From Paraburkholderia sp. HP33-1 (GTDB lineage: Bacteria > Pseudomonadota > Gammaproteobacteria > Burkholderiales > Burkholderiaceae), in NCBI RefSeq assembly GCF_021390595.1, contig NZ_JAJEJR010000002.1, positions 2,046,001-2,110,000 of the forward strand: a stretch of DNA of 64,000 nt, read 5' to 3'. Within the stretch, counting starts at the first letter, position 1. Each line of letters begins with the position of its first letter. The position numbers and the translations under genes were made by a program. Of the stretch, positions 1-64,000 are shown one piece after another. A model generated the notes under the pieces. The model saw only the letters and a program-made list of their open reading frames with translations. It was not told where the DNA came from and ran no database searches.

Positions 1-1373
1 CCGAGGAACACGATGCCGAAGAACTTGACCATCGTGTAGCCGGCGAGCGCAGCGATCATCGCGATCAGCGCAGCCCCGATCGGAACCGTCATCGCAAGCA
101 CCGAATCAGGCAAAGCGGGTGTGAACAGGAAACTCTGCAGCAGGAGCCACTCACCAACGAAACCGCTCAGGGGCGGCAAGCCAGCGCTGGCTGCGACGCC
201 CGCGAGCACGCACCACGCGGTCCACGGCATGAAGCGGATCAGGCCGCCGAGCTTGCCAAGATTGCGCTCTCCGGTGGCGTGCAGCACGGCCCCAGTGCCG
301 AGGAACAGCAGGCTCTTGAATGCCGCATGCGCGACGATCTGGTAGAGCATCGCGGTCAGCGCGAGCGCAGATAAGCCCGTCATCCCATACGCGCGAAACA
401 GCACCGCGAGCCCGAGCGCGACAATCATCAGACCGACGTTGTCGATCGACGAATACGCGAGCAGGCGCTTCATGTCGACCTGGATCGTGCTGAACACGAC
501 GCCGAGCAGCGCGGTCCCGACGCCGAGCACGATCAGCAGCACGCCCCACCATGCGATCTGCACGTGCAGCAGGTCGAACACGGTGCGCAGCAGTCCGTAC
601 AAACCGACCTTCAGCACGAATCCGCTGAGCAGCGCCGACACGGGTGACGGCGCGGCGGGATGAGCGTCCGGCAGCCACACGTGGAGTGGGAACAGCCCCG
701 CCTTGGCGCCGAATCCGACCAGCGCGAACAGGAACGCGAGCGATGCCCAGAACCCGTCAGGCGACTGCGCACGCATGTTGGCAAACGTGTAGTCGCCAGT
801 GCGCGCCTGCAGAATGCCGAAGCAAAGCAGCAGCGCGAGCGCGCCGACGTGGGAGATCAGGAAGTACAGGTAGGCTGCGCGGCGGATCTCGCCGATCCGG
901 TGGTTGGTCATCACGAGGAACGTCGCGGACAGCGTCAGCGTCTCCCAGGCGACCATGAACACGTACGCATCGTCGGCAATGAGCACGAGCGCGATGCTCG
1001 CGATACAAAGGTGGTACTCGAAACAGATGAGCCCTGGCGCAGCCCCTTCGCCCCTACGGAAATAACCGGCGGAAAAGGCGCCGACGCCCGCGCTGACGAC
1101 GCCCAGCACGAACAGGAAATAGCCGGATAGACCGTCAACGCGCAGGTGGAATGGCAAGCCGGGCAGCCCGATCGGCAGCACCGTGGTGGTCGGTTCGGCA
1201 AAGATGCCGGCGAGCCCCGCCGCACCCAGCAGCAGCCCTCCCAGCGCACCGAGCGGAAACAGCCCGTGCGCAACGAACCGCGTGCGATGTAGAACCCCGA
1301 GACCCAGCGTGCCGATCGCGAGCCAGCCGGCCACGATCAGCAGGACGAAATGGACCACCGTCACGGGTGCCAT
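1..1373 (-). CDS. hyfB: Hydrogenase-4 subunit B (proton-translocating antiporter-like subunit), 3' end outside window
   Basis: An uninterrupted minus-strand frame of 457 codons runs off the left edge. It starts at an ATG with a GGAG about 10 bases upstream. The translation is a chain of hydrophobic helices typical of the NuoL/M/N-HyfB-MrpA family. It carries the conserved lysine loop DMKRLLAYSSIDNVG and the motif HAAFKSLLFLGTGAVLHATGERN followed by LGKLGGL, which are hallmarks of HyfB/HycC-type subunits. The family forms the ion-pumping membrane arm of formate hydrogenlyase-type complexes. The C-terminal third and the partner hyf genes would lie left of the window. No other hyf gene is visible here, so assignment to a hydrogenase rather than a related dehydrogenase complex is by family only. 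Confidence 0.88.
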   Translation of the reverse strand, partial: MAPVTVVHFVLLIVAGWLAIGTLGLGVLHRTRFVAHGLFPLGALGGLLLGAAGLAGIFAEPTTTVLPIGLPGLPFHLRVDGLSGYFLFVLGVVSAGVGAFSAGYFRRGEGAAPGLICFEYHLCIASIALVLIADDAYVFMVAWETLTLSATFLVMTNHRIGEIRRAAYLYFLISHVGALALLLCFGILQARTGDYTFANMRAQSPDGFWASLAFLFALVGFGAKAGLFPLHVWLPDAHPAAPSPVSALLSGFVLKVGLYGLLRTVFDLLHVQIAWWGVLLIVLGVGTALLGVVFSTIQVDMKRLLAYSSIDNVGLMIVALGLAVLFRAYGMTGLSALALTAMLYQIVAHAAFKSLLFLGTGAVLHATGERNLGKLGGLIRFMPWTAWCVLAGVAASAGLPPLSGFVGEWLLLQSFLFTPALPDSVLAMTVPIGAALIAMIAALAGYTMVKFFGIVFL

Positions 1374-1415
1374 CCGGAATGTCTCCAATACGCTCTGATT
1401 GGACGAGGAACCTGG

Positions 1416-1441
1416 AATGAGCCCGGTATCGCGGGCTCATT
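1416..1441. promoter_or_regulatory. Perfect 10-bp inverted repeat between divergent genes
   Basis: Two perfect 10-base arms (AATGAGCCCG and its complement) flank a 6-base loop. The repeat lies 43 bp upstream of the hyfB start and upstream of the oppositely oriented DUF1275 gene. There is no T-run and both neighbouring genes point away, so an operator or 5' hairpin is likelier than a terminator. Confidence 0.4.
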
Positions 1442-1483
1442 GCATGCGCATTATGGCATCGAAAGACCAATCTGGATAACAGG

Positions 1484-1506
1484 ACATGATAATGGCGTTA
1501 TCATGT
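1484..1506. promoter_or_regulatory. Perfect 9-bp inverted repeat upstream of DUF1275 gene
   Basis: ACATGATAA is separated by five bases from its exact complement TTATCATGT. This AT-rich dyad sits about 100 bp before the preferred DUF1275 start and is a plausible operator in the divergent hyfB/DUF1275 promoter region. It covers the far-upstream GTG at 1505, which argues against that codon as the start. Confidence 0.4.
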
Positions 1507-1603
1507 GAACCACATGTTCGAGGAAATCGGGCGGCCCTGCGGTGCGCGAACCGCCTATCCGCCTTGTCCTTGCTGCCGCTCCGAGCGATTGAGTGAAGAT
1601 CCT

Positions 1604-2371
1604 ATGCCTGCGCAGTACTTTCGAAGCCTGACGGGAAAACACCGCAGCGCGACGGCAAACCGTCAGCTCGGGTTTTCTCTTGCGTTCGTCGCCGGCGCCA
1701 CCAATGCCGGCGGCTTCCTCGCGGTCAGGCAATACACGTCCCACATGAGCGGCATCGTGTCGGCGATCGCCGACCAGGCGGCGCTCGGGGACATCCGGCT
1801 TGTGTTGGCCGGCATCGGATCGCTGGCATCGTTTCTCGTCGGAGCGGGATGCTCGGCAGTGCTCGTCAACTGGGGGCGCCGCCAAAGCCTGCAAAGCCAG
1901 TACGTCCTGCCGTTACTGGTCGAGGCCGCGCTGCTCCTCCTGTTCGGTCTGCTCGGCAGCCACCTCGCGCTCTGGGAAGCGTTCTTCGTCCCCGTCACCG
2001 TGATCCTGCTGTGCTTCATCATGGGTCTGCAGAATGCGATGATCACGAAGCTGTCGGGCGCGGAGATCCGTACGACGCACATGACCGGCATCGTGACGGA
2101 CCTCGGCATCGAGCTGGGCAAGCTGTTTTACTGGAATCGATCGACGCTCGTTGCCGACGCGCACGCGGTCATCGCCAACCGCGCGAAGTTGAAGATCCTC
2201 GGCACGATGCTCGCGTCGTTCTTCGTGGGCGGCCTGATCGGTGCAATCGGTTTCAAGCATGTGGGCTACGTGGCGACCGTGCCGCTCGCCGGCGCACTTG
2301 TCACACTCGCGATCGTGCCCGTCGTCGATGATGTGCTGACCTATCTCTATCGGTTTGACCGTCGGCAATGA
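1604..2371 (+). CDS. YoaK/DUF1275-family integral membrane protein
   Basis: The 255-residue product has about six hydrophobic segments. It also has the DUF1275 hallmarks: an early GATNAGGFLAV segment, a TSHMSG motif, the central MGLQNAMITKLSG stretch and THMTGIVTDLGIELG. The family is conserved in proteobacteria and its transported substrate is not established. The frame is open upstream to a GTG at 1505, but that codon lies in an inverted repeat and would add a non-conserved Cys/Arg-rich leader. The ATG at 1604 gives the usual family length. It is monocistronic and diverges from hyfB. Confidence 0.85.
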   Translation: MPAQYFRSLTGKHRSATANRQLGFSLAFVAGATNAGGFLAVRQYTSHMSGIVSAIADQAALGDIRLVLAGIGSLASFLVGAGCSAVLVNWGRRQSLQSQYVLPLLVEAALLLLFGLLGSHLALWEAFFVPVTVILLCFIMGLQNAMITKLSGAEIRTTHMTGIVTDLGIELGKLFYWNRSTLVADAHAVIANRAKLKILGTMLASFFVGGLIGAIGFKHVGYVATVPLAGALVTLAIVPVVDDVLTYLYRFDRRQ

Positions 2372-2451
2372 TTTGACGCGAGGTGGGGCGAATCCTGCCG
2401 CGAAAGCGGCCAAGCGCCACCTTCTCACCGTGCCGTCGAAAGCAAATGCAT

Positions 2452-2457
2452 TATAAT
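2452..2457 (+). promoter_or_regulatory. Candidate -10 box (TATAAT)
   Basis: A perfect TATAAT lies 33 bp before the ribbon-helix-helix start, in an AT-rich patch of otherwise GC-rich DNA. I see no good -35 box at the right spacing, so this is suggestive only. Confidence 0.3.
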
Positions 2458-2489
2458 TTGGTTAGCATATTCGCCGACCCGTCCCCGCA

Positions 2490-2675
2490 ATGGAAACGAA
2501 AACCGCACGCCTGACCGTCCTGATCGACCCCGCCAAGAAAGAAGCATTTGAAATGCTCTGCTCGGCGCAGGATCTGACGCCATCACAAGTCGTACGGCAG
2601 CTGATCCGCGAATATCTCGAGCGTCACGGCGTGACCTACAAGACCAAGAGCCCGCTCACCAAACGGGTGAAGTGA
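2490..2675 (+). CDS. Small ribbon-helix-helix (CopG/Arc-type) DNA-binding protein
   Basis: A 61-residue protein with a short N-terminal beta strand (ARLTVLIDPAKKEAF) and two helices (EMLCSAQDLTPSQVVRQLIREYLERHG), the pattern of ribbon-helix-helix repressors. A basic tail (KTKSPLTKRVK) follows. No toxin gene is adjacent: the next gene is convergent and unrelated, so an antitoxin role is not supported. It is more likely a stand-alone regulator of unknown targets. Confidence 0.7.
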   Translation: METKTARLTVLIDPAKKEAFEMLCSAQDLTPSQVVRQLIREYLERHGVTYKTKSPLTKRVK

Positions 2676-2700
2676 AGCGCGGGCTGAGGCCTCGCGCCGA

Positions 2701-3537
2701 TCAATCGCCGATTTCCCAGTGCGCTTGCCCTTGCGCATGCCAGATCAGCCGCTTCGGATCGAGGCGCTCTCCTTCTTTCAGGTGCCGGGCAGTGGCGGAC
2801 AGCTTGAGTTCGCCGGAAAAGGCAAACGAGAGGGCGCGCTCGGACAGGACTCGTCTGGATGGCAAACGATGCGCGCTTTTCCAGGCGAACGCGACGAAGT
2901 TGCTGTCGTCGCCGCACCGAACGATCGTATACGAAGCGCCGAATACGGATTTCAGCCGCTCGAGGTGCTGCGGTAGCGCCGGATCATCGTCCGTGAAGTT
3001 GATCACGAGGACGCCCGCCTCGGTCAAGCGCTCGCGACAGGCGGAGAAAAATGCGATGTCCGCACATCGGCTCGCCATCCCTTCCGAAACAAAGGCGTCA
3101 AGCAGGATGACATCGGTCCGGATGTCGTCCTGCGTCACGTAGTCCGCGCCGTCGGCGCACACCACCTTGAACCGCGCGTCGTCCGCCGGAATCCTGAACA
3201 CATCACGCAGCGCAATCACCTCGGGGCTGATCTCGACTGCTTCGATCGCGACCTCGGGCAGATGCCGATAGCAATACTTCGCCAGCGATCCCCCGCCCAG
3301 CCCGATCATGCAGATTTGCCTGGGTGCCGGATGCAGCAGCAAAAACCCCATCATCGCGCGTGTATAGCCGAGCGTGAGCCTCTCGGGATTCCTGAGCGAC
3401 ATGAAGCTCTGAGTGGCGAAGTGATCGAAGTGCAATGACACTGCGTGCTGCGTCTCCAGCACAACTGGTTGCCCGTCACTGATTGGCGTCGACAGGAATT
3501 TGACGAACGCGTCGTAAGATGTTCGATCCTCAGCCAT
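2701..3537 (-). CDS. Spermidine-synthase-fold (PABS-like) SAM-dependent protein
   Basis: The 278-residue protein has a Rossmann methyltransferase core. The nucleotide loop ICMIGLGGGSLAKY is at about residues 95-108, an acidic strand end (AVEISPEV) follows, and then CADGADYV and VILLDAF. This order matches the spermine/spermidine synthase superfamily. No speD or other polyamine gene is nearby, and many such orphan proteins are annotated as fused or spermidine-synthase-like without proven aminopropyltransferase activity. It converges with the ribbon-helix-helix gene, 25 bp apart. Confidence 0.7.
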   Translation of the reverse strand: MAEDRTSYDAFVKFLSTPISDGQPVVLETQHAVSLHFDHFATQSFMSLRNPERLTLGYTRAMMGFLLLHPAPRQICMIGLGGGSLAKYCYRHLPEVAIEAVEISPEVIALRDVFRIPADDARFKVVCADGADYVTQDDIRTDVILLDAFVSEGMASRCADIAFFSACRERLTEAGVLVINFTDDDPALPQHLERLKSVFGASYTIVRCGDDSNFVAFAWKSAHRLPSRRVLSERALSFAFSGELKLSATARHLKEGERLDPKRLIWHAQGQAHWEIGD

Positions 3538-3560
3538 TCTCAGTATGCTCGGGTAGCCAA

Positions 3561-3905
3561 TCAGACCTTCTTCAGGAAACAGGCCTTGAGCATGAAGCTG
3601 CCGGCGTCCGTCTTGCAGTCGATTTCGTGATCGCCACCGACGATCCGGATGCTCTTCACCTTGGTGCCCATCTTCAGCGTGATCGACGAGCCCTTGACGC
3701 GCAAATCCTTGATCAGCACGACCGAATCACCGTCCGACAGCACGTTGCCGTTGGCATCCTTGACGACGTTACCCGCGGGTTCATCGCCCGCGTCGGCGCC
3801 AGCGTTCGCCGGCCATTCGTGACCGCAGTCCGCGCACACATACAGCGTGCCGTCCGGGTAGGTGTTTTCCATTGCGCATTGCGGGCATGAAGGGGCAGCG
3901 TTCAT
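3561..3905 (-). CDS. yjdM: YjdM/PhnA-family zinc-ribbon protein
   Basis: The 114-residue protein has an N-terminal zinc ribbon (CPQC at the start, CADC about 17 residues later). The C-terminal domain carries the family signature DGDSVVLIKDLRVKGSS with GTKVKSIRIV. It was historically called PhnA, but it is not phosphonoacetate hydrolase and its physiological role is unclear. I chose the ATG at 3905 because a GGAAG sits 6 bases upstream and the product then matches the usual family N-terminus. An in-frame ATG at 3917 lacks such a site. Confidence 0.85.
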   Translation of the reverse strand: MNAAPSCPQCAMENTYPDGTLYVCADCGHEWPANAGADAGDEPAGNVVKDANGNVLSDGDSVVLIKDLRVKGSSITLKMGTKVKSIRIVGGDHEIDCKTDAGSFMLKACFLKKV

Positions 3906-4045
3906 TGCAGCTTCCATTGGAACATTTCGAGTCAGTCAGTAAGAAAACAGGCGAGCAATCCGCCTCGCCAGAGCCGGCCGCCGTGCCAGCGGTCCAGCAG
4001 CGCACACATTATTATAATGCAATACACATGCTCTTGCCCCTCGAT

Positions 4046-4051
4046 TATAAT
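4046..4051 (+). promoter_or_regulatory. Candidate -10 box (TATAAT)
   Basis: A perfect TATAAT lies 55 bp upstream of the 4107 gene. A second ATTATAAT-like patch near 4012-4019 could serve the divergent yjdM gene. No convincing -35 boxes are seen. Confidence 0.3.
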
Positions 4052-4106
4052 TTGACGTTCACCGCCTTTAATCGGAATTGGGGGCAATATCGCTGAGAAT
4101 GTCGAC

Positions 4107-4544
4107 ATGTTTGAGATGGATGGCGCGTTACTGTTGCCAGATCGGCGCCCTGTAACGCTGCGGGAAATCGCGGGAAGCCGGGGCCTCGTTGTCGCGGGCG
4201 TCGGGCGTGGCGGCGAACGAGGATTCCAGATGGTTCACCGCCTTCATGACGTGGGAGAACAGCTCGCAGCGGCGGGCATCCATCTGGCGCTCGTCTATCC
4301 GAGGGAATCGAGCCGGCATGTCATGGATCCGATTTCGGTTGCCAGTGCGCGGTTGCGGCACCATCCGCGTCTGCTTCTCGACGCCGACGGCCATTGTTTC
4401 AAGCAAGGCGTGCCGCCTCGATCGCTGCGCGTGGTGTGCCTGAGCGGCGAACTGAGACGACTCGCAGGCATCGAAATCGATTTGCGCGACGCGACGTGGG
4501 AAATTGAATTTCGGGCGTTTCTGACGGAGCGCCAGATCGGCTAA
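4107..4544 (+). CDS. Hypothetical protein, possibly a peroxiredoxin-like fold without the catalytic cysteine
   Basis: The 145-residue soluble protein has an opening reminiscent of AhpC/TSA proteins: LPDRRPVTLREIAGSRGLVVAGVG, then a helix, then AAAGIHLALVYPRES. The position where a peroxidatic cysteine would be expected after the second strand holds Gly/Arg residues. The only cysteines (HCFKQG and VVCLSG) are late and do not form CxxC. If the fold guess is right, it is a redox-inactive member. The guess rests on pattern alone. It is followed closely by a small membrane protein gene on the same strand. Confidence 0.45.
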   Translation: MFEMDGALLLPDRRPVTLREIAGSRGLVVAGVGRGGERGFQMVHRLHDVGEQLAAAGIHLALVYPRESSRHVMDPISVASARLRHHPRLLLDADGHCFKQGVPPRSLRVVCLSGELRRLAGIEIDLRDATWEIEFRAFLTERQIG

Positions 4545-4590
4545 CAATGACTAGAATATGAGCATGGTCGCATTCCAGAAGGAGGCTGCC

Positions 4591-4746
4591 ATGACTCAGT
4601 CAGTGATTAGCTTTTGGGTTGGCATTGTCGTTCTCGCTGTCATCGCCCTGGCATTGACCCGTCGCTACAGGCGCGATCACCCGGGAGAGAGCATGAGCCA
4701 GTGGCTCGACACACACCATATGAGCTGGATGCATCGTAAGCACTAG
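4591..4746 (+). CDS. Small single-pass membrane protein (51 aa)
   Basis: The ATG at 4591 is preceded by a strong AGGAGG about 6 bases upstream, so it is preferred over the in-frame ATG at 4558. One transmembrane helix (SFWVGIVVLAVIALALT) is followed by a basic, soluble tail (RRYRRDHPGE to SWMHRKH), which suggests an inside C-terminus. The function is unknown. It may share a transcript with the 4107 gene 46 bp upstream. Confidence 0.6.
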   Translation: MTQSVISFWVGIVVLAVIALALTRRYRRDHPGESMSQWLDTHHMSWMHRKH

Positions 4747-4847
4747 CTAGCGGCGTGAACTGACGCCGAGGAGCGCGCGCAGGAAGGCGGCGCAATTCCT
4801 CGGCGTTATACCTGCGCCGGCGCGGAAATCTCACTCCGCGTGTGGCG

Positions 4848-5837
4848 TCAAATCACGAACTGCGCTGTCGTGGAAGGCGCAAACAGTTCGTCGATGGTCA
4901 TTAGCCGTTCAGACAGTCCTTGCGTATGGTGATAGCGCAAGAATGCGTTGAGTACGGCTTCATTGCCGGGTACACCGTAGCGCCAGAAGTCTTTGCCAAG
5001 CACGGCGACGGTCTCTTCGTATTCACTCGCAAGCCAGGGCAGCGTCGTCTTCAACGCGGCGAGTTCGCTCAGTTCCCGCTGCGCGTGGTTCTTGGCCAGA
5101 GTAAACGCTTTGAAGACGCTCGCGGCCAACCAGGGATGACGCTCGACCAGTTCATTGTGAATGCCGACGACGTGCATGATCGGAAAGATGCCCGTTTTTG
5201 CGTAATAGAACTTCTCGGTTGCGCGGAAGTCGGGAAACAGACGCACGATATCGGGGTGGCCGTTGATGAACGCACTCGGCGCGCGCGGCGCCACGATGCC
5301 GTCGATCCGTCCTTCGACGAGCCACTGGTTGAGCGTGGCGTCCGACGGAATCGGCTGGATGTCGATCCCTGCATTGTTTTGCATCGCCACCTTTTCGTGA
5401 CGTCCAGGCTCCTCGACACCGCCGGTTCGCCAATGGATATCCGACGATCGCACGCCGTACTCGTCCTCCAGAATGCCGCGCACCCACACCGGCGCGGTCA
5501 GCTGAAACTCGGGCACGCCAAGGGTTTTACCGATGAGGTCGCGCGGCGCAGTGATGCCGCGATCGCGCCGCACGTAGATCGCGGAATGACGGAACATCCG
5601 CGACAGGAACACCGGAATCGCCGTATAGGGCGACTTCCCGCGCGAGCGCAACATCGTGTAGCTGCTCAGCGATAGCTCTGCGACATCGAATTCGGACGAT
5701 CGCAATGCGCGAAAGAAGGTCTCCTCGACAGGAAGCGGCAGATAGTTCGGGTCGCAGCCTTCGATCCCGATGCGGCCATCGAAGAGTGCGCGTGTGCGGT
5801 CGTAGTCCCAGCACGCGACGGTGAGAGGCAGCTTCAT
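4848..5837 (-). CDS. 4,5-dihydroxyphthalate decarboxylase-like protein (Pht5 family)
   Basis: The 329-residue protein begins MKLPLTVACWDYDRT and contains GIEGCDPNYLPLPVEETFFRAL early and RHSAIYVRRDRGI. The length and these segments fit the 4,5-dihydroxyphthalate decarboxylase family, which shares the type II periplasmic-binding-protein fold. There is no signal peptide, which favours a cytosolic enzyme over an ABC binding protein. It follows an aromatic-acid MFS transporter and an IclR regulator on the same strand, the expected company for aromatic carboxylate degradation. Other phthalate genes (pht2-4) are absent, so the true substrate may be a different aromatic or cyclic carboxylate. Confidence 0.75.
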   Translation of the reverse strand: MKLPLTVACWDYDRTRALFDGRIGIEGCDPNYLPLPVEETFFRALRSSEFDVAELSLSSYTMLRSRGKSPYTAIPVFLSRMFRHSAIYVRRDRGITAPRDLIGKTLGVPEFQLTAPVWVRGILEDEYGVRSSDIHWRTGGVEEPGRHEKVAMQNNAGIDIQPIPSDATLNQWLVEGRIDGIVAPRAPSAFINGHPDIVRLFPDFRATEKFYYAKTGIFPIMHVVGIHNELVERHPWLAASVFKAFTLAKNHAQRELSELAALKTTLPWLASEYEETVAVLGKDFWRYGVPGNEAVLNAFLRYHHTQGLSERLMTIDELFAPSTTAQFVI

Positions 5838-5878
5838 CGTGTTCCTTTGATAGTTGAATGTTCTTTCCAATGGCCGGC

Positions 5879-7267
5879 TCAATGAGCGGCCGATCCGATC
5901 TGGACGGGAGCGGAGTCGGTGGCCCTCGCGGGATGACGCGAGCGGTAGATGGCCAGCGCAAAAACGCTGGTCGCCGCGATAACCACCGGCACCGCCACAG
6001 CGCCGAAAATCATCTTTGCTTCCCAGTGCGCGGCCAGCATCGCACCGCCGATCATCGAGCCGACAATCGAGCCGACGCGTCCCATGCCCAGCGTCCACGC
6101 CACACCTGTCGCGCGGCTCGCGGTCGCGTAATAGCCCGCCGACAGAATGTTGGTGCCGGTCATCGTGCCGCCGGTGCCGACCCCGGTCACGAAGAGCGCC
6201 AGCAAAGCAAGGCCGGGCATGCCGGAGAGATGGCCGAACGATGCGAGACTGATCGATGCACAGACGAACGCGCCGCACAGCACATATTGCGGGTTCATCC
6301 GATCCATCAGCACGCCGAGCAGAATGGCGCCAAGGCTGTTGCCGGTCAGATAGAGCGCCGTCATCAACGAAGCGTTATGGAACGACACGCCGCTTTGCTG
6401 GATCAGGATCGGCAGCCAGTTGCCGAGGAAATAGATGACTAGCAGCGCCATGAACGCGGTGGTCCAGAGCAGCAGCGTGCCGCCGCCGATACCGCGACCG
6501 AGTAATTGCTTGATCGGCAAGCCTTGCACCCGTCGCTCTTCAAGCGTGATGGTGACGTTCTCGAGATCGGCGTCGGGCGCGATCCTTTTCAGAATCGCGC
6601 GGGCCTGCTCCTGCTTGCCGCCGCGAGCGACCAGGTAGCGCACGGATTCGGGCAGCCAGCGCGCGAGCACCACGACAAGCAGGAGCGGAAGCACGCCGCC
6701 GAGCACGAGCATCGACTCCCACCCGAACGCGCCGATCATGCGCGGCGCGAACAGCCCGCCCAGCGCGCCGCCCGCCGCGATACCGCAGCCGATCGGCGCA
6801 ACCAGCGTCGAGCGCAGACGGTCAGGGCAATATTCGGCCGCGAGCGTATACGCATTCGGCATCGCGCCGCCAAGCCCGAGGCCAGTCAGGAAGCGCAGCG
6901 CGATCAGCATGCCGATCGAGTCGGCCTTCGCGGACAGCAGGCTGAACAGCGCGAACACCGTGATCGATGCGATGAGCGTCGGCTTGCGTCCGAAGCGATC
7001 CGCGACCGGACCGAAGATGAAAGAGCCGAGCGTGAGGCCGAACAGACCCGCGCCGAACATCGGTGCGAGCTGCGCGGGAGCCGCGCCAAAGTGAGCCTTC
7101 AACGCGGGCGCGATGTAACCGACCACCACCGTGTCGTAGCCATCCAGTACCAGAATCGCAAAGCAAAGCAGGAACGTGACCACCTGAAACCGCGATAACC
7201 GCCGTTCATTGATCAGGTCATGTAAGACCAGCCTGCGGGTATTGCCCGCCTCGTGTTGCGTATTCAT
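5879..7267 (-). CDS. MFS transporter, aromatic acid:H+ symporter (AAHS) family
   Basis: The 462-residue protein has twelve predicted helices. Helix 1 carries the AAHS signature LVLDGYDTVVVGYIAPAL, including the DGYD aspartate. The MFS loop 2-3 motif is GPVADRFGRKP. Family members such as PcaK and BenK import benzoate- or hydroxybenzoate-like acids. It lies between iclR (its start overlaps the iclR stop by 4 bp) and the decarboxylase-like gene 41 bp downstream. This looks like a three-gene operon for uptake and decarboxylation of an aromatic acid. Confidence 0.88.
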   Translation of the reverse strand: MNTQHEAGNTRRLVLHDLINERRLSRFQVVTFLLCFAILVLDGYDTVVVGYIAPALKAHFGAAPAQLAPMFGAGLFGLTLGSFIFGPVADRFGRKPTLIASITVFALFSLLSAKADSIGMLIALRFLTGLGLGGAMPNAYTLAAEYCPDRLRSTLVAPIGCGIAAGGALGGLFAPRMIGAFGWESMLVLGGVLPLLLVVVLARWLPESVRYLVARGGKQEQARAILKRIAPDADLENVTITLEERRVQGLPIKQLLGRGIGGGTLLLWTTAFMALLVIYFLGNWLPILIQQSGVSFHNASLMTALYLTGNSLGAILLGVLMDRMNPQYVLCGAFVCASISLASFGHLSGMPGLALLALFVTGVGTGGTMTGTNILSAGYYATASRATGVAWTLGMGRVGSIVGSMIGGAMLAAHWEAKMIFGAVAVPVVIAATSVFALAIYRSRHPARATDSAPVQIGSAAH

Positions 7268-8133
7268 CTTGTCTCCTTGTGCCGTTTGCGGCTCGTTTTA
7301 GTTGTTGCAGTCTTGTGTTGCGCGACAGCCATCTGCTGGATGGTCTCCGAAATGCGGCGTCCGATATCGGCGACCATCGCGCCTTCCTGCTGCACACGCT
7401 GCGCGCTGTAATCGTCGAGCGAGCGCACCACGCTGATGCTCCCGGTCACCTTGCCGTCTGCTGCGAAGACCGGTGCGGCGATCGCGAACACGCCCTCGTC
7501 CAACTCGGCGAGCGCGAGTGCATAGCCCTGTTTGCGAATGCCGGCGAGCGCCTTTCGATATTCCGGCCAGCTCGCGCCGAGCGTCGGGGTTCGCGCCTCT
7601 TCCTGGTTCTCTAGGTAGAGGCGCATCAATTGCCGGTCGGACAGCCAAGCGAGCACGGCTGTCGATGTCGCGCCGCGCAGGAGCGGCGTCGGGCATCCGC
7701 GTCGATAGCTCACATCCTTGTCGAGATGACCGTATTCGCCGATTGCGACGACACGGTCGCGGAAAAGCCGGCACAGGTGCCACTTTTGCGCGGCGGCGAA
7801 GGGCGGCAGATCGGCTTCGACGGTTTGCATCGCGACCAGCATCGGGTCCGACTCCTCCAACTGCCGATTGAGCTGGATGATGCGCGGCCCCAGGCTGTAA
7901 CGCCCGGTCGCGACCGGTGCCAGCAGCCCTGACGCGGAAAGCTCACGGATGTAGCGATAGACGGCCGAGCGCGTGAAACCGAGCGCGTCGGCGAGTTCAT
8001 CCGCGGACCACACCGGGCTGCTCCCGGTGAACTGATCGAGTAACGACAGCATGCGTTCCAGGCTCGAGTTCTTCCCCTGGGATTCGTCGACTGTTTCGAC
8101 TTCGGGCTGGGTCCGCGCGCGCTGATTCACCAT
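7264..8133 (-). CDS. IclR-family transcriptional regulator
   Basis: A 289-residue protein with an N-terminal winged helix-turn-helix (SLERMLSLLDQF to SADELADALGFTRSAVYRYIRELSASG, about residues 25-75). A C-terminal IclR effector domain ends near LDDYSAQRVQQEGAMVADIGRRI. IclR proteins typically sense aromatic or short-chain acids and control adjacent catabolic genes. The adjacent transporter and decarboxylase-like genes are its likely targets, together with its own promoter and perhaps the divergent ABC importer. A perfect inverted repeat 32 bp upstream of the start is a good candidate operator. Confidence 0.9.
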   Translation of the reverse strand: MVNQRARTQPEVETVDESQGKNSSLERMLSLLDQFTGSSPVWSADELADALGFTRSAVYRYIRELSASGLLAPVATGRYSLGPRIIQLNRQLEESDPMLVAMQTVEADLPPFAAAQKWHLCRLFRDRVVAIGEYGHLDKDVSYRRGCPTPLLRGATSTAVLAWLSDRQLMRLYLENQEEARTPTLGASWPEYRKALAGIRKQGYALALAELDEGVFAIAAPVFAADGKVTGSISVVRSLDDYSAQRVQQEGAMVADIGRRISETIQQMAVAQHKTATTKTSRKRHKETR

Positions 8134-8488
8134 ACGATATTTGGCCGATATAGGAATTCAGCAATATTTCTACAATATAGAAATAATGTTAATCAGGGAA
8201 ATGCCTGGGGGTGACGAGCGGCCGCTACCGGGCTCAACGCCTTAAGAAATTCGTTGTACATGCATTCAGATTTCCAACGTCTGATGCTCACACAAAGCGC
8301 AACCTTCCAATTGATATAGATAGCGTTACTAACAAATGAGCTTCACGCTGTCGCGCATCTGTGAATGGGAAAATGCCGTATTGTGGATTCTCTCGAACGC
8401 GTTCAAGATCGAATTGCTCGTGTTCCGCACGCGCAGATCAACCATTCAGCGGTTAGAAAGATTCGACATCACGGTGAGGGAGAACCCT
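8134..8488. promoter_or_regulatory. Divergent intergenic region between iclR operon and ABC importer operon
   Basis: This 355-bp gap contains no convincing gene. It is AT-rich near iclR and holds the 8165-8185 inverted repeat. The frame of the binding-protein gene is open back to 8336 but lacks family-like sequence there. The region must hold promoters for both operons; I cannot place -35/-10 boxes with confidence. Confidence 0.5.
8165..8185. promoter_or_regulatory. Probable IclR operator (perfect 8-bp inverted repeat)
   Basis: TATTTCTA, five bases, then TAGAAATA: a perfect dyad in an AT-rich patch ending 32 bp from the iclR start. The size and symmetry fit IclR-type operators, and the position suits autoregulation and control of the iclR-MFS-decarboxylase operon. 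Confidence 0.55.
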
Positions 8489-9751
8489 ATGACAACACCA
8501 AGTCGTGTCCCCGCTTTCAGTCGGCGCGCCGTACTCAAGGCGACTGCTGCAACAGCCGCACTGCAGTTGGCGGCGCCCTTCATCATCAAGGCACGCGGCG
8601 AGGCTCCGTTGCGAATCGGCATGGTCGATCCGATGACGGGCGTTTATGCTGCGGTAGCACAGAATGAAGTGACGGGCGCGAGGCTTGCCGTTCAGCAGAT
8701 CAATGCCCAGGGCGGCATTCTGGGACGGCCCGTGGAGCTCATGGTTGAAGACTCGGCAAACGACGTCGGCACCGGCGTGCAGAAGGCGCGCAAGCTGATC
8801 GAACGTGATCAGGTCACGTTCCTCATCGGCGACGTGAACTCCGGTATCGCCCAGGCCATTTCCCAGGTCAGCAATGAGAAGAAGGTGCTGCATATCGTTT
8901 CGGGCGGCCACACCGATACGATCACGGGCGTCGACTGCAAGTGGAACGTCTATCGCGTCTGCAACACGACCAGCATGGAGGCGAACGCCGTCGCGAACCT
9001 GCTGTTCACCAAGTACGGCAAGAAGTGGCATTTCATCACACCGGACTACGCGTTTGGCCACACGCTGCAGAAAGCCGCGGCCGCGGATCTGCAGAAGCTC
9101 GGTGGCACGATGACCGGCAACGAGCTCACCCCGCTCGGCACGACTGACTTCTCCGCCTATCTGATCAAGGCGCGCGCGGCGAATCCCGACGTCCTGCTCG
9201 TACTCCCGCAAGGCTCCGACATGGTCAACTGCCTGAAGCAGATTGCCCAGTTCGGGATCGGCAAGGATATTCACGTCGCCGGGCTGCAGCAGGAACTCGA
9301 ATCGCTCGAGGCGATGCCGCCGGAGGCGCGTGTCGGCATCTGGATGTTCGAGTGGTACTGGAAGCAGCCGGGTGTGCCGGGAGTCGAGAAGTTCGTGAGC
9401 GACATCCGCAAGGTGAACGGCGGCAAGGTTCCCACCGCGCGTCACTGGTTCGGCTATACATCGGTGCATACTCTTGCCGCCATCGCCAACAAGGAAAAGA
9501 CGCTCGACGCCAGAAAGCTCGCCGAAGCGCTAGGCGGCTTCGAATTGGCAGACGACGTCAAGTTGCAGCCGAACAAGTGCTACTACCGCAAGGGGGATCA
9601 CCAGCTGATGACGTCGTCGTTCGTGGGCGAAGCGCTATCCCAGCCGGCCGGCGACCCGGAAGACCTGTTCCGCGTAGAACGCGTGGTTGCGGGTGACAAG
9701 ACCGCACCTCCCGAGAGTGAAACCGGCTGCAAGCTGCAGTGGCCCTCCTGA
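8489..9751 (+). CDS. ABC transporter substrate-binding protein, branched-chain/aromatic type
   Basis: The 420-residue protein has a twin-arginine leader (FSRRAVLKATAATAALQLAAPFI) and then the family's periplasmic-binding type I fold (LRIGMVDPMTGVYA, NEVTGARLAVQQINAQGGILG). The ATG at 8489 is chosen because it places the Tat motif near the N-terminus; upstream in-frame codons from 8336 look like non-coding extension. It opens a five-gene operon with LivH, LivM, LivG and LivF. Relatives bind leucine-type amino acids, amides, urea or aromatic acids. The neighbouring aromatic-acid genes make an aromatic or cyclic carboxylate plausible. Confidence 0.9.
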   Translation: MTTPSRVPAFSRRAVLKATAATAALQLAAPFIIKARGEAPLRIGMVDPMTGVYAAVAQNEVTGARLAVQQINAQGGILGRPVELMVEDSANDVGTGVQKARKLIERDQVTFLIGDVNSGIAQAISQVSNEKKVLHIVSGGHTDTITGVDCKWNVYRVCNTTSMEANAVANLLFTKYGKKWHFITPDYAFGHTLQKAAAADLQKLGGTMTGNELTPLGTTDFSAYLIKARAANPDVLLVLPQGSDMVNCLKQIAQFGIGKDIHVAGLQQELESLEAMPPEARVGIWMFEWYWKQPGVPGVEKFVSDIRKVNGGKVPTARHWFGYTSVHTLAAIANKEKTLDARKLAEALGGFELADDVKLQPNKCYYRKGDHQLMTSSFVGEALSQPAGDPEDLFRVERVVAGDKTAPPESETGCKLQWPS

Positions 9752-9804
9752 TAGCGCAAACGCCCAGGCGGGATCGTCGGGCGTCATAACAAGAATGGTG
9801 GGCG

Positions 9805-10674
9805 ATGACTCAACTGCTGCTGTTCAACGTCACCAACGGGCTGATCATCGGCGCGTTTTACGTGCTGATGGCTCTCGGCTTATCGCTCATTCTCAACCTG
9901 AGCAATGTCATCAACTTCGCTCACGGCGGATTCCTCGTCGCCGGCGGCTACGTTGCCTATACGATCACGCCCTACGTAGGCTTCTGGGGCGCGCTGCTGA
10001 TCGCGCCGCCGTGCATCGCGCTGATCGGTTTGGCCATCGAACGGCTGCTGATCCGGCGAGTCTACGGGCGTGACCCGCTCTACAGCCTGCTCCTGACGTT
10101 CGGTCTTGCCTTCATCTTCGAGGACGGCACCCGTTTCATCTGGGGCGCGCAAGGCAAACCGGTGACCATTCCGTCCGTGCTGTCCCAGCCCTTGAGCAAC
10201 ACGCTTTTCTTCATCACCGGCTATCGCCTCTTCATGGTCGCCACGGTGGCGGTGACAGTGGCGCTGCTCTTCGTCCTGCTACGCTATAGCCGGCTCGGCA
10301 TCCGTATCCGCGCCGGTACCCTCGACCTCGAAACCGTGGCAGCGCTCGGCATCAACGTGGGCAGGCTGCGCTCGTTCAATTTCGCCGTCGGCGCCTTTCT
10401 CGCCGGTCTGAGCGGAGTGCTCGCCGCCGGCCAGCTTGGCCTGGAGCCGACGATGGGAACGGGGCTCCTGATGCCAAGCTTCATTGCAATCATCGTCGGC
10501 GGAGTTGGCAGCCTCACCGGCACGCTGCTCGGCGGCTTGCTGATCGGCGTCGCCTCCGGCATCACGGCCGTGTTTCTGCCCGCGGCAAGCGAAGCGATCA
10601 TCTACGTGATGATGGCCGTCGTGCTGCTGTTGCGCCCACGCGGCCTGCTCGGCGAGGAGGGCATGCTGACATGA
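9805..10674 (+). CDS. livH: LivH-type ABC permease
   Basis: A 289-residue membrane protein with about eight helices and the LivH pattern: NGLIIGAFYVLMALGLSLILN, then LSNVINFAHGGFLVAGGY near the N-terminus. The later segment GIRIRAGTLDLETVAALGIN is the loop that contacts the ATPases. It is encoded 53 bp after the binding protein and overlaps the next permease gene by 4 bp (ATGA), so the operon is translationally coupled from here on. Confidence 0.92.
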   Translation: MTQLLLFNVTNGLIIGAFYVLMALGLSLILNLSNVINFAHGGFLVAGGYVAYTITPYVGFWGALLIAPPCIALIGLAIERLLIRRVYGRDPLYSLLLTFGLAFIFEDGTRFIWGAQGKPVTIPSVLSQPLSNTLFFITGYRLFMVATVAVTVALLFVLLRYSRLGIRIRAGTLDLETVAALGINVGRLRSFNFAVGAFLAGLSGVLAAGQLGLEPTMGTGLLMPSFIAIIVGGVGSLTGTLLGGLLIGVASGITAVFLPAASEAIIYVMMAVVLLLRPRGLLGEEGMLT

Positions 10675-11636
10675 GCGAAGCGCGACAGACGAGGCACCGC
10701 AAACTGCTGACGCTCGCGGCGATCTGGGCCGTGCTGTTGCTCGCCCCGTACTGGATGCCGCCGCTCGGCGGCTACACCGCGCTTGGCACACGGGTGCTCG
10801 TGCTGGGTCTCGCCGCAATGTCGGTCAACTTTCTGCTCGGCTTTACCGGCGTGCTGTCCTTCGGTCATGCCGCGTATTTCGGGCTGGGTGCGTATGGCGC
10901 TGGCCTCGCGCTGAAATTCGTTGCGCCGAGCACGCTGCTCGCTCTTCTGTGCGGAACGCTGCTCGGTGGGATCGCCGGCGCGCTGCTCGGTGCGCTTTGC
11001 GCGAAGCGGCGCGGCGTCTATTTCGCGATGGTCACCATCGCCTTCGGACAGGTCTTCTACTACATCGCATTCCAATGGAGTTCGTTGACAGGCGGCGACG
11101 ACGGTTTGCGCGGATTCTCGCGCGTTCCGCTTCACCTTGGCATCACCACCATCGACATCCTCTCGAATGCCAATGCCTTCTATTACTTCGTGCTGTTTTG
11201 CCTCGCGCTGATAGTGGGTCTGATGGGCTTCATCCTGCGCTCCCCGTTCGGGCGCACGATGATCGCAATCCGCGAAAATGAACGGCGCGCGCGCTTTCTC
11301 GGCATTCCCGTCGATCGCCATATCTGGATCGCTTTCACGCTCTCCTGCTTTTTCATGGGATTCGCCGGTGCGCTCTATGCTCTCCTGAACAATTTCGCCG
11401 ATCCGCGCGGGCTGCATTTCAGCCAGTCTGGCGACTTCGTGATGATGGCGGTGATGGGCGGCATGCGCAGCCTGTGGGGGCCGCTTCTCGGCGCCGCGGT
11501 GTTCGTCGTGCTGCAGGACTATCTGTCGAGTATCACCGTCAACTGGATGTCGTTCGTCGGCATGCTGTTCATCGCGATCGTGCTGTTCTTCCCCCGCGGT
11601 CTGCTCGGCTTTGTCCGGCGCAGGAGCGATTCATGA
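10671..11636 (+). CDS. livM: LivM-type ABC permease
   Basis: The 321-residue permease has LivM hallmarks: VLGLAAMSVNFLLGFTGVLSFGHAAYFGLGAY, followed later by SPFGRTMIAIRENERRARFLGI (ATPase-coupling loop) and a C-terminal LLGAAVFVVLQDYLSSI. It pairs with LivH to form the membrane channel of the importer. Its start overlaps the livH stop and its stop overlaps the livG start, both by 4 bp. Confidence 0.92.
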   Translation: MSEARQTRHRKLLTLAAIWAVLLLAPYWMPPLGGYTALGTRVLVLGLAAMSVNFLLGFTGVLSFGHAAYFGLGAYGAGLALKFVAPSTLLALLCGTLLGGIAGALLGALCAKRRGVYFAMVTIAFGQVFYYIAFQWSSLTGGDDGLRGFSRVPLHLGITTIDILSNANAFYYFVLFCLALIVGLMGFILRSPFGRTMIAIRENERRARFLGIPVDRHIWIAFTLSCFFMGFAGALYALLNNFADPRGLHFSQSGDFVMMAVMGGMRSLWGPLLGAAVFVVLQDYLSSITVNWMSFVGMLFIAIVLFFPRGLLGFVRRRSDS

Positions 11637-12382
11637 GCGTTCTCGAAGTCAGGCACGTGAGCAAGCGCTTCGGCAGCCTCGCTGCGGTGCGCGACGTCTC
11701 GCTCACCGTCGACGAAGGCGAATTGCGCGCCGTCATCGGACCGAACGGCGCCGGCAAGACCACTTTCTTCAATCTCATCAGCGGCTTTTTCCCGCCGACC
11801 ACGGGATCGATCCTGTTCGACGGACAGGACATCACGGCTGTCCCGGCGCATCGGCGCGTCGCGAGCGGCATCGCCCGCACGTTCCAGATTACCGAGATCT
11901 TTCCCGAACTCACGGTGTTCGAAAACGTGCGCATCAGCGCGGAGGTTGCGGCTGGACTCCGCTTGCGATCGTGGGTCGGCCGCACCGAAAAAATACGGGT
12001 GCGCGAGCGTGTCGAAGAAACACTGGAACTCACCGGACTAGCCGCAAAAAGCGACCGGCTGACCGGTGAACTCGCGCACGGCGACCAGCGCGTTGCGGAA
12101 ATCGCCATGGCGCTGGCGCTGCGGCCCCGTCTGCTGTTGCTCGACGAACCCACCGCCGGCATGGGCGGCGAGGAGACCAACGAGATTACGCAGCTGATTC
12201 GCCGTCTGCGCAGCGGCGGCCAATTCACAATCGTGCTGATCGAGCACGACATGCGCGTGGTGTTCCATCTTGCCGACCGGATTACGGTGCTCGACCGGGG
12301 CGCGCTCCTCGCCGAGGGCGCGCCGGCGGAAATCGCGGCGAACGAGGTCGTGCAGGCGGCGTATCTGGGTGACGTGACATGA
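11633..12382 (+). CDS. livG: LivG-type ABC ATPase
   Basis: The 249-residue ATPase has Walker A GPNGAGKTT at about residue 40, a LivG-type long insert before the signature, and Walker B LLLLDEPTAGMG. A D-loop region and the H-switch VLIEHDM follow. The signature motif is LAHGDQRV rather than the canonical LSGGQQ; LxHGxQ is usual for LivG. The ATG overlaps the livM stop codon and the stop overlaps the livF start. Confidence 0.92.
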   Translation: MSVLEVRHVSKRFGSLAAVRDVSLTVDEGELRAVIGPNGAGKTTFFNLISGFFPPTTGSILFDGQDITAVPAHRRVASGIARTFQITEIFPELTVFENVRISAEVAAGLRLRSWVGRTEKIRVRERVEETLELTGLAAKSDRLTGELAHGDQRVAEIAMALALRPRLLLLDEPTAGMGGEETNEITQLIRRLRSGGQFTIVLIEHDMRVVFHLADRITVLDRGALLAEGAPAEIAANEVVQAAYLGDVT

Positions 12383-13089
12383 ACACAGCACTTACCGCCG
12401 AGGAACTGCATACCTATTACGGCAAGAGCCACATCCTGCACGGTGTGAGCCTTGCGGTCGAGGAAGGCCGGATCACGGCATTGCTTGGCCGCAACGGCGC
12501 GGGCAAGACCACGACGCTGCGCACGCTGATGGGTCTGACACCCGCACGCCGGGGGCGCGTGACGATCTTCGGCGCGGATACGACACGCTGGCCGACCTTC
12601 CGGATCGCCGCGAGCGGCGTGGGCTACGTCCCCGAAGGACGAAGAATTTTCGCCAATCTCAGTGTCGAAGAAAATCTGCGTGTGCCGCTTGTGCGCAGCG
12701 GGCCCTGGACGATCGCGCGAATCTACGAGCTGTTTCCACGGCTTGCCGAGCGCAAGGAAAGCCGCGGACGTCAGCTTTCCGGCGGCGAACAGGAGATGCT
12801 GTCGATTGCCCGCGCGCTGCTGCTCAATCCCCGGCTGCTGATTCTCGATGAACCCTCTCAGGGCCTGGCTCCTCTGATCGTGCGCGAGGTGTTTCGCGTC
12901 GTGTCGCAGATGCGCGACGAAGGGATTTCCGTCCTGCTTGTCGAGCAGAACGCGCACATGGGGCTCGAGATTGCCGATCATGCCTATGTGCTCGACGATG
13001 GCGGCATCGTCTATGCCGGCCGTTCACGCGACCTCGCCGCCGATGAAAGCCGTGTTCGCGCGCTGACCGGTGCAAGTGCGGAGGATTGA
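12379..13089 (+). CDS. livF: LivF-type ABC ATPase
   Basis: The 236-residue ATPase has Walker A GRNGAGKTT, signature QLSGGEQEML, Walker B LLILDEPSQGLAP and H-switch LLVEQNA, all diagnostic of LivF. It is the last gene of the importer operon and ends 10 bp from the convergent LuxR-type regulator gene. With LivG it forms the heterodimeric engine. Confidence 0.93.
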   Translation: MNTALTAEELHTYYGKSHILHGVSLAVEEGRITALLGRNGAGKTTTLRTLMGLTPARRGRVTIFGADTTRWPTFRIAASGVGYVPEGRRIFANLSVEENLRVPLVRSGPWTIARIYELFPRLAERKESRGRQLSGGEQEMLSIARALLLNPRLLILDEPSQGLAPLIVREVFRVVSQMRDEGISVLLVEQNAHMGLEIADHAYVLDDGGIVYAGRSRDLAADESRVRALTGASAED

Positions 13090-13099
13090 TCGAGTTCGC

Positions 13100-13768
13100 C
13101 TACACCATGATGAATCCGTGCCGCATGCCGAGCATCACCGCTTCGGTGCGGTTGGTCGCGCCGAGTTTGCCGAAGATCGAGGAGAGGTGAAATTTCACCG
13201 TGTTGTCCGAGATGTCGAGTTGCCGCGCGATCTCCTTGTTGCCGAGTCCGTCGGCGAGCATCGCCAGCACTTCGATCTCTCGTGACGTCAAGGCTTCGAA
13301 CGGTTCGCCGGATGCCTTCTGACGCGACTGTCCTGTTCCGGCCAGCAGCCTCGCGAGGATGTCGGGCGACAGCACGCAAAGGCCTGCGGCGACTGCTTCG
13401 ATGGACAAGACGATTTCGGCTGGCATCGCGTTGCGCGGCAGGATAGCCGCCGCATCGGCGGGCAACGCATCGAGGATCCAGTCGCTGTCCGGGTCGTCGC
13501 TCAACAGGACGAGCGACGGTGACGCGTGCGAGAGTTCGAATAGCGTCTTGAGCGCGTCGCTCGCCTCCGGCGCGATGTCGGTGACGACGACATCCGGCAC
13601 CGATCCGGCGAGGCAATCGACCAGCTTTTCGGCGTCGGCTGCGCTACCCAGGAACTCAAGTGCCGGGTTCGCCTCGACAAGCGCTTGCAGGCTTGCGCGC
13701 TCTTGCGACGATGCCGCAATCACCGCGACCCGCACCGGCCCCATGCGTATCCTGTGTCCATCCGACAT
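13100..13768 (-). CDS. LuxR/NarL-type response regulator with degenerate receiver
   Basis: The 222-residue protein has a receiver-like N-terminal domain with one candidate phospho-acceptor (DVVVTDIAPEA) and a C-terminal LuxR helix-turn-helix (LTSREIEVLAMLADGLGNKEIARQLDISDNTVKFHLSSI). The conserved receiver lysine after strand 5 is replaced (AAILPRNAMP), so classical phosphorelay is doubtful. No histidine kinase is adjacent. It lies 18 bp downstream of, and is probably cotranscribed with, the HtrA-like protease. An alternative start is ATG 13744, which has an AGGA upstream. Confidence 0.85.
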   Translation of the reverse strand: MSDGHRIRMGPVRVAVIAASSQERASLQALVEANPALEFLGSAADAEKLVDCLAGSVPDVVVTDIAPEASDALKTLFELSHASPSLVLLSDDPDSDWILDALPADAAAILPRNAMPAEIVLSIEAVAAGLCVLSPDILARLLAGTGQSRQKASGEPFEALTSREIEVLAMLADGLGNKEIARQLDISDNTVKFHLSSIFGKLGATNRTEAVMLGMRHGFIMV

Positions 13769-13786
13769 TTCGCCGCTTCCCGGACC

Positions 13787-14725
13787 TCACCTGCACCAAT
13801 TCCGTTGGGGACGTTCGCCCACTGTTACTGAACACGCGTGACGCTCGCCACCCCGGATCAACGCGATTTGCAACTGCTGCCCAATGCTTGTCGAGCTCAG
13901 CGCGGCATGCAAGTCGTCGACGTCGCGGCAAGGCTTGCCGTCCAGTTCGATCAGCACATCTCCTATGAGCACACCTGCCTGTTCCGCGGGACCGCCCGGC
14001 GCAAGCGAACTGATCAGCAATCCACTACTGGATGACAGGTTCATTTTGTTCACCCACGCGTCCAGCAGGCTCACCTGCTGCGTGCCGACACCAAGGTAGC
14101 CCCGTGAGACGTGCCCTTTAGCCAGCAGTTCATCGGCGACGCGCTCCACGGTCATCCCGGGAATCACGATGCCGGTGCCGCGCATCAGTGCCGAGGTGCA
14201 GATGCCCATGACCTGCCCGCGCATATCCGCGAGCGCCGCGCCGGAGAAGCCTGGGCGCAGACCGCCGTCCAATCGTACGAACGCATCGAGCTGTCCGCCT
14301 TTCCACGTGCGCCAAGGACCCGCTATGCTGCCGATCACGCCAAAATCAGCGCTGATACCGGAATCGTCCGCACGGGCGACGGCGAGTGCAAGATGACCCG
14401 GCTTCAGTGAGCGGGCATCGCCGGAAGCGACTGGGTCGAGGTCCACGCCGTCCAGTTTCAGCACGGCGAGGTCGGTACCCAGATCCACCCCTGCGAGGAC
14501 AGCCGCGACCGTACGGCCGTCGGTCAATGTGACTCGGATCCCGTCCTCACGCCTGATCGTGTGTGCAGCCGTCACGACGACGCCTTGTCGCCAGATTACC
14601 CCACTCGACGGCATGCGATGCCGGCCGTGTACTGCCACGACACTCCGCCCGACTCGCCCGACAACGTCTGCCAGATTGTCCGAGAGATCCATCAAAGGAT
14701 TTCCGCTTGAGGATGTAGTTTCCAT
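13787..14725 (-). CDS. HtrA-like trypsin/PDZ serine protease without signal peptide
   Basis: The 312-residue protein has a trypsin-like domain. The triad is His in VVTAAHT, Asp in LGTDLAVLKLD and Ser in GFSGAAL. A C-terminal PDZ domain follows (RGYLGVGTQQV to LIELDGKPCRDVDDL). The N-terminus (METTSSSGNPLMDLSDNLADVV) has no signal peptide or membrane anchor, so unlike DegP/DegS it appears cytoplasmic. AGGGGA precedes the ATG. The active-site loop GFSGAA deviates from the usual GNSGGP. It shares a likely transcript with the LuxR-type gene downstream. Confidence 0.85.
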   Translation of the reverse strand: METTSSSGNPLMDLSDNLADVVGRVGRSVVAVHGRHRMPSSGVIWRQGVVVTAAHTIRREDGIRVTLTDGRTVAAVLAGVDLGTDLAVLKLDGVDLDPVASGDARSLKPGHLALAVARADDSGISADFGVIGSIAGPWRTWKGGQLDAFVRLDGGLRPGFSGAALADMRGQVMGICTSALMRGTGIVIPGMTVERVADELLAKGHVSRGYLGVGTQQVSLLDAWVNKMNLSSSSGLLISSLAPGGPAEQAGVLIGDVLIELDGKPCRDVDDLHAALSSTSIGQQLQIALIRGGERHACSVTVGERPQRNWCR

Positions 14726-14971
14726 TTCAATTCCCCTACCAGATGCGTCCGACCTGCTTGTGCCTTGCGTCGTCGTTTGCTCACCTGTCCAGGTAGCGTT
14801 ACGACGGCGTGTTCACAATGACAGAAGGACGGAGGGCGCACACCACCCAAATGGGTAGCCGGGTAGATTCAGTGCGGATTTCACGATGCAGTGCGTAGTC
14901 CGACAAACCTTGCCCGCACGCGGTTCGTGAAGTAGATTTTTCTAATTGAGTCCGAGGCGGGAGAGATTGCC

Positions 14972-15394
14972 ATGGAACTGAGTGTGGAACGTGTCGATGT
15001 TTGGGCAGCGACCATCGACGACAAACCGGGTGGCCTTGCGAAAGTATTAAGCGTCTTGCGGGATGCGGGTGTCGACCTGCAGTTCATCGTCGCACGCCGC
15101 GCGCCGGAGGCAGCGGGAAAGGGGGTCGTGTTTGTCGCTCCGCTAGAGGGAGACAGTGCGATCCGTGCCGCCACCCAGGTGGGGTTCAGCGTCACCCCTA
15201 GCCTTCACTCCATCCGTGTAATGGGTCTGGACCAACTGGGCATCATCGCGCAATTGACCCAGATGCTGGCGGATGGGGGGATCAACCTCCGCGGCGTCTC
15301 GTCCGCTGTACTTGGCTCGCAGTTCATTGCGTATCTCGCGGTCGACTCGTTGGCCGACGCCGAACAGGCAATCGACATTCTGCAAAGGGCCTGA
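14972..15394 (+). CDS. Tandem ACT-domain protein
   Basis: The 140-residue protein is built of two ACT modules. The first covers roughly residues 1-70 (VDVWAATIDDKPGGLAKVLSVLRDAGV) and the second about 72-140 (SIRVMGLDQLGIIAQLTQMLADGGINL). ACT domains bind amino acids and small ligands. There is no catalytic domain, so it is probably a free-standing sensor or regulatory subunit. GGGAGAG lies about 9 bases before the ATG. Neighbours are unrelated. Confidence 0.8.
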   Translation: MELSVERVDVWAATIDDKPGGLAKVLSVLRDAGVDLQFIVARRAPEAAGKGVVFVAPLEGDSAIRAATQVGFSVTPSLHSIRVMGLDQLGIIAQLTQMLADGGINLRGVSSAVLGSQFIAYLAVDSLADAEQAIDILQRA

Positions 15395-15399
15395 AGCGC

Positions 15400-15426
15400 C
15401 CGGCATGGCGGTGAATCCGATGCCGG
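15400..15426. terminator. Inverted repeat between convergent genes
   Basis: Perfect 7-base arms (CCGGCAT/ATGCCGG) with a 13-base loop lie between the stops of the ACT-domain gene and the convergent bacterioferritin-like gene. The location suits a bidirectional terminator. The absence of a T-run keeps confidence low. Confidence 0.35.
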
Positions 15427-15432
15427 CAGCAT

Positions 15433-15906
15433 TCAGGCCGGCGCCGTGCCGCGATCAGGCGGCGTCGCAATCGCTCCGGGGCGCCGCATCATCTTGTCCA
15501 CCTCGCCGGCGTGCAGTTCTTCGACGTGGATCATCTGGCGCGCGTATTCTTCGAGCGCGACTGAACGGTCTTCCGTCAGCGAGAGGAGGTCCCGATACAG
15601 GTCAAGCGCGACTTTTTCGGCTTCGAGCGACTCACGCAGGATGGAGGCAATGTCGAAGATATGCGAGTCGAGAAGCGGACCGATTCCCAGAGACGGGTAG
15701 GCGCCCAAGGTGGTGATCCATTCGCCGGCCTGCTGAGCGTGCGCGAGCGATTCATCGGCCTGTTGCCGCAGCCACGCCACAATGGGGATACGGCCAAAGC
15801 CAAATACCAGGAATGAATAATGAGTATAACGAATGACCCCAGCCAGCTCCGACTCCAGAATCCGGTTGAGGACTTCAACAACCTTTTCCTTTTCGATCTC
15901 TAACAT
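15433..15906 (-). CDS. Bacterioferritin-like diiron protein
   Basis: The 157-residue four-helix ferritin-like protein has ferroxidase ligands in place: Glu in LESELAGVIRYTHY, Glu and His in ADESLAHAQQAGEW, Glu in ESLEAEKVALDLY and Glu/His in RQMIHVEELHAGEV. It probably stores iron or detoxifies peroxide. The ATG at 15906 is chosen because GGAGG lies 7 bases upstream; the in-frame ATG at 15918 overlaps that ribosome site. The C-terminal tail (RPGAIATPPDRGTAPA) is Pro/Ala-rich and variable. Confidence 0.85.
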   Translation of the reverse strand: MLEIEKEKVVEVLNRILESELAGVIRYTHYSFLVFGFGRIPIVAWLRQQADESLAHAQQAGEWITTLGAYPSLGIGPLLDSHIFDIASILRESLEAEKVALDLYRDLLSLTEDRSVALEEYARQMIHVEELHAGEVDKMMRRPGAIATPPDRGTAPA

Positions 15907-15942
15907 GTTTGCCTCCATTGTGTCTGCCCAGTTTCCCCTTGG

Positions 15943-18696
15943 TCATTTCTGATCACCGGAGCGGCCGGCACCGAGTGCTTCGAGCAACGGCCGGAGGGCA
16001 TCCAGTTCCGCACCGAAGCCGCTCCAGTCTCCTGCCTTTAGCCGCTCGATGGCGCGGTTATAGTGGGCAAGCGCCTCTCGCGCGCGAGCGTCCACTGTGC
16101 CTCGTTGTGGCGATGCCGTTTGCGCGGTCTCCTTGAAAAGCGCCGCAAGGGCTTCACCCAGGGTGGCCTCCATCACTACACGGTCACCGTAGGCGGCAAT
16201 CACCCGCTTCAACTCCGGCAACTGACCGGACGCCGCGCGCAAATAGAGCGGAGAAACGTAGAGGATCGAGTTCTCGATCGGCACTACCACAAGATGACCG
16301 CGAATGACGCGTGAACCCATCTGGTTCCAAAGCGAGATCTGCTGCGAGATCTCGGTATTCTGCTGAATACGTGCTTCGATCTGAAACGGCCCAAAAACCA
16401 GCTTGTCCTTGGGAAAGATATACACGATGAGCTTGCCGTACCCGGACGGATCGCAACGCGCCGCCAGCCAGGCAATCATGTTCTCCCGCTGGCTCGGCAC
16501 CATCGGCAGCATGAGGATGAACTCGGCGCGTGCATCGCCGGGGAGTCGCATGATCGTGTAATACGGCGGCATCGTGCTGGCAGCGCCCCCGTCATCCATT
16601 CCGACCAGTTCCCGCGGAAACTGCCAGAGATCCTCGCGGTTGTAGAAGACCTCCGGCGTATCCATATGATAGGCGCGGTAGAGCTGCGCCTGGATCAGGA
16701 ACAGGTCTTCGGGGTAGCGGATATGACGCCGCAGCTCCGGCGGCATCACGTCCAAGGGCTTGAACAAACCCGGGAAGATGCGCTGGTATGTGCGCAGGAG
16801 CGGATCGGCGGGATCACTGACGTAGAAATCGACCGTACCGTTGTACGCGTCGACCACGACCTTGACCGCGTTTCGGATGTAATTGGCGCCGTCGCCGAAA
16901 CCCGGCCGGGAGTAAGGAAACCACCGGCTAACGGTGTAAGCGTCCTGGATCCAGAACAGGCGCCCGTTGCTTGCGACGACGTAGGGGTCACGGTCCAGAG
17001 TCAGGAACGGTGCGATCGTACGCACGCGGTCCTGAATGTTGCGGTGAAGCAGGATCCGGCTCTGGTCCGTGATATAGCCGCTCAGCAGGATGTTCGGATC
17101 GTCGAGCTGCCAGGCAAAGAGACTGCGGCGCCCCACACTGCCGACTTTGACGCCGTCGCGCCCGCTATACGTCGTGTAGGCGTTGGCCGGCCGTGCGGGA
17201 TAGTCGAATTCCGCTACATTGCCGTTCACGATGACATAGTCCTGCCGGCCTCCACTGAAATAGAGACGTGGTTGTTGAATGGCCGGGCCGCCGTTGGAGA
17301 CGGGCGGAATATCGTGCAGATAGAAAAAGGGTAAGCCTTCGGCGGATTTCTCGGTGACTGGAGACATCACGACACCGATGCCGTGAGTAAAGATAAGGTG
17401 CAGGTTCACCCAGGTCTGGGCGTTGGGCGGAAGCATCGCCGATTCCAGTTCACGCGCCGACAGCATCACCTGCCGGTATCCGGTGTCAAGCTGATAGCGG
17501 TCGATGTCCACCGAAAAAAATTTGTAGTAAGTCCTGATCTCCTGCAACTGTGCGTAGGTATCCATCAATGGTGGCACATCCCATAGCCGGATGTTGTCGA
17601 TGGTCGCCCGATTGGCCTGCAGCGAGTCGAGCGTCAGTCCCTGCTCGGCCTCAAACGGTTTAACTTCGATCTTTGCGAGGCCGTAAGCCTGCCGCGTTAG
17701 CGCGATAGTGTGCTCGATATAAGGTGTTTCCAGTCCCAGCTCGCTCGGTTTGACATAGAAGCGCTGAAACAGCGATGGAAAGACCACAGCGAACACAAAC
17801 GAACTGCCGAAGACGAGCAGCACGAGAACGGCAGGCTGCACATAGCTCCGGCGGCGCATGTTGATCCAAAGGGCGAAGGATGAGGCCGCGGCAAGGCCGA
17901 CCAGCATCCACAGGACCGGCAACTCGACGTGGACATCGGTATAGCTGGCACCGACCACGACGCCGTTGTCGCCATAGAGCAGCAGAAAGCGGTCGAGCCA
18001 CCACGACCAGGCCATCACCGCAAAGAACAAACCGAGCAGTGCCGAACCATGAGTGATGGCGGCGGACGAGAGCGTCCGTGGTGGGCGCTCCAGCGCGATG
18101 TCACCGCGCAACCCGTAGACGGCAATTGCCACAATCGCGCTGCAGAAGACCAGCTTCAGCAGCCAGTTCTTGAGTGCGACATATGCGGGGAGCGAGAAGA
18201 GATAAAAGCCGATATCCCTCTCAAAGAGCGGATCGCGCTCGCCAACAGGCACCTGATAAATGAAACGAAGCGCGGTGTCCCAGCTCGAGACTTCGCTAGC
18301 GGCGATAAGCAGCCCAATGACGAGCGCAGCGCAGGCAATCGTGGTGCGCCAGGGAACGCGCGGCGCGATCATTTCGGACAGATCGCCGGCAACCTCGGTC
18401 GCGCGCCACGGCGCGACTGCTTCCGCTCGCAAGATATTGACGTCCCTCGCGTAACGATGCGCCAAAATCCCGGACAACCCTATCGCGCCAGCCGAGACTG
18501 CGAACACGGCGGCAAACAGCAGCGCTCTCGCGGAAAGGATGGTCCAGAAAACGCGACCATAGCCGATCGAAGCGAACCAAAGCCAGTCGACCACGATGCC
18601 GGTGATGCGTCCGACGACAATCAGAGCGGCGATGATGGCCACCGCGGTGATTGCGTAGCGTCTCAGGCGCACGCCGGACTTCGGTCCCGACCGCAT
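15943..18696 (-). CDS. UPF0182-family large membrane protein
   Basis: A 917-residue protein with about seven N-terminal helices in residues 15-330 and a long soluble domain. The soluble part contains NPFxxN-independent family landmarks such as YIEHTIALTRQAYGL, WVNLHLIFTHGIGVVMSPV and ERENMIAWLAARCDPS-like text (read here as SQRENMIAWLAARCDP). The length and order match UPF0182 proteins of proteobacteria and actinobacteria, whose function is unknown. A perfect AGGAGG precedes the ATG. The C-terminal region (ALAHYNRAIERLKAGDWSGFGAEL) resembles the family's helical tail. Confidence 0.85.
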   Translation of the reverse strand: MRSGPKSGVRLRRYAITAVAIIAALIVVGRITGIVVDWLWFASIGYGRVFWTILSARALLFAAVFAVSAGAIGLSGILAHRYARDVNILRAEAVAPWRATEVAGDLSEMIAPRVPWRTTIACAALVIGLLIAASEVSSWDTALRFIYQVPVGERDPLFERDIGFYLFSLPAYVALKNWLLKLVFCSAIVAIAVYGLRGDIALERPPRTLSSAAITHGSALLGLFFAVMAWSWWLDRFLLLYGDNGVVVGASYTDVHVELPVLWMLVGLAAASSFALWINMRRRSYVQPAVLVLLVFGSSFVFAVVFPSLFQRFYVKPSELGLETPYIEHTIALTRQAYGLAKIEVKPFEAEQGLTLDSLQANRATIDNIRLWDVPPLMDTYAQLQEIRTYYKFFSVDIDRYQLDTGYRQVMLSARELESAMLPPNAQTWVNLHLIFTHGIGVVMSPVTEKSAEGLPFFYLHDIPPVSNGGPAIQQPRLYFSGGRQDYVIVNGNVAEFDYPARPANAYTTYSGRDGVKVGSVGRRSLFAWQLDDPNILLSGYITDQSRILLHRNIQDRVRTIAPFLTLDRDPYVVASNGRLFWIQDAYTVSRWFPYSRPGFGDGANYIRNAVKVVVDAYNGTVDFYVSDPADPLLRTYQRIFPGLFKPLDVMPPELRRHIRYPEDLFLIQAQLYRAYHMDTPEVFYNREDLWQFPRELVGMDDGGAASTMPPYYTIMRLPGDARAEFILMLPMVPSQRENMIAWLAARCDPSGYGKLIVYIFPKDKLVFGPFQIEARIQQNTEISQQISLWNQMGSRVIRGHLVVVPIENSILYVSPLYLRAASGQLPELKRVIAAYGDRVVMEATLGEALAALFKETAQTASPQRGTVDARAREALAHYNRAIERLKAGDWSGFGAELDALRPLLEALGAGRSGDQK

Positions 18697-18829
18697 AGTC
18701 CCTCCTGTGCTTGCCCTCGCTCACGGCCTACTGCGATCGGATCGATCGCGCACTATCGATATTGTAGTTCTATGAGTGCACGGAACGAGAACCAGCAGGG
18801 CCGGCAAGTGCCGGCCCCGCCGGTTGCTG

Positions 18830-20485
18830 TCAGCGATCGGTCAAGCCAAGCATCTTGTCGAAGAAGACCGTCGCGAGAACCCCCGCTGCAATGCCGTTGC
18901 GCGGCGTGCCCGCGTACAGCGGGTTACCCCACGTATTCGTATTCCACGACCGCATCACATAAGGGCTCACGACGATGCTTCGCGTCACTGCGATATTGGC
19001 ATCGAGCTTAAGTGCAAGCTGGGTGCGTCCGACCGTATATCCGGTGCCGCCGGCTGCCAGGTTTTGCTGTTTCAGGAACGCCTGCTCGTTCGGCGTCAGG
19101 GTCGCCCACAGGAAACTCAACGAGTAGCTGTCGTGCGGCCGGCTGCGGAACGGCGCTTCCAGAATCAGCCCCGTGATCCCGGTTACCGCGAGCCCCGTGC
19201 TAGCGTGCGAGTCGAAGCTCGTCGTCAGGCTGCCGAACACGGAGAGCGCGGTCGGGTCACTCACCCCACTTTTGCCGCCGTCCGGCCGGTACACGACCTG
19301 CCTGCCGCCGAAATATGCACCTGACGTACCTTTGCGGGTCGCGGCCGTCAACGGATCCGTTTGCGTCGCCGTGTTGTAGTAGAACAGCGCTTCATAGCTC
19401 TTCGGATACGGGTCCGTCGCGTACGAGGTCCGATAGGTGACGTTCGCGAGCCACACGTTGCTATCCGGCACGGTATCGGTCCATTCGTAGCCGTTCGTAA
19501 ATGGAAAGGCCGGGTTCGAGCGCCACACACCAACTTGCACCGAGATGGCGGGCGTCAGGTTGTAGCGTACGCGCCCTCCCCAGTTCACATAGAGGGGTGG
19601 ATTCATTCCCGCGTTGTCCTGGAGGATCGCACTCTGGCAAGCGAACCCCGTATTGCAGACGGGTGCCGCAAAGTAAAAGTCAGGACTGCTCTTGCCGACT
19701 TCCACGTCGAGCCTGTTGTCAAACGCTTTCTGCTCCCAGGTGAAGATGCCCAGGTGAGACACCTTCGGCACGTAAGGACCGGGCTGACCAACCAGAACGT
19801 CGCCGACCTGCTTGCCCCAGCCGAGGTTCGTCGTGAAGGGCACCCAGACCTGCTGGAAGTGAATCGTCGCACCGTTGAAACCTGCGATCTTCTGCAGATC
19901 GAAGTCGCCGCCGACGGAAATGAAGGTCAGCGCTTCATGGTTTCCCGTCTGCTGGCCGACGCTCGGGTTGGTCAGGTACATCTGCGTCAGATTGAAAACC
20001 GGCGTGAAGCCCCAGTCGTTCATCTTCTTGCCAACGCCGGCCAGGATGCCCTGCCGAGGCTCAGGCGGTAGCGGTGCGTCGGCGGCGTGCGTAACGCCAA
20101 GCTGATCGGTCGACGGAATGCCCTGAGTCACTGTCGGGCGATCGGTTGACGCCTCCTTGATCGTCGCGGCGTCGTTTGCCGTCGGGCGCGAACCAGACGC
20201 AGCGGAATCCCCGGTGTTGGCAGCAACCGTGATCTTCTGCGCCCCGGCCGCATCTTTGACCTTCTGCCTGGCCTTCGTGGATTCTTTCCCGACGGCCGCG
20301 GCGTTGGGCTTCTTGGCACGCGCCGCCGGCGTCGCCACTACGGTTGGCACCGTCGCCGCTGTCGCAACCGGATTCGTCTGCGCCGCGGCCGTGCCGCTCA
20401 CCAGCATCGTCGCCAGCGCTATGCCCGAGATGCGCAGCGCAGCGGGTTGACGATGAACTAGAACCCCACACCTGCTCGTTGTCAT
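18830..20485 (-). CDS. OprB-like outer-membrane porin with long N-terminal linker
   Basis: The 551-residue protein starts at the ATG at 20485, fixed by GGAG 7 bases upstream. A signal peptide ends around VSGTAAAQ. About 100 residues of Ala/Lys/Thr-rich low complexity follow. Then comes a beta-barrel with alternating aromatic segments (WGFTPVFNLTQMYLTNP, INGYEW-like turns) and a C-terminal GVLATVFFDKMLGL. This resembles carbohydrate-selective OprB porins. It is the last of three co-oriented genes (MFS, SDR, porin) next to the catabolic operon, suggesting it admits that pathway's substrate. Confidence 0.7.
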   Translation of the reverse strand: MTTSRCGVLVHRQPAALRISGIALATMLVSGTAAAQTNPVATAATVPTVVATPAARAKKPNAAAVGKESTKARQKVKDAAGAQKITVAANTGDSAASGSRPTANDAATIKEASTDRPTVTQGIPSTDQLGVTHAADAPLPPEPRQGILAGVGKKMNDWGFTPVFNLTQMYLTNPSVGQQTGNHEALTFISVGGDFDLQKIAGFNGATIHFQQVWVPFTTNLGWGKQVGDVLVGQPGPYVPKVSHLGIFTWEQKAFDNRLDVEVGKSSPDFYFAAPVCNTGFACQSAILQDNAGMNPPLYVNWGGRVRYNLTPAISVQVGVWRSNPAFPFTNGYEWTDTVPDSNVWLANVTYRTSYATDPYPKSYEALFYYNTATQTDPLTAATRKGTSGAYFGGRQVVYRPDGGKSGVSDPTALSVFGSLTTSFDSHASTGLAVTGITGLILEAPFRSRPHDSYSLSFLWATLTPNEQAFLKQQNLAAGGTGYTVGRTQLALKLDANIAVTRSIVVSPYVMRSWNTNTWGNPLYAGTPRNGIAAGVLATVFFDKMLGLTDR

Positions 20486-20544
20486 TGTTATCTCCAGTGA
20501 TTTTTGTGGATCTATGGTTTTCAAAGGCAATACGTCGCCTGCTA

Positions 20545-20560
20545 CGCCTCTTTCGAGGCG
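20545..20560. terminator. Hairpin between SDR and porin genes
   Basis: Perfect 6-base arms (CGCCTC/GAGGCG) with a 4-base TTTC loop lie between the SDR stop and the porin start. It could be a partial terminator or an RNA-stability hairpin giving different expression of the two genes. No T-run follows. Confidence 0.35.
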
Positions 20561-20601
20561 CAGTCGTATGCATGAAGTGGGAATTGCCGGAGAACGACGC
20601 C

Positions 20602-21408
20602 CTACCAGGCCGTCGCGCCTCCGTCTATCGGGAAGTCGGCAGCGCTCACCCAGCTCGCCTCATCGGAAGCGAGAAAGAGCGCACACCAGGCGACGTCCTC
20701 GGGCTGGCCGACGCGCCTGATCATCATCTTGCCGAGCGCGCGTTCAAGGAATTCAGGTTGCGCCTGCATATGCGCACGCGTCGCCGCCGTTTCGACGAGC
20801 GCGGGCGATATGCTGTTGACCCGAATGCCGTGCGGACCGCCCTCCATCGCCAGCTGGCGCGTCATGGCAAGCACACCGCCCTTCCCCGCACAGTGCGCAA
20901 TCGCCGGCGAGCCTTCGAGGGCGACCGCTGCGTTGGCCGAGGCGAAGTTGATGACCGAACCGCCGCCGCGCCCGATCAGCACGGGCCACGCGGCCTTGCA
21001 GAGCAGGAACACAATGTCGAGTTCGCCCGTGAGCGTGCGGCGCCACTGGCTCTCATAATCCATGTCCTGCAGCCAGGCGAACGCCCCGAACGCCGCTGCG
21101 TTGACGAGGATGTCGAAGCCGCCATGCCGCGCCACTGCGTAGTCGACCAGGCGAGCGGCCCCAGCGGGGTCGGTGAGGTCACACGGATGCAGGCTATCAA
21201 GTGCAAAGCCGCGCTCGCGCGCCTCGCTGACGGTTTGTCCGGCAGCCACCCCATCGATATCGCAGCCGATCACCTGGGCGCCCTGGGCCGCAAACAGCAG
21301 GGCACAGGCTCGACCGATGCCGCTGCCGATGCCGGTTACCACAGCGACCTTGCCGCGTAGACGATCGCCTTCCTGCATGGGCAGTGCGTGCTTGAAAACA
21401 GACTTCAT
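20602..21408 (-). CDS. SDR-family protein with catalytic Tyr replaced by His
   Basis: The 268-residue classical SDR has the nucleotide motif TGIGSGIG (residues 25-32), D50 after strand 2 suggesting NAD preference, NAAA at 103-106 and Ser157. The YxxxK active-site motif reads H172-CAG-K176: the tyrosine codon position is CAC. The protein may be a sub-family with altered chemistry or an impaired enzyme. It lies 17 bp after the MFS gene on the same strand. AGAGG precedes the ATG. Confidence 0.8.
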   Translation of the reverse strand: MKSVFKHALPMQEGDRLRGKVAVVTGIGSGIGRACALLFAAQGAQVIGCDIDGVAAGQTVSEARERGFALDSLHPCDLTDPAGAARLVDYAVARHGGFDILVNAAAFGAFAWLQDMDYESQWRRTLTGELDIVFLLCKAAWPVLIGRGGGSVINFASANAAVALEGSPAIAHCAGKGGVLAMTRQLAMEGGPHGIRVNSISPALVETAATRAHMQAQPEFLERALGKMMIRRVGQPEDVAWCALFLASDEASWVSAADFPIDGGATAW

Positions 21409-21425
21409 GATGGGCCTCTAACGGA

Positions 21426-22655
21426 TCAGCCGAGTTTCAGACGGTTTCGGGTGCGCAACGATGCGACGAAGGCCACCGCGGCAAGCGCGATCAGCGCGAA
21501 GCCCCAGCCTTCGACCACCGCGAAGCGCGAGCCCCAGTAGCCGACCATCGGCATCACGAGCAACGGGCTGCAGAAGTAGCCGATGAACTGGCTCGCGGTG
21601 AAGGCGCCGGTGCCGAAGCCGCGGCGGGCGAACGGCAGCGAGCGCAATCCCCAGCTGATAACGGTCGGCAGAACCACGCCGCAGCCCGCCCCGTTGATGG
21701 CAGCGCCGAGCGTGAGCGATGCATAGTCATGCGCCGATCCCATCGTGATGAAGCCGATACCGCACAGCGCGGTGCCGATCAGCAGTTGCTGCAGGACGCC
21801 GAACCGGCTCACCAGAACCCAGCCGAACGTCGCGGTGCCCACGATGACGCCGAGACTGTTCATCGCATAGGCCATACCGATTTCATTCGGTGCATGCGTA
21901 CCGAGATCGACCAGCATGAATGACAGGTGCACCGGCACGATCATGAATACGAGGCCCACGCCAAAGGAGATGACGCAGACAAGCGCGAGAAGCCAGCCAT
22001 TGAAATCCGGCTCGTCGGCGCTCGAGCTGCTCCCTGTCAATTGCCCGTCGTGCATGCGGGTGGGGTTCCACAGGCAGAACTGCACGAGCGGCGCCAATAG
22101 CAGGGGCAAAGCATAGGCGGCGAACGGTGTGCGCCAGCCATGTTCGCCGAGCATGCCGCCCAGCAGATTGAAGGTGAACGCCGAGACCGATGCGAACGTC
22201 GTCTGCAGCGAGGCGTAACGGTCACGTTTGGCTCCGCTGAAGTAGTCGCCGATCAACGAGGTGCTGACGGTCATCACCGCCGCTTCGGCCAGACCGACAA
22301 GCGCGCGGCTCGCGAGGATCGTATAGATCGAATCGAGGTAGAGCGGCGCAGTACCTGCCAGCGCATACAGCACCAATGCGCCGACCAGCACGCGCTTGCG
22401 CCCGATCCTGTCGCTGATCGCGCCGATCACGACCGCCAACACGCCCAGCACGAGCATCGGCATCGTGACGATGACGGGTACCAGCGTTTCAATGCCGGGC
22501 ACGTTCGCGAAGTAGCGCTGTATTTCCGGCAGCACGGGGCCGATAACGGTCGGCGCGAGCGTGCCGCAGATAACGGTGCTCAGCAGAATAAAGGCATGAA
22601 AGAAATTCGCGTTGCGTGCGGGCGCCACGCCTCTCTGATCGAGGGGGACTTGCAT
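21426..22655 (-). CDS. MFS transporter
   Basis: The 409-residue protein has twelve predicted helices and the MFS loop motif GAISDRIGRKRVL at about residues 80-92. It starts MQVPLDQRG with GGAGA 8 bases upstream. It is the first gene of an MFS-SDR-porin unit next to a LysR regulator, and probably imports the substrate of the facing catabolic operon. No family-specific signature identifies the substrate. Confidence 0.85.
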   Translation of the reverse strand: MQVPLDQRGVAPARNANFFHAFILLSTVICGTLAPTVIGPVLPEIQRYFANVPGIETLVPVIVTMPMLVLGVLAVVIGAISDRIGRKRVLVGALVLYALAGTAPLYLDSIYTILASRALVGLAEAAVMTVSTSLIGDYFSGAKRDRYASLQTTFASVSAFTFNLLGGMLGEHGWRTPFAAYALPLLLAPLVQFCLWNPTRMHDGQLTGSSSSADEPDFNGWLLALVCVISFGVGLVFMIVPVHLSFMLVDLGTHAPNEIGMAYAMNSLGVIVGTATFGWVLVSRFGVLQQLLIGTALCGIGFITMGSAHDYASLTLGAAINGAGCGVVLPTVISWGLRSLPFARRGFGTGAFTASQFIGYFCSPLLVMPMVGYWGSRFAVVEGWGFALIALAAVAFVASLRTRNRLKLG

Positions 22656-22730
22656 GGGAAGTGTCTCCGGTTATTGATTTTCGTCGTCGGTACGGTCAGC
22701 CAGCGCATTACGCTGTCGACCCGGCGACAA

Positions 22731-22747
22731 CAGACTTTGTTTGTCTG
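22731..22747. promoter_or_regulatory. Inverted repeat upstream of MFS gene
   Basis: CAGAC, seven bases, GTCTG: a perfect short dyad 76 bp upstream of the MFS start, in the gap after the lysR stop. The 17-bp interrupted symmetry resembles LysR-type sites, so it is a candidate site for the adjacent regulator. Confidence 0.35.
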
Positions 22748-22845
22748 AGACGAATCATTCCGGCAGCGAACGTTCGACACAATCAGTTTGCGTCGACACG
22801 TAGATTTGATCGCATCGAACGACGAACGACTCGCGGGTACATTCG

Positions 22846-23778
22846 TTACACGAGGTTCGCGATGGTTTTGGCGTCCTGCGACTGTGCCTGTTCCCGCAGG
22901 ACGTTGCGCATCCACGCGTGCGCGGGATCGCTGTTGTTGATGGCGTGCCACTGCATGACTTCGACGAGCGGCGGAATATCCATCGGCAGCGGCAGTAGCC
23001 GCAAGGGAAGGTAATGCGCGTAGATGCGCGCAAGACGCGTATGGACCGTGGCGATGCGCATCGTGCCGATCACGAGCTGCGGCAACGTGTTGAAATTGGT
23101 CGTCGTCACCTCGATTGAACGCTTGAGGCCCAGCTTGTTGATGAACGCGCTTTCGAAACTGACGCTTCGGCTGTCGCCGAACAGGGCGGCAACGTGGCCG
23201 AGCTGTAGATATTGTTCGAGACTCAGCGTGTCGCCGACGAGTTGGTTTCCGGACCACACAACACAGCTGAAGCTGTCCTCGAATAACGCTTGCGACGGGT
23301 GCGAGGGATTGACCGATGCGCTCGGGTAAATGACGAAATCGACTTCGCCCCGATCGAGCCGCTCGGGAACGTCGTCGGACATGTTCGCGATGTGCAGCGT
23401 GATCCCGGGCGCTTCGCGCTGCAGGCGCTGCACGACGTTGATCAGCAACACCGTCGTCAGATAGTCCGAAGCGCGGATCAGGAAGTTGCGGCGCGCTTGA
23501 GCAGGGTCAAACTCGAGGCGCGTGACCACGGTGGATTGCACGCTCAGCAGGATTTCCCGCACCGGTTGCGCAAGGCTTCTGGCAAGCGGCGTCAGCTCCA
23601 TGCGGCGCCCGACCTGCATCAGCAAATCATCCCCAAAGTGCTCGCGCAGCCGTCCAAGCGCACTGCTCGTGGCCGATGCGCCGATATGCAGGCGCTCGCT
23701 CGCTCGCGTGACGCTGCGCGTGTCGAGCAATGCGTCGAGCGCAACGAGCAGATTCATGTCGAAGTGTCCCAGTCTCAT
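22846..23778 (-). CDS. LysR-family regulator, NahR/NodD/LinR-like group
   Basis: The 310-residue protein has an N-terminal helix-turn-helix (FDMNLLVALDALLDTRSVTRASERLHIGASATSSALGRLREHFGDDLL). The following VGRRMELTPLARSL is typical of the NahR/LinR branch, which often controls aromatic catabolism. The C-terminal part is a periplasmic-binding-like effector domain. It diverges from the 13-gene operon beginning at 23936, with 157 bp between starts, the standard layout for a LysR activator and its target. Confidence 0.9.
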   Translation of the reverse strand: MRLGHFDMNLLVALDALLDTRSVTRASERLHIGASATSSALGRLREHFGDDLLMQVGRRMELTPLARSLAQPVREILLSVQSTVVTRLEFDPAQARRNFLIRASDYLTTVLLINVVQRLQREAPGITLHIANMSDDVPERLDRGEVDFVIYPSASVNPSHPSQALFEDSFSCVVWSGNQLVGDTLSLEQYLQLGHVAALFGDSRSVSFESAFINKLGLKRSIEVTTTNFNTLPQLVIGTMRIATVHTRLARIYAHYLPLRLLPLPMDIPPLVEVMQWHAINNSDPAHAWMRNVLREQAQSQDAKTIANLV

Positions 23779-23935
23779 GGATCGGCACTATCCGGCAATC
23801 ATCCGATGCGATCAATGCGTAGTTCCACTAGGAATTGATGGTCTCGACAGATGCTCCACTCTAAAGTGTGACTGTGAGAAATAGAAACCGCTGCGGCCGC
23901 GCAAGGCACGGCGGAGGGTCAAGGAGACTTCAAAG
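23779..23935. promoter_or_regulatory. Divergent lysR / catabolic operon promoter region
   Basis: A 157-bp gap between divergent starts. It holds short dyads such as CACT-CTAA-AGTG near 23852-23863 and a strong AAGGAG ribosome site directly before the first operon gene. It is expected to contain LysR sites, but I cannot single out one T-N11-A box. Confidence 0.4.
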
Positions 23936-24442
23936 ATGACGCAACTCGAACCGGCCACCCTGCAAGACGCACAGGCTCCTGTAGCTGCGGCCGAACGGCA
24001 ACCGGCGGGCGCGCCGTTGCTGCCCGTGCTGCGCCCGCATCACTTCGGCATCAGCGTTCCCGACCTCGACGCCGCCGTCGCCTGGTATGAGCGCATGCTC
24101 GGTTTCAAGATCGAGACGTGCATGACCATTGACAAGATTCCAGCCCGCATCGCGTTCGTGCGCCGCGACAGCTACCGCATCGAGATTTTTGAAGTTCCCG
24201 GCGCGGCGCCGCTGCCCGACGAGCGCCGCGTGCCAAACCTCGATCTGCGCACGCATGGCAACAAGCACATGTGCTTCGAAGTGCCCGACGTGCGGGCCGC
24301 CACCGCCGCATTGCGCGCACAGGGCGCCGATATCGCCTTCGAACTGGTGGTTGACGGTAATCCGACCGCGTTCATTCGTGATGTGTGCGGCAACCTGATC
24401 GAACTGCTCGAACCATTCGCGGCCGACCGGCCAGCGCGCTGA
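23936..24442 (+). CDS. VOC-family (glyoxalase/dioxygenase fold) protein
   Basis: The 168-residue single-chain VOC protein opens its fold with RPHHFGISVPDLDAAVAWYERMLGF and has KHMCFEVPDVRAATAAL in the second half. It ends its metal-site region with DVCGNLIELLEP. The His of HHFGIS, His of KHMCFE and Glu of LIELLE are in positions expected for a metal site. Relatives are isomerases, lyases or ring-cleavage enzymes. It is the first gene of the LysR-linked operon, with AAGGAG about 9 bases upstream. Confidence 0.8.
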   Translation: MTQLEPATLQDAQAPVAAAERQPAGAPLLPVLRPHHFGISVPDLDAAVAWYERMLGFKIETCMTIDKIPARIAFVRRDSYRIEIFEVPGAAPLPDERRVPNLDLRTHGNKHMCFEVPDVRAATAALRAQGADIAFELVVDGNPTAFIRDVCGNLIELLEPFAADRPAR

Positions 24443-24501
24443 CGCGGCCGCCGGCCGCCGAAATCTCACGCACCACCGCTCATTCACGAAGGACACCCTG
24501 C

Positions 24502-25530
24502 ATGACCACCTCCACCAACCCGTTGCACGGCTGGCGAGTAGGCCGCGACGAAATCCGCATGGTCGGCCACGATCTGCTGCGCCCCGAATGTATTCTCGCC
24601 GAGCGTGACGGCACGCTGTGGACTGCCGACGCGCGCGGCGGCGTGATGCGCATTGCGCCCGACGGCACGCAGACGCTGATCGCGCAGCAGCCTGAGCACG
24701 TCCACGCGCCCGCTTCCGGCGACGCGCAGCAACTGGTGCTCGGCGGCACGCTTCCCAATGGCCTTGCATTCGATCGTGACGGCAATATCGTGATCGCGAA
24801 CTTCGGCACCGACGCGATCGAACTGATGACGCGCGACGGCGCGTCGCGCACGCTGTACGACAGCATCGACGGTGCGCCGCTCGGCAAGACCAACTTCGTG
24901 CTGACCGATTCGAAAGGCCGCATCTGGTTCACCGTGACGACACGCCAGGTGCCGTGGACGCGCTCGATCAACGAAAAGACGGCGGACGGTTACGTCGGCC
25001 TGATCGACGAACACGGCATCCGCATCGTCGCGGACGGCTTTGTCGGCACCAACGAAATCCGCCTCGATGCGAACGAGCAATGGCTGTACGTGGTCGAGAC
25101 GAACGCGCGCCGCATTTCACGGCTGCGCGTGGCCGAAGACGGCTCGCTCAGCGAGCGCGAAATTTACGGCCCGCATGATCTGGGCGGGTTCCCCGACGGC
25201 TTCGCATTCGACGCGCACGGCAACCTGTGGATCACGCTGATCCTCACGGAGAAGCTGATCGCGCTGACGCCGGATGGCGAAGTGTGGACCTTGCTCGACG
25301 ACGGCAACCCCGAGGCACTCGCGCGCTACGAGCAACACTACCAGCAAGGCACCACGACGCCGGAACTGATGGGCGCCTGCCGCGGCACGCTTGCGCCGAT
25401 GATGGCGAGCATTACGTTCGGTGGCGACGATCTGCGCACCGTGTATCTCGGCAGCCTTGGGGGCACGGCGCTCGCGAGCTTCCGCTCGCCCGTGCCGGGG
25501 CTCGCACTTCCTCACTGGAGCACCCAATGA
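24502..25530 (+). CDS. SMP-30/gluconolactonase-like lactonase
   Basis: A 342-residue six-bladed beta-propeller of the SGL/SMP-30 family. It has the Glu of LLRPECIL, the Asn of LGKTNFVLTD and the Asp of GGFPDGFAFD at the metal-ligand positions of this fold. It presumably opens a lactone intermediate. The ATG at 24502 is chosen over earlier in-frame codons because the family fold begins just after it. Its TGA overlaps the start of the next gene (ATGA). Confidence 0.82.
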   Translation: MTTSTNPLHGWRVGRDEIRMVGHDLLRPECILAERDGTLWTADARGGVMRIAPDGTQTLIAQQPEHVHAPASGDAQQLVLGGTLPNGLAFDRDGNIVIANFGTDAIELMTRDGASRTLYDSIDGAPLGKTNFVLTDSKGRIWFTVTTRQVPWTRSINEKTADGYVGLIDEHGIRIVADGFVGTNEIRLDANEQWLYVVETNARRISRLRVAEDGSLSEREIYGPHDLGGFPDGFAFDAHGNLWITLILTEKLIALTPDGEVWTLLDDGNPEALARYEQHYQQGTTTPELMGACRGTLAPMMASITFGGDDLRTVYLGSLGGTALASFRSPVPGLALPHWSTQ

Positions 25531-25835
25531 TTCTCGAACTCGCGCACTTTCGCATCGTGCCCGGCGGCAACGCGGGCTTCGAGGCCGCGTTTGCCACGGC
25601 GCAAGCCCTGCTCGCCGCCACGCCCGGCTATCTCGACCACGAGTTGCAGCACTGCATCGAAGACGCAGCCGACTACCGGCTGCTCGTGCACTGGAACACG
25701 GTCGACGATCACATGCGGGGCTTTCGCGAATCGCCGCGCTTTGTGCAATGGCGCGCGCTGCTGCAGCCGTTCTTTGCGACGGCGCCTAGCGCGCTGCACT
25801 ACGAACGCGTGATCGCGAACGCCCAGCCAGGCTAG
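25527..25835 (+). CDS. Antibiotic-biosynthesis-monooxygenase (ABM) fold small protein
   Basis: The 102-residue ferredoxin-like-fold protein begins [25 protein letters not shown] and contains [22 protein letters not shown] and an [10 protein letters not shown] segment. These are the usual ABM domain pattern. ABM proteins include cofactor-free oxygenases, isomerases and stress proteins, so the role in this pathway is open. It is translationally coupled to the lactonase gene upstream. Confidence 0.8.
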
Positions 25836-25888
25836 ACGCACGAAACTCCCCTTGCCTCATTCTTCTTCTGATTGATTGGAAAACCGAC

Positions 25889-27172
25889 ATGATCGAACAC
25901 ATCAAGGCGGGCCAGAGCGCCCAGGTGAAAGCCGACAACAACGCGCAGGTCCGCGCGACAGTCGAGAAAATCATCGCCGATATCGAGGCGCGCGGCGAAG
26001 CCGCCGTGCGTGACTACTCGGAGCGCTTCGACAAATGGAATCCGGCGGCTTTCCGTCTGTCCGCTGAAGAGATTCAGGCCTGCATCGATGCGCTCAGCCC
26101 GCAGGCGATTGAAGACATCAAGTTCGCCCAGGCGCAGATCCGCCGCTTCGCGCAGATCCAGCTGATGTCGCTGCGCGATGTCGAAGTCGAAACGTTGCCG
26201 GGCGTGGTGCTTGGCCACCGGAACATTCCGGTCAATTCGGTCGGTTGCTACATTCCGGGCGGCAAGTATCCGCTGCTCGCCTCGGCTCACATGAGCGTGC
26301 TGACCGCGAAAGTCGCGGGCGTGAAGCGCGTGATCGCGTGCGCGCCGCCGTTCGACGGCAAGCCGTCGCCGGAGATCATCGCGGCCATGGCTATGGCCGG
26401 CGCCGACGAAATCTACGTGATGGGCGGGGTTCAGGGCGTCGCGGCGATGGCGCTCGGCACCGAGCATATCGCGCCCGTCGACATGATCGTCGGCCCGGGC
26501 AACGCGTATGTCGCCGAAGCCAAGCGTCAGTTGTATGGCCGCGTCGGCATCGACCTCTTTGCCGGCCCGACCGAAACACTGGTGATCTGCGACGACACCG
26601 TCGACGCGGAACTCGTCGCCGTCGATCTGCTCGGCCAGGCCGAACACGGCCCGACCTCGCCCGCCTATTGCATCACCACCAGCAGGAAGATTGCCGCCGA
26701 ACTGCCCGCCGCGATCGAAACGGTGCTCGCGCGGCTCGACACGGCGCCGGTCGCGAGCGTTGCGTGGCGCGACTACGGTGAGATCATCCTGTGCGACACC
26801 GACGAGGAAATGCTGCAGGAAGCCGAACGGCTGTGTTCCGAACACGTGCAGGTGATGACGCGCGACCCGGACTGGTTCCTGCAACGGATGACGAACTATG
26901 GCGCACTGTTCCTCGGCCACCGCACCAACGTCTCGTATGGCGACAAGGTGATCGGCACCAACCACACGCTGCCGACGATGGGCGCGGGGCGCTACACGGG
27001 CGGCCTGTGGGTCGGCAAGTTCATCAAGACGCACAGCTACCAGCGCATCCTGACCGACGAGGCGTCGGTGAAGATCGGCGAAGTCTGCTCGCGCCTGTGC
27101 GCCCTCGAGCACTTCTCGGGCCACAAGGAACAGGCCGATATTCGCGTGCGCCGGCTCGGCAAGCAGAACTGA
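25889..27172 (+). CDS. Histidinol dehydrogenase-family enzyme, catabolic paralogue
   Basis: The 427-residue protein is full length for the HisD family. It has [47 protein letters not shown] (zinc-ligand region) and [17 protein letters not shown]. No other histidine gene is nearby and it sits inside a catabolic operon. It therefore likely belongs to the side branch that oxidises other alcohols in two steps to acids; sulfopropanediol dehydrogenase is a known example. The predicted role is NAD-dependent oxidation of a pathway alcohol. Confidence 0.82.
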
Positions 27173-27173
27173 C

Positions 27174-27944
27174 ATGGCGACGCTCACCACAACGAACGGC
27201 GCGCGGCCCGTCGCCGTCGTCACCGGTGCAACAGGCGGGCTCGGCGCGCAGATCTGCCGCACGCTCGCGCAGGCCGGCTTCGCGATCGTCGCCGGCTTTC
27301 GCAGTTCGGCGGACGCGGCGCACGCGCTCGTCGAACAGCTCGACGGCGACGGTCACTGCGCGCTCGCCGCGCCCGTGACCGACAGCGCGGCGCTCGGGCG
27401 TCTCGCCGACGCCGTCGCGATCCGCTACGGCCGCTGTGACGTTCTCGTCAACTGCGCGGGCACCACCCGCTTCGTCGCGCACGAAGACCTGGACGGCGTC
27501 GACGATGCGCTCATCGATGACGTGCTCGCGACCAACGTGCGCGGTCCATTCGCGATGGTGCGTGCGTTGCGCGCGCTGCTGGCGGACAGCGGCCTCGCGG
27601 GCGGCGGCGTGGTGGTTAACATCTCGTCGATCGCCGCGCAGACGGCAATGGGCAGCAACGTGATCTATTGCGCGTCGAAAGCCGCGCTCGATAATCTCAC
27701 GCGTTCGCTGGCGCGCGCGCTGGCGCCGGCGATACGCGTGGTGTCGGTATCGCCGGGGCTCGTCGATACCGAGTTCGTCAAATCGATGGATAGCGCGTGG
27801 CGCGATGAACAGGCGGGCCGCACACCACTCGGCCGCCTCGCACAGCCCGAGGAGATTGCGCGCGCTGTGCTGGCCGCGGTGCGCGACCTGCATTTCACCA
27901 CCGGATGCGTGCTGCCTGTCGACGGCGGCCGTCCGCTCAAGTAA
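27174..27944 (+). CDS. SDR-family oxidoreductase
   Basis: The 256-residue classical SDR has TGATGGLG at residues 17-24, NCAG after strand 4, the Ser in ISSIAAQ and the active-site motif YCASK. It starts one base after the HisD-like stop, so it is cotranscribed. It is probably an NAD(P)-dependent alcohol or ketone reductase, or dehydrogenase, in the pathway. Followed by a strong hairpin before the next gene. Confidence 0.85.
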   Translation: MATLTTTNGARPVAVVTGATGGLGAQICRTLAQAGFAIVAGFRSSADAAHALVEQLDGDGHCALAAPVTDSAALGRLADAVAIRYGRCDVLVNCAGTTRFVAHEDLDGVDDALIDDVLATNVRGPFAMVRALRALLADSGLAGGGVVVNISSIAAQTAMGSNVIYCASKAALDNLTRSLARALAPAIRVVSVSPGLVDTEFVKSMDSAWRDEQAGRTPLGRLAQPEEIARAVLAAVRDLHFTTGCVLPVDGGRPLK

Positions 27945-27962
27945 CGCTCAGATAACACATGG

Positions 27963-27996
27963 GACCGTAGTAAGCGCTAAAGCGCCAACTACGGTC
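27963..27996 (+). promoter_or_regulatory. Strong intercistronic RNA hairpin upstream of FAH gene
   Basis: GACCGTAGT pairs perfectly with ACTACGGTC (9 bp). A 2x2 internal loop separates this from a GCGC-TAAA-GCGC upper stem. The hairpin ends 2 bases before the AAAGGAG ribosome site of the gene at 28016. There is no T-run. It may stabilise or regulate the downstream mRNA, or be a copy of a dispersed repeat. Confidence 0.55.
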
Positions 27997-28015
27997 GACA
28001 AAGGAGACAGGCACC

Positions 28016-29017
28016 ATGAAACTCGCGTCGCTCAAAAGTGGCGGCTCCGATGGGACGCTGATCGTCGTGTCGCGCGACTTGCGCCGCGCCGTCGACGCCA
28101 CGTCCGTCGCACCGACCCTGCGTGCCGCGCTGGACGACTGGGCGCGCGCGCAGCCCGCCCTGCAGGCACTCTACGACGCGTTGAACGGCGATGCCGCGCC
28201 CGCCGCATTCGCGTTCGACCCGCACGCCTGCACGGCTCCGCTGCCGCGCACGCATCAGTTCGTCGATGCATCCGCGTTCCTGAACCACGGCCGGATCATG
28301 ACGCAGGCGTATCACCCGGAGAAGAAATCGGACGCGTCGGTGCCGATTCTGATCCAGCGTCAGGCCGACGACTTCGCCGGCCCGCACGACGACTACCCGT
28401 TCCCTGACGAAGCGGACAACTGCGACTTTGAAGGCGAAGTCGGCGTGGTGCTCGGCGACGTGCCGATGGGAACGAGTGCGGACGCGGCGCTTTCGCAAGT
28501 GCGGCTGCTCGTGCTCTTCAACGACGTGAGCATGCGCAGGCATCTGTTCCGTGAACTGGGCATGGGTTTCGGCTTCATCCTCGCGAAGCCCGCGACGGCG
28601 TTTGCGCCCGTCGCGGTCACGCCCGACGAACTCGGCGACGCATGGCAGAACGGGCGCGTCCATCTCGACCTGCACGTGCACCGCAACGACGAGCCGTTCG
28701 GTCATCCGAACGGCCGCGAAATGAGCTTCGGCTTTCATGAGCTGCTCGCGTACATCGCGTACAACCGCAACCTGCGTGCGGGCATGATCCTCGGCTCCGG
28801 CACGTTCTCCAATGTCGATTACCGCACGACGGGTTCCGCGTGCCTCGCCGAGCAGCGCGCAATCGAAGCGATCGAGACAGGCGAGTCGTCGACGCCGTGG
28901 CTGCGCTTCGGCGAACGTCTGCGCTTCGAGATGTTCGGCCGCGACGGCCAGTCGGTATTCGGCGCAATTGATCACCGCTTTGTCCAGGCACAAGCGCAGA
29001 CAGGAGCGCACGCATGA
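28016..29017 (+). CDS. Fumarylacetoacetate hydrolase (FAH)-family enzyme
   Basis: The 333-residue FAH fold carries the metal-binding set: Glu-x-Glu in CDFEGEVGVVLGDVP, Asp in VLFNDVSMRR, and the downstream GFGFILAKPATAF segment. A typical C-terminal half follows (GSGTFSNVD, LRFGERLRFEMFG). FAH enzymes cleave or decarboxylate 2-oxo or 1,3-dicarbonyl acids. This makes it the likely C-C bond cleaving step after ring opening or sugar-acid dehydration. The stop overlaps the next start by 4 bp. Confidence 0.85.
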   Translation: MKLASLKSGGSDGTLIVVSRDLRRAVDATSVAPTLRAALDDWARAQPALQALYDALNGDAAPAAFAFDPHACTAPLPRTHQFVDASAFLNHGRIMTQAYHPEKKSDASVPILIQRQADDFAGPHDDYPFPDEADNCDFEGEVGVVLGDVPMGTSADAALSQVRLLVLFNDVSMRRHLFRELGMGFGFILAKPATAFAPVAVTPDELGDAWQNGRVHLDLHVHRNDEPFGHPNGREMSFGFHELLAYIAYNRNLRAGMILGSGTFSNVDYRTTGSACLAEQRAIEAIETGESSTPWLRFGERLRFEMFGRDGQSVFGAIDHRFVQAQAQTGAHA

Positions 29018-30894
29018 GCCAGAGCTATGACATCGTCGCGATGGGTGCGGGCCACAACGGCCTCGTCGCCGCGGCCTATCTCGCGAAGGCGGGCAAGCGG
29101 GTGCTCGTGCTCGAGCGCAAGGCGTGGCCCGGTGGCGGCGTCAGTACGCGCGAACTGAACACGCCGGGCTACTGGCATGACGAACACTCGAGCGTGCACA
29201 TCATGATTCAGGGCAATCCGATGCTGCGCCAGGACGAGCTTGGATTGCTGTCGCAGCATGGCCTGAACTATCACTATTCGCCCGTGCCGCACGCGACGAT
29301 CTTCCCTGACCAGTCGGTGCTGTTCACGTACAAGGACATCGACAAGACCTGCGAATGCTTCGCGAAGGTCTCGCCGAAAGACGCGGAGACGTACCGCGAG
29401 TTCGTGAAGATGAGCCAGCAGATCCTGCAGATGTTCATGCCGGGGCTGTACTCGCCACCGCCGCCGCTCGGCGAGCTCGTCGCGATGCTCGATCGCAGCG
29501 ACGAAGGCCGCCTGATGCTCGACTATATGAATCGCGATTGTCTCGACCTCGTGAACCAGTTGTACGAGAGCGACAAGATCAAGATTCACCTGCTGCGTCT
29601 CGTCAGCGAAAACCTGCAGGCGCCCAACGAACTCGGCACCGGCATGGGCGTGCTGCTGATGCCCGGCATCATCCACACCTATGGCGTCTCGCAGCCGGTC
29701 GGCGGCAGCGGCAAGCTGACGGAATCGCTCGTGCGCTGCATCGAATCGTACGGCGGCGAAGTGCGCTGCAACGCCGAAGTCGCGAAGATTCTGACCAGCG
29801 CAGGCCGCGCGACGGGCGTCGAACTGACCGACGGCGAGCGAATTCTTGCGAAGGACGGCGTGATCGGCGCGCTTCATCCGCATGTGATTCGCCGCTTCGT
29901 GGAAGGCGTGCCGGAGCCCGTGCTCAAGCGCGCCGAGCGGGCCACGCTCGCGCCGTTCTCGATCATGGTCAGCCATTACGACCTGAAGGAGAACGCGCGC
30001 TACTACGCGGGCGACGAGGTCGGCTACGCGACGATGCTCGAGTTCATGGCGACCGACAGTCTCGACGAGATGCTCGCCGACTTCGACGATCTGAAGCGCG
30101 GTCTCATTACCGAACGGCGTCTGTGCGCCGGCGGCGACGAAAGCATCGGCGACAGGACGCGTGTGCCGGCGGGCGCGGGCATGTTCCACGGCATCACGTT
30201 CGCACCGTACGCGGTGAAGGACAAGCGCTGGGACGGCCGCCATTGGGACGAGTTCAAGGAGGAAATCGGCGACATGTCGCTTGCGCATTACCGCAAGTTC
30301 GTGTCGAACCTGACGAGCGAGAACATCGTCGCGCGCAGCATCGTGAGCCCGGTCGATCTTGAACGCTCGAGCCCGAACAGCATGATGCGGGGCGATCTGC
30401 ACGGCGTGGCGCCCTACTTCTACCAGAGCGCGGGCCACCGTCCGACACCGGACCTCGGTCAGTTCACCGTACCCGGCGTCGAGCGTCTGTATCTGGCGGG
30501 ACCGTTCCAGCATCCGGGCGGCGGCGTCTACGGCGCGGGCCGTGCGACGGCGATCAGGATGTTCGAACAGCTCGGCATGGATTTCAGCAGCGTCGCGAAA
30601 GGTGTGCGCCAGGACAGCGGCGTGCCCGCTACGGCCAATGCGTCGAAGCCACCTGCAAAGGAAGCGCCGAAGGAAGGCATGGTGCTGCGCGGCCCCGCCG
30701 ATGAAGAGCTGTTGCATGTCGAGTCGCTCGAACGCGTAGGCAACGAACTCGTCATCAAGGGCAAGAGCTTCGGCACGATGCCGATGGAGGCGCGGCTCGA
30801 CGCCTCATCGGCGCGCGCAGGGCTGAAGATGCTCGGCGCGTCGCGCCTCGCGTTCCTGGCTTCGCTGCCGTTCCGCAAGGGAGGTGCGCGATGA
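29014..30894 (+). CDS. Phytoene-desaturase-like FAD oxidoreductase with extra C-terminal domain
   Basis: The 626-residue protein has an N-terminal dinucleotide motif (VAMGAGHNGLVAAAYLAKAGKRVLVLE). The COG1233 pattern follows, ending in LYLAGPFQHPGGGVYGAGRATAI at about residue 500. The next roughly 85 residues are a Pro/Ala/Lys linker (SKPPAKEAPKEG) and a compact segment (LHVESLERVGNELVIKGKSFGTMPMEARL) not found in ordinary family members as I know them. There are no carotenoid genes here, so it probably desaturates or oxidises a pathway intermediate. Coupled by ATGA overlaps on both sides. Confidence 0.78.
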   Translation: MSQSYDIVAMGAGHNGLVAAAYLAKAGKRVLVLERKAWPGGGVSTRELNTPGYWHDEHSSVHIMIQGNPMLRQDELGLLSQHGLNYHYSPVPHATIFPDQSVLFTYKDIDKTCECFAKVSPKDAETYREFVKMSQQILQMFMPGLYSPPPPLGELVAMLDRSDEGRLMLDYMNRDCLDLVNQLYESDKIKIHLLRLVSENLQAPNELGTGMGVLLMPGIIHTYGVSQPVGGSGKLTESLVRCIESYGGEVRCNAEVAKILTSAGRATGVELTDGERILAKDGVIGALHPHVIRRFVEGVPEPVLKRAERATLAPFSIMVSHYDLKENARYYAGDEVGYATMLEFMATDSLDEMLADFDDLKRGLITERRLCAGGDESIGDRTRVPAGAGMFHGITFAPYAVKDKRWDGRHWDEFKEEIGDMSLAHYRKFVSNLTSENIVARSIVSPVDLERSSPNSMMRGDLHGVAPYFYQSAGHRPTPDLGQFTVPGVERLYLAGPFQHPGGGVYGAGRATAIRMFEQLGMDFSSVAKGVRQDSGVPATANASKPPAKEAPKEGMVLRGPADEELLHVESLERVGNELVIKGKSFGTMPMEARLDASSARAGLKMLGASRLAFLASLPFRKGGAR

Positions 30895-31835
30895 GTCATG
30901 TCGTCATCACGGGCGCGCAAGGCTTCGTCGGCCGCGCGCTCGTCAAACGTCTGCTCGCCGACGGACTCGGTGGACGGCGCGTCACGAAGCTCACGCTGCT
31001 GGACATCGCGTTCGACGCGCCACACGACGATCCGCGCGTCACGCAACTGGCGGGCAGTATCGCCGATGCGGATCTGCGCGCCCGGGCCTACGCAGGTCCC
31101 GTCGACGCCGTGTTCCACCTCGCGAGCATTCCCGGCGGCGCGGCCGAAAAGAATTACGCGTTGGGCCGCTCGATCAACCTCGACGCGACGCTGGGACTGC
31201 TCGAAGACCTGCGCGATCAGGCGCGCGCACCGCGCTTCGTGTTCGCCAGCACGGTCGCTGTCTACGGCGAACAGCTGCCCGCGACAGTCGACGAGCACAC
31301 GCTGCCCGCACCCGCGCTGAGCTACGGCGCGCACAAGCTGATGGGCGAGACGCTCGTTGCCGATGCGACACGCCTTGGCTGGGTGCAGGGCTGCTCGCTG
31401 CGGCTGCCGGGTGTCGTCGCGCGTCCGGGCGACGGCGCGGGACTGATGTCCGCATTCATGAGCCAGCTGTTCTGGAAGCTCGCCGCGGGCCAGCCGCTCA
31501 CGGTGCCCGTTTCGCCAGAAGGCGTGGCGTGGTGGATCTCCGTCGGCGCATGCGTCGACAACCTGCTGCATGCCGCGACGGTCGATGCGGAACGCCTCAA
31601 CGCGCGCCGTACCTATCAGATGCCGGTGCTGCGCCTCACCATCGCCGAGGTGGTCGACGCATTGGCCACGCGCTTCGGCGCCGAGCGCAAGGCACTCGTC
31701 ACGTATGCGCCAGATCCGTTCATCGAGCGGCTTTTTGCGGCCTATCCGCCGCTCCTCACGCCCGCAGCAGAACAACTCGGGCTGCACTCCGACGGCACTG
31801 TCAATCAACTCATCACGCGCGCAATGGCCGGCTGA
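30891..31835 (+). CDS. NAD-dependent epimerase/dehydratase-family protein, DenD-like
   Basis: The 314-residue extended SDR has TGAQGFVG at the N-terminus, Ser-Thr in FASTVAVYGE and the active-site motif YGAHK. The overall pattern (HLASIPGGAAEKNY, RLPGVVARPG) resembles D-erythronate dehydrogenase-type enzymes that oxidise four-carbon or related sugar acids. That substrate is only a family analogy. The gene overlaps the flavoprotein gene by 4 bp. Confidence 0.78.
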   Translation: MSHVVITGAQGFVGRALVKRLLADGLGGRRVTKLTLLDIAFDAPHDDPRVTQLAGSIADADLRARAYAGPVDAVFHLASIPGGAAEKNYALGRSINLDATLGLLEDLRDQARAPRFVFASTVAVYGEQLPATVDEHTLPAPALSYGAHKLMGETLVADATRLGWVQGCSLRLPGVVARPGDGAGLMSAFMSQLFWKLAAGQPLTVPVSPEGVAWWISVGACVDNLLHAATVDAERLNARRTYQMPVLRLTIAEVVDALATRFGAERKALVTYAPDPFIERLFAAYPPLLTPAAEQLGLHSDGTVNQLITRAMAG

Positions 31836-31874
31836 TTGCTCGCCGACGCTATTGCAACGCAAGGAATCCAACAC

Positions 31875-32807
31875 ATGAATATCGTGGGACTCGAATTTCT
31901 CGTCTTCGGCATCGACGACATGGCGGGCGCTCGCCAATACCTGCTCGACTATGGGCTCGATGAAGTCGAATACGACCCGGTGAAAGGCGGCGTGTTCACG
32001 GCGCTCGACGGCACCGGTCTCATCATGCGCGCCGCCGACGATCCGCGCCTTCCGCCGCTGCCGCCGAAGGCCGCAACGCCGAGCCTGCGCGAGACCGTCT
32101 ATGGCGTCGACAACGCCGATACGCTCGCCTCGATCCGCGCGCATCTGGAGGCGGAGCGCGATGTGCGCATCGACGCCGACGGCACGGTGCATTGCATCGA
32201 CGACGCAGGCTTCGGCATCGCCTTCATGGTGACGAAGCGGCACGCGTACGAAGCGCGCTACCTCGGCTTCAACGTGCCCGGACAGCCGGCGGGACGCGCA
32301 CCGAACGACTGCGCAGCGAATTTCGACGAGGTGATCAAGCCGCGCACGCTGTCGCACGTCGTGTACTTCGTCGAGGACGTGAAGAAGGCGGAGGCGTTCT
32401 ATGCGCGGCTGGGCTTCGTCGTCACGGATCGCTTCAACCACCTCGGCCCGTTCATGCGCCCATCCGGCACGTCCGATCACCATACGCTCTTCATGATCGA
32501 AAGCCAGAACGATCACATGATCGGCTGCAATCACTTCACGTTCCATCTCGGCTCTGCTGCCGAAGTGCTGCAGCACGGCTGGAACTTCGTGAAGAAGGGC
32601 TACAGGAGCTTCTGGGGGCCGGGCCGGCATTTTCTCGGCAGCAACTTCTTCTGGTACTTCAACAGCCCTTTCGGCGCGACCATCGAGTTCGACGCCGACA
32701 TGGACCAGCACGATGCAAGCTGGGTGCCGCGCGCGTGCGATCCGGGTTCCGACAACTCGCAGATCTTTCTCTTCGACGCCCGCAACAAATGGGCGCCGGG
32801 CGAGTGA
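31875..32807 (+). CDS. Two-domain VOC protein, extradiol-dioxygenase-like
   Basis: The 310-residue protein has two VOC modules. The N-terminal one (VGLEFLVFGIDDMAGARQYLLDYGL) lacks obvious metal ligands. The C-terminal one has a 2-His-1-carboxylate set: His in LSHVVYFVEDV, His in NHFTFHLG, Glu in GATIEFDADMD, the arrangement of type I extradiol dioxygenases. A ring-cleaving role would fit the operon. The ATG at 31875 is preferred over the open frame from 31836. Confidence 0.75.
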   Translation: MNIVGLEFLVFGIDDMAGARQYLLDYGLDEVEYDPVKGGVFTALDGTGLIMRAADDPRLPPLPPKAATPSLRETVYGVDNADTLASIRAHLEAERDVRIDADGTVHCIDDAGFGIAFMVTKRHAYEARYLGFNVPGQPAGRAPNDCAANFDEVIKPRTLSHVVYFVEDVKKAEAFYARLGFVVTDRFNHLGPFMRPSGTSDHHTLFMIESQNDHMIGCNHFTFHLGSAAEVLQHGWNFVKKGYRSFWGPGRHFLGSNFFWYFNSPFGATIEFDADMDQHDASWVPRACDPGSDNSQIFLFDARNKWAPGE

Positions 32808-32822
32808 CGCAAGGGAGCGACG

Positions 32823-33176
32823 ATGAGCACCGAACGCGCGCTCTGCGCACTCGATGACCTGCCGGACGGCGGCTCGCGCGGCATGCTGCGCGAGGGGCTC
32901 GACGACCGGCTGTGCGTCGTGCGCCAGGGTGATGAAGTGTTCGTCTGGCTCAACGATTGCCCTCACGAGCACCGGCCGATGGAATACCGGCAGGACCGCT
33001 TTCTGTCCGGCGACGGACACCACATCGTCTGTTACGCGCATTCCGCGCATTTCGACATCCGCACCGGTCACTGCTTCGCCGGGCCATGCACGGGCCGGCA
33101 TCTGACGAAAGTGCCGGCCCGTGTCGAGAACGGCACCGTGTGGATTCCCGCCGAACTGCCCTCGGTCTTCGACTGA
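32823..33176 (+). CDS. Rieske-type [2Fe-2S] ferredoxin
   Basis: The 117-residue single Rieske domain has Cys-x-His in NDCPHEHRPMEY and Cys-x2-His in VCYAHSAHFDI, the four cluster ligands. It has no membrane anchor or oxygenase domain, so it is a soluble electron carrier. No Rieske non-haem oxygenase alpha subunit or matching reductase is encoded in the operon. Its partner may be the FAD monooxygenase, or a protein encoded elsewhere. Confidence 0.85.
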   Translation: MSTERALCALDDLPDGGSRGMLREGLDDRLCVVRQGDEVFVWLNDCPHEHRPMEYRQDRFLSGDGHHIVCYAHSAHFDIRTGHCFAGPCTGRHLTKVPARVENGTVWIPAELPSVFD

Positions 33177-33208
33177 CAACCGACACGTCACACCGACACG
33201 ACACCACT

Positions 33209-34372
33209 ATGTTCCAGTATTTCCCAACCAACTACGTCTGGAGCCTCTCGACGATGATCGCCCTCACGCACGGCGGCAACATCGGAGAGGTCGATGCGAT
33301 GTGCGCGCCGTTGCGCGATGCCGCGCTTGCCGGCGACGATCCCGGCACGCTCGCATTCTATGAAGCGTGGAAAGCGGGCGCCGACAAGCTCGTCGCGCTC
33401 GCGGACGAAGACCTCGCGCGGGGCCACAAGCTCTCCGCCGGCGAGAAATATGGCCGCGCGGGCCTGTACTACGGCATCGCCGAGCGCATGCAGGCGCACG
33501 GCTTCGAAGCACGACTTGCGATCTACCGGCGCTCGCTGGAACTGTTCGAACTCGGCCGGACGCTCGGGCGCGAGAACTGCGTGCGCGTCGAGATTCCGTA
33601 CCGTGACACGCATCTTTCCGCGCTCTACGTGCGTGCTGAAGGATTGCAGCAAGGGCAGCGCGCGCCCATCGTCGTGGTGATGAACGGCCTCGACTCGACC
33701 AAGGAAATGCTGCAAAAGAGCGTGATGGGCACGATGTTCGCGCGGCGCGGCCTGTCAGCGCTCTTCATCGACCAGCCGGGCACGGGAGAGGCGCTGCGCC
33801 TCTCGGACCTGCATGCCGTCCATGACACCGAGACGTGGGCCGCGCCCATCGTCGACTGGCTCGAACGCCATCCGGAAGTGGACCCGCAGCGTATCGGCGC
33901 GCTCGGCGTGTCGCTAGGCGGGTACTACTGCCCGCGCGCTGTCGCGTTCGAACCGCGCTTCGCGTGCGGCGCGGTATGGGGGGCCAACCACGACTGGCGC
34001 GAAGTGCAGCAGGCGCGCCTGAAGCGCGAAGGCGAGAATCCGGTGCCGCACTACTGGAAACACGTGCAATGGGTGTTCGGCGCGAAGGACATGGACGATT
34101 TCTTTGAGAAGGCTTCACGCATGCATCTGAATGGCGTGCTCGATCGCATCCGCGTGCCGTTCCTGGTCACGCATGGCGAGAACGACCGGCAGATCCCGCT
34201 CAGGTATGCGCACGCTACCTTCGAGCAGCTCGTCAACAGTCCGAAGAAGGATCTGTTCATCTTTACCGAACGCGAAGGCGGAGTCGAGCACAGCTCGCTC
34301 GACAACCCGCTGAACGCGGGCAACCGGATTGCGGATTGGCTCGCGGAACAGCTTGGCGGGACGCTCGCGTGA
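33209..34372 (+). CDS. Alpha/beta hydrolase, 2,6-dihydroxypseudooxynicotine hydrolase-like
   Basis: The 387-residue protein has an N-terminal helical lid region followed by an alpha/beta hydrolase core. The core has nucleophile elbow GVSLGGYY, acid in HGENDRQIP and His in GGVEHSSLDN. The overall pattern (VVVMNGLDSTKEML, FIDQPGTGEALR) matches the C-C hydrolase type represented by 2,6-dihydroxypseudooxynicotine hydrolase and FrsA-like esterases. In this operon it may hydrolyse a C-C or ester bond after oxidation. The ATG at 33209 begins the conserved region. Confidence 0.8.
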   Translation: MFQYFPTNYVWSLSTMIALTHGGNIGEVDAMCAPLRDAALAGDDPGTLAFYEAWKAGADKLVALADEDLARGHKLSAGEKYGRAGLYYGIAERMQAHGFEARLAIYRRSLELFELGRTLGRENCVRVEIPYRDTHLSALYVRAEGLQQGQRAPIVVVMNGLDSTKEMLQKSVMGTMFARRGLSALFIDQPGTGEALRLSDLHAVHDTETWAAPIVDWLERHPEVDPQRIGALGVSLGGYYCPRAVAFEPRFACGAVWGANHDWREVQQARLKREGENPVPHYWKHVQWVFGAKDMDDFFEKASRMHLNGVLDRIRVPFLVTHGENDRQIPLRYAHATFEQLVNSPKKDLFIFTEREGGVEHSSLDNPLNAGNRIADWLAEQLGGTLA

Positions 34373-34406
34373 GCATCCCGCCCGAACAACAACATCGAGA
34401 CATACT

Positions 34407-35540
34407 ATGGCATTGGTCAACAAGGTTCTGATCATCGGCGGCGGCATCGGCGGCATGAGTGCCGCGATCCTGCTGAGCAGGCAAGGCATCGCCGTCGATC
34501 TCGTCGAACTCAACCCGCAATGGGCCGCCGACGGCGCGGGCATCACGATTAGCGGTCCGACGCTGCGCGCCCTGCGCGAAGTCGGCGTAGTAGACGAGGT
34601 GTTGCGCATGGGCGGCTCGTGGCATGCCGTCGACATCTGCGACGCGAATGGGCGCCCCGACGTGACCGTTCCCGTCGCGCCCGCGATCGGCGCGGAAGAT
34701 CTGCCCGGCGCAGCCGGCATCATGCGTACGACGCTTGCCGGCATCATGGGCAACGCTACGCGCGATGCCGGTGCTCAAGTGCGGCTCGGTGTGAGCTTCG
34801 AGACGCTCACGCAGGACGGCGATGGCGTCGATGTGCTGTTCACCGACGGCAGCCGCAGCCGCTACGATCTCGTGATCGGCGCGGACGGCGTCAATTCGGC
34901 GGTGCGAAAACACGTGTTGCCGGACTTTGCCGGCCCGAAGTTCACAGGCCAGGGATCGTGGCGCGCGATCGTGCCGCGCCTCAGCGAGAACTCAACGATC
35001 TACATGGGCAAGACGACCAAGGCCGGGATGAATCCCATCAGTGCGACGGAGTGTTACCTGTTCGTGCTCGACAAGCGCGAAGGCATGGACTTCATTGCGC
35101 CGAACGAATGGCCGCGCATGCTGGCCGATCTGCTGGCCGAATTCGGCGGCGCGGTCGGCGAGTTCCGCGAGGGTCTGCTCGATGGTTCGCTGGCGAATCA
35201 CCGGCTACTGTATCGCCCGCTTGCCGGCCATATGATCGACGCTCCCTGGCACAAGGGCCGCGTCGTGCTGCTCGGCGACGCGGTGCACGCGACCACGCCG
35301 CATCTCGCATCGGGTGCGGGGATCGCCGTCGAAGGCGCAATCGTGCTCGCAGAGGAACTCGGGCGCCGCCATTCGCTAGAAGGCGCGATGATCGCGTACG
35401 CCGGCCGCCACTACGATCGCGCGCGCCTCGTCGTGACGACGTCCGGGCGCATGGGGGAAATCGAACGCGAAGGCGGCTCGCGCGACGAACATACACGGCT
35501 GATGGTCGCGGCTCAGCAAGCGTTGCGTCAGCCGCTTTGA
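34407..35540 (+). CDS. FAD-dependent aromatic monooxygenase (PHBH/UbiH type)
   Basis: The 377-residue protein has GGGIGGMSAAILLSRQGIAVDLVE at the N-terminus, DLVIGADGVNSAVR mid-protein and GDAVHATTPHLASGAGIAVEGA near residue 290. These are the three FAD/NAD(P)H motifs of class A flavin monooxygenases. Such enzymes hydroxylate activated aromatic or enol substrates. This supports an aromatic or heteroaromatic pathway substrate. Confidence 0.85.
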   Translation: MALVNKVLIIGGGIGGMSAAILLSRQGIAVDLVELNPQWAADGAGITISGPTLRALREVGVVDEVLRMGGSWHAVDICDANGRPDVTVPVAPAIGAEDLPGAAGIMRTTLAGIMGNATRDAGAQVRLGVSFETLTQDGDGVDVLFTDGSRSRYDLVIGADGVNSAVRKHVLPDFAGPKFTGQGSWRAIVPRLSENSTIYMGKTTKAGMNPISATECYLFVLDKREGMDFIAPNEWPRMLADLLAEFGGAVGEFREGLLDGSLANHRLLYRPLAGHMIDAPWHKGRVVLLGDAVHATTPHLASGAGIAVEGAIVLAEELGRRHSLEGAMIAYAGRHYDRARLVVTTSGRMGEIEREGGSRDEHTRLMVAAQQALRQPL

Positions 35541-35588
35541 ACCGCAGTACGCGCGAGCGTCATACAAGACAAAGCAGGAAACACTGAC

Positions 35589-36341
35589 ATGACTATTTCC
35601 AATCCTTCCAACGCTCGCGTCGCCGTCGTTACAGGCGCCGCGGGCGGTCTCGGCGAAGCTTTCGCGCTGCGCCTCGCGGCAAACGGCCACGAACTGGTGC
35701 TGACCGACTGCGTGCCTTGCGATACGCTCGCCGCGCGGATCGTCGCCCACGGCGGCCGTGCGACCGCGCTCGCCTGCGACCTCGCGCAACCCGCGCAAGT
35801 GGAGCAATTTGCGGCACGCGTGCTGGAGCGCGTCGGCCACGTCGATGTGCTCGTCAACAACGCCGCATTCATGCCGATGGCGCCGCTTGCATCGATCACT
35901 GCCGGACTGTGGCGGCAGATCATGACCGTCAACGTCGACGCGCCTTTCCTGCTCGCACAGGCGTTTTCCGTCGGGATGATCGAGCGGCGCTGGGGGCGTA
36001 TCATCAACCTCGCTTCGAGCACGGTCTGGGGACCACCGCCCGGCATGACGGCCTACGCAAGCAGCAAGATGGCCGTGATCGGATTGACGCGGGCGCTCGC
36101 GGCCGAACTCGGCACCCATGGCATTACGGTCAATGCCATCTCCCCGGGACTGACACGGCACCCTGGCAGTGCGGCGAACCTGCCGACGCAAGCTTTCGAA
36201 GCGGTGCGCGCACGGCAGTTCATTGCGCGTACGGAAGTGCCCGACGATCTGACGGGTGCGCTGGCGTTTCTGGCGTCGGACGATGCGAGCTTCGTCACGG
36301 GGCAAGTGCTGAACGTCGATGGCGGGGGATTTGGGTTCTAG
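35589..36341 (+). CDS. SDR-family oxidoreductase
   Basis: The 250-residue classical SDR has TGAAGGLGEAF, NNAA, the Ser in LASSTVWGP and the active-site motif YASSK. It is the last gene of the plus-strand catabolic operon and ends 36 bp from the convergent GH2 gene. It is probably an NAD(P)-dependent dehydrogenase for a pathway intermediate. Confidence 0.85.
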   Translation: MTISNPSNARVAVVTGAAGGLGEAFALRLAANGHELVLTDCVPCDTLAARIVAHGGRATALACDLAQPAQVEQFAARVLERVGHVDVLVNNAAFMPMAPLASITAGLWRQIMTVNVDAPFLLAQAFSVGMIERRWGRIINLASSTVWGPPPGMTAYASSKMAVIGLTRALAAELGTHGITVNAISPGLTRHPGSAANLPTQAFEAVRARQFIARTEVPDDLTGALAFLASDDASFVTGQVLNVDGGGFGF

Positions 36342-36377
36342 CCTGGGCAGGATGTTCCGAGGAGGATGGTTCGGGTT

Positions 36378-38960
36378 TTAACTCGCAATCCTCAAACGGA
36401 TGCTCTTGGCGGAATTGACAGCGCGCACGTCGATCACAATCGGATCTGGAAGTACGCAAGATTTCGGAGGACTTGATTCGAAGAGAAGCGGCCGCAGCAA
36501 TCGGGCACTGTCTGGTGCTAGTCCGACCCGTGTCTGCGCGCCGGGTGCGAGGTGGAACCAGTTATCCTCGGGCAGCATGTCTGGCGCGGAGATTTGAACG
36601 AAGCGCGCAACGCTAAGGGTGCGAATGTTCACCCACCATTGCCCATCACAACACTCCGCGCTCGCTTCAAGGCCAATATCGCCGCGTTCAAAGACGCTCG
36701 GGTGTGTCCGATCCGGAAAATAGAACGCCTGCGACAGGAGCGCACCGCTATCGATGGAGTACATCGAGGCGATCACCGTATCATGCTCGCGCGGACCGAA
36801 CTGATAGGCATAAGTGAAGTCGAAAAACCGGCCAAGCAATTCAACCGAGTTGATTCGAAGGCCGCCGTGGGGTTCGACGCTGAGGTCACGGTGCGCGCGA
36901 ACGAGTGGGACTCTACCGTCTCGCAGCGCAACGACTTCGACCCGCACATTGAGTGCGTGCTGGCGATCATTGAGCAAGTGGATGTCAAGACCGTTGAGCC
37001 CTTCGTCCAACAGGAGGATCTGCTGCGGCTGTAGCGAGTGACGCATTGCATACCACGGCGATTTGGGACGCAGATAGGCATCGATGATGCCCCAGCCCGC
37101 ACCTGGCATGACGTCCTGAAACTGCCAGGCGAGCGCGCCCGAACATCGTGAACCAATGCGCCGCCATTCCGAGAAGGTCTCGCGGTACAGATCGGCAATC
37201 ACCGCCCGTGACAATTCCAGGTAGCGAGCCGGATCCTCACTTCGCAGACGAGCCGGATCCTGTGCGTACAGTTCGCGCAGGTAGTGATCGCGTACGTCGT
37301 CGAAGTCCCAGGACGCACCCGGGTCGCGCGGTACCGCCGTTTTCCAGCGCGGCTCGTCAGTCATTGGAGAACCGATCGCGTCCAGGGTGGCGTCGCATGG
37401 CACGTTCGCAAATGCGAGGCACTCACTGGCAAACCGCACGTCGGCGCGGCGTGCGTCGTCCAGTGGTCGGCGATACGCGCCAACGCCGTAGTAGTGCGAT
37501 ACACCTTCACGCGGAAAGAAGGGTAGCGGATCGCCGCACGGCGAGTCGGAAACATAGATCGCGTCGGGGCGATGAAGCGCAGCAATGTCGGCAAGCTTTT
37601 GCGCTGTCAGCTCGACTTGCCGTTGAGTGGCATCGAGTCCGACCATGGCCGCCTGCTGCGCGATTTCGCTGCCGCCGCAAAGCACCGCGAGCGACGGATT
37701 GGCGCCGCAACGCTCGAGAAATTGAATCGCCTCCTGCTCGATCGAAACGCTAAAGGACGGATCGGCAGATGGATAGTCGAAGTTGGCAAACATAAAATCT
37801 TGCCAGACTAACAGCCCCATTTCGTCGCATAAAGCGTAGAAGGCATCATCCTCATACACCGTGATGCCGGCAACGCGAATCATGTTGAATCCAGCCGCTT
37901 TGGCCAGTTGCAGATAATGCCGGTAGACGGATGCGTCGGCGTGCAACCGCAGTGGGTCCGCGCTGCTCCAGCACGCCCCACGTGCGAACATCGGAAGACC
38001 GTTGACCGACAGCGCGAAGCCCCCGTTGTCACGCCCGCGGTCTAGGGCGAGCGTGCGAAAACCGGTTCGTCCCAACGGCAGCGACGTGCTCCCGATACGT
38101 ACTGTGACGTCATATAAAGTGGGTTCGCCATGCGTGTGTGGCCACCAAAGCTTGACGTTGGCCACAGTGAGATCGGCGTGGAATGTGTACGCGTCGCGCT
38201 GGACGAAGGGGGTTTCATGGCCACCGCAACTCAGGTGGGCATCGAGCGTGCCACTGATTGGGGCAGCCAGTCTAAGCGTAACGTCGATACCTCCGTCGCG
38301 GCCACGGACGAAAGAGCGCAGCGAGTGCTGCCAGATGACCGGCGGCCCCTCCGGATCCACGACCTCGACGTCGCGCCATGGTCCAATGGGTTCTATCGAA
38401 GGGAACCAGCCCGGCATGTGTCCGAGCAACGTCGTGCGTATCCCCCGCAATCCGGGCGCATCGACGAGACGGGTCCGCCAGCGGGCCCTTCGCGCCGGCA
38501 CCGCGGCTTGCAAATGACGGTCCATGGAACGGAAGCATAGATATAGCGTATTACCTTCCGGACTCAGGTTGACCGCCGTCTCGTGTGAGACGAACATGCT
38601 TGTCGAGCGCAATAACAACGTGTCGTTGAACCACACTTCGGCGATCGTGGCCAGGCCATGTAGCCGGATCAGGCGGCGCCCGGTGCCAGATAGATTCAAT
38701 CGATACCAGTAGTCGCATGAACCCAACGGCGTCGGATTGAGCGGGTCGAAGCTGCCTGCCAGGGCGAGCTCATGCGCCACTGTACCTGGCACTGCCGCAT
38801 CAATCCAGTTGGCCGATCCTGTCTCCGCTATGTCTCGCGGTTGCGCTGCCGCGCCGGCGGGGGTAGCGCGCATTTTCCAGCCTTGCACGCGGCGTGCAGG
38901 TTGCGAGCCTGCTATCGCCATTGCGTCGTGCGGCGTCGATACAACGACTCCATCAGTCAT
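36378..38960 (-). CDS. Glycoside hydrolase family 2, beta-mannosidase-like
   Basis: The 860-residue protein has an N-terminal galactose-binding jelly roll (YWYRLNLSGTGRRLIRLHGLATIAEVWFNDTLL), an immunoglobulin-like linker and a TIM barrel. The candidate acid/base Glu is in LCGGSE (about residue 432) and the nucleophile Glu in FASE (about 512), as in beta-mannosidase-type GH2. No signal peptide is visible, so it is likely cytosolic. Its start overlaps the DUF1839 stop by 4 bp, making it the last gene of the carrier-protein operon. A glycosidase here suggests that the product involves a sugar. Confidence 0.8.
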   Translation of the reverse strand: MTDGVVVSTPHDAMAIAGSQPARRVQGWKMRATPAGAAAQPRDIAETGSANWIDAAVPGTVAHELALAGSFDPLNPTPLGSCDYWYRLNLSGTGRRLIRLHGLATIAEVWFNDTLLLRSTSMFVSHETAVNLSPEGNTLYLCFRSMDRHLQAAVPARRARWRTRLVDAPGLRGIRTTLLGHMPGWFPSIEPIGPWRDVEVVDPEGPPVIWQHSLRSFVRGRDGGIDVTLRLAAPISGTLDAHLSCGGHETPFVQRDAYTFHADLTVANVKLWWPHTHGEPTLYDVTVRIGSTSLPLGRTGFRTLALDRGRDNGGFALSVNGLPMFARGACWSSADPLRLHADASVYRHYLQLAKAAGFNMIRVAGITVYEDDAFYALCDEMGLLVWQDFMFANFDYPSADPSFSVSIEQEAIQFLERCGANPSLAVLCGGSEIAQQAAMVGLDATQRQVELTAQKLADIAALHRPDAIYVSDSPCGDPLPFFPREGVSHYYGVGAYRRPLDDARRADVRFASECLAFANVPCDATLDAIGSPMTDEPRWKTAVPRDPGASWDFDDVRDHYLRELYAQDPARLRSEDPARYLELSRAVIADLYRETFSEWRRIGSRCSGALAWQFQDVMPGAGWGIIDAYLRPKSPWYAMRHSLQPQQILLLDEGLNGLDIHLLNDRQHALNVRVEVVALRDGRVPLVRAHRDLSVEPHGGLRINSVELLGRFFDFTYAYQFGPREHDTVIASMYSIDSGALLSQAFYFPDRTHPSVFERGDIGLEASAECCDGQWWVNIRTLSVARFVQISAPDMLPEDNWFHLAPGAQTRVGLAPDSARLLRPLLFESSPPKSCVLPDPIVIDVRAVNSAKSIRLRIAS

Positions 38961-40012
38961 GGAATGACCAAAGGATTGCGCTGTGACATCTGCATGTCCC
39001 CTTTCAGCTGGGTCTCGATGCCGGTCGGCGAAAATGCCTTGTTGAGACCGTCGACAAGCAATTCGTAGGCATGTTCCAGTACGTCGAGGCTACTTTCCCC
39101 ACCATCCTCTCTCCCTCGCGCGCTGGCCCGTGCGAGCCGGAATTCCAGCACCATCGACTCGGACGCGATGGTGTCGCACGCCGCGATTTGCGCGCCGAGC
39201 ATGCCGGCGTCGCTGTCGCCGCTCGCGTCAAGCCAGCGCAGATACCGGCCCAGCAAGTCGAAATTCGAACCGAGTTGTCTGAGCGTGTTGAACGAGTACG
39301 CGTGAAAGTACGATGTCGGCCGCGAGGCGATTTCTTTGGCATCGCGGGCGAAAGCCTGCCGAAACGCACCAATAGGATTCACGCCCGGTCTGCGCTGCAG
39401 GTGTAGTCGAAGTAGTGAGCGCGACGTGTCTCGCAGCCGTATTCCATCGAGTGGCTCAAAGCGACGTTTCGCGCATTCGACATACGGAGGGAGAGGCAAC
39501 CCGCCGACAGATGCGACGTTCAGCAACGCGTCGTAGTCGGAATCGGTCGCGAGATAGTAGCCCGTGTTGTGAAAGTAACCCAGTTGGCGGCCGCCCGGAT
39601 CGATTGCGTCGATACAAATCGTAGTCTTGGTGTGCTGTTCTCGATAGCTTGTGCCTTGCGTGTCCGGCAAATAGCACGCGTCGACTTCAACCAGCATCAC
39701 ATGGCCGCGCTCAACCTGTTTTTCAACATGCAGATGAAGCGGCTCGAAGATAGCGTGTTCCTGTACGACTACGCCATACAACAGTTCGAGATCTGCAAGG
39801 GGGAACTTGAAGAACGTGAACTGATCGCCTTCGAAATCCTGTGCGACAGTGAAGGGCAACGCAGCGTGCGGATCCAAACCCCACCGCGAAAGCACCTCGA
39901 TCCACAGATCCACATAGCAATTACTCTGCCTCCAGATCATCTGTGGGCCGTGCAACGGATGAGGGCGATAGTCGACGGCCCGTTCCCGTGCCTGAGCGAA
40001 CAGGCTGCTCAT
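38957..40012 (-). CDS. DUF1839-family protein, candidate aminoacyl transferase
   Basis: The 351-residue protein matches DUF1839: YRPHPLHGPQMIWRQSNCYVD near the N-terminus, DFEGDQFTFFKFPLADLE, then VEVDACYLPDTQGTSY and YFHNTGYYL. The function is undescribed to my knowledge. Candidate catalytic residues are Cys32 (NCYVD), Asp111 and His127/His148, a set that would suit a cysteine-dependent acyl transfer; this is inference. The ATG at 40012 is fixed by its 4-bp overlap with the ligase stop; an upstream in-frame ATG at 40051 is not conserved-looking. Confidence 0.8.
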   Translation of the reverse strand: MSSLFAQARERAVDYRPHPLHGPQMIWRQSNCYVDLWIEVLSRWGLDPHAALPFTVAQDFEGDQFTFFKFPLADLELLYGVVVQEHAIFEPLHLHVEKQVERGHVMLVEVDACYLPDTQGTSYREQHTKTTICIDAIDPGGRQLGYFHNTGYYLATDSDYDALLNVASVGGLPLPPYVECAKRRFEPLDGIRLRDTSRSLLRLHLQRRPGVNPIGAFRQAFARDAKEIASRPTSYFHAYSFNTLRQLGSNFDLLGRYLRWLDASGDSDAGMLGAQIAACDTIASESMVLEFRLARASARGREDGGESSLDVLEHAYELLVDGLNKAFSPTGIETQLKGDMQMSQRNPLVIP

Positions 40013-40983
40013 GGTTTCGCCCACAATACATCGCGAACGGTCTGCGGCCACCGACGAATATCAAAGCCGTGGTGTCGGAAGAGAGCCAGCGTGAGTCTTT
40101 CCAGACCGAAACCGACACAGCCGGTATGAGCGACGCTCAGGTCTCGGGTCTTGATTCCCCACAGCAAGCCAAAGTGGTCCATGTGATAGTTGAAACTCAG
40201 ACAGGCTGTGAGCTTGTCCGCATTCTCGATAGGAATCAGTAACTCGAACTTGAGATTTTGCTCGCGCTGACTATGCGCGACTATCTTGCCGCCTCGTCCA
40301 AAGAACGGGTCATTGGCCAGGTCGATGCTGTTGGGCAATTCAAGCAATTCCACCAGACGTGTTCCGCGCTCCATCCACTCGCTTCGGAACGCCATGATTT
40401 GCGCCGGCGTGCCAAACCTCACATATTCGCGCATCCGGAACAATTGCATGCGGGTCGGATCCAGCGATGGCTCATGGCGGAAGCAATACGACATAACGTC
40501 GATTGTGCGGCCCTGCTCCGGCAACGAACCGCGTTGCGCAATAACTGGATATACGGGGTAGCAAGCGGCCGGGGTCATGACGACGTACGTCGGCTTCTGG
40601 TACTCAGTCCAGTCGTCGCCGCGGTCGAGACATTGCAACACGCGTTGCTGTTCGTGCTCACCGCCGCAGAAACTGTGAACGGTTCCCGCAAGTTGCGGGA
40701 AGCTTTTCAAATATTCACTACGCTCGAATTCGGAGCGGCTCATGGCCGGTGGAAAGCGCAACACTTCGGCATTCTGATCGGCACCGAGGCGGGTCACCAG
40801 CGAATCGATCGCCTCGACCACTCGTTCAAACCGCTCGTCTCGACCGAAAAGCCCTTGCACACCCGTCGGTATCAACAACCCCGCCTCAACCAGCTCATCT
40901 CTCAGTGAATTGACACCGGGCCGGTCATCGCTGGTGTTGAACCCGCTGATTGGACGGTCTTTAACGGCAACTGAATCATCCAT
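40009..40983 (-). CDS. Amino acid:[carrier protein] ligase (class II aaRS homologue)
   Basis: The 324-residue protein is a class II synthetase core without a tRNA-binding arm. It has motif 2 (CFRHEPSLDPTRMQLFRMREYVRF, residues 167-190) and motif 3 (GFGLERLTLAL, 291-301). Cys141, Glu186 and Cys289 have exactly the 45- and 103-residue spacings of the zinc ligands Cys131, Glu176 and Cys279 that I recall for the Bradyrhizobium enzyme. Those homologues activate glycine or alanine and load it on a phosphopantetheine carrier. The carrier gene is two genes upstream. The start shares one base with the dehydrogenase stop (TAATG). Confidence 0.88.
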   Translation of the reverse strand: MDDSVAVKDRPISGFNTSDDRPGVNSLRDELVEAGLLIPTGVQGLFGRDERFERVVEAIDSLVTRLGADQNAEVLRFPPAMSRSEFERSEYLKSFPQLAGTVHSFCGGEHEQQRVLQCLDRGDDWTEYQKPTYVVMTPAACYPVYPVIAQRGSLPEQGRTIDVMSYCFRHEPSLDPTRMQLFRMREYVRFGTPAQIMAFRSEWMERGTRLVELLELPNSIDLANDPFFGRGGKIVAHSQREQNLKFELLIPIENADKLTACLSFNYHMDHFGLLWGIKTRDLSVAHTGCVGFGLERLTLALFRHHGFDIRRWPQTVRDVLWAKP

Positions 40984-42227
40984 TATTCTCTCCCCGAAGA
41001 CAGCGGACGCTGCGCGAGTAAAAGGTTGGCTGTATTGAGGTCGATGCGATCGTTACTGATCATCAACGGTGCCGAATACAGGTCGCGAAGGTGGCGGCTC
41101 AGGCTGAATGGCGTTCCGTTCTTGTATGCCGCCATTCCACATATCATCACCGCATGGAAAACGACCTGTAATGCGGTCGTCGATACGAACGTCTTCAACG
41201 TATTGATCTCGGCGGCATCCGACATGGCCTCTGACCACGAACGCTCGCGTCCTTCTTTTGAATGCAAGCGCAATGCGCTGTCCACACGCCCTTGCATCGC
41301 TTGCAGTAACGCGAGCGCCTCGGCAATGCGTCTTCCCGATGGGGCATTGTCACTCTTGTTCTTTTGCACCTGAGCGCGGAAAAAGCGATGGGCGCGCAAA
41401 AACGCATCGTTCGCAATGCCAGTCCACACTGATGCCCAAAGGATATGGGACGTCGGCACCATGGTCTGTTCGGCGATCTCGGAGAATGGCGACGGCAATA
41501 TCTGCTGCACCTTCCCGCATGCGTCAAGGGCGAAACCTTCACTGCAAGTGCCTCGCATCCCGAGAGTGTCCCATTCATTACGGCGAGTCAGTGTCGTGTC
41601 TTCTCGCAAAAGAGTGAGTAGTACCTGATCTGTTGCGGGAGCCGACAAATTCCTTTTAGCCGTCGCAAGAATTACGTCGGCATGCGCACCGTATGAAATG
41701 ACGGGGCAAAGCTTGTGAAGATCGAATGAATCGCCTTCTTCCTCAATTGCGCATTGGCTGTTTCGAAGATTGCCTCCAACTCCTTCTTCGGATGTCGCAG
41801 ATGCCAGCAGCCACTCATGTTTCGCTAACTCACTGAGGAACTGCCGATGCCACTCTTCCGACAACGCGTGTCTGGCAATGCAGGCGATCTGAATCTGATG
41901 CATGGCATATACCATTCCCGCCGACGAACAGGCCTGGGCGAGAATTCGACAGGCGGATGCGACTGCATCGAGCGAGGCGCCCGCGCCGCCAAGCTCCTTT
42001 GGAACCATTGCGGCGAGCAGGCGGTGTTCACGCATGGCGTTGACAGCTTCGGCCGGAAACCTCGCGTCGCGATCTACGGCTTCAGCAAACCGGGCGCACG
42101 TTTGCGCGACAACGAGAGCGGCTTTGTCTAGTGCGTGGCTGGCCGTCTCATCCGCAGTCGCCCGTTGCCGTACCGGGGGCGTCACAGACGGTTGTTCCTC
42201 GCCAATATCAGAGTCGAGATTATTCAT
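40983..42227 (-). CDS. Acyl-CoA dehydrogenase-like flavoprotein
   Basis: The 414-residue protein has the acyl-CoA dehydrogenase fold: N-terminal helices (MVPKELGGAGASLDAVASACRILAQ), a middle beta domain with LLASATSEEGVGGN and WDTLGMRGTCSEGF, and a C-terminal helical bundle. Such enzymes can act on carrier-bound aminoacyl groups; the prolyl-carrier dehydrogenases of pyrrole antibiotics are the known precedent. Position between the carrier protein and its ligase suggests a carrier-tethered substrate. The start overlaps the carrier stop by 4 bp. Confidence 0.82.
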   Translation of the reverse strand: MNNLDSDIGEEQPSVTPPVRQRATADETASHALDKAALVVAQTCARFAEAVDRDARFPAEAVNAMREHRLLAAMVPKELGGAGASLDAVASACRILAQACSSAGMVYAMHQIQIACIARHALSEEWHRQFLSELAKHEWLLASATSEEGVGGNLRNSQCAIEEEGDSFDLHKLCPVISYGAHADVILATAKRNLSAPATDQVLLTLLREDTTLTRRNEWDTLGMRGTCSEGFALDACGKVQQILPSPFSEIAEQTMVPTSHILWASVWTGIANDAFLRAHRFFRAQVQKNKSDNAPSGRRIAEALALLQAMQGRVDSALRLHSKEGRERSWSEAMSDAAEINTLKTFVSTTALQVVFHAVMICGMAAYKNGTPFSLSRHLRDLYSAPLMISNDRIDLNTANLLLAQRPLSSGRE

Positions 42228-42475
42228 ATTGGTTGCGCGTCCCGCTGCAATTGCGTAATCGCGTTGGCCATTGAATTGATACTCTGAAAAAGGCTTCGGC
42301 TGAGCATCCGGTCCGGAATTTCCAGATTAAAGTGGTTCTCGATCGCGAGCATTAGCTGAATTGTGTTCAACGAAGATAGACCGATCTCGTAGAGATCAGC
42401 ATCGTCTGAAATGTTGTCAGCCGAAATGTCGAGATGACCAAAATCCGTGATGATTTGTCGTAGTTCTTTATTCAC
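42224..42475 (-). CDS. Acyl/peptidyl carrier protein
   Basis: The 83-residue carrier protein (MNKELRQIITDFGHLD onward) has the phosphopantetheine site in DLYEIGLSSLNTI. Ser35 takes the place of the modified Ser of the usual DSL motif, and Ser34 replaces its Asp. The start is GTG with CCGGAG about 7 bases upstream; an overlapping ATG is followed at once by TGA. It heads the five-gene operon and is the presumed aminoacyl acceptor of the ligase. Confidence 0.85.
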   Translation of the reverse strand: MNKELRQIITDFGHLDISADNISDDADLYEIGLSSLNTIQLMLAIENHFNLEIPDRMLSRSLFQSINSMANAITQLQRDAQPI

Positions 42476-42650
42476 ATGTGCTCCGGTATAGTGATTGTCC
42501 GGGCGTCGGAGGGTAAGTCAGGCAGGAAATCAACACCACCATGAATATCAGTAGACCACCGGCACCGTCCCCTTTTCTGTGCGTCAGGTTACACAAAAGG
42601 TGAACATCTTCAGCCGAATCGAGCGGCCATTTCTCCTTCGGGCTCGCCGG
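42476..42650. promoter_or_regulatory. Gap between tandem hydrolase and carrier-protein operon
   Basis: A 175-bp gap in a co-oriented gene series. An imperfect 10-bp inverted repeat (CCTTTTGTGT with one mismatch to its partner) lies near 42570-42601, followed on the minus strand by no clear T-run. It may be a weak terminator or a new promoter for the carrier-protein operon. Confidence 0.35.
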
Positions 42651-44447
42651 TCAAGAAACGGCAGGCGCGCCCACAGGATGATTCGTTTGTTCTGCTGCGC
42701 CGCTCGTTTCCTTGATCACGCTATCGCACAGTGAAATCACTTTCGCCGAATTGGTAGCATTGAAGAGCGCGTGATCGATGTCATCAAAAATGGCTACGCG
42801 TATCGACGGAAAGCGCGACAGGCGCGCGCCGCGCCTTCCGAAATTCGCGGCAAGCAGATCCATGCTCGCGTCGTAAGCGCCATGCACGAGGACCGTCTTT
42901 ACGCCTTTTGCATCGAGCGCGCGCATCATCGGCAACGGTTGGGTCTCTTGCCCTCGTGGCGTATTGCTTAGCGCATCGAGTCGCAGTGCACTGACGACAA
43001 GCGAGCGGGCACGCGCTGCAAGATTGCCGACCACGAAGTGAACGATCTGAGTCAATTTCTTCTCGTCGCTCAGCACGGTCTTCCACTTGGCAGGATCGAG
43101 CATCGAGATCGCGTAGCCGGCCATCGAATTGTGAGCCGCTTCCCTGGGCGCGCCGGGCGCCTTTTCTTCCGGCTTATTGAAGGTCGGGATGTTGACTGCG
43201 ACGACGCCCTTGATCGTCGTTTCGATGATGCCCGCCCTCAACGCATGATATGCACCCGAACAGATGCCGAAAGAGAAAATTGTTTTATAAGCGTGGCGCG
43301 TGAGCCAGCGCGCGGCGGCGGCTGTGTCTTCCGTCGCGACTGAATCATAGATATGCGAGAAACGTCCGATCGGTTGCTTTGCAGTGATGTCCGGCGGACT
43401 ATCGCCACGCCCGTGCGCATCGAAGCGCAATGAAGCGATGCCGCCACGCGCCAGTTCCCGCGCGATGCGCACCGACAGGCGACTATCACCTACGTGCGCG
43501 CTCGCCGACGTGTTCGCGAGCAGATACGCCAGACCGTGCGTCGTGCCGGTGCGCGGTTCGCACAAGATGCCGAACAGCCCCGCTTCGCCGATGCATACCG
43601 GCCGCTCTATCGCCTCGGGCGTTTGAATGCAGAGATCGTCAGGCCAGTGCTTCTCCATACGTGATGGCACGGCCCTTTCGCGTCCGGCGGACATCCATTC
43701 GACCGCGTCGGCATAAGACTCTTCTGGCAAGATGGAAAATGCCGTCTCCTGGATAAAGCCCGCCAGGCCCTCGAACGGACGCGTCTCGGCTTGCACGCCG
43801 AGGGCCGCGAGCGCATCGCGGAGCGGCTCATTCGCGCCCGTTCGTGCCTGCATAAGGAGCGCGCGCCGCGCGGGGGCATCTTTCGCCTTGCTCAAGGTCG
43901 ATGGAAGGTCAACGGACTCGAGCGAGCGCTTGAACTCGTCGCTATAGACCTGCCCTAACACTCTGAACGGACTGTCTTGCTGGGCCGCGCGCAATGGCGG
44001 CGCAAGCTGCTCCAGCCAGGTCTTGCGTACCATCGAAAGCTCGCGCAAGTAGATGCGCCCGCTTGTCACCGGTTCGAGCAGCACGAGATCATCGACCGGC
44101 TTTTGCATAGCGGCACAAAGCGCAAATGCAGCGCCCACACGAAAACCGCATAGGCTCACATGCTCGACGCCAGTTTCGGCTTTCAGGACGTCGATAGCCG
44201 CATGTATGTCGCTCACGGCGCTTTCGAATTGATCCGGTTTGCCGTCGGCCCCTGCTGAATTCCCCGTGCCGGCATAATCGAAGCGCAATACCCAGATGCC
44301 CCGCGCCGACAATTCATCAGCCAGATAGCGCATCCCGTTGTACGTCCAGACGTACTCATGGCCGTACGTGTTGCAAAGAATCACCCCGCGCGCGCTCGAA
44401 CCAGTGTGCAACCAGCCGAAGCGGTCACCGAAAACGATGGGTTTCAT
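42651..44447 (-). CDS. Tandem alpha/beta hydrolase with altered nucleophiles
   Basis: The 598-residue protein consists of two alpha/beta-hydrolase domains. The first (residues 1-250) begins VILCNTYGHEYVWTYNGMRYLADEL and has the elbow G101-F-R103-V-G105, so Arg stands where Ser is expected. The second (about 280-590) has the elbow G-I-C396-S-G, so Cys is the possible nucleophile, with Asp/His candidates in HGAYD and DDIDHALF. It resembles hydrolases found in exosortase and polysaccharide loci. AGGAGG precedes the ATG. It lies between the glycosyltransferases and the carrier-protein operon. Confidence 0.72.
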   Translation of the reverse strand: MKPIVFGDRFGWLHTGSSARGVILCNTYGHEYVWTYNGMRYLADELSARGIWVLRFDYAGTGNSAGADGKPDQFESAVSDIHAAIDVLKAETGVEHVSLCGFRVGAAFALCAAMQKPVDDLVLLEPVTSGRIYLRELSMVRKTWLEQLAPPLRAAQQDSPFRVLGQVYSDEFKRSLESVDLPSTLSKAKDAPARRALLMQARTGANEPLRDALAALGVQAETRPFEGLAGFIQETAFSILPEESYADAVEWMSAGRERAVPSRMEKHWPDDLCIQTPEAIERPVCIGEAGLFGILCEPRTGTTHGLAYLLANTSASAHVGDSRLSVRIARELARGGIASLRFDAHGRGDSPPDITAKQPIGRFSHIYDSVATEDTAAAARWLTRHAYKTIFSFGICSGAYHALRAGIIETTIKGVVAVNIPTFNKPEEKAPGAPREAAHNSMAGYAISMLDPAKWKTVLSDEKKLTQIVHFVVGNLAARARSLVVSALRLDALSNTPRGQETQPLPMMRALDAKGVKTVLVHGAYDASMDLLAANFGRRGARLSRFPSIRVAIFDDIDHALFNATNSAKVISLCDSVIKETSGAAEQTNHPVGAPAVS

Positions 44448-44531
44448 GTTGGCCCTCCTTCTCTCTTTTGACGTTCAAGACACGCTCTTGACGTCATGTT
44501 CTTATCTTCTCTTTCTGACCCGAGGAAGGGA

Positions 44532-45788
44532 TCAGAGTTGGAACGGCTGGTGCTCAGGCATGCTCACGGTGCCAGGCTCCTCCGGCAATGCTTCCGGCAA
44601 GCTCAGAAGATTGCGCCAACGCGTTGTGAACGCGGTCACGCTGTGCTCGGTCTCGCACCAGGCGGCGAAGCGCTCGGCAGCTTGCAACGCGGCGTCCATG
44701 TGCGGCCACGGATTCGCGACGAAACGCTCGAACTCATCCGCATGCATCGCGAGTGCCGGTTCGTGAAAGCCAAGCCCTTCGAATGCGGTTTCGTTCCCAA
44801 CCGGCACGCATCCATGCGCGATGGCTTCCATTACCTTCGATTTAATGCCACCCGCAAGGAACGCCGGGCAAAGCGCGACGGAATTTTCCGTATAGACATC
44901 CGCTTGCGATGGCGCAAACCCAGCGAACCTCACATTTGGGACGGGATGGTACTGACGCACCATATGACCATAAATCACGAGCTCGACATCAGGTGTGACG
45001 CGCTGCCAAACGTCGCACAGATATTCAATCGAGAGCCGGTTTTGCATTTGCCTGTCTGAGCCGATAAACACGAAGCGCAGCGGATACACAGGCCGCATCA
45101 GATCGCGCACGGTTGATACCGGTGGTGCAATCACGTGCACCTTGCCATGTGCGCTCGCGTGGAGCGCGCGGCTGAGCGCGGCGGCATCGGTCCTCGACAC
45201 CAGCGTGATGGCATGCGCAGCCTCGACGGCTGCACGTTCCTGGCGCGCAAGACAGAACGCTTCGTATCGCAAAAGGGCATTACGTAGCATCCGCGTATTG
45301 ATGAGCTTCATCACTGAGGTGGGAACCGATTTCGCCAGATAGCCCGCGGACAGCGGCAGACTTGCGTGGCGCAATACCGTTGCACGGCGTGACATCAGAT
45401 CATCGAAGTCCACGATGACCGGCCGCGCTCCCATCAGCCGCCTAATGTGCGGCAGTTGATCGACGAGGCGAATCCCATCGATATATATGACATCCGGTGT
45501 AAAGGATCTGATCGCTTGATCAAGCGCACGCGCATGGGGCCGATGCGAAAACATCGCGATCTGCAACGCGCATGGCGACCCGGACAGGATGCCGCGCGCG
45601 AGCCGTGCCAATGCACCGAGCTTCGGCAGGACGCCGGGCGTCTCCAATACCGAGCACAGCTTCAGCTCGCGCAGTTCGATGTCACCCCCGATCGCTTCTC
45701 GAATGAAGCGGAGTGTACGCTCGCGTCCGTTGCTCGCCGTCGCTGGGATGTCCCTAGTCATCAGCATCAGCACGCGTCTTTTTTTCAT
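44532..45788 (-). CDS. Glycosyltransferase (GT-B, GT4-like)
   Basis: A 418-residue protein with an N-terminal Rossmann half (VLMLMTRDIPATASNGRERTLRFI) and a C-terminal half ending in GGIKSKVMEAIAHGCVPVGNETAFEGL, the donor-binding region of GT4-like enzymes. It lacks the usual E-x7-E spacing in clear form. The predicted role is adding a sugar to the exopolysaccharide repeat unit on the cytoplasmic face. GGGG precedes the ATG. Confidence 0.8.
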   Translation of the reverse strand: MKKRRVLMLMTRDIPATASNGRERTLRFIREAIGGDIELRELKLCSVLETPGVLPKLGALARLARGILSGSPCALQIAMFSHRPHARALDQAIRSFTPDVIYIDGIRLVDQLPHIRRLMGARPVIVDFDDLMSRRATVLRHASLPLSAGYLAKSVPTSVMKLINTRMLRNALLRYEAFCLARQERAAVEAAHAITLVSRTDAAALSRALHASAHGKVHVIAPPVSTVRDLMRPVYPLRFVFIGSDRQMQNRLSIEYLCDVWQRVTPDVELVIYGHMVRQYHPVPNVRFAGFAPSQADVYTENSVALCPAFLAGGIKSKVMEAIAHGCVPVGNETAFEGLGFHEPALAMHADEFERFVANPWPHMDAALQAAERFAAWCETEHSVTAFTTRWRNLLSLPEALPEEPGTVSMPEHQPFQL

Positions 45789-45830
45789 CTTTTACCCCGT
45801 CTCTGCGAAAGTGCCTCGTCTGGTCTCTGG

Positions 45831-47054
45831 TTAAAGTACTTCTGGCCGCGACCGGGCTCGCGTCCCGCGCTTGTTTGCTACGGATTTGATGACTCGTTCG
45901 AATTCGTCCACCTGCTCCCGCGGCATGAAGCGACCGCGCTCGGCATGACAGCGTCGTGCTACCGCGTCGTAGAATGCGCCGTCGTGCGCAAGCCTGGCGA
46001 TGAGTGCGCCCAACGCCGCAATGTCGCCGCGCGGCACGGTCAATTCCGGCAATTGGGCATAGACTTCCGGCAATCCGCCGGACGCAAATGCCACTGATGG
46101 TTTGAAGAATTCCCAAGACTCGATGCCGACGAGGCCAAACGGTTCGTCCCACATCGATGTGACGACGACAAGATCAACTAGCTCGTAGAACGCTTCGCGC
46201 CGCATGAAACCGTTATGTGTGACCTTCAGTTGTGGATAACGCCCAATCAGCGCGGGAATGCGTTGTTCGTTATCTTTGCCCGCAATATGCACTTCAAGAT
46301 TCGGCACATTTGCCGCGGCGACACTTGCAAAAAACTGTTCGATGCCTTTGGTGGTATCGGTTCTTCCGATGAAACCAACCTTGAACGGATTGCCTGGAAC
46401 GTGAGGCTTCACGTCCATGCCACGCATGAGAGGTGGCGCGTTATGAATCACGATCGGTTCGCTACGCTGAAAGAATCCCGCCGCACGATGCCGCTCATCT
46501 ACGAAGCTGCTCACGCTGACGGCACGGTCGACCATGCGCGATAGCCATGCTTTCGGACGAGCTATCGCTTTACACTGCCCGCAGGGCGTAACGCACGCCT
46601 GATCGTCGGCGAACATCGTCGAGCGCGGGCATAGCAGCCAGTAATCATGATTCACGTGAACGACAGACAAGCCGCGCAAGCGTGCGGCGACCCATAGCGC
46701 GGGTCCAATCCCTTTGAGCGTATGCGTGCAGAGCACGTCGGGGGCCAGCGTCTTCAGGCGCCGCCAGGTGAGCACGAACATCAGCGGATTGAAAACGTCG
46801 ACGATCCCGAACAGCATCTTGACGAAGTGGCCGCGTTTGCCGTGATGAAACTGGTTGTACACATTGAGGTTGGGAAGCACATGCACGTCGAGTCCGTCGC
46901 GCGTGGTCCGCTCGCCCTTGCGCGTGTTCGATAGCGTCAACACCGATACGTCGTATCCGCGCCTCTTCAATTCGACGGCGAGCCCATGAACCGTTATCTC
47001 TGCACCGCCGACAACGTTGGGCGGAAACCGGTTCGCGCAAAAGGTGATCTTCAT
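45831..47054 (-). CDS. Glycosyltransferase family 4
   Basis: The 407-residue GT-B protein begins MKITFCANRFPPNVVGGAEITVHGLAVELKRRGYDV, the GGAE-type GT4 N-terminus. Its C-terminal donor site contains VGFIGRTDTTKGIEQF and EPFGLVGIESW. The ATG at 47054 overlaps the flippase stop by 4 bp, which decides it against upstream in-frame starts within the flippase gene. The predicted role is repeat-unit assembly. Confidence 0.88.
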   Translation of the reverse strand: MKITFCANRFPPNVVGGAEITVHGLAVELKRRGYDVSVLTLSNTRKGERTTRDGLDVHVLPNLNVYNQFHHGKRGHFVKMLFGIVDVFNPLMFVLTWRRLKTLAPDVLCTHTLKGIGPALWVAARLRGLSVVHVNHDYWLLCPRSTMFADDQACVTPCGQCKAIARPKAWLSRMVDRAVSVSSFVDERHRAAGFFQRSEPIVIHNAPPLMRGMDVKPHVPGNPFKVGFIGRTDTTKGIEQFFASVAAANVPNLEVHIAGKDNEQRIPALIGRYPQLKVTHNGFMRREAFYELVDLVVVTSMWDEPFGLVGIESWEFFKPSVAFASGGLPEVYAQLPELTVPRGDIAALGALIARLAHDGAFYDAVARRCHAERGRFMPREQVDEFERVIKSVANKRGTRARSRPEVL

Positions 47055-48289
47055 GCCCGGTCCTTGTGATGAAGCGAAAAGCCGAAGGTCACCGCCCAAA
47101 ACAGCACGACCGATACTGCCGTGCCGGTTGCGGGCGAATACATCATGAATGAGTGCGGCATCAAAAAAGGCGCGGCAGCGATCGAGGCGACAGTCACGCC
47201 TTGCTTGACCATGATGAGCCGATATCGCCGCGCGGCGACGAGCCAGGTGCTCAGCCCGGCGTCGGCGAATGTGGCGACCGCGCACAGCGTCGCGTAAATC
47301 ATCACGGAAACCCCGGCCTCAAATTTCGGACCGTAGATGACGTCGAACACACGCTCGCCCACGAAGATGCAGGCAACCCACCCGACCACGCCGACCAGGG
47401 CGAGATAAAGTGCAAGCCTGACCGCGCGCGAGCGCAGTTGTTCCTCGTTGCGCCCGACGTAGACCATGCTCGGAGCGAGCGCAAGCGCGAGCGTCGTGCC
47501 CGCGGAATTCCATTGCTCAACGAGCGATGCAGCCGCCGCATAGATGCCGAGATCAGCCTTTGACATCAACACGCCGAGCAACAACCGATCCATGCGCAAC
47601 ACGATGACACCCGCCGCGATTGCCGGCCAGATCTTCAGGCCGCGCAACACAAGCGTGCGCGTGATGATTGAATCCCGGGGCTTAGACCGTGGACTGCTGA
47701 AGGCCATCGAACGATAACGGCTAAAGGGCGCCACCGCCGCAACACATGCTTCGAGCGGCCATGCGAAGGACGCGAAAATCGCACCCATCGACGCATGAGC
47801 GGCACCCAGCAACCAGAGCACACGCACGCCGCTCGCATAGGCTTTCGCGCGCGTAATGACCCACGGTTTAGTCTCCGCATAGGCCATCAGCGAACCTAGC
47901 GCAAGTGGCTCACCCGTTAGTACGAGCGCAGCTATCAGCGTAAGCGCGGTCGCGCTCGACACGGGCATGGCAATCGCCACGATGCCCATGAATACAATCA
48001 TGACCGCGAGCGAGAGGATCAGACGCAAGCGGAACGTGTGATAGAAGATCAGGTGCCGCAAGCGTCGATGCTTGCCAAGAATCGGCGCGACAACGGGCGA
48101 GCCAAAGATCAAGGCGATGCTGCCGACCACATAGACAAGCGACAATGCAAATTGCAGTTCGCCAAAGAGGCGCACCCCATAAAGACCCGCGAACAGATGA
48201 TTGCTCGCCACAGCCGCAAGCGCGCCGACGATCTTTTCGGTGACAACACCCGTGAACGAAGAAAGCAGGAGTTGCAGGAAGGAGTTCAC
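47051..48289 (-). CDS. Wzx-type polysaccharide flippase
   Basis: The 412-residue protein has about twelve hydrophobic helices. It opens FLQLLLSSFTGVVTEKIVGALAAVASNHLFAGLYG and has the MOP-superfamily segment IVLRMDRLLLGVLMSKADLGIYAAA mid-protein (read here as GVIVLRMDRLL). Such proteins flip lipid-linked repeat units across the inner membrane. It sits between polymerase-like and glycosyltransferase genes as in Wzx/Wzy clusters. Confidence 0.8.
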   Translation of the reverse strand: MNSFLQLLLSSFTGVVTEKIVGALAAVASNHLFAGLYGVRLFGELQFALSLVYVVGSIALIFGSPVVAPILGKHRRLRHLIFYHTFRLRLILSLAVMIVFMGIVAIAMPVSSATALTLIAALVLTGEPLALGSLMAYAETKPWVITRAKAYASGVRVLWLLGAAHASMGAIFASFAWPLEACVAAVAPFSRYRSMAFSSPRSKPRDSIITRTLVLRGLKIWPAIAAGVIVLRMDRLLLGVLMSKADLGIYAAAASLVEQWNSAGTTLALALAPSMVYVGRNEEQLRSRAVRLALYLALVGVVGWVACIFVGERVFDVIYGPKFEAGVSVMIYATLCAVATFADAGLSTWLVAARRYRLIMVKQGVTVASIAAAPFLMPHSFMMYSPATGTAVSVVLFWAVTFGFSLHHKDRA

Positions 48290-48292
48290 GCT

Positions 48293-49741
48293 TCAGCCCA
48301 ACGTGCGTTGTTGATGGGCGCTGCGCGTACCGCGTGCGTCGACACAGTACCACCATGCAAAAGCGAGTGCCGCGTATGCGAGCGTACGAATGCCGAAGAC
48401 ATTCCAGTATTCGCCTTGCTGTAAGCCGAACCCGGCGTATGACACGACCTTCGTCGTCAGCCATAGGAGAACGATGCCGCCGCGCATCGCAACCAGCATC
48501 TGCAATGCGACAAGCGCGCCGTAGACGATCCCCGTCATCGCGATGAACACGGTCGCGCCTGCAAAGCCGAACCAATAGACTGGAACGGCCATCTGTCCCA
48601 TCGTGAAGGTTACGTCATCGTGAATGTAGGCGTGCAAAATCTCGGGTGTGCCATATGCCAGCATGACTTCGCGCAATCCACTTATGACGCCGTCATCGAA
48701 AAATGTCGGGGCCTTGAACGATGAAAGCGAAGCCAACACCCGCCCGAACGCAGCGGCACCGCCCTGAGGTGCGCCAAAGAGCGTCGCGTCGCCATCGACG
48801 ACATACCAGACCTGGCCTTGCAACAATACGCGCGACAGCATTGTGTCGGACAGGTCGAGGCCTTGTCCTTTGTAGGCATAGAACACTGAAACACTGCCGA
48901 GCAAAAGCGCCAGGACTGCACCCAAACCGAGGTAGCGCTTGACGGGCTTGCCATTGATCGCAAGGATTGCGATAAAGGTCGAGAGCATCGAAAGGCTCAA
49001 GCCGAGCACCGACATGAATTGCTCGCCATGCAGAACTTCAAGGACGACGTCGGCCGCACTCATAGAAATCGCGACCCAGCGCACCCAGCGCCTCTGCGCT
49101 GTCCAAAGTGTTCCCAGCAGCACGGCCACGAAGAATTGATTGTTGAGGAAGAGATTGAAGATCGGACCCGCGCCTTCACTGTCGTTGCGCAACGCAAACC
49201 GGTTCACGCCTTTGAGCAGCGCAAAACCCCCGGTCACCCCGGCAATGGCTCCCGCCGCCAATACTGCGGCCGCCAACGCAAGACCGAGAACCAGACTCGG
49301 GTTATCGATGGTCACGCGCGGTACGATGCGCCCGCGTATGCGACGACGTTCTGGTAACACGCGCTGGAAGCCTGCGAGCGCGCATACCGTGAAAGCGACG
49401 TAAAACCAGACCAGGCGGCTGAATGCGCCATTCGCTTCGCCGTGCACGGCGGTTTCCGTCAAATAGCCGCCCGCTTCAATACCGACTCCGCCGAGAAAGA
49501 CCGTCAGGCTGATGGAGAGGAGATAGAGCATCGATACAGAGAACACCGGACGCCACCAAACGAGCGCCAGCACGCCGGCACATGCGAGTGCAAACGTGGT
49601 GGCCGCGCTGATGCTCGCGAGCCCGAGCGCGGGCAGCGCTGCATTGGTAGCAAGCGCGAGCAGCATCAACGCGGCGACGATCAACCCGGATGCATTATTC
49701 GGCGATACCTCATTGGCCGGCATGGACGAGCGCACGAGCAT
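48293..49741 (-). CDS. Wzy-like polysaccharide polymerase (multi-pass membrane protein)
   Basis: The 482-residue protein has about twelve hydrophobic segments and a long periplasmic loop in the second half (YAYKGQGLDLSDTML to FFDDGVISGLREVMLAYGTPE). This topology, the low sequence conservation and the location next to a flippase suggest the O-antigen/EPS polymerase. The ATG at 49741 begins one base after the TGA of the upstream glycosyltransferase (TGACATG); an in-frame ATG at 49723 is also possible. Confidence 0.65.
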   Translation of the reverse strand: MLVRSSMPANEVSPNNASGLIVAALMLLALATNAALPALGLASISAATTFALACAGVLALVWWRPVFSVSMLYLLSISLTVFLGGVGIEAGGYLTETAVHGEANGAFSRLVWFYVAFTVCALAGFQRVLPERRRIRGRIVPRVTIDNPSLVLGLALAAAVLAAGAIAGVTGGFALLKGVNRFALRNDSEGAGPIFNLFLNNQFFVAVLLGTLWTAQRRWVRWVAISMSAADVVLEVLHGEQFMSVLGLSLSMLSTFIAILAINGKPVKRYLGLGAVLALLLGSVSVFYAYKGQGLDLSDTMLSRVLLQGQVWYVVDGDATLFGAPQGGAAAFGRVLASLSSFKAPTFFDDGVISGLREVMLAYGTPEILHAYIHDDVTFTMGQMAVPVYWFGFAGATVFIAMTGIVYGALVALQMLVAMRGGIVLLWLTTKVVSYAGFGLQQGEYWNVFGIRTLAYAALAFAWWYCVDARGTRSAHQQRTLG

Positions 49742-49742
49742 G

Positions 49743-50945
49743 TCAGACCTTTGCACGAGGTGCGATGCGTTCGAGCGCGCGATGAAGATCGCGGCTGACA
49801 GATTCGCTGGAGAAACGCTGCGCATTCTTCCGGCCGCGAATGGCGAAGTCATCACGCAAGCATGAGCCGTCTGCGACCCGCGCGATCGCATCGCGCCATA
49901 ACTCAACTCGCGTCGGGTCCTGCACGGCGATAAACGTATCCTTCATCGTGAAGCGATACACCGGCAGATCGGAAGCAATCACTGGCAGCCCGGTAAGCTG
50001 TGCTTCGATCACCGTCCGTCCAAAGCCTTCATGCAGCGTCGGCGATACATACGCATCGGCCGCTTGATAGCAGCAGGCCAGATCCACCTCGCTGACGCTC
50101 TCGACGAAATGCGCGTGGATACCCGCATCCCGCGCAATCTGCTCGCATTGCTTGCGGTTCGCAGCGTTCTGCGCTCTTCCCACGCGCAGCATGACGACGT
50201 CCTTCCTACCGAGCTCGGCCAAAGCTCGAAACACGGTGACATTGTTCTTGCGCGTCTCGTCCGTGCCCACGTTGAGTAGTACGATCGCATCGCCGAGGCT
50301 AAGACCAAGCCGTTCCTGCAATGCGATGCGCGCGCGATGGCGCGCTGCCCTATCGGTCGGCGGAATGCTTGCGTCGAACGCGTTCGGCACCAGTTCTATG
50401 GATTCCGGTCTTACGCGCAGTTCGGATATTGCATCCCGAATCGTGACGTCCGTGGTCGAGATAACGAGATCGGCGTGCGGAATCAGATACTGCAATATCC
50501 TCATGTAACGCGCCTTGAGCGTTTCCACGAAACCCCGTGTGTGGTCGCGGGAAACGACGTGGTGCATCACGATGCATACGCGTCCGCCGGCAAGCTTGAC
50601 GAACGGGATCATGAACGCCATGTCTTCCTGATACAACACGATGACATCCACCCTGCGCGCAACTCGCATCGCGCGAAGCGGATAGAGCACGAAATGGGTC
50701 CAGTACCGCTTGAACGAACGAGGAGGCGCAGGAATGTCCACTGCCTGCGCCGAAAAATCGTCGAACTGCTTCATCATGTCGAGGCAGGCGAGGCTGTAAC
50801 GCATTACGCCATTCCAGCTCGCCGGCCTCGGGCCGAGAAACCATACGACTTTCGCGTGCGTGTTCGCTGTGTTCAATGTACTTGCCGTGGCGCAGCCCGC
50901 GCCACGCGTCGCCCCATCGAGCAACGACTCACTGATTCGGCTCAT
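49743..50945 (-). CDS. Glycosyltransferase family 4
   Basis: A 400-residue GT-B enzyme with FLGPRPASWNGVMRYSLACLDM near the N-terminus. Its donor site contains LLNVGTDETRKNNVTVFRALAEL and SPTLHEGFGRTVIEAQLTGLPVIASD, the canonical GT4 E-x7-E motif (E of HEGFG and of VIEAQ). The preferred start is ATG 50945; ATG 50972 and 51044 are in frame. The N-terminus before residue 30 is not conserved-looking. Confidence 0.85.
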   Translation of the reverse strand: MSRISESLLDGATRGAGCATASTLNTANTHAKVVWFLGPRPASWNGVMRYSLACLDMMKQFDDFSAQAVDIPAPPRSFKRYWTHFVLYPLRAMRVARRVDVIVLYQEDMAFMIPFVKLAGGRVCIVMHHVVSRDHTRGFVETLKARYMRILQYLIPHADLVISTTDVTIRDAISELRVRPESIELVPNAFDASIPPTDRAARHRARIALQERLGLSLGDAIVLLNVGTDETRKNNVTVFRALAELGRKDVVMLRVGRAQNAANRKQCEQIARDAGIHAHFVESVSEVDLACCYQAADAYVSPTLHEGFGRTVIEAQLTGLPVIASDLPVYRFTMKDTFIAVQDPTRVELWRDAIARVADGSCLRDDFAIRGRKNAQRFSSESVSRDLHRALERIAPRAKV

Positions 50946-51070
50946 CCCGCTTTTCCTTCGCTGAGGTTGCATGCGCCAGTTCTTGGTGGTGTTCGCGGCG
51001 ACCCTGGCACCGAATCCATATGGCTGAGTGCGTCGTTCAACCACACCCGAAACGTTTAGCGACGCCCCTT

Positions 51071-53311
51071 CTATTCGAGTTTTGCCGTCGCTTCGTCCGG
51101 GTATTTATATGCGTCGGAGTAGTAGGCGTAACGCAGCGGCGATGGCTCGAAGCCGTTGAATACCATGCCAATTACGTCCGCGCCGACCTTGTTTAGGCGC
51201 GACACCGATTCGCTCACTTCCGAATAGCTCACCATCCCTTGACGTGCGACGAAGATAGTGGCGTCGGCGACCTTGGACAGAGCAGCGGCGTCGGCCATCG
51301 GTAGCACCGGCGGGGAGTCGATCAAGATCATGTCGTAATGGTCACGCAGCGATTTGATCAAAGCGTTAAGGCGCTCGAAACCAAGCAGATTGCGCACCCG
51401 GCGTACTTGCTTGCCCGCAGGCAATACGTGCAAAGTCTCAAACTGCTGGCTGATCGCCTCTATCGCGTCGAGCTTGCCTTGCAGTACGCTCGACAAGCCG
51501 TCTTCGCGATCTATCGGCAAATAACGATGCAAGCCGGAGCGGTGCATGTCGGCATCGATCACGAGCGTCTTCAGGCCTCTTTCCGCATAAAGATAGGCGA
51601 GGTTCGCGGAGAGCATTGACTTGCCCTGCCCCGGCACGGCCGACGTCACGAGCACGACCTTCGCCCCTTCCTTCGATTCCAGCTTGTGCTGCAAGGAATG
51701 CGCGAGGGAATCGATCGCCTCGACGAGCGGCGTATCCGCTTGCTCATGGCTCAACATGAAGCGCGACGTCTTCGCACTGCTTGCCTGAAGTTGATGCGGC
51801 GAGATGGGCAAGACGCCCAGCGTCTGGATGCCGACCATCGATTCGAGCCGCTTCGGATCGCGAATGCGGCCGGAAAAAACCGAAATCAGTTGCGTGACGA
51901 CGAAGCCCAGCACCGCACCAAACGCGGCGCCAAGCAGGAGCACGATTACCTTCCTGGGACGGAGAGGCTTGACGGGAACCAGCGCCTTGTCGACGAGCGC
52001 CGCATTGCCCCCCGCGCCCGCTTCGGCGATCTGCAATTGCTGTGCGTTGTTCAACAGGCCCACGTAGAGCTGGTTGTTCACCTCAACATCGCGTGCAAGG
52101 CGCACGTATTGCTGCTGCATTGAGGGCAACTGCGCGATACGGCCTTGCAATTCCGCGGCTTTTTGATCCAATGCCTTGAATTTGTTTTCCACCGCTATCA
52201 GTTGCGGTTGGCCTTCTTGCCAACGCTGCCGGAAGTCCTCGTAATTCAGCCTGGCATCGAGTCGCTCCTTCTCGATGAGCGCCGATTCGTCGAGCAGGTT
52301 CTTGGCCTCGCCCTGAACGTCTATCGTGCCTTCCTTGTTGCGATAGTCGTTGAGCGCCTGCTCCGCTTTTTGCACGCGTTCCTTCACGATCGGCAACTGC
52401 GAATTCAGGAACGCAAGACTGCGTTCGGCATCGGCAGCACGGCGCTTGCCGTTCGAATCGAGATAAGCGGTTGCGAGCGCATTGACGAAACGCGCAGCAA
52501 CGAAGGGATTGACGTTTTCGTAAGAAAACTGCATCACGCCCGACTCACGCTTGGTCTCGGCAGCGATGAAGACTTTCTGAATCTCCTCGAGGAGCGTTTG
52601 CGTCGGCACACGCTTGACCGTGAATTCGGTGCCCGGGTGCGCGAGAATCTCCTCGATATCGACCTTGTACCCATTTGCTTGAGCCGGTATGCCGACTCTG
52701 CCGCTCAACGCCTCGCGGCCATCGCTATCCTTGAGCGTCCACTTGCCATCCCCAATGAAATCGAGCTCGAGCTTCTCGCCGATCTGATCGTCCGGCACTT
52801 CATATTCTTTGAAGACGACATGCTCGCCGCCCCACGCCCAGTTCGGCTTTTCGATAAGCGGATTGACCAGGCCGTTCGGCTCTCTGGGCAGAATGGTCGA
52901 CAGGAACCCGCCGACCAGCGGAACAGAATTCTTGATTGAGACTTCCGCTTGCGCCACCGTAGTATCCATGGCTTTAAGCATCACTTCGCGCGAACGCAGA
53001 ATGTCCAGTTCCCCGGCGACAGGAGAATCCTGCACATCCAGCGCTCTGGACACATCGGAAAGTGAGCCGAGCGGACTCGATTTGCGCTCTTCCACCTGGA
53101 TCAATGCGTCGGCGAGATATACCGGCGAGGAAAACACGATATACGCAATCGACAGCATCAAACAGCCAAAGAAAATGCCAAAGAAAATCCGTTTTCGATC
53201 AATGAGATTTTCGAGCATGTCGACAGACGACAGCTTTACGCCCTCGTAAGCGCTTCCCCCGCGCAGATCAAAGATGTCACGCTCATACTGCGGGGTTCGA
53301 TGGAGATCCAT
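51071..53311 (-). CDS. Wzc-type polysaccharide co-polymerase / BY tyrosine kinase
   Basis: The 746-residue protein starts at ATG 53311 with GGAG upstream. It has a transmembrane helix (FFGIFFGCLMLSIAYIVF), a Wzz periplasmic domain with coiled coil, a second helix (VIVLLLGAAFGAVLGFVV) and a C-terminal kinase. The kinase has Walker A SAVPGQGKS (about residue 560), Walker A' VIDADMHRSG and Walker B MILIDSPP (about 662). A Tyr-rich tail (YAYYSDAYKY, about 732-741) is the autophosphorylation cluster. It controls chain length and export. A cognate phosphatase and outer-membrane Wza are not in the window. Confidence 0.92.
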   Translation of the reverse strand: MDLHRTPQYERDIFDLRGGSAYEGVKLSSVDMLENLIDRKRIFFGIFFGCLMLSIAYIVFSSPVYLADALIQVEERKSSPLGSLSDVSRALDVQDSPVAGELDILRSREVMLKAMDTTVAQAEVSIKNSVPLVGGFLSTILPREPNGLVNPLIEKPNWAWGGEHVVFKEYEVPDDQIGEKLELDFIGDGKWTLKDSDGREALSGRVGIPAQANGYKVDIEEILAHPGTEFTVKRVPTQTLLEEIQKVFIAAETKRESGVMQFSYENVNPFVAARFVNALATAYLDSNGKRRAADAERSLAFLNSQLPIVKERVQKAEQALNDYRNKEGTIDVQGEAKNLLDESALIEKERLDARLNYEDFRQRWQEGQPQLIAVENKFKALDQKAAELQGRIAQLPSMQQQYVRLARDVEVNNQLYVGLLNNAQQLQIAEAGAGGNAALVDKALVPVKPLRPRKVIVLLLGAAFGAVLGFVVTQLISVFSGRIRDPKRLESMVGIQTLGVLPISPHQLQASSAKTSRFMLSHEQADTPLVEAIDSLAHSLQHKLESKEGAKVVLVTSAVPGQGKSMLSANLAYLYAERGLKTLVIDADMHRSGLHRYLPIDREDGLSSVLQGKLDAIEAISQQFETLHVLPAGKQVRRVRNLLGFERLNALIKSLRDHYDMILIDSPPVLPMADAAALSKVADATIFVARQGMVSYSEVSESVSRLNKVGADVIGMVFNGFEPSPLRYAYYSDAYKYPDEATAKLE

Positions 53312-53360
53312 TCGTTGACTCCGTTGTTTTCTTGACAGATCGACGCAGAATACGCGCTGG

Positions 53361-53382
53361 CCTGCCGTGGTCCGTCGGCAGG
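53361..53382. promoter_or_regulatory. Inverted repeat between divergent wzc-type and GH99-like genes
   Basis: Perfect 7-base arms (CCTGCCG/CGGCAGG) with an 8-base loop lie 50 bp upstream of the co-polymerase start. It is a possible operator or 5' leader hairpin for the polysaccharide operon. Confidence 0.35.
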
Positions 53383-53512
53383 AAATAAGTACGTCATAGC
53401 ATGAGACCACAGCCTATTCCCCCGAATCTGTTGTCCACCCAACACAACGATTTTATTCATCTGTTTTAATCTCTCGCCATTCTCCATTCCTCATTTGCTT
53501 CAAGCAGGGTTC

Positions 53513-54784
53513 ATGAAGACATTCAAACGGAAATTGCTTGCAACGCTGCTTTCAGTCAGCGCATGGACCGCGTTCGCCGCCGATGGCGCTCCGTCAGCCT
53601 TGAGCGCGCCAAATACATCCGGCAGCCTTCGCTTCGAGGGCTCGTCGAACGGAAACCTGCCGGGCACCGCATCCATCTCCAAGGTCAATATCCATACGCT
53701 GCTCTATCCCGGAAGCACGACGCAAGTGCTCGCGCACTATCTGCCGTGGTGGGGCCCAGATCCACGCGGGCTGGACGCGGGCTATCGCTCCGACGATCCC
53801 GCTCAGGCCCGGCGTACCTTTGCCGATATGCGTTCGCGCGGGATCGACGGTCTCATCGTGGACTGGTATGGCGAAGGTCACTTCGTCGACAAGGCGTGGA
53901 AGGCATCGATGCCGATCCTCGCGGATTTCCCCGAGCTGACGTTCTCGATCATGATCGACAGCGGCGCATTCAAATTCAATGCGTGCAAGGGCTGCGATCT
54001 CACGCAGACCATACTTCACCACCTGGATTACGTCGCCAGGCAATATTTCCCTTCCCGCCAATATCTGCGCTATAACGGGCGGCCAGTCGCATTTGAATTC
54101 GGCATGGAAGCAGTGGGCAAAGCTGATTGGGAGCGCATCCAGGCAGCGCATCCAGAGGTCGTCTGGATTCACATTCATGCACATGGGCTCAATCTGCCCG
54201 ACAGTCAAGGCGCTTTCGTCTGGGTGGAAGCGGGCTCCAAAGCAAAATACCGGGGCGATCCCGCTGATCTCGGGGGCCTGAATACCTTCTACAACACGTT
54301 GACAAGCCAGCCCAGAAAGATCGCGGTGGGCGGCGTGTGGAAAGGCTTTGACGATTCGAAGGCGCCTTGGGCCGCGGCGTCCCCGCAGCTGCTTCCGCAA
54401 GATTGCGGTAATACCTGGCTTCAGACCTTTAAACTGCTCAATGAGCACTACAGCGCGCACAATCAGTTGCCCTTCCTACAGCTCGTGACGTGGAACGACT
54501 ACGAAGAAGGCAGCGCGCTCGAAACGGGCATCGCAAGTTGCACAAAAACCGACGCCCGGCGCGCCGGTCAAACACTGTCTGTTAGCGTGAGCTACCCCGA
54601 AACGGTCGATCATCTCGAACTCTATAAGCAAGCCCGCGGTGACGCGCTCGAACTCGTCGGACGCTATCCCGCCACGACTACCTCGATTCGCGTGGACGAT
54701 GCTTCTGCTCAGGCATATTTCATCAAGACCGTTGGTAAGCCGTTTATCGAGAATACGGTGACGGGCCCGATTCCCGGGAAATAA
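53513..54784 (+). CDS. Secreted GH99/GH71-like glycosidase
   Basis: The 423-residue protein has a signal peptide (MKTFKRKLLATLLSVSAWTAFAAD). Its TIM-barrel-type sequence resembles the GH71/GH99 group: VLAHYLPWWGPDPRGLDAGYRSDDPAQARRTF, GIDGLIVDWYGEG and QLVTWNDYEEGSALE. The family's endo-alpha-mannosidase chemistry uses Glu and unusual carboxylates; candidates here are in DWYGEG and NDYEEG. It may trim the mannoheptose-containing polysaccharide. It is the only plus-strand gene in the cluster, and its 3' end overlaps gmhB by 41 bp. Confidence 0.72.
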   Translation: MKTFKRKLLATLLSVSAWTAFAADGAPSALSAPNTSGSLRFEGSSNGNLPGTASISKVNIHTLLYPGSTTQVLAHYLPWWGPDPRGLDAGYRSDDPAQARRTFADMRSRGIDGLIVDWYGEGHFVDKAWKASMPILADFPELTFSIMIDSGAFKFNACKGCDLTQTILHHLDYVARQYFPSRQYLRYNGRPVAFEFGMEAVGKADWERIQAAHPEVVWIHIHAHGLNLPDSQGAFVWVEAGSKAKYRGDPADLGGLNTFYNTLTSQPRKIAVGGVWKGFDDSKAPWAAASPQLLPQDCGNTWLQTFKLLNEHYSAHNQLPFLQLVTWNDYEEGSALETGIASCTKTDARRAGQTLSVSVSYPETVDHLELYKQARGDALELVGRYPATTTSIRVDDASAQAYFIKTVGKPFIENTVTGPIPGK

Positions 54785-55304
54785 TCCGCTCCACGACGCC
54801 CAGCGAATCTATGCAGTGTGCTTGCTCAACCGTGCTTCGTGGCGCGAGCAAGTACCGACGCCCAACCCCCGCACGCCGTGCCGCATCGATATCGGACTTC
54901 TTGTCGCCGACGAGAATGGAATCTTGCATATCGAGGTCGAATTCCCCACGTGCGCTTTCGAGCATACCGGGCCGCGGCTTTCGGCAGGCGCACGTTTTGC
55001 GAAACTCACCCACGCCGGCTTCCGGGTGATGTGGACAGTAGTAGACGCGGTCGATCCGTGCGCCTCTAGATAAGAACTCGCTCTGCATCCAGCGCATGAA
55101 ATCGCGGAATTGGCCTTCCGTGTAATAGCCGCGCGCGATGCCCGCCTGGTTCGTGACGACGGCGACGACATATCCGGCGCGGTTTGCTGTGCGCACGAGC
55201 TCAAAAACGCCGCCTATGAAGACACAGTCTTCCTCACGATGTACATAGCCGAAGTCTTCGTTGATAACCCCATCGCGATCGAGAAAGAGCGCCCTACGCT
55301 TCAT
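54744..55304 (-). CDS. gmhB: D-glycero-D-manno-heptose 1,7-bisphosphate 7-phosphatase (HAD family)
   Basis: The 186-residue HAD phosphatase has DRDGVIN at residues 9-15 and VTNQAGIARG. The GmhB zinc loop is CPHHPE with CACRKP, and motif IV is GDKKSDIDAA. It removes the C7 phosphate of heptose 1,7-bisphosphate. The ATG at 55304 overlaps the end of the nucleotidyltransferase by 11 bp. It is the fourth gene of the heptose module. Confidence 0.88.
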   Translation of the reverse strand: MKRRALFLDRDGVINEDFGYVHREEDCVFIGGVFELVRTANRAGYVVAVVTNQAGIARGYYTEGQFRDFMRWMQSEFLSRGARIDRVYYCPHHPEAGVGEFRKTCACRKPRPGMLESARGEFDLDMQDSILVGDKKSDIDAARRAGVGRRYLLAPRSTVEQAHCIDSLGVVERIISRESGPSPYSR

Positions 55305-56025
55305 CGACGCTCGCCTGGAAGAGCTGCGGAATGAACGTCTGCGCACGCGCATAATCTTGCGGCACACCAATATCGATGAATTCACCGACTTGCGCATACA
55401 CGCGCACATCAACCGAACTGAGGGACTTTTCGAGAAAATCCCGTTCGAAAGAAAATTTTTCGGGGAAATCGCGCGAAAGCAGACGCGTGGCGTTTATTGC
55501 ATAGACCCCCGCATTGATTAAACCCGCGCCTTCGTGCTTTTCCTTGAATGCGGCAAGACGGCCGGTTTTCGCGTCGATATCGATGGTACCGTAACGTGAG
55601 GCGTCGGCAACGTGCGTCGCTGCCATCACGATGTCCGCATCCGTCTCCTGTAAATGCGCGCTTAGAGCGCTCAGATCGACCTCACAAAGCGTGTCGCCGT
55701 TCATGACTAGCGTCGCGGGGACACCGTACGAGCGCAACGCGTGGATGATGGCACCGCCGGTGCCAAGCGGCTCGCGCTCTTCAACAAACGACACTGCGAT
55801 ATCCGGACGCGACGACGCAACAAAATCCCTGATGCTGTCCCGCCCGAATCCGAGCGACAGCACGGCTTCAGGAACGCCTTGTCGCGCAAGCGCCTGTAGT
55901 AACCAGCCAAGAAATGGCCGACCGCCAATCGGCGCAAGCGCTTTTGGACATTCATCGCCGAGCACGGAGCGTAGCCGCGTGCCAAAGCCGCCAGCAAGTA
56001 TCAGGCATGGCAGCGGCGAGTTCAC
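55294..56025 (-). CDS. hddC: Heptose-1-phosphate guanylyltransferase-like nucleotidyltransferase
   Basis: The 243-residue sugar-phosphate nucleotidyltransferase has LILAGGFGTRLRSVLGDECPKALAPI at the N-terminus, LVMNGDTLC and EFIDIGVPQDYARA near the end. The position in a GmhA/HddA/GmhB series fits HddC, which makes GDP-D-glycero-alpha-D-manno-heptose. The base specificity cannot be read from sequence alone. The start overlaps the gmhA stop by 4 bp. Confidence 0.8.
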   Translation of the reverse strand: MNSPLPCLILAGGFGTRLRSVLGDECPKALAPIGGRPFLGWLLQALARQGVPEAVLSLGFGRDSIRDFVASSRPDIAVSFVEEREPLGTGGAIIHALRSYGVPATLVMNGDTLCEVDLSALSAHLQETDADIVMAATHVADASRYGTIDIDAKTGRLAAFKEKHEGAGLINAGVYAINATRLLSRDFPEKFSFERDFLEKSLSSVDVRVYAQVGEFIDIGVPQDYARAQTFIPQLFQASVDEA

Positions 56026-56603
56026 CCGAAGATCTCCTCTTCAACGAGACCGCAAATGATATGGCCGCACACGAGATGCCCTTCCTGGATCTTTGGAGTT
56101 TCGGCGGAAGGCATGTCGAGCAAAACGTCGCAGCGTTCGCGCATCATTGCAGCGCCGGGCCCATTGCCCGTAAAACCCACGGTATATAAGCCGGCAGCGC
56201 GCGCCGCTTCCAGAGCTCGCAGAATGTTCGGCGAGCGGCCCGAAGTCGAATAGGCCCAAAACACATCGCCGGCTCTACCCGTCGCCTGAATTTGCCGCTC
56301 AAAAAGCCTTTCATAGCCATAGTCATTGCCGATGGCCGTCATCACTGACGTATCGACCGTCAAGGCAAAAGCCGGCAAGCCTGGGCGGTCGAACATGAAA
56401 CGGCTCACAAATTCGCCTGCAATGTGTTGCGCATCCGCTGCGCTTCCGCCATTGCCTGCAAGCAGAACCTTGTTGCCGTCACGAAACGCTTGCGTAATGC
56501 GCGCCGCAACGCGCTGTATGCGCTCGATCAGACCTTCATCAGCGCCAATCGCTTGCATGACCTTTGCGGTCTTCGCGATCTCTTCTCGTACGCTCATGCT
56601 CAT
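56022..56603 (-). CDS. gmhA: Sedoheptulose 7-phosphate isomerase (SIS domain)
   Basis: The 193-residue SIS-domain protein has GNGGSAADAQHIAGEF, STSGRSPN and ETPKIQEGHLVCGHIICG, the GmhA catalytic and substrate residues. It converts sedoheptulose 7-phosphate to D-glycero-D-manno-heptose 7-phosphate. ATG 56603 overlaps the HddA stop by 4 bp (ATGA) and has GGAG upstream, so it is preferred over ATG 56618. Confidence 0.9.
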   Translation of the reverse strand: MSMSVREEIAKTAKVMQAIGADEGLIERIQRVAARITQAFRDGNKVLLAGNGGSAADAQHIAGEFVSRFMFDRPGLPAFALTVDTSVMTAIGNDYGYERLFERQIQATGRAGDVFWAYSTSGRSPNILRALEAARAAGLYTVGFTGNGPGAAMMRERCDVLLDMPSAETPKIQEGHLVCGHIICGLVEEEIFG

Positions 56604-57646
56604 CTGGACTTTCTCCATGAATGTGCGCCAAGATCCGTAAAGGTGCAGTTAAGGACGCTGCCATTCAGATGTGTATTCGCGCGCAATGCACGCATGAGCC
56701 CCGCACGATCAACCGGATCGACAAAGAACATCATGAAGCCGCCGCCGCCTGCACCCGACACCTTGCCGCCCTTCGCGCCCGCGTTCACCGCGATGCGATA
56801 AAGCTCGTCGATGACCGGATTGGAAATGCTCTTCGCCATGCGCTTCTTGGACTCCCAGCCATCGCGCATGGATGCGGCGAATGCGTTGAAATCGGCCTTC
56901 AGGACGGCCTCCTTCATGCGCACCGCTTCTTCCTTGACGCGATGAAGCGCCGCAAGCGATTCCCCTGCGCCGTTTACGACGTTCGCGCTTTGTTCCCTGA
57001 TGATGTTCGCCGATTCGCGCGAGACGCCCGTGAAGTACAGCACGAGCGAAGCTTCGATTTCGGCCTTCGTTTCCTGCTTGATGCGCAGCGGATTCACAAT
57101 CACCCGGTCGCCGTAGAATTCCATGAAATTCAGGCCGCCGAATGTGGCTGCGTACTGGTCCTGCTTGCCGCCGGCAAGGCTCAGATCGACACGCTCGATA
57201 TCGTGCGCAAGCGATGCGACGTCGTATTCTCCGAGCGGTAGCGATAGCAGCTCGCAGAAGGCCTGCACGAGTGCAACCACAATCGTCGATGACGATCCCA
57301 GACCGGAACCCGGAGGCGCCTCCGAATAGGTTGTGATAGTCACGGCAAGCGGATGACCACCGTTGAATTCCCTGACGATCCGGTTATAGACACCCACATG
57401 CAAAGCAAGGCCATCGCGCGTTTGGAGCTGCGGCGCGACGGGGCCTATCCATCGTATATCCGTATCGGCGGCGACGAGCTCGATAGTCGCGTCATCGCGC
57501 GGCGCGATGGATGCGTAAGCGAATTTATCGATCGTGACGTTGAGCGCAAGGCCGCCGAAGCGGTCAGAGTAAGGCGACACGTCAGTGCCGCCGCCTGCGA
57601 GCCCCAGTCGCAGGGGTGCCCGTGAACGGGCGACGAAATCGGTCAT
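56600..57646 (-). CDS. hddA: D-glycero-alpha-D-manno-heptose 7-phosphate kinase (GHMP family)
   Basis: The 348-residue GHMP kinase has RAPLRLGLAGGGTDVSPYSDRFGG at the N-terminus, the ATP loop APPGSGLGSSSTIVVAL and the C-terminal GGKVSGAGGGGFMMFF. This matches HddA, which makes the alpha-1,7-bisphosphate used for GDP-heptose. It is the first gene of the module. Upstream in-frame codons extend to 57850 but look non-coding. Confidence 0.88.
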   Translation of the reverse strand: MTDFVARSRAPLRLGLAGGGTDVSPYSDRFGGLALNVTIDKFAYASIAPRDDATIELVAADTDIRWIGPVAPQLQTRDGLALHVGVYNRIVREFNGGHPLAVTITTYSEAPPGSGLGSSSTIVVALVQAFCELLSLPLGEYDVASLAHDIERVDLSLAGGKQDQYAATFGGLNFMEFYGDRVIVNPLRIKQETKAEIEASLVLYFTGVSRESANIIREQSANVVNGAGESLAALHRVKEEAVRMKEAVLKADFNAFAASMRDGWESKKRMAKSISNPVIDELYRIAVNAGAKGGKVSGAGGGGFMMFFVDPVDRAGLMRALRANTHLNGSVLNCTFTDLGAHSWRKSR

Positions 57647-58217
57647 TATTTTTAGTCTCGCTCTCTGTAACCACTGCTCCGATTTCTGACTCCATACGAC
57701 GTCGCTTTGAGGTAGTCCACAATTATTTCCTCTCTTCTGAATTGTTGATTGGAAGGAAGTAGCGCCATCGTTTGGAAGTCTTTGCCGCGGGTGATTTCCA
57801 TTTTTGAGAGCGATGTATCTCTCCGTAGAAACCCCATTGAATTGCAGCAAACGCGATTGTCATCAGGCACGATTTGAGGATGGATTCTGCTACACGCAAA
57901 TTTCCGCATTGGTGTGCCGCCGCACACAAGCCGCTAAGTCCGTGTACGTCGCCCGAAAAGTGACCCGCGTTTAGGGGTCGTGCCGGCTGAAAACTGAGCC
58001 GAGTATTTAGTCTAATCTGCCCGTTTTGGGGCGGGGGTTTGAAGGTGATGCCGATAACGGTGATTGGCAATTGCGGCGGATGTTTCAGATTGGTGCGCGA
58101 AATACGGCACTCGCCCTTTTTTGTGCTAAATCTCACGGGCTCCCGTAGGGCCTTTATTTATAAGGTTTTCATCGGCTCTGACTCGTATCAGGATGCCCCA
58201 AAGGCATCTGCGATCAC
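57647..58217. mobile_element. Mobile-DNA scar upstream of heptose module
   Basis: About 570 bp without a supported gene. It holds a 6-bp-stem hairpin (57912-57927), the duplicated GAAAA-type repeats at 57955-58003 and AT-richer DNA than its surroundings. Several short frames cross it, but none looks like a protein. The promoter for the minus-strand hddA operon should lie in its left part, though I cannot point to it. Confidence 0.45.
57955..58003. repeat. Diverged direct repeat, resembling IS21-type terminal repeats
   Basis: GAAAAGTGACCCGCG (57955-57969) and GAAAACTGAGCCGAG (57989-58003) match at 12 of 15 positions with a 34-bp period. IS21-family ends carry several such repeats, so this may be an IS end. 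The family call is from memory of the motif style, not a database match. Confidence 0.4.
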
Positions 58218-58355
58218 ATGCGTGGCCGCAAATGTCGCTGCGTGGGACAGAATAGTCTGCCCGCCCGACTTTCGGAATTCGACGTGGAGCGCTATTTCGC
58301 GTTGACTGACAGCGACATTGCCGCAGTCGAACGATTCCAGCAAACGTTTGCGTAG
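58218..58355 (+). pseudogene. Fragment resembling N-terminus of Tn3-family transposase
   Basis: A 45-codon frame reads MRGRKCRCVGQN then LPARLSEFDVERYFALTDSDIAAVERF before a stop. The LP-x3-SEF-x3-RYF-x-LT-x-DI pattern resembles the start of Tn3-type transposases (DUF4158). Nothing of the remaining roughly 950 residues is present, so if correct it is a remnant. Confidence 0.4.
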
Positions 58356-58810
58356 AGCGGTTGAATCCGCACGCCTTAATGGCCTGTCGCGCGCTGAGAT
58401 TTTCAATCCCGGCTCACTCGCGCCGGAACTACTGCGCCGATCGGAGGAAGTGTGCGACGAGGTTATCGAGCGTGCACGCGACGCCGCGGATGCCCTCGAA
58501 GCCGCGAACGCCCGCATCGCCTACGCCAGCGAGTTTGCACCCGACGCCGAAGGACTGCCCGACGTCGGCAGCATTCACGCGAATATACGGGGCGATGAAG
58601 GCCGAACTCGACCGCGTCAACCATTTGCCTGTTTTCAGGTGCGTCGCGGAACTCCAGCAAGACGCGGCGCGGTATCGCTGGCTGTGTCGCCAAGCGGTGG
58701 CAGTTAGGAACTATGCCAGCGGCAACCCTAATTAGGAAATTGATTGGGCGCTGCGCGGAGAATCTTTCGAGGTCGCTATTGACGCCGCTATCGCGCAGAA
58801 GGATGGGTGA
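58318..58810 (+). pseudogene. Broken phage-type gene (frameshift plus TAG stop)
   Basis: The first part (PQSNDSSKRLRRAVESARLNG to NARIAYASEFAPDAEG) is in one frame up to about 58590. The continuation MKAELDRVNHLPVF with ELQQDAARYRWL is in the next frame. After NPN an in-frame TAG at 58733-58735 is followed by EIDWALRGESFEVAIDAAIAQKDG and a TGA at 58808. The DAxRYRWL and IDAAI elements are typical of a phage-encoded hypothetical family in Burkholderia. The reading as one broken gene is inference. Confidence 0.5.
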
Positions 58811-59040
58811 TGGGACTAAAAATTTGTGAAGAGCGCTGCAATCAGTGCTTGTTCAGCGAGAACCGCATCGTCAGCAAGACACGCATGACGCAGATCGTAC
58901 GCGACTGCCGCCGCAACGACACCTATTTCCAATGCCACAAGCACACCATCGCCGACAGGGATGTGATGTGCCGTGGCTACTATGAAACGCAGCCGCCGAG
59001 CCAGTTCATGAAAGCCGAACGACTGTCGGTATCTGCTTGA
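58810..59040 (+). CDS. Small Cys-rich protein of phage type
   Basis: The 76-residue protein MGLKICEERCNQCLFSENRIVS and on has five cysteines, including CxxC (RCNQC) and later QCHKH and MCRGYY, which suggests a metal-binding fold. Its ATG overlaps the TGA of the broken gene upstream (TGATG), as in phage gene clusters. Function unknown. Confidence 0.55.
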   Translation: MGLKICEERCNQCLFSENRIVSKTRMTQIVRDCRRNDTYFQCHKHTIADRDVMCRGYYETQPPSQFMKAERLSVSA

Positions 59041-59144
59041 GTTTGGCGGATTAATAAGTGGCTTAAGAAACAATAAGATCTGCAATGGAACAATAAGATT
59101 CGTAATGCTGGAGTCAAGATCAAACCACTACGAGAAGAAAAATC

Positions 59145-59513
59145 ATGAAAACAATGCCACAACTCCAAATTCCTCCTCTTGCTGAGGGCGAAGTGTATGT
59201 CGGCGCAACGGGCAACAAGGACGGCTATCTTTATCACGTCATTTTGCTGCCGGGCGATAGAGAGCCTGCATCGTGGACTGCTCAACTCGACTGGGCCAAG
59301 AGCATCGGCGGTGACCTGCCGAACTGCGAGGAAATGCCCATGTTGTTCGCCAACTTCCGCGACCGGTTCAAGGAGGAGCACTACTGGAGCAACCAGGAGG
59401 ATCCCCACTTCATCGAGTGGGCCCGGTCTTATTTCTTCCGCTACGGTACCGAGAGCAGGCTCCCCATCAACGGCGAGTTCCGTGCCCGCGCCGTACGTAG
59501 ATTGCCAATTTAA
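59145..59513 (+). CDS. DUF1566-like phage-type protein
   Basis: The 122-residue protein has GEVYVGATGNKDGYLYHVILLPGD at the N-terminus, then SWTAQLDWAKSIGGDLPNCEEMP, HYWSNQE and a C-terminal EFRARAVRRL. This order is typical of short DUF1566-type proteins encoded in Burkholderia prophages. The ATG is preceded by a CGAGAAGA-type leader shared with the next two genes. Confidence 0.6.
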   Translation: MKTMPQLQIPPLAEGEVYVGATGNKDGYLYHVILLPGDREPASWTAQLDWAKSIGGDLPNCEEMPMLFANFRDRFKEEHYWSNQEDPHFIEWARSYFFRYGTESRLPINGEFRARAVRRLPI

Positions 59514-59661
59514 TCACTTGTGCAATCCGAAGAAGTCGCTTCAACTTTTTGAATGCCGTTTCTTTGGCGCGTTGGAATCCATAGCGCAGGTAGGGAGCAC
59601 GGGTTCCGACGCGCGCCGATGATGTTCGCCCGAGATCTCGTCGAGCGTCGGATGCGCGTGC
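59514..59661. other. Gap with no supported gene
   Basis: Nothing convincing is seen. Short frames in both strands lack family features or ribosome sites. Confidence 0.4.
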
Positions 59662-59709
59662 TAAGTTTTGAATCAAGAACAATACACCGCGAGAAGAACA
59701 GTCATGAAA
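59662..59709 (+). repeat. Conserved 5' leader, copy A
   Basis: This 48-bp segment ends at the third codon of the SGNH lipoprotein gene (ATG AAA) and matches copy B (60956-61003) at 42 of 48 positions. It contains the AGAAGA that probably serves as ribosome site. A shorter related copy lies at 59131-59150. Confidence 0.7.
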
Positions 59710-60933
59710 GCCCGAGGAATATCCATGAACGGAAGACAATCGCTTTTGATGGCGCTTGCTATTACTCTAATCCTGAGTGGTTGCGGGAATGGCGGAAGTT
59801 CGACGACCGGCAGCTCGCCAACCAGCACTATCACTTCCACTCCCACTCCCACTCCAACCGCTACAAGTGGCCACTATGGGGCATATTCACAGTCGGTCTC
59901 CGGCTACTATCAAGTCTTTGTCGTGGACACAAGCACGGGTGTTACGATCCAAATCTCGAGCATCGGGAATAACACGTCGCCCAGTTTCAGTGCGGATGGC
60001 ACAAAGGTTCTCTATACGACAGACAGAAACGGTACGTCGGAACAATACTTCGCTCCCGTGACTGGCGGAACTGAGTACCCGGCCGTATCGTCGTCAAACC
60101 TGTTTGCTGTGGGAGACAGTCTCACCGCTGGTGCTGGCTCATCCGGTGGTGGCTACCCGGCGCAACTGTCCGCTCTGCTCAATGACCGAACTTATATTAA
60201 CGCCGGCGTCGGGGGCCAGACCTCAACGCAGATCGCCGCCCGGATTGGAGCAGAGTCGGTAACAATGACGCTCGATAACAATGCGATACCGTCGAGCGGG
60301 CCTGTGAATGCCTCCAGCTTATCGATCATCCTGCTTTCGACGGCAGCAGACGATGTGACCCGAAACTTGCCAGGAACAATCTGCTCCGTTCATGGTGTGC
60401 TTAAGCGCACGGCCGCTGGTGGACCGCCTTCCACAAGTGAAACGTACATGTTCACCCGCGATACCACCGGGCAGGCGGTCACCTGTTCACCGTGGTCCGG
60501 CTTCGTCGCCGACGCGCAGGGATATGACACGTGGACCGCGCTCATTTGGGTCGGTCGAAACAATTACTGGAACCCAACGACAGTCATCGCGGACGTCAAA
60601 TCCATCGTGCAATGGCTCAAGCCAACCAGTCCGCACTTCGTGGTGCTTTCAGTCACCAAGGCCAATCTTCCCGTGGAATATCCCGGTGCCGTGGGCGCGC
60701 GGACAATCGACGACCTAAACGCGACCTTAAAAGCGACGTATCCGGACAATTTCGTCGATATCGAGACGCCACTGTTCAATGCGTACAATCCGAGCCTTCC
60801 TCAGGACGTCATCGATCACAACAACAACATCCCGCCAACTTCCCTGCGTTCCGACCTCGGGCATTTTAACGACGCGGGATACGCGATCGTCGCTCAGCAG
60901 GTCAAGTCATTCCTTATGTCAAAAAACTGGTAG
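59704..60933 (+). CDS. SGNH/GDSL-hydrolase lipoprotein with PD40-type repeat
   Basis: The 409-residue protein has a lipobox (LILSGC, lipidated Cys at about residue 27), then a Thr/Pro/Ser linker with alternating TPTPT. One beta-propeller-like PD40 repeat follows (NTSPSFSADGTKVLYTTDRNG). The SGNH hydrolase domain has block I FAVGDSLTAGAG and block V DLGHFN, with the Asp-x2-His pair. It probably de-esterifies a cell-surface or polysaccharide acyl group. It precedes an acyltransferase-3 gene with the same leader. An alternative start is ATG 59725. Confidence 0.78.
   Translation: MKARGISMNGRQSLLMALAITLILSGCGNGGSSTTGSSPTSTITSTPTPTPTATSGHYGAYSQSVSGYYQVFVVDTSTGVTIQISSIGNNTSPSFSADGTKVLYTTDRNGTSEQYFAPVTGGTEYPAVSSSNLFAVGDSLTAGAGSSGGGYPAQLSALLNDRTYINAGVGGQTSTQIAARIGAESVTMTLDNNAIPSSGPVNASSLSIILLSTAADDVTRNLPGTICSVHGVLKRTAAGGPPSTSETYMFTRDTTGQAVTCSPWSGFVADAQGYDTWTALIWVGRNNYWNPTTVIADVKSIVQWLKPTSPHFVVLSVTKANLPVEYPGAVGARTIDDLNATLKATYPDNFVDIETPLFNAYNPSLPQDVIDHNNNIPPTSLRSDLGHFNDAGYAIVAQQVKSFLMSKNW
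59838..59855 (+). repeat. Perfect CACTCC x3 microsatellite in linker codons
   Basis: Three exact hexamer copies encode the alternating Pro/Thr of the lipoprotein linker. It is in frame (6-bp units), so slippage would change the linker length without frameshifting. Confidence 0.75.
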
Positions 60934-60955
60934 TGCGCACGGAGAATTAAACCGG

Positions 60956-61003
60956 TAAGTTTTGAATCAAAAACAAAACCCCACGAGAAGACCAATCATG
61001 AAA
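60956..61003 (+). repeat. Conserved 5' leader, copy B
   Basis: The second copy of the 48-bp leader, directly before the acyltransferase-3 gene, 42 of 48 identical to copy A and ending at the same ATG AAA point. Confidence 0.7.
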
Positions 61004-62146
61004 CTATTGGGTAGCACCAAAGCGATTGTGCGCAACCGCACAATTGAGCTTGACTTCATACGCGGCATTGCAATCATCGCGGTGATGGGATTTCACTTCC
61101 ACTGGGTCGATACCGGCTACTGGTTTATACCGTTCATCGAATATCCACTGAACCACTTCGGCCGGGAAGGCGTGAATCTGTTCTTCGTATTAAGCGGTTT
61201 TCTGGTCGGAGGGGTGCTGTTGCGCCAATATGCGCAGACCGGGAGCGTCGATGCGTGGCGCTTCATCGTGCGGCGTATCTTCAAGATCTGGCCTGCGTTC
61301 TACGCGCTGATCCTCTTTCACGTGCTGGCTGGCCGCCACCCGAGCAACACATTTCTGTGGCAGAACCTCACGCACCTGCAGAACTACTACGGAACGTCGA
61401 TCGCACAGACCTGGAGCCTTGCGGTCGAAGAACACTTCTACCTGTTCCTCCCGGTGCTGTTGTTGCTGCTTGCGGCCTTTCGCGCTCGTGCGAACACGAT
61501 TCTCTGGGTGCTCGGCGTGATCTCTGTGGTGGTGCTGATTGCTCGCAGCGTGGTGGTGATGCGCGGTGATTTAATGGCGGCTTTCTTCTACACGCAGTAC
61601 CGTATCGACAGCCTTCTTGATGGCGTGATGCTCGCCGTGTTCTACTGGATGAAGCCCGAGGTCTACAAGCGCTTTGCGCAGAAAAAAGATCTACTGGTTG
61701 TGCTCGTGCTGGCGCTCGTCGCGTGGCTCGTGCTTGGCACGAAGCACGGCGCGCTCGATGAAAGCATCGGTTACACGTTTCAGGGGATCGGCTATGTCGC
61801 GCTGATCGTCCTCGTTCTGGAGTATTCGTCGACGATTCGCGAGTCAATGATATTTCGCGCGATCGCCTGGATTGGCGTGTACTCGTATGGTATCTACCTG
61901 TGGCATTCGCTCGCACTCGGGCCGGGCGAAATCCTGATGCGCAAAACAGCGGCGCTAGGTGTTCCGCCGCTCGTTGCGTGGGTCTTAGTGCTGGTTGCGC
62001 AGTTCGCTATTGCAATCGGAATCGGATCTGTGATGTCCCGATTGATCGAGTTTCCGTTCCTTCGGCTGCGCAACGCGTTGTTCCCGGTGCGGAAAACGGT
62101 GGTGGAGGTGGAGTTGCCCGAGGTTGAGATGGCCGTCGAAGGCTAG
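60998..62146 (+). CDS. Acyltransferase-3 (OafA/YrhL-like) membrane protein
   Basis: A 382-residue protein with about ten helices. It has the family start ELDFIRGIAIIAVMGFHFHW, the FVLSGFLVG segment and the mid-protein WSLAVEEHFYLFLPVLL. OafA-like proteins O-acetylate surface polysaccharides. ATG 60998 is chosen because the leader ends there. Together with the SGNH lipoprotein it could add and remove acyl groups on the polysaccharide. Confidence 0.88.
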   Translation: MKLLGSTKAIVRNRTIELDFIRGIAIIAVMGFHFHWVDTGYWFIPFIEYPLNHFGREGVNLFFVLSGFLVGGVLLRQYAQTGSVDAWRFIVRRIFKIWPAFYALILFHVLAGRHPSNTFLWQNLTHLQNYYGTSIAQTWSLAVEEHFYLFLPVLLLLLAAFRARANTILWVLGVISVVVLIARSVVVMRGDLMAAFFYTQYRIDSLLDGVMLAVFYWMKPEVYKRFAQKKDLLVVLVLALVAWLVLGTKHGALDESIGYTFQGIGYVALIVLVLEYSSTIRESMIFRAIAWIGVYSYGIYLWHSLALGPGEILMRKTAALGVPPLVAWVLVLVAQFAIAIGIGSVMSRLIEFPFLRLRNALFPVRKTVVEVELPEVEMAVEG

Positions 62147-62240
62147 GTTGACCAGGATGGCGTCGGACGAGCACCGGGTTTCCTCTTACGGTGCAAGTGC
62201 TCGCGATCAGGATTGGCATCAGGCATCTTGATCGGGACGT

Positions 62241-62254
62241 CTCAAGATCTTGAG
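62241..62254. terminator. 14-bp perfect palindrome between convergent genes
   Basis: CTCAAGATCTTGAG lies between the stops of the acyltransferase gene and the convergent hydrolase gene, followed by a short GTTTGTT. It is too tight for a normal terminator hairpin, so it could be a weak terminator or chance. Confidence 0.25.
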
Positions 62255-62290
62255 GTTTGTTCGACGCCTGACCATGTCCGCGCACTCGCG

Positions 62291-63262
62291 CTAGTCACTC
62301 ACAAGATTCCTGCCCGCGCTAAACGCGGCCCGAACTTCGTTCACCGTCTGTTCGGGCGCTTGCAGATGCGGATAGTGGCCGAGTTTAGGGAGAATCGAAA
62401 GCTTCACACCGTTACGGTTCGCGTACTCAACGCCCATTTCCTTCCTGATATAGATATCCTGCTCGCCCCACACCACCTTCACGGGGACCTTCAGCTTTGC
62501 CATATTGGCTTCGAAGTAGTCCTGGTCGCGGGTAAAGTAGGAGTAGTAGTAGAAGAAGGCATCTGCCGATGTGACGTCACCGCCCCACCCTTTCGCTATG
62601 TCGTCCCTGAACTCCTGAGACAACGCGTAACGCTCCTCCGCCGACATGCCGCGGAAGAATGTGTTTGCCAGGATTTCATCACGGTTCTTGTTCATCGCGG
62701 CATGCACGGCATCAGACGAAGGCTTTGACTTCAGGCCCTGCAGGCTTTCGTACATGTACTGTGGGCGGTTGAATGGGGCAAAGTCGCCAACTATGATCTC
62801 TCTGGCGATATTCGGTTGCTCCAATGCTGCCAGCAGCGCAGGCAAGGCGCCGATATCGGTGGCATAAATCACCAGCTTCGAACTGTCGATGCCAGACGTG
62901 CGGATATAGTCTTCCAGCACACGGGCACAATCCTTCGGCGCGTAGGAGAAGCGATCGGCGCCCGGACGCGAGGACTGTCCGTAGCCCGGCCAGTCAAACG
63001 CATGCACCTCGTAATCGCTGGACAGGGATTCGGCGATCGGCTTCCACGCATACATCGTCTCCGGGAAGCCGTGCAGGAACAGTACCGTACCCTTTGGATG
63101 CGCGGGCCGATAGACCATATGACGCAGCTTGATGTCAGGATTGACCTGCACCTCGCCGACTTCAACCTTCAGCGTCGACGAGGATGACGTCGGCACAATC
63201 CTGCATGCGGAATTGCCCAAAACTGCGGAGAAGATTGTCGCCGTCGTTACAAGTTTGAACAT
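62291..63262 (-). CDS. Exported epoxide-hydrolase/haloalkane-dehalogenase-like alpha/beta hydrolase
   Basis: A 323-residue protein with an N-terminal hydrophobic leader (MFKLVTTATIFSAVLGNSAC) suggesting export. The oxyanion motif HGFPE, Asp nucleophile in YATDIGALPA, acid in WGEQD and His in LGHYPH form the Asp-type triad of epoxide hydrolases and haloalkane dehalogenases. Export is unusual for this group. Possible lipidation at Cys20 is weak, as no proper lipobox is present. Confidence 0.75.
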   Translation of the reverse strand: MFKLVTTATIFSAVLGNSACRIVPTSSSSTLKVEVGEVQVNPDIKLRHMVYRPAHPKGTVLFLHGFPETMYAWKPIAESLSSDYEVHAFDWPGYGQSSRPGADRFSYAPKDCARVLEDYIRTSGIDSSKLVIYATDIGALPALLAALEQPNIAREIIVGDFAPFNRPQYMYESLQGLKSKPSSDAVHAAMNKNRDEILANTFFRGMSAEERYALSQEFRDDIAKGWGGDVTSADAFFYYYSYFTRDQDYFEANMAKLKVPVKVVWGEQDIYIRKEMGVEYANRNGVKLSILPKLGHYPHLQAPEQTVNEVRAAFSAGRNLVSD

Positions 63263-63282
63263 GATCGTGGCTCTCGTTTAGT

Positions 63283-63294
63283 GCGCAATTGCGC
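63283..63294. promoter_or_regulatory. GCGCAATTGCGC palindrome upstream of hydrolase gene
   Basis: A perfect 12-bp palindrome 21 bp upstream of the hydrolase start, followed 7 bases later by another AATTGCGC half-site. It is a plausible operator for the hydrolase gene. Confidence 0.35.
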
Positions 63295-63375
63295 CAGGTA
63301 AATTGCGCTTCATTGCTTCAGAATTTCAATGGGTCGCCCAAAGCAGTGCACCAGCCCAGTACGCTCCAGCGCTTT

Positions 63376-63777
63376 CTACTGGGGGAAAGGCGGATTCAAA
63401 AGCTTACTCAACGGCTTCAATGGGCCTATTGGGAGGAGCGAAAATGTCATCAGGCGCGCTTTCCCCAAGGGAAGTGCTTCAAGGATCTCATGCGCTTGAT
63501 TTACGTCGGTAACGTTCAGGATGAACGCCACCCCAGCGCGGTCTTGCAGTGAATACCATTGATCAATCTTGCCCTCGAGGTAGAGCTGCGCCGTCTCGCG
63601 AATTTCGGTTGGGAGAGTGTGTTGGACTAGTTGCATGTCCGTGCCCGGTGGAAAGGTGCCAACGGCCAATATCTTCGTGGTTGGCGTGGTTGGCATCGGA
63701 GTGGTGTGCGCCATGGAAACTCCAGCAGAAGCGACCAGCACAGAGGCTGCTGTCAAATCAAGAAGAAGCCGTTTCAT
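63376..63777 (-). CDS. Exported small protein of muconolactone-isomerase/YciI-like fold
   Basis: The 133-residue protein has a signal peptide (MKRLLLDLTAASVLVASAGVSMAH) and then a ferredoxin-like domain (ILAVGTFPPGTD, YLEGKIDQWYSLQD, GVAFILNV). It ends in RLMTFSLLPIGPLKPL, like muconolactone isomerase-type proteins. Its start lies inside the partial gene upstream (20-bp overlap), so the two are cotranscribed. Function unknown. Confidence 0.6.
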   Translation of the reverse strand: MKRLLLDLTAASVLVASAGVSMAHTTPMPTTPTTKILAVGTFPPGTDMQLVQHTLPTEIRETAQLYLEGKIDQWYSLQDRAGVAFILNVTDVNQAHEILEALPLGKARLMTFSLLPIGPLKPLSKLLNPPFPQ

Positions 63778-64000
63778 CGTGCGGCCTCGAACACAGGCTG
63801 CGACTGCAATCTTCAGATACCGTCTTCAGCGCCGCTGCTTCCGGTCCCGTCAGATAGCACTCGCTGAAGCGCTCATCGACGCGCTCCCACATCAGTTTCG
63901 AAAACAGCAGCATCGCATTGAGCGGGCGATGATCAATGACCACGGATTCCGTCTCGCCGTGTTCGTTCATATGCGCGACGACCACGGTCTCGATCGGCAC
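63758..64000 (-). CDS. Hypothetical protein, 5' end outside window
   Basis: 80 codons are visible, open to the right edge; the first codon at the edge reads GTG but the frame probably continues. Text such as VAHMNEHGETESVVIDHRPLN and LMWERVDERFSECYLTG is not a family I recognise with confidence. It is the upstream partner of the exported 133-residue gene. Confidence 0.5.
   Translation of the reverse strand: MPIETVVVAHMNEHGETESVVIDHRPLNAMLLFSKLMWERVDERFSECYLTGPEAAALKTVSEDCSRSLCSRPHDETASS

Follow-up and report, generated by a model that had tools for sequence, protein, structure and literature searches.

A compact set of five genes in Paraburkholderia sp. HP33-1 raises the question of which product the encoded proteins make together. 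The genes lie within the stretch of 64,000 nucleotides analyzed here (the window), on the minus strand from 42475 to 36378, and encode in order a carrier protein (ACP), an acyl-CoA dehydrogenase (ACAD)-like flavoprotein, an amino acid:[carrier protein] ligase, a DUF1839 protein and a GH2 glycosidase. Carrier-protein aminoacylation by relatives of aminoacyl-tRNA synthetases (aaRS) was reported in 2010, and a 2022 review still gives its biological role as "unknown", in agreement with the first-pass annotation, which regarded the end product as undescribed. The gene set was already known, but relatives of its joining enzyme can now be recognized, and the product can be looked for on that basis. 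We propose a stand-alone thiotemplate pathway in which aminoacyl loading and carrier-bound oxidation would be followed by DUF1839-dependent amide formation on an amine, probably that of a sugar; taken as a whole, we judge this scheme to be marginally better than an even prospect.

Organization and conservation of the operon

All five open reading frames were confirmed on the minus strand, with the coordinates and linkage by 4-bp or 1-bp overlaps that had been assigned to them at first pass. The overlaps, read off the sequence, are ATGA (4 bp) at the ACP/flavoprotein junction, TAATG (1 bp) at the flavoprotein/ligase junction, and ATGA (4 bp) at both the ligase/DUF1839 and the DUF1839/GH2 junctions; the third of these presupposes that DUF1839 begins at the ATG at 40012, a longer reading frame beginning with a GTG at 40051. 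The same five genes, on one strand and in this order, are present at 99 of 108 distinct ligase-bearing loci, showing that the arrangement is more than chance, and the five-gene set is an evolutionary unit. The comparison across genomes that had been suggested thus finds the genes together, not scattered, with the constant order anticipated for a carrier-protein aminoacylation operon. DUF1839 occurs in 16 of 398 proteobacterial genomes, with the ligase adjoining in all 16; the order is conserved across the Alpha- and Betaproteobacteria, and the operon is complete at all 11 phylum-sample loci from outside the family.

The carrier protein and its ligase

The ACP (42224..42475, minus strand; 83 aa, GTG start) matches PF00550 with 42.5 bits and NF005480/PRK07081 with 125.7 bits (cut-off 72), and its phosphopantetheine serine, Ser35 in the motif GLSSL (codon 42371–42373), is retained in 96 of 97 clustered ACPs, the other having proline. 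The ligase (40009..40983, minus strand; 324 aa) has a class II aaRS catalytic core and scores 539.1 bits against NF005479 (cut-off 357). Its Cys141, Glu186 and Cys289, with the spacings of 45 and 103 given at first pass for characterized homologues, align without gaps to the Bll0957 chains of Bradyrhizobium (PDB 4h2w, 308 bits; 3mey, 302 bits) and are identical in all 93 ligases clustered from the loci; we take these residues to be Zn ligands. The SerRS model PRK00960 is matched only in its C-terminal catalytic part (positions 307–504 of 518), from which it follows that the ligase is without a tRNA-binding arm, as had also been noticed. In its score, its Cys/Glu/Cys set, the lack of a tRNA-binding domain and the linked ACP with its serine, the enzyme shows the features of the PRK07080/Bll0957-type family. 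By homology, the first step of the pathway would very probably be the ATP-dependent activation of a small amino acid of the glycine/alanine type and its loading onto the phosphopantetheine of ACP Ser35.

A second type of ligase locus is also seen. At 12 ligase loci without DUF1839 an ACAD lies beside the ligase in every case, no match to DUF1839 or GH2 is present, and an ACP occurs in 10, on the opposite strand and with weak similarity. The structurally characterized Bll0957 resembles this type; its neighbor by number, bll0958, is named acd, and an ACAD also stands beside the ligase in the window.

A flavoprotein lacking the canonical dehydrogenase base

The flavoprotein (40983..42227, minus strand; 414 aa) matches PF02771 and PF00441 above, and PF02770 below, the respective cut-offs; its AF2 model (pLDDT 84.9) has the ACAD fold, and it matches SCAD, DszC and nitrososynthases alike. 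The position of the SCAD/MCAD Glu, the catalytic residue of those enzymes, is occupied by Ile390, eight residues past the Asp of the aligned RD motif, in 96 of 97 clustered flavoproteins and by Val in one, such that the canonical Glu is absent from all 97. The alternative Glu position of the IVD type appears to correspond to Ser260, as read through SCAD-like chains.

These observations bear on the possibility that the locus serves ordinary fatty-acyl metabolism, with an acyl-CoA dehydrogenase and an ACP linked by chance to unrelated genes. Database records do annotate an acyl-CoA dehydrogenase and the fold matches that of SCAD, but the gene order shared by Alpha- and Betaproteobacteria contradicts a chance linkage, and the Ile at the catalytic Glu position (96 of 97) also speaks against it; we consider this explanation extremely improbable. 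The earlier suggestion that the flavoprotein oxidizes the aminoacyl group fares better, although its support is indirect: the enzyme accompanies the ligase at 107 of 108 loci, as well as at the 12 that are without DUF1839, but the canonical base is missing, and plain alpha,beta-dehydrogenation is unlikely for that reason. Because glycine, in addition, has no beta carbon, oxidation of the carrier-bound aminoacyl group in the second step would more likely be at nitrogen or at C-alpha/N than an alpha,beta-desaturation, a reading that we favor on balance.

DUF1839 as a candidate amide-forming acyltransferase

The DUF1839 protein (38957..40012, minus strand; 351 aa) matches PF08893 with 431 bits (cut-off 22.5). 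A profile search of PDB sequences returned no relative, the only match (E = 0.76) being unrelated; the predicted fold (AF2, pLDDT 89.7) matches CcbD, AziU2-U3 and CtaG in the PDB over nearly its whole length. The candidate nucleophile, Cys32 (codon 39917–39919), opens a core helix of the model (residues 32–43) and is present in all 48 rows of the DUF1839 alignment, in which His127 and His148 are also invariant. Cys32 is found in at least one DUF1839 copy at all 108 ligase loci, a count that is partly biased by the retrieval of 80 named loci with two patterns, one of them containing the Cys, and it is also kept in four ligase-less loci. A Cys-(Thr/Ser)-His site is modeled for DUF1839 in PMC10318531.

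The initial idea that DUF1839 passes on the acyl group is strengthened by the predicted CcbD/CtaG-like fold and by a cysteine retained at all 108 ligase loci. We infer that Cys32 would accept the acyl group and hand it on to an amine, with formation of an amide through a ping-pong mechanism as described for CcbD, and the modeled fold and the conserved cysteine make this fairly probable. AziU3/U2, whose fold is among the three matched, is not known to be an amide synthase and closes an azabicycle, so that the DUF1839 fold does not fix the reaction and the amide step becomes slightly less secure. A ring-forming enzyme of this kind of fold would also suit a protein that cyclizes its substrate, or that hydrolyzes or proof-reads the aminoacyl-ACP, with release of a free or cyclic oxidized amino acid. 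The papain-like superfamily is mostly hydrolytic according to PMC10318531, which points the same way; we regard this alternative as unlikely.

Comparison with known systems places the proposed amide transfer in context. In lincosamide synthetase (LmbC/LmbN-CP/LmbD; CcbC/CcbZ-CP/CcbD) the activator is an NRPS A domain, whereas here it is a class II aaRS-like ligase, the ACAD-like flavoprotein and the GH2 glycosidase are additional, and DUF1839 and CcbD share 14% identity. The substrates of CtaG (closthioamide) and AziU2-U3 (azinomycin) differ from those of the operon, and the CtaG carriers are predicted to be loaded by ATP-grasp and acyl-CoA-synthetase-type proteins, not by an aaRS-like ligase. 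AlmEFG, which places glycine on lipid A, and DltABCD load an amino acid onto a carrier and move it to a surface glycan, and their glycyl- or alanyl-carrier loading is a first step shared with the operon, as would be expected if the acyl group went to a hydroxyl of a surface glycan and formed an aminoacyl ester there. However, these systems use an AMP-binding ligase and membrane transferases and make esters, no membrane acyltransferase family was found by Pfam in the five genes and the adjoining hydrolase (see below), and the enzyme that DUF1839 most resembles in fold is an amide-forming one, so that an ester product seems a distant prospect. BtrH of butirosin is described in PMC10318531 as a papain-like acyl carrier protein:aminoglycoside acyltransferase, thus combining a carrier-protein donor with an aminoglycoside acceptor; the papain-like fold and carrier donor are alike, but in Pfam (E up to 0.001) DUF1839 matches only PF08893, and not BtrH_N (PF14399). 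What is new here is the recognition of DUF1839 as CcbD/CtaG-like, with a cysteine that persists with the ligase, and it leads to a three-enzyme assay in which a mass-detectable amide would be expected.

Genomic context and the acceptor

Amide transfer to a surface sugar is not a new idea: in a passage added in proof, PMC2922099 (2010) predicts that an amino acid, probably mono-oxygenated, is ligated to the amine of a sugar at the cell surface, and proposes as joining enzyme an uncharacterized gene adjoining the ligase, Atu2574, which we infer to be DUF1839. The neighborhood in the window, all on the minus strand, has an exopolysaccharide character, with glycosyltransferases at 44532..45788 (PF13692), 45831..47285 (GT4-like; PF13579/PF00534) and 49743..51044 (PF00534), a DUF6418 protein that is perhaps a Wzy-like polymerase at 48293..49906 (PF19982, 100.8 bits), and a Wzc/Wzz tyrosine-kinase chain-length regulator for export at 51071..53410 (PF23607, PF13807, PF02706). 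A HAD phosphatase, a nucleotidyltransferase and a GHMP kinase at 54744..57850 (PF13242, PF00483, PF00288) form what may be a GDP-heptose-synthesis-like set. Exopolysaccharide markers are present at 72 of 75 named Burkholderiales loci versus 1 of 20 controls, a result that is partly by construction since the queries came from the window and from operon neighbors in Burkholderiaceae, and the loci counted include ones related by descent; in the genome of the window such markers occur in two settings.

Outside the Burkholderiales these queries, which may miss distant homologues, match at 1 of the 11 phylum-sample loci and at none of five named alphaproteobacterial loci; six plasmid loci, two of them from Burkholderiales (Mycetohabitans and Caballeronia), also gave no match. 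This distribution, with the complete operon at all 11 phylum-sample loci, would suit the same chemistry acting on a small cytoplasmic acceptor (a free amino sugar, a glycoside or a diamine) to give a diffusible lincosamide-like metabolite, the exopolysaccharide genes being neighbors by history. The operon sits behind nif genes on two Rhizobium plasmids, a simple hydropathy scan of its proteins gives no evident sign of a signal peptide or a membrane segment, and CcbD, CtaG and AziU3/U2 serve small molecules, all of which favor this alternative. Against it stand the marker counts in the Burkholderiales and the two settings in the genome of the window, and no exporter or resistance gene is among the five; we consider it possible but doubtful.

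No amino-sugar synthesis gene is contained within the operon. An amino sugar is nevertheless the leading candidate for the acceptor in the fourth step, and in the Burkholderiales it would be one that ends in the adjoining exopolysaccharide, an assignment that we place a little short of even. More speculative is the full reading of the operon as a lincosamide-synthetase-like machine built around a former aminoacyl-tRNA synthetase, in which glycine or alanine oxidized on the carrier (e.g. to an N-hydroxy or imino/glyoxylyl form) would be fixed as an amide by DUF1839 on an amino sugar, yielding an undescribed sugar unit that bears an oxidized aminoacyl group; in the Burkholderiales this unit would become part of the exopolysaccharide, and in the rhizobia where the operon adjoins nif genes it would belong to a glycan or signal linked to symbiosis. 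Should a surface sugar prove to be the acceptor, this glycan decoration could be traced by genome in relatives of Burkholderia and in rhizobia; should the acyl group go to a small molecule, the same would hold for a new family of amino-sugar amides.

The glycosidase and a tandem hydrolase

The GH2 glycosidase (36378..38960, minus strand; 860 aa) is beta-mannosidase-like and matches PF22666 with 47.9 bits (cut-off 27). A GH2_14-type SE motif (Ser431-Glu432) and the nucleophile Glu513 are present in all 92 clustered GH2 proteins, and position 364, which we equate by our own reading of the alignment with the loop-2 His that is replaced by Gly in GH2_14, is Gly in 72, Ser in 17, Ala in two and Pro in one, with Ala in the window. 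The subfamily features are those of PMC12243196, in which BmGH2_14 and SdGH2_14 carry SE where NE would otherwise precede the acid/base, lack a signal peptide, are slow on pNP-beta-galactoside (kcat 1–3 per min) and have undetectable activity on mannobiose; the window protein is alike in its SE motif and, by a simple hydropathy scan, in having no evident signal peptide, and differs in its Ala where Gly is given. Lacking an evident signal, it would act in the cytoplasm and not on an exported polymer, and the suggestion that it edits the glycan is conjectural. In a fifth step this glycosidase, together with a tandem hydrolase at loci that have one, may trim or recycle a glycoside and stray thioesters, a role that we put forward tentatively.

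This tandem alpha/beta hydrolase (42651..44447, minus strand; 598 aa), an occasional sixth partner of the operon, matches PF12146, and TIGR03100/TIGR03101 below cut-off, and resembles exosortase-associated hydrolases 1 and 2. Its relatives adjoin the operon (same strand, less than 1 kb away) at 19 of 108 ligase loci, which would also suit a hydrolytic role for DUF1839, and are elsewhere in the sequence retrieved around the locus at 18 more. The gene was overlooked in the first-pass annotation; in Mycetohabitans and Azospirillum it lies directly downstream of GH2.

Organization and conservation of the operon

In this 7.35 Mb genome the five genes are ORFs on the minus strand of the window, and encode the ACP (42475–42224), an ACAD-like flavoprotein without the canonical ACAD base (42227–40983), the amino acid:[carrier protein] ligase (40983–40009), the DUF1839 protein (40012–38957) and the GH2 glycosidase (38960–36378). 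The short overlaps described in the first-pass annotation are borne out, the junctions reading ATGA, TAATG, ATGA and ATGA in order from ACP to GH2. A simple hydropathy scan of the proteins encoded by the operon gives no evident signal peptide or membrane segment. The closest named relative seen is Paraburkholderia translucens, whose DUF1839 is 88% identical in one comparison and 91% identical in an alignment.

The conserved neighbourhood was already in print in 2010 (PMC2922099), as was the proposal that an amino acid, possibly oxidised, is joined to a surface sugar through an amide bond. Added here are linkage counts with controls, a second operon type, the missing ACAD base, the Cys32 pattern, a GH2_14 likeness, the occasional tandem hydrolase, and a predicted fold match of DUF1839 to CcbD, CtaG and AziU3; in the literature searched DUF1839 appeared only in PMC10318531, which lists it without CcbD or CtaG and in which searches for CtaG gave no result.

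We compared 122 loci (6 plasmid, 20 from the window's own family and 80 from named genomes, then 12 from a phylum sample and 4 more plasmid), of which 117 remained after five duplicates were dropped and 108 contain the ligase. Among these 108, ACAD is present in 107, ACP in 106 and GH2 in 104, with DUF1839 in all 108 by construction, having been used to find the loci. Constant gene order, proposed earlier as a check on the unit, is seen in 99/108, with all five genes on one strand in the same order. GH2 is missing from L070, L073, L128 and L189; a contig end lies directly behind DUF1839 in the first two, but not in the others. Of 398 sampled proteobacterial genomes, 16 have DUF1839 and 28 have the ligase over the cut-off (16 more have weaker matches only); all 16 DUF1839 genomes are also ligase-positive, the two genes being adjacent by coordinates in each. 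Within the window's own family DUF1839 is found in 85 of 200 genomes.

The closest solved relatives of the window GH2 are beta-mannosidases. The residue before the acid/base is Ser in place of Asn in 92/92 proteins, and a loop position is Gly in 72/92 and Ala in the window protein. For GH2_14 it has been argued (PMC12243196) that the pocket may accept substituted substrates.

Cys32 and duplicated DUF1839 genes

Cys32, the proposed nucleophile, is kept by at least one DUF1839 copy in 108/108 ligase-bearing loci; among the nine ligase-less loci it is lost in five (Arg, Arg, Ser, Ala, Ala) and retained in four (L088, L092, L115 and L124), an association with Fisher p 7.5e-7 in a test that takes no account of shared descent. 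The set of 80 named loci is biased for Cys32 because one of the two fetching patterns holds the Cys. Loci found by profile only (L041–L060 and L156–L167, n=32) have ligase and Cys in 27 and neither in 5. At seven loci (L042, L085, L086, L110, L112, L114 and L129) the operon DUF1839 lacks the Cys and a convergent second copy has it. Because the CcbD active site includes residues from the neighbouring monomer, such copies may form a catalytic/pseudoenzyme pair.

A second DUF1839 gene in this genome (G000:C1:1450753-1451685, or 9738-10730 of locus L041; minus strand) has Arg at the Cys32 position and no ligase; beside it are genes for an ACP, a sugar transferase and a regulator of the Crp type. 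It groups with other Paraburkholderia and is probably the remnant of a Paraburkholderia-type locus; the window DUF1839 groups with Burkholderia/Mycetohabitans. Since the two copies group apart and the adjoining sugar-transferase gene differs from the window's, the exopolysaccharide association is seen in two settings.

Genomic surroundings

A tandem alpha/beta hydrolase gene (42651–44447, minus strand) lies upstream of the operon; such a gene adjoins the operon in 19/108 ligase loci and is elsewhere within the fetched stretch in 18. Further upstream on the same strand are three glycosyltransferases, a DUF6418 protein, a Wzc-type kinase and a HAD/nucleotidyltransferase/GHMP-kinase set, and by gene content this flank is an exopolysaccharide locus. 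Plus-strand genes at 32823–36341 encode a Rieske-like protein and an alpha/beta hydrolase (both named from translations only), an FAD hydroxylase and a pyridoxal-4-dehydrogenase-like SDR (profile score below cut-off), and look like a catabolic cluster whose end meets the operon.

Exopolysaccharide markers occur in the fetched flanks of 72/75 named Burkholderiales and 16/20 family-set loci (five places being common to both sets), and in 1/20 control stretches; because the marker queries were drawn from operon neighbourhoods and the window themselves, this contrast indicates that the flanks are exopolysaccharide loci and gives no unbiased rate. Markers were found in 1/11 non-family phylum loci, 0/5 named alphaproteobacterial loci and 0/6 plasmid loci, two of the last being Burkholderiales. 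The window's Wzy-like gene and two glycosyltransferases have relatives in just 1/75 named Burkholderiales loci (P. translucens). On Rhizobium acidisoli and R. gallicum plasmids (L188, L191) the operon comes directly behind nif genes, with fdxB and a gene annotated as a repressor of exopolysaccharide production also preceding it.

A Crp-family regulator (L041 7625–8359 and relatives) is near the operon in 69/80 named loci. The query behind this count found none in the 11 phylum loci from outside the family or in the five named alphaproteobacterial loci, although Azospirillum lipoferum has an annotated Crp/Fnr regulator upstream of the operon.

A second operon type without DUF1839

All 12 ligase genomes without DUF1839 in the 398-genome sample were fetched. 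ACAD is next to the ligase in 12/12, and an ACP of weak similarity lies on the opposite strand in 10/12. The genes downstream of ACAD-ligase differ: in L200–L205 (about 8.3–9.4 kb or 10.5–11.5 kb) a protein of 286–291 aa occupies DUF1839's expected place, the single copy scanned (L200) having no Pfam match; L207–L208 have an esterase and an AMP-binding enzyme; and in L209–L211 a Cys/Met-metabolism PLP enzyme and a homoserine O-succinyltransferase-like gene adjoin the pair (L209 5312–7593, scanned; L210 10405–12712 and L211 7197–9510, clustered), which may put this carrier chemistry to a different use. Because ACAD stays with the ligase while downstream genes vary, we infer that ACP, ACAD and ligase look like the core, with DUF1839 and GH2 as one of several ways of using it. 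Bll0957, the Bradyrhizobium ligase of known structure, resembles this second type in sequence at the N-terminus and in having bll0958 (acd) as a neighbour.
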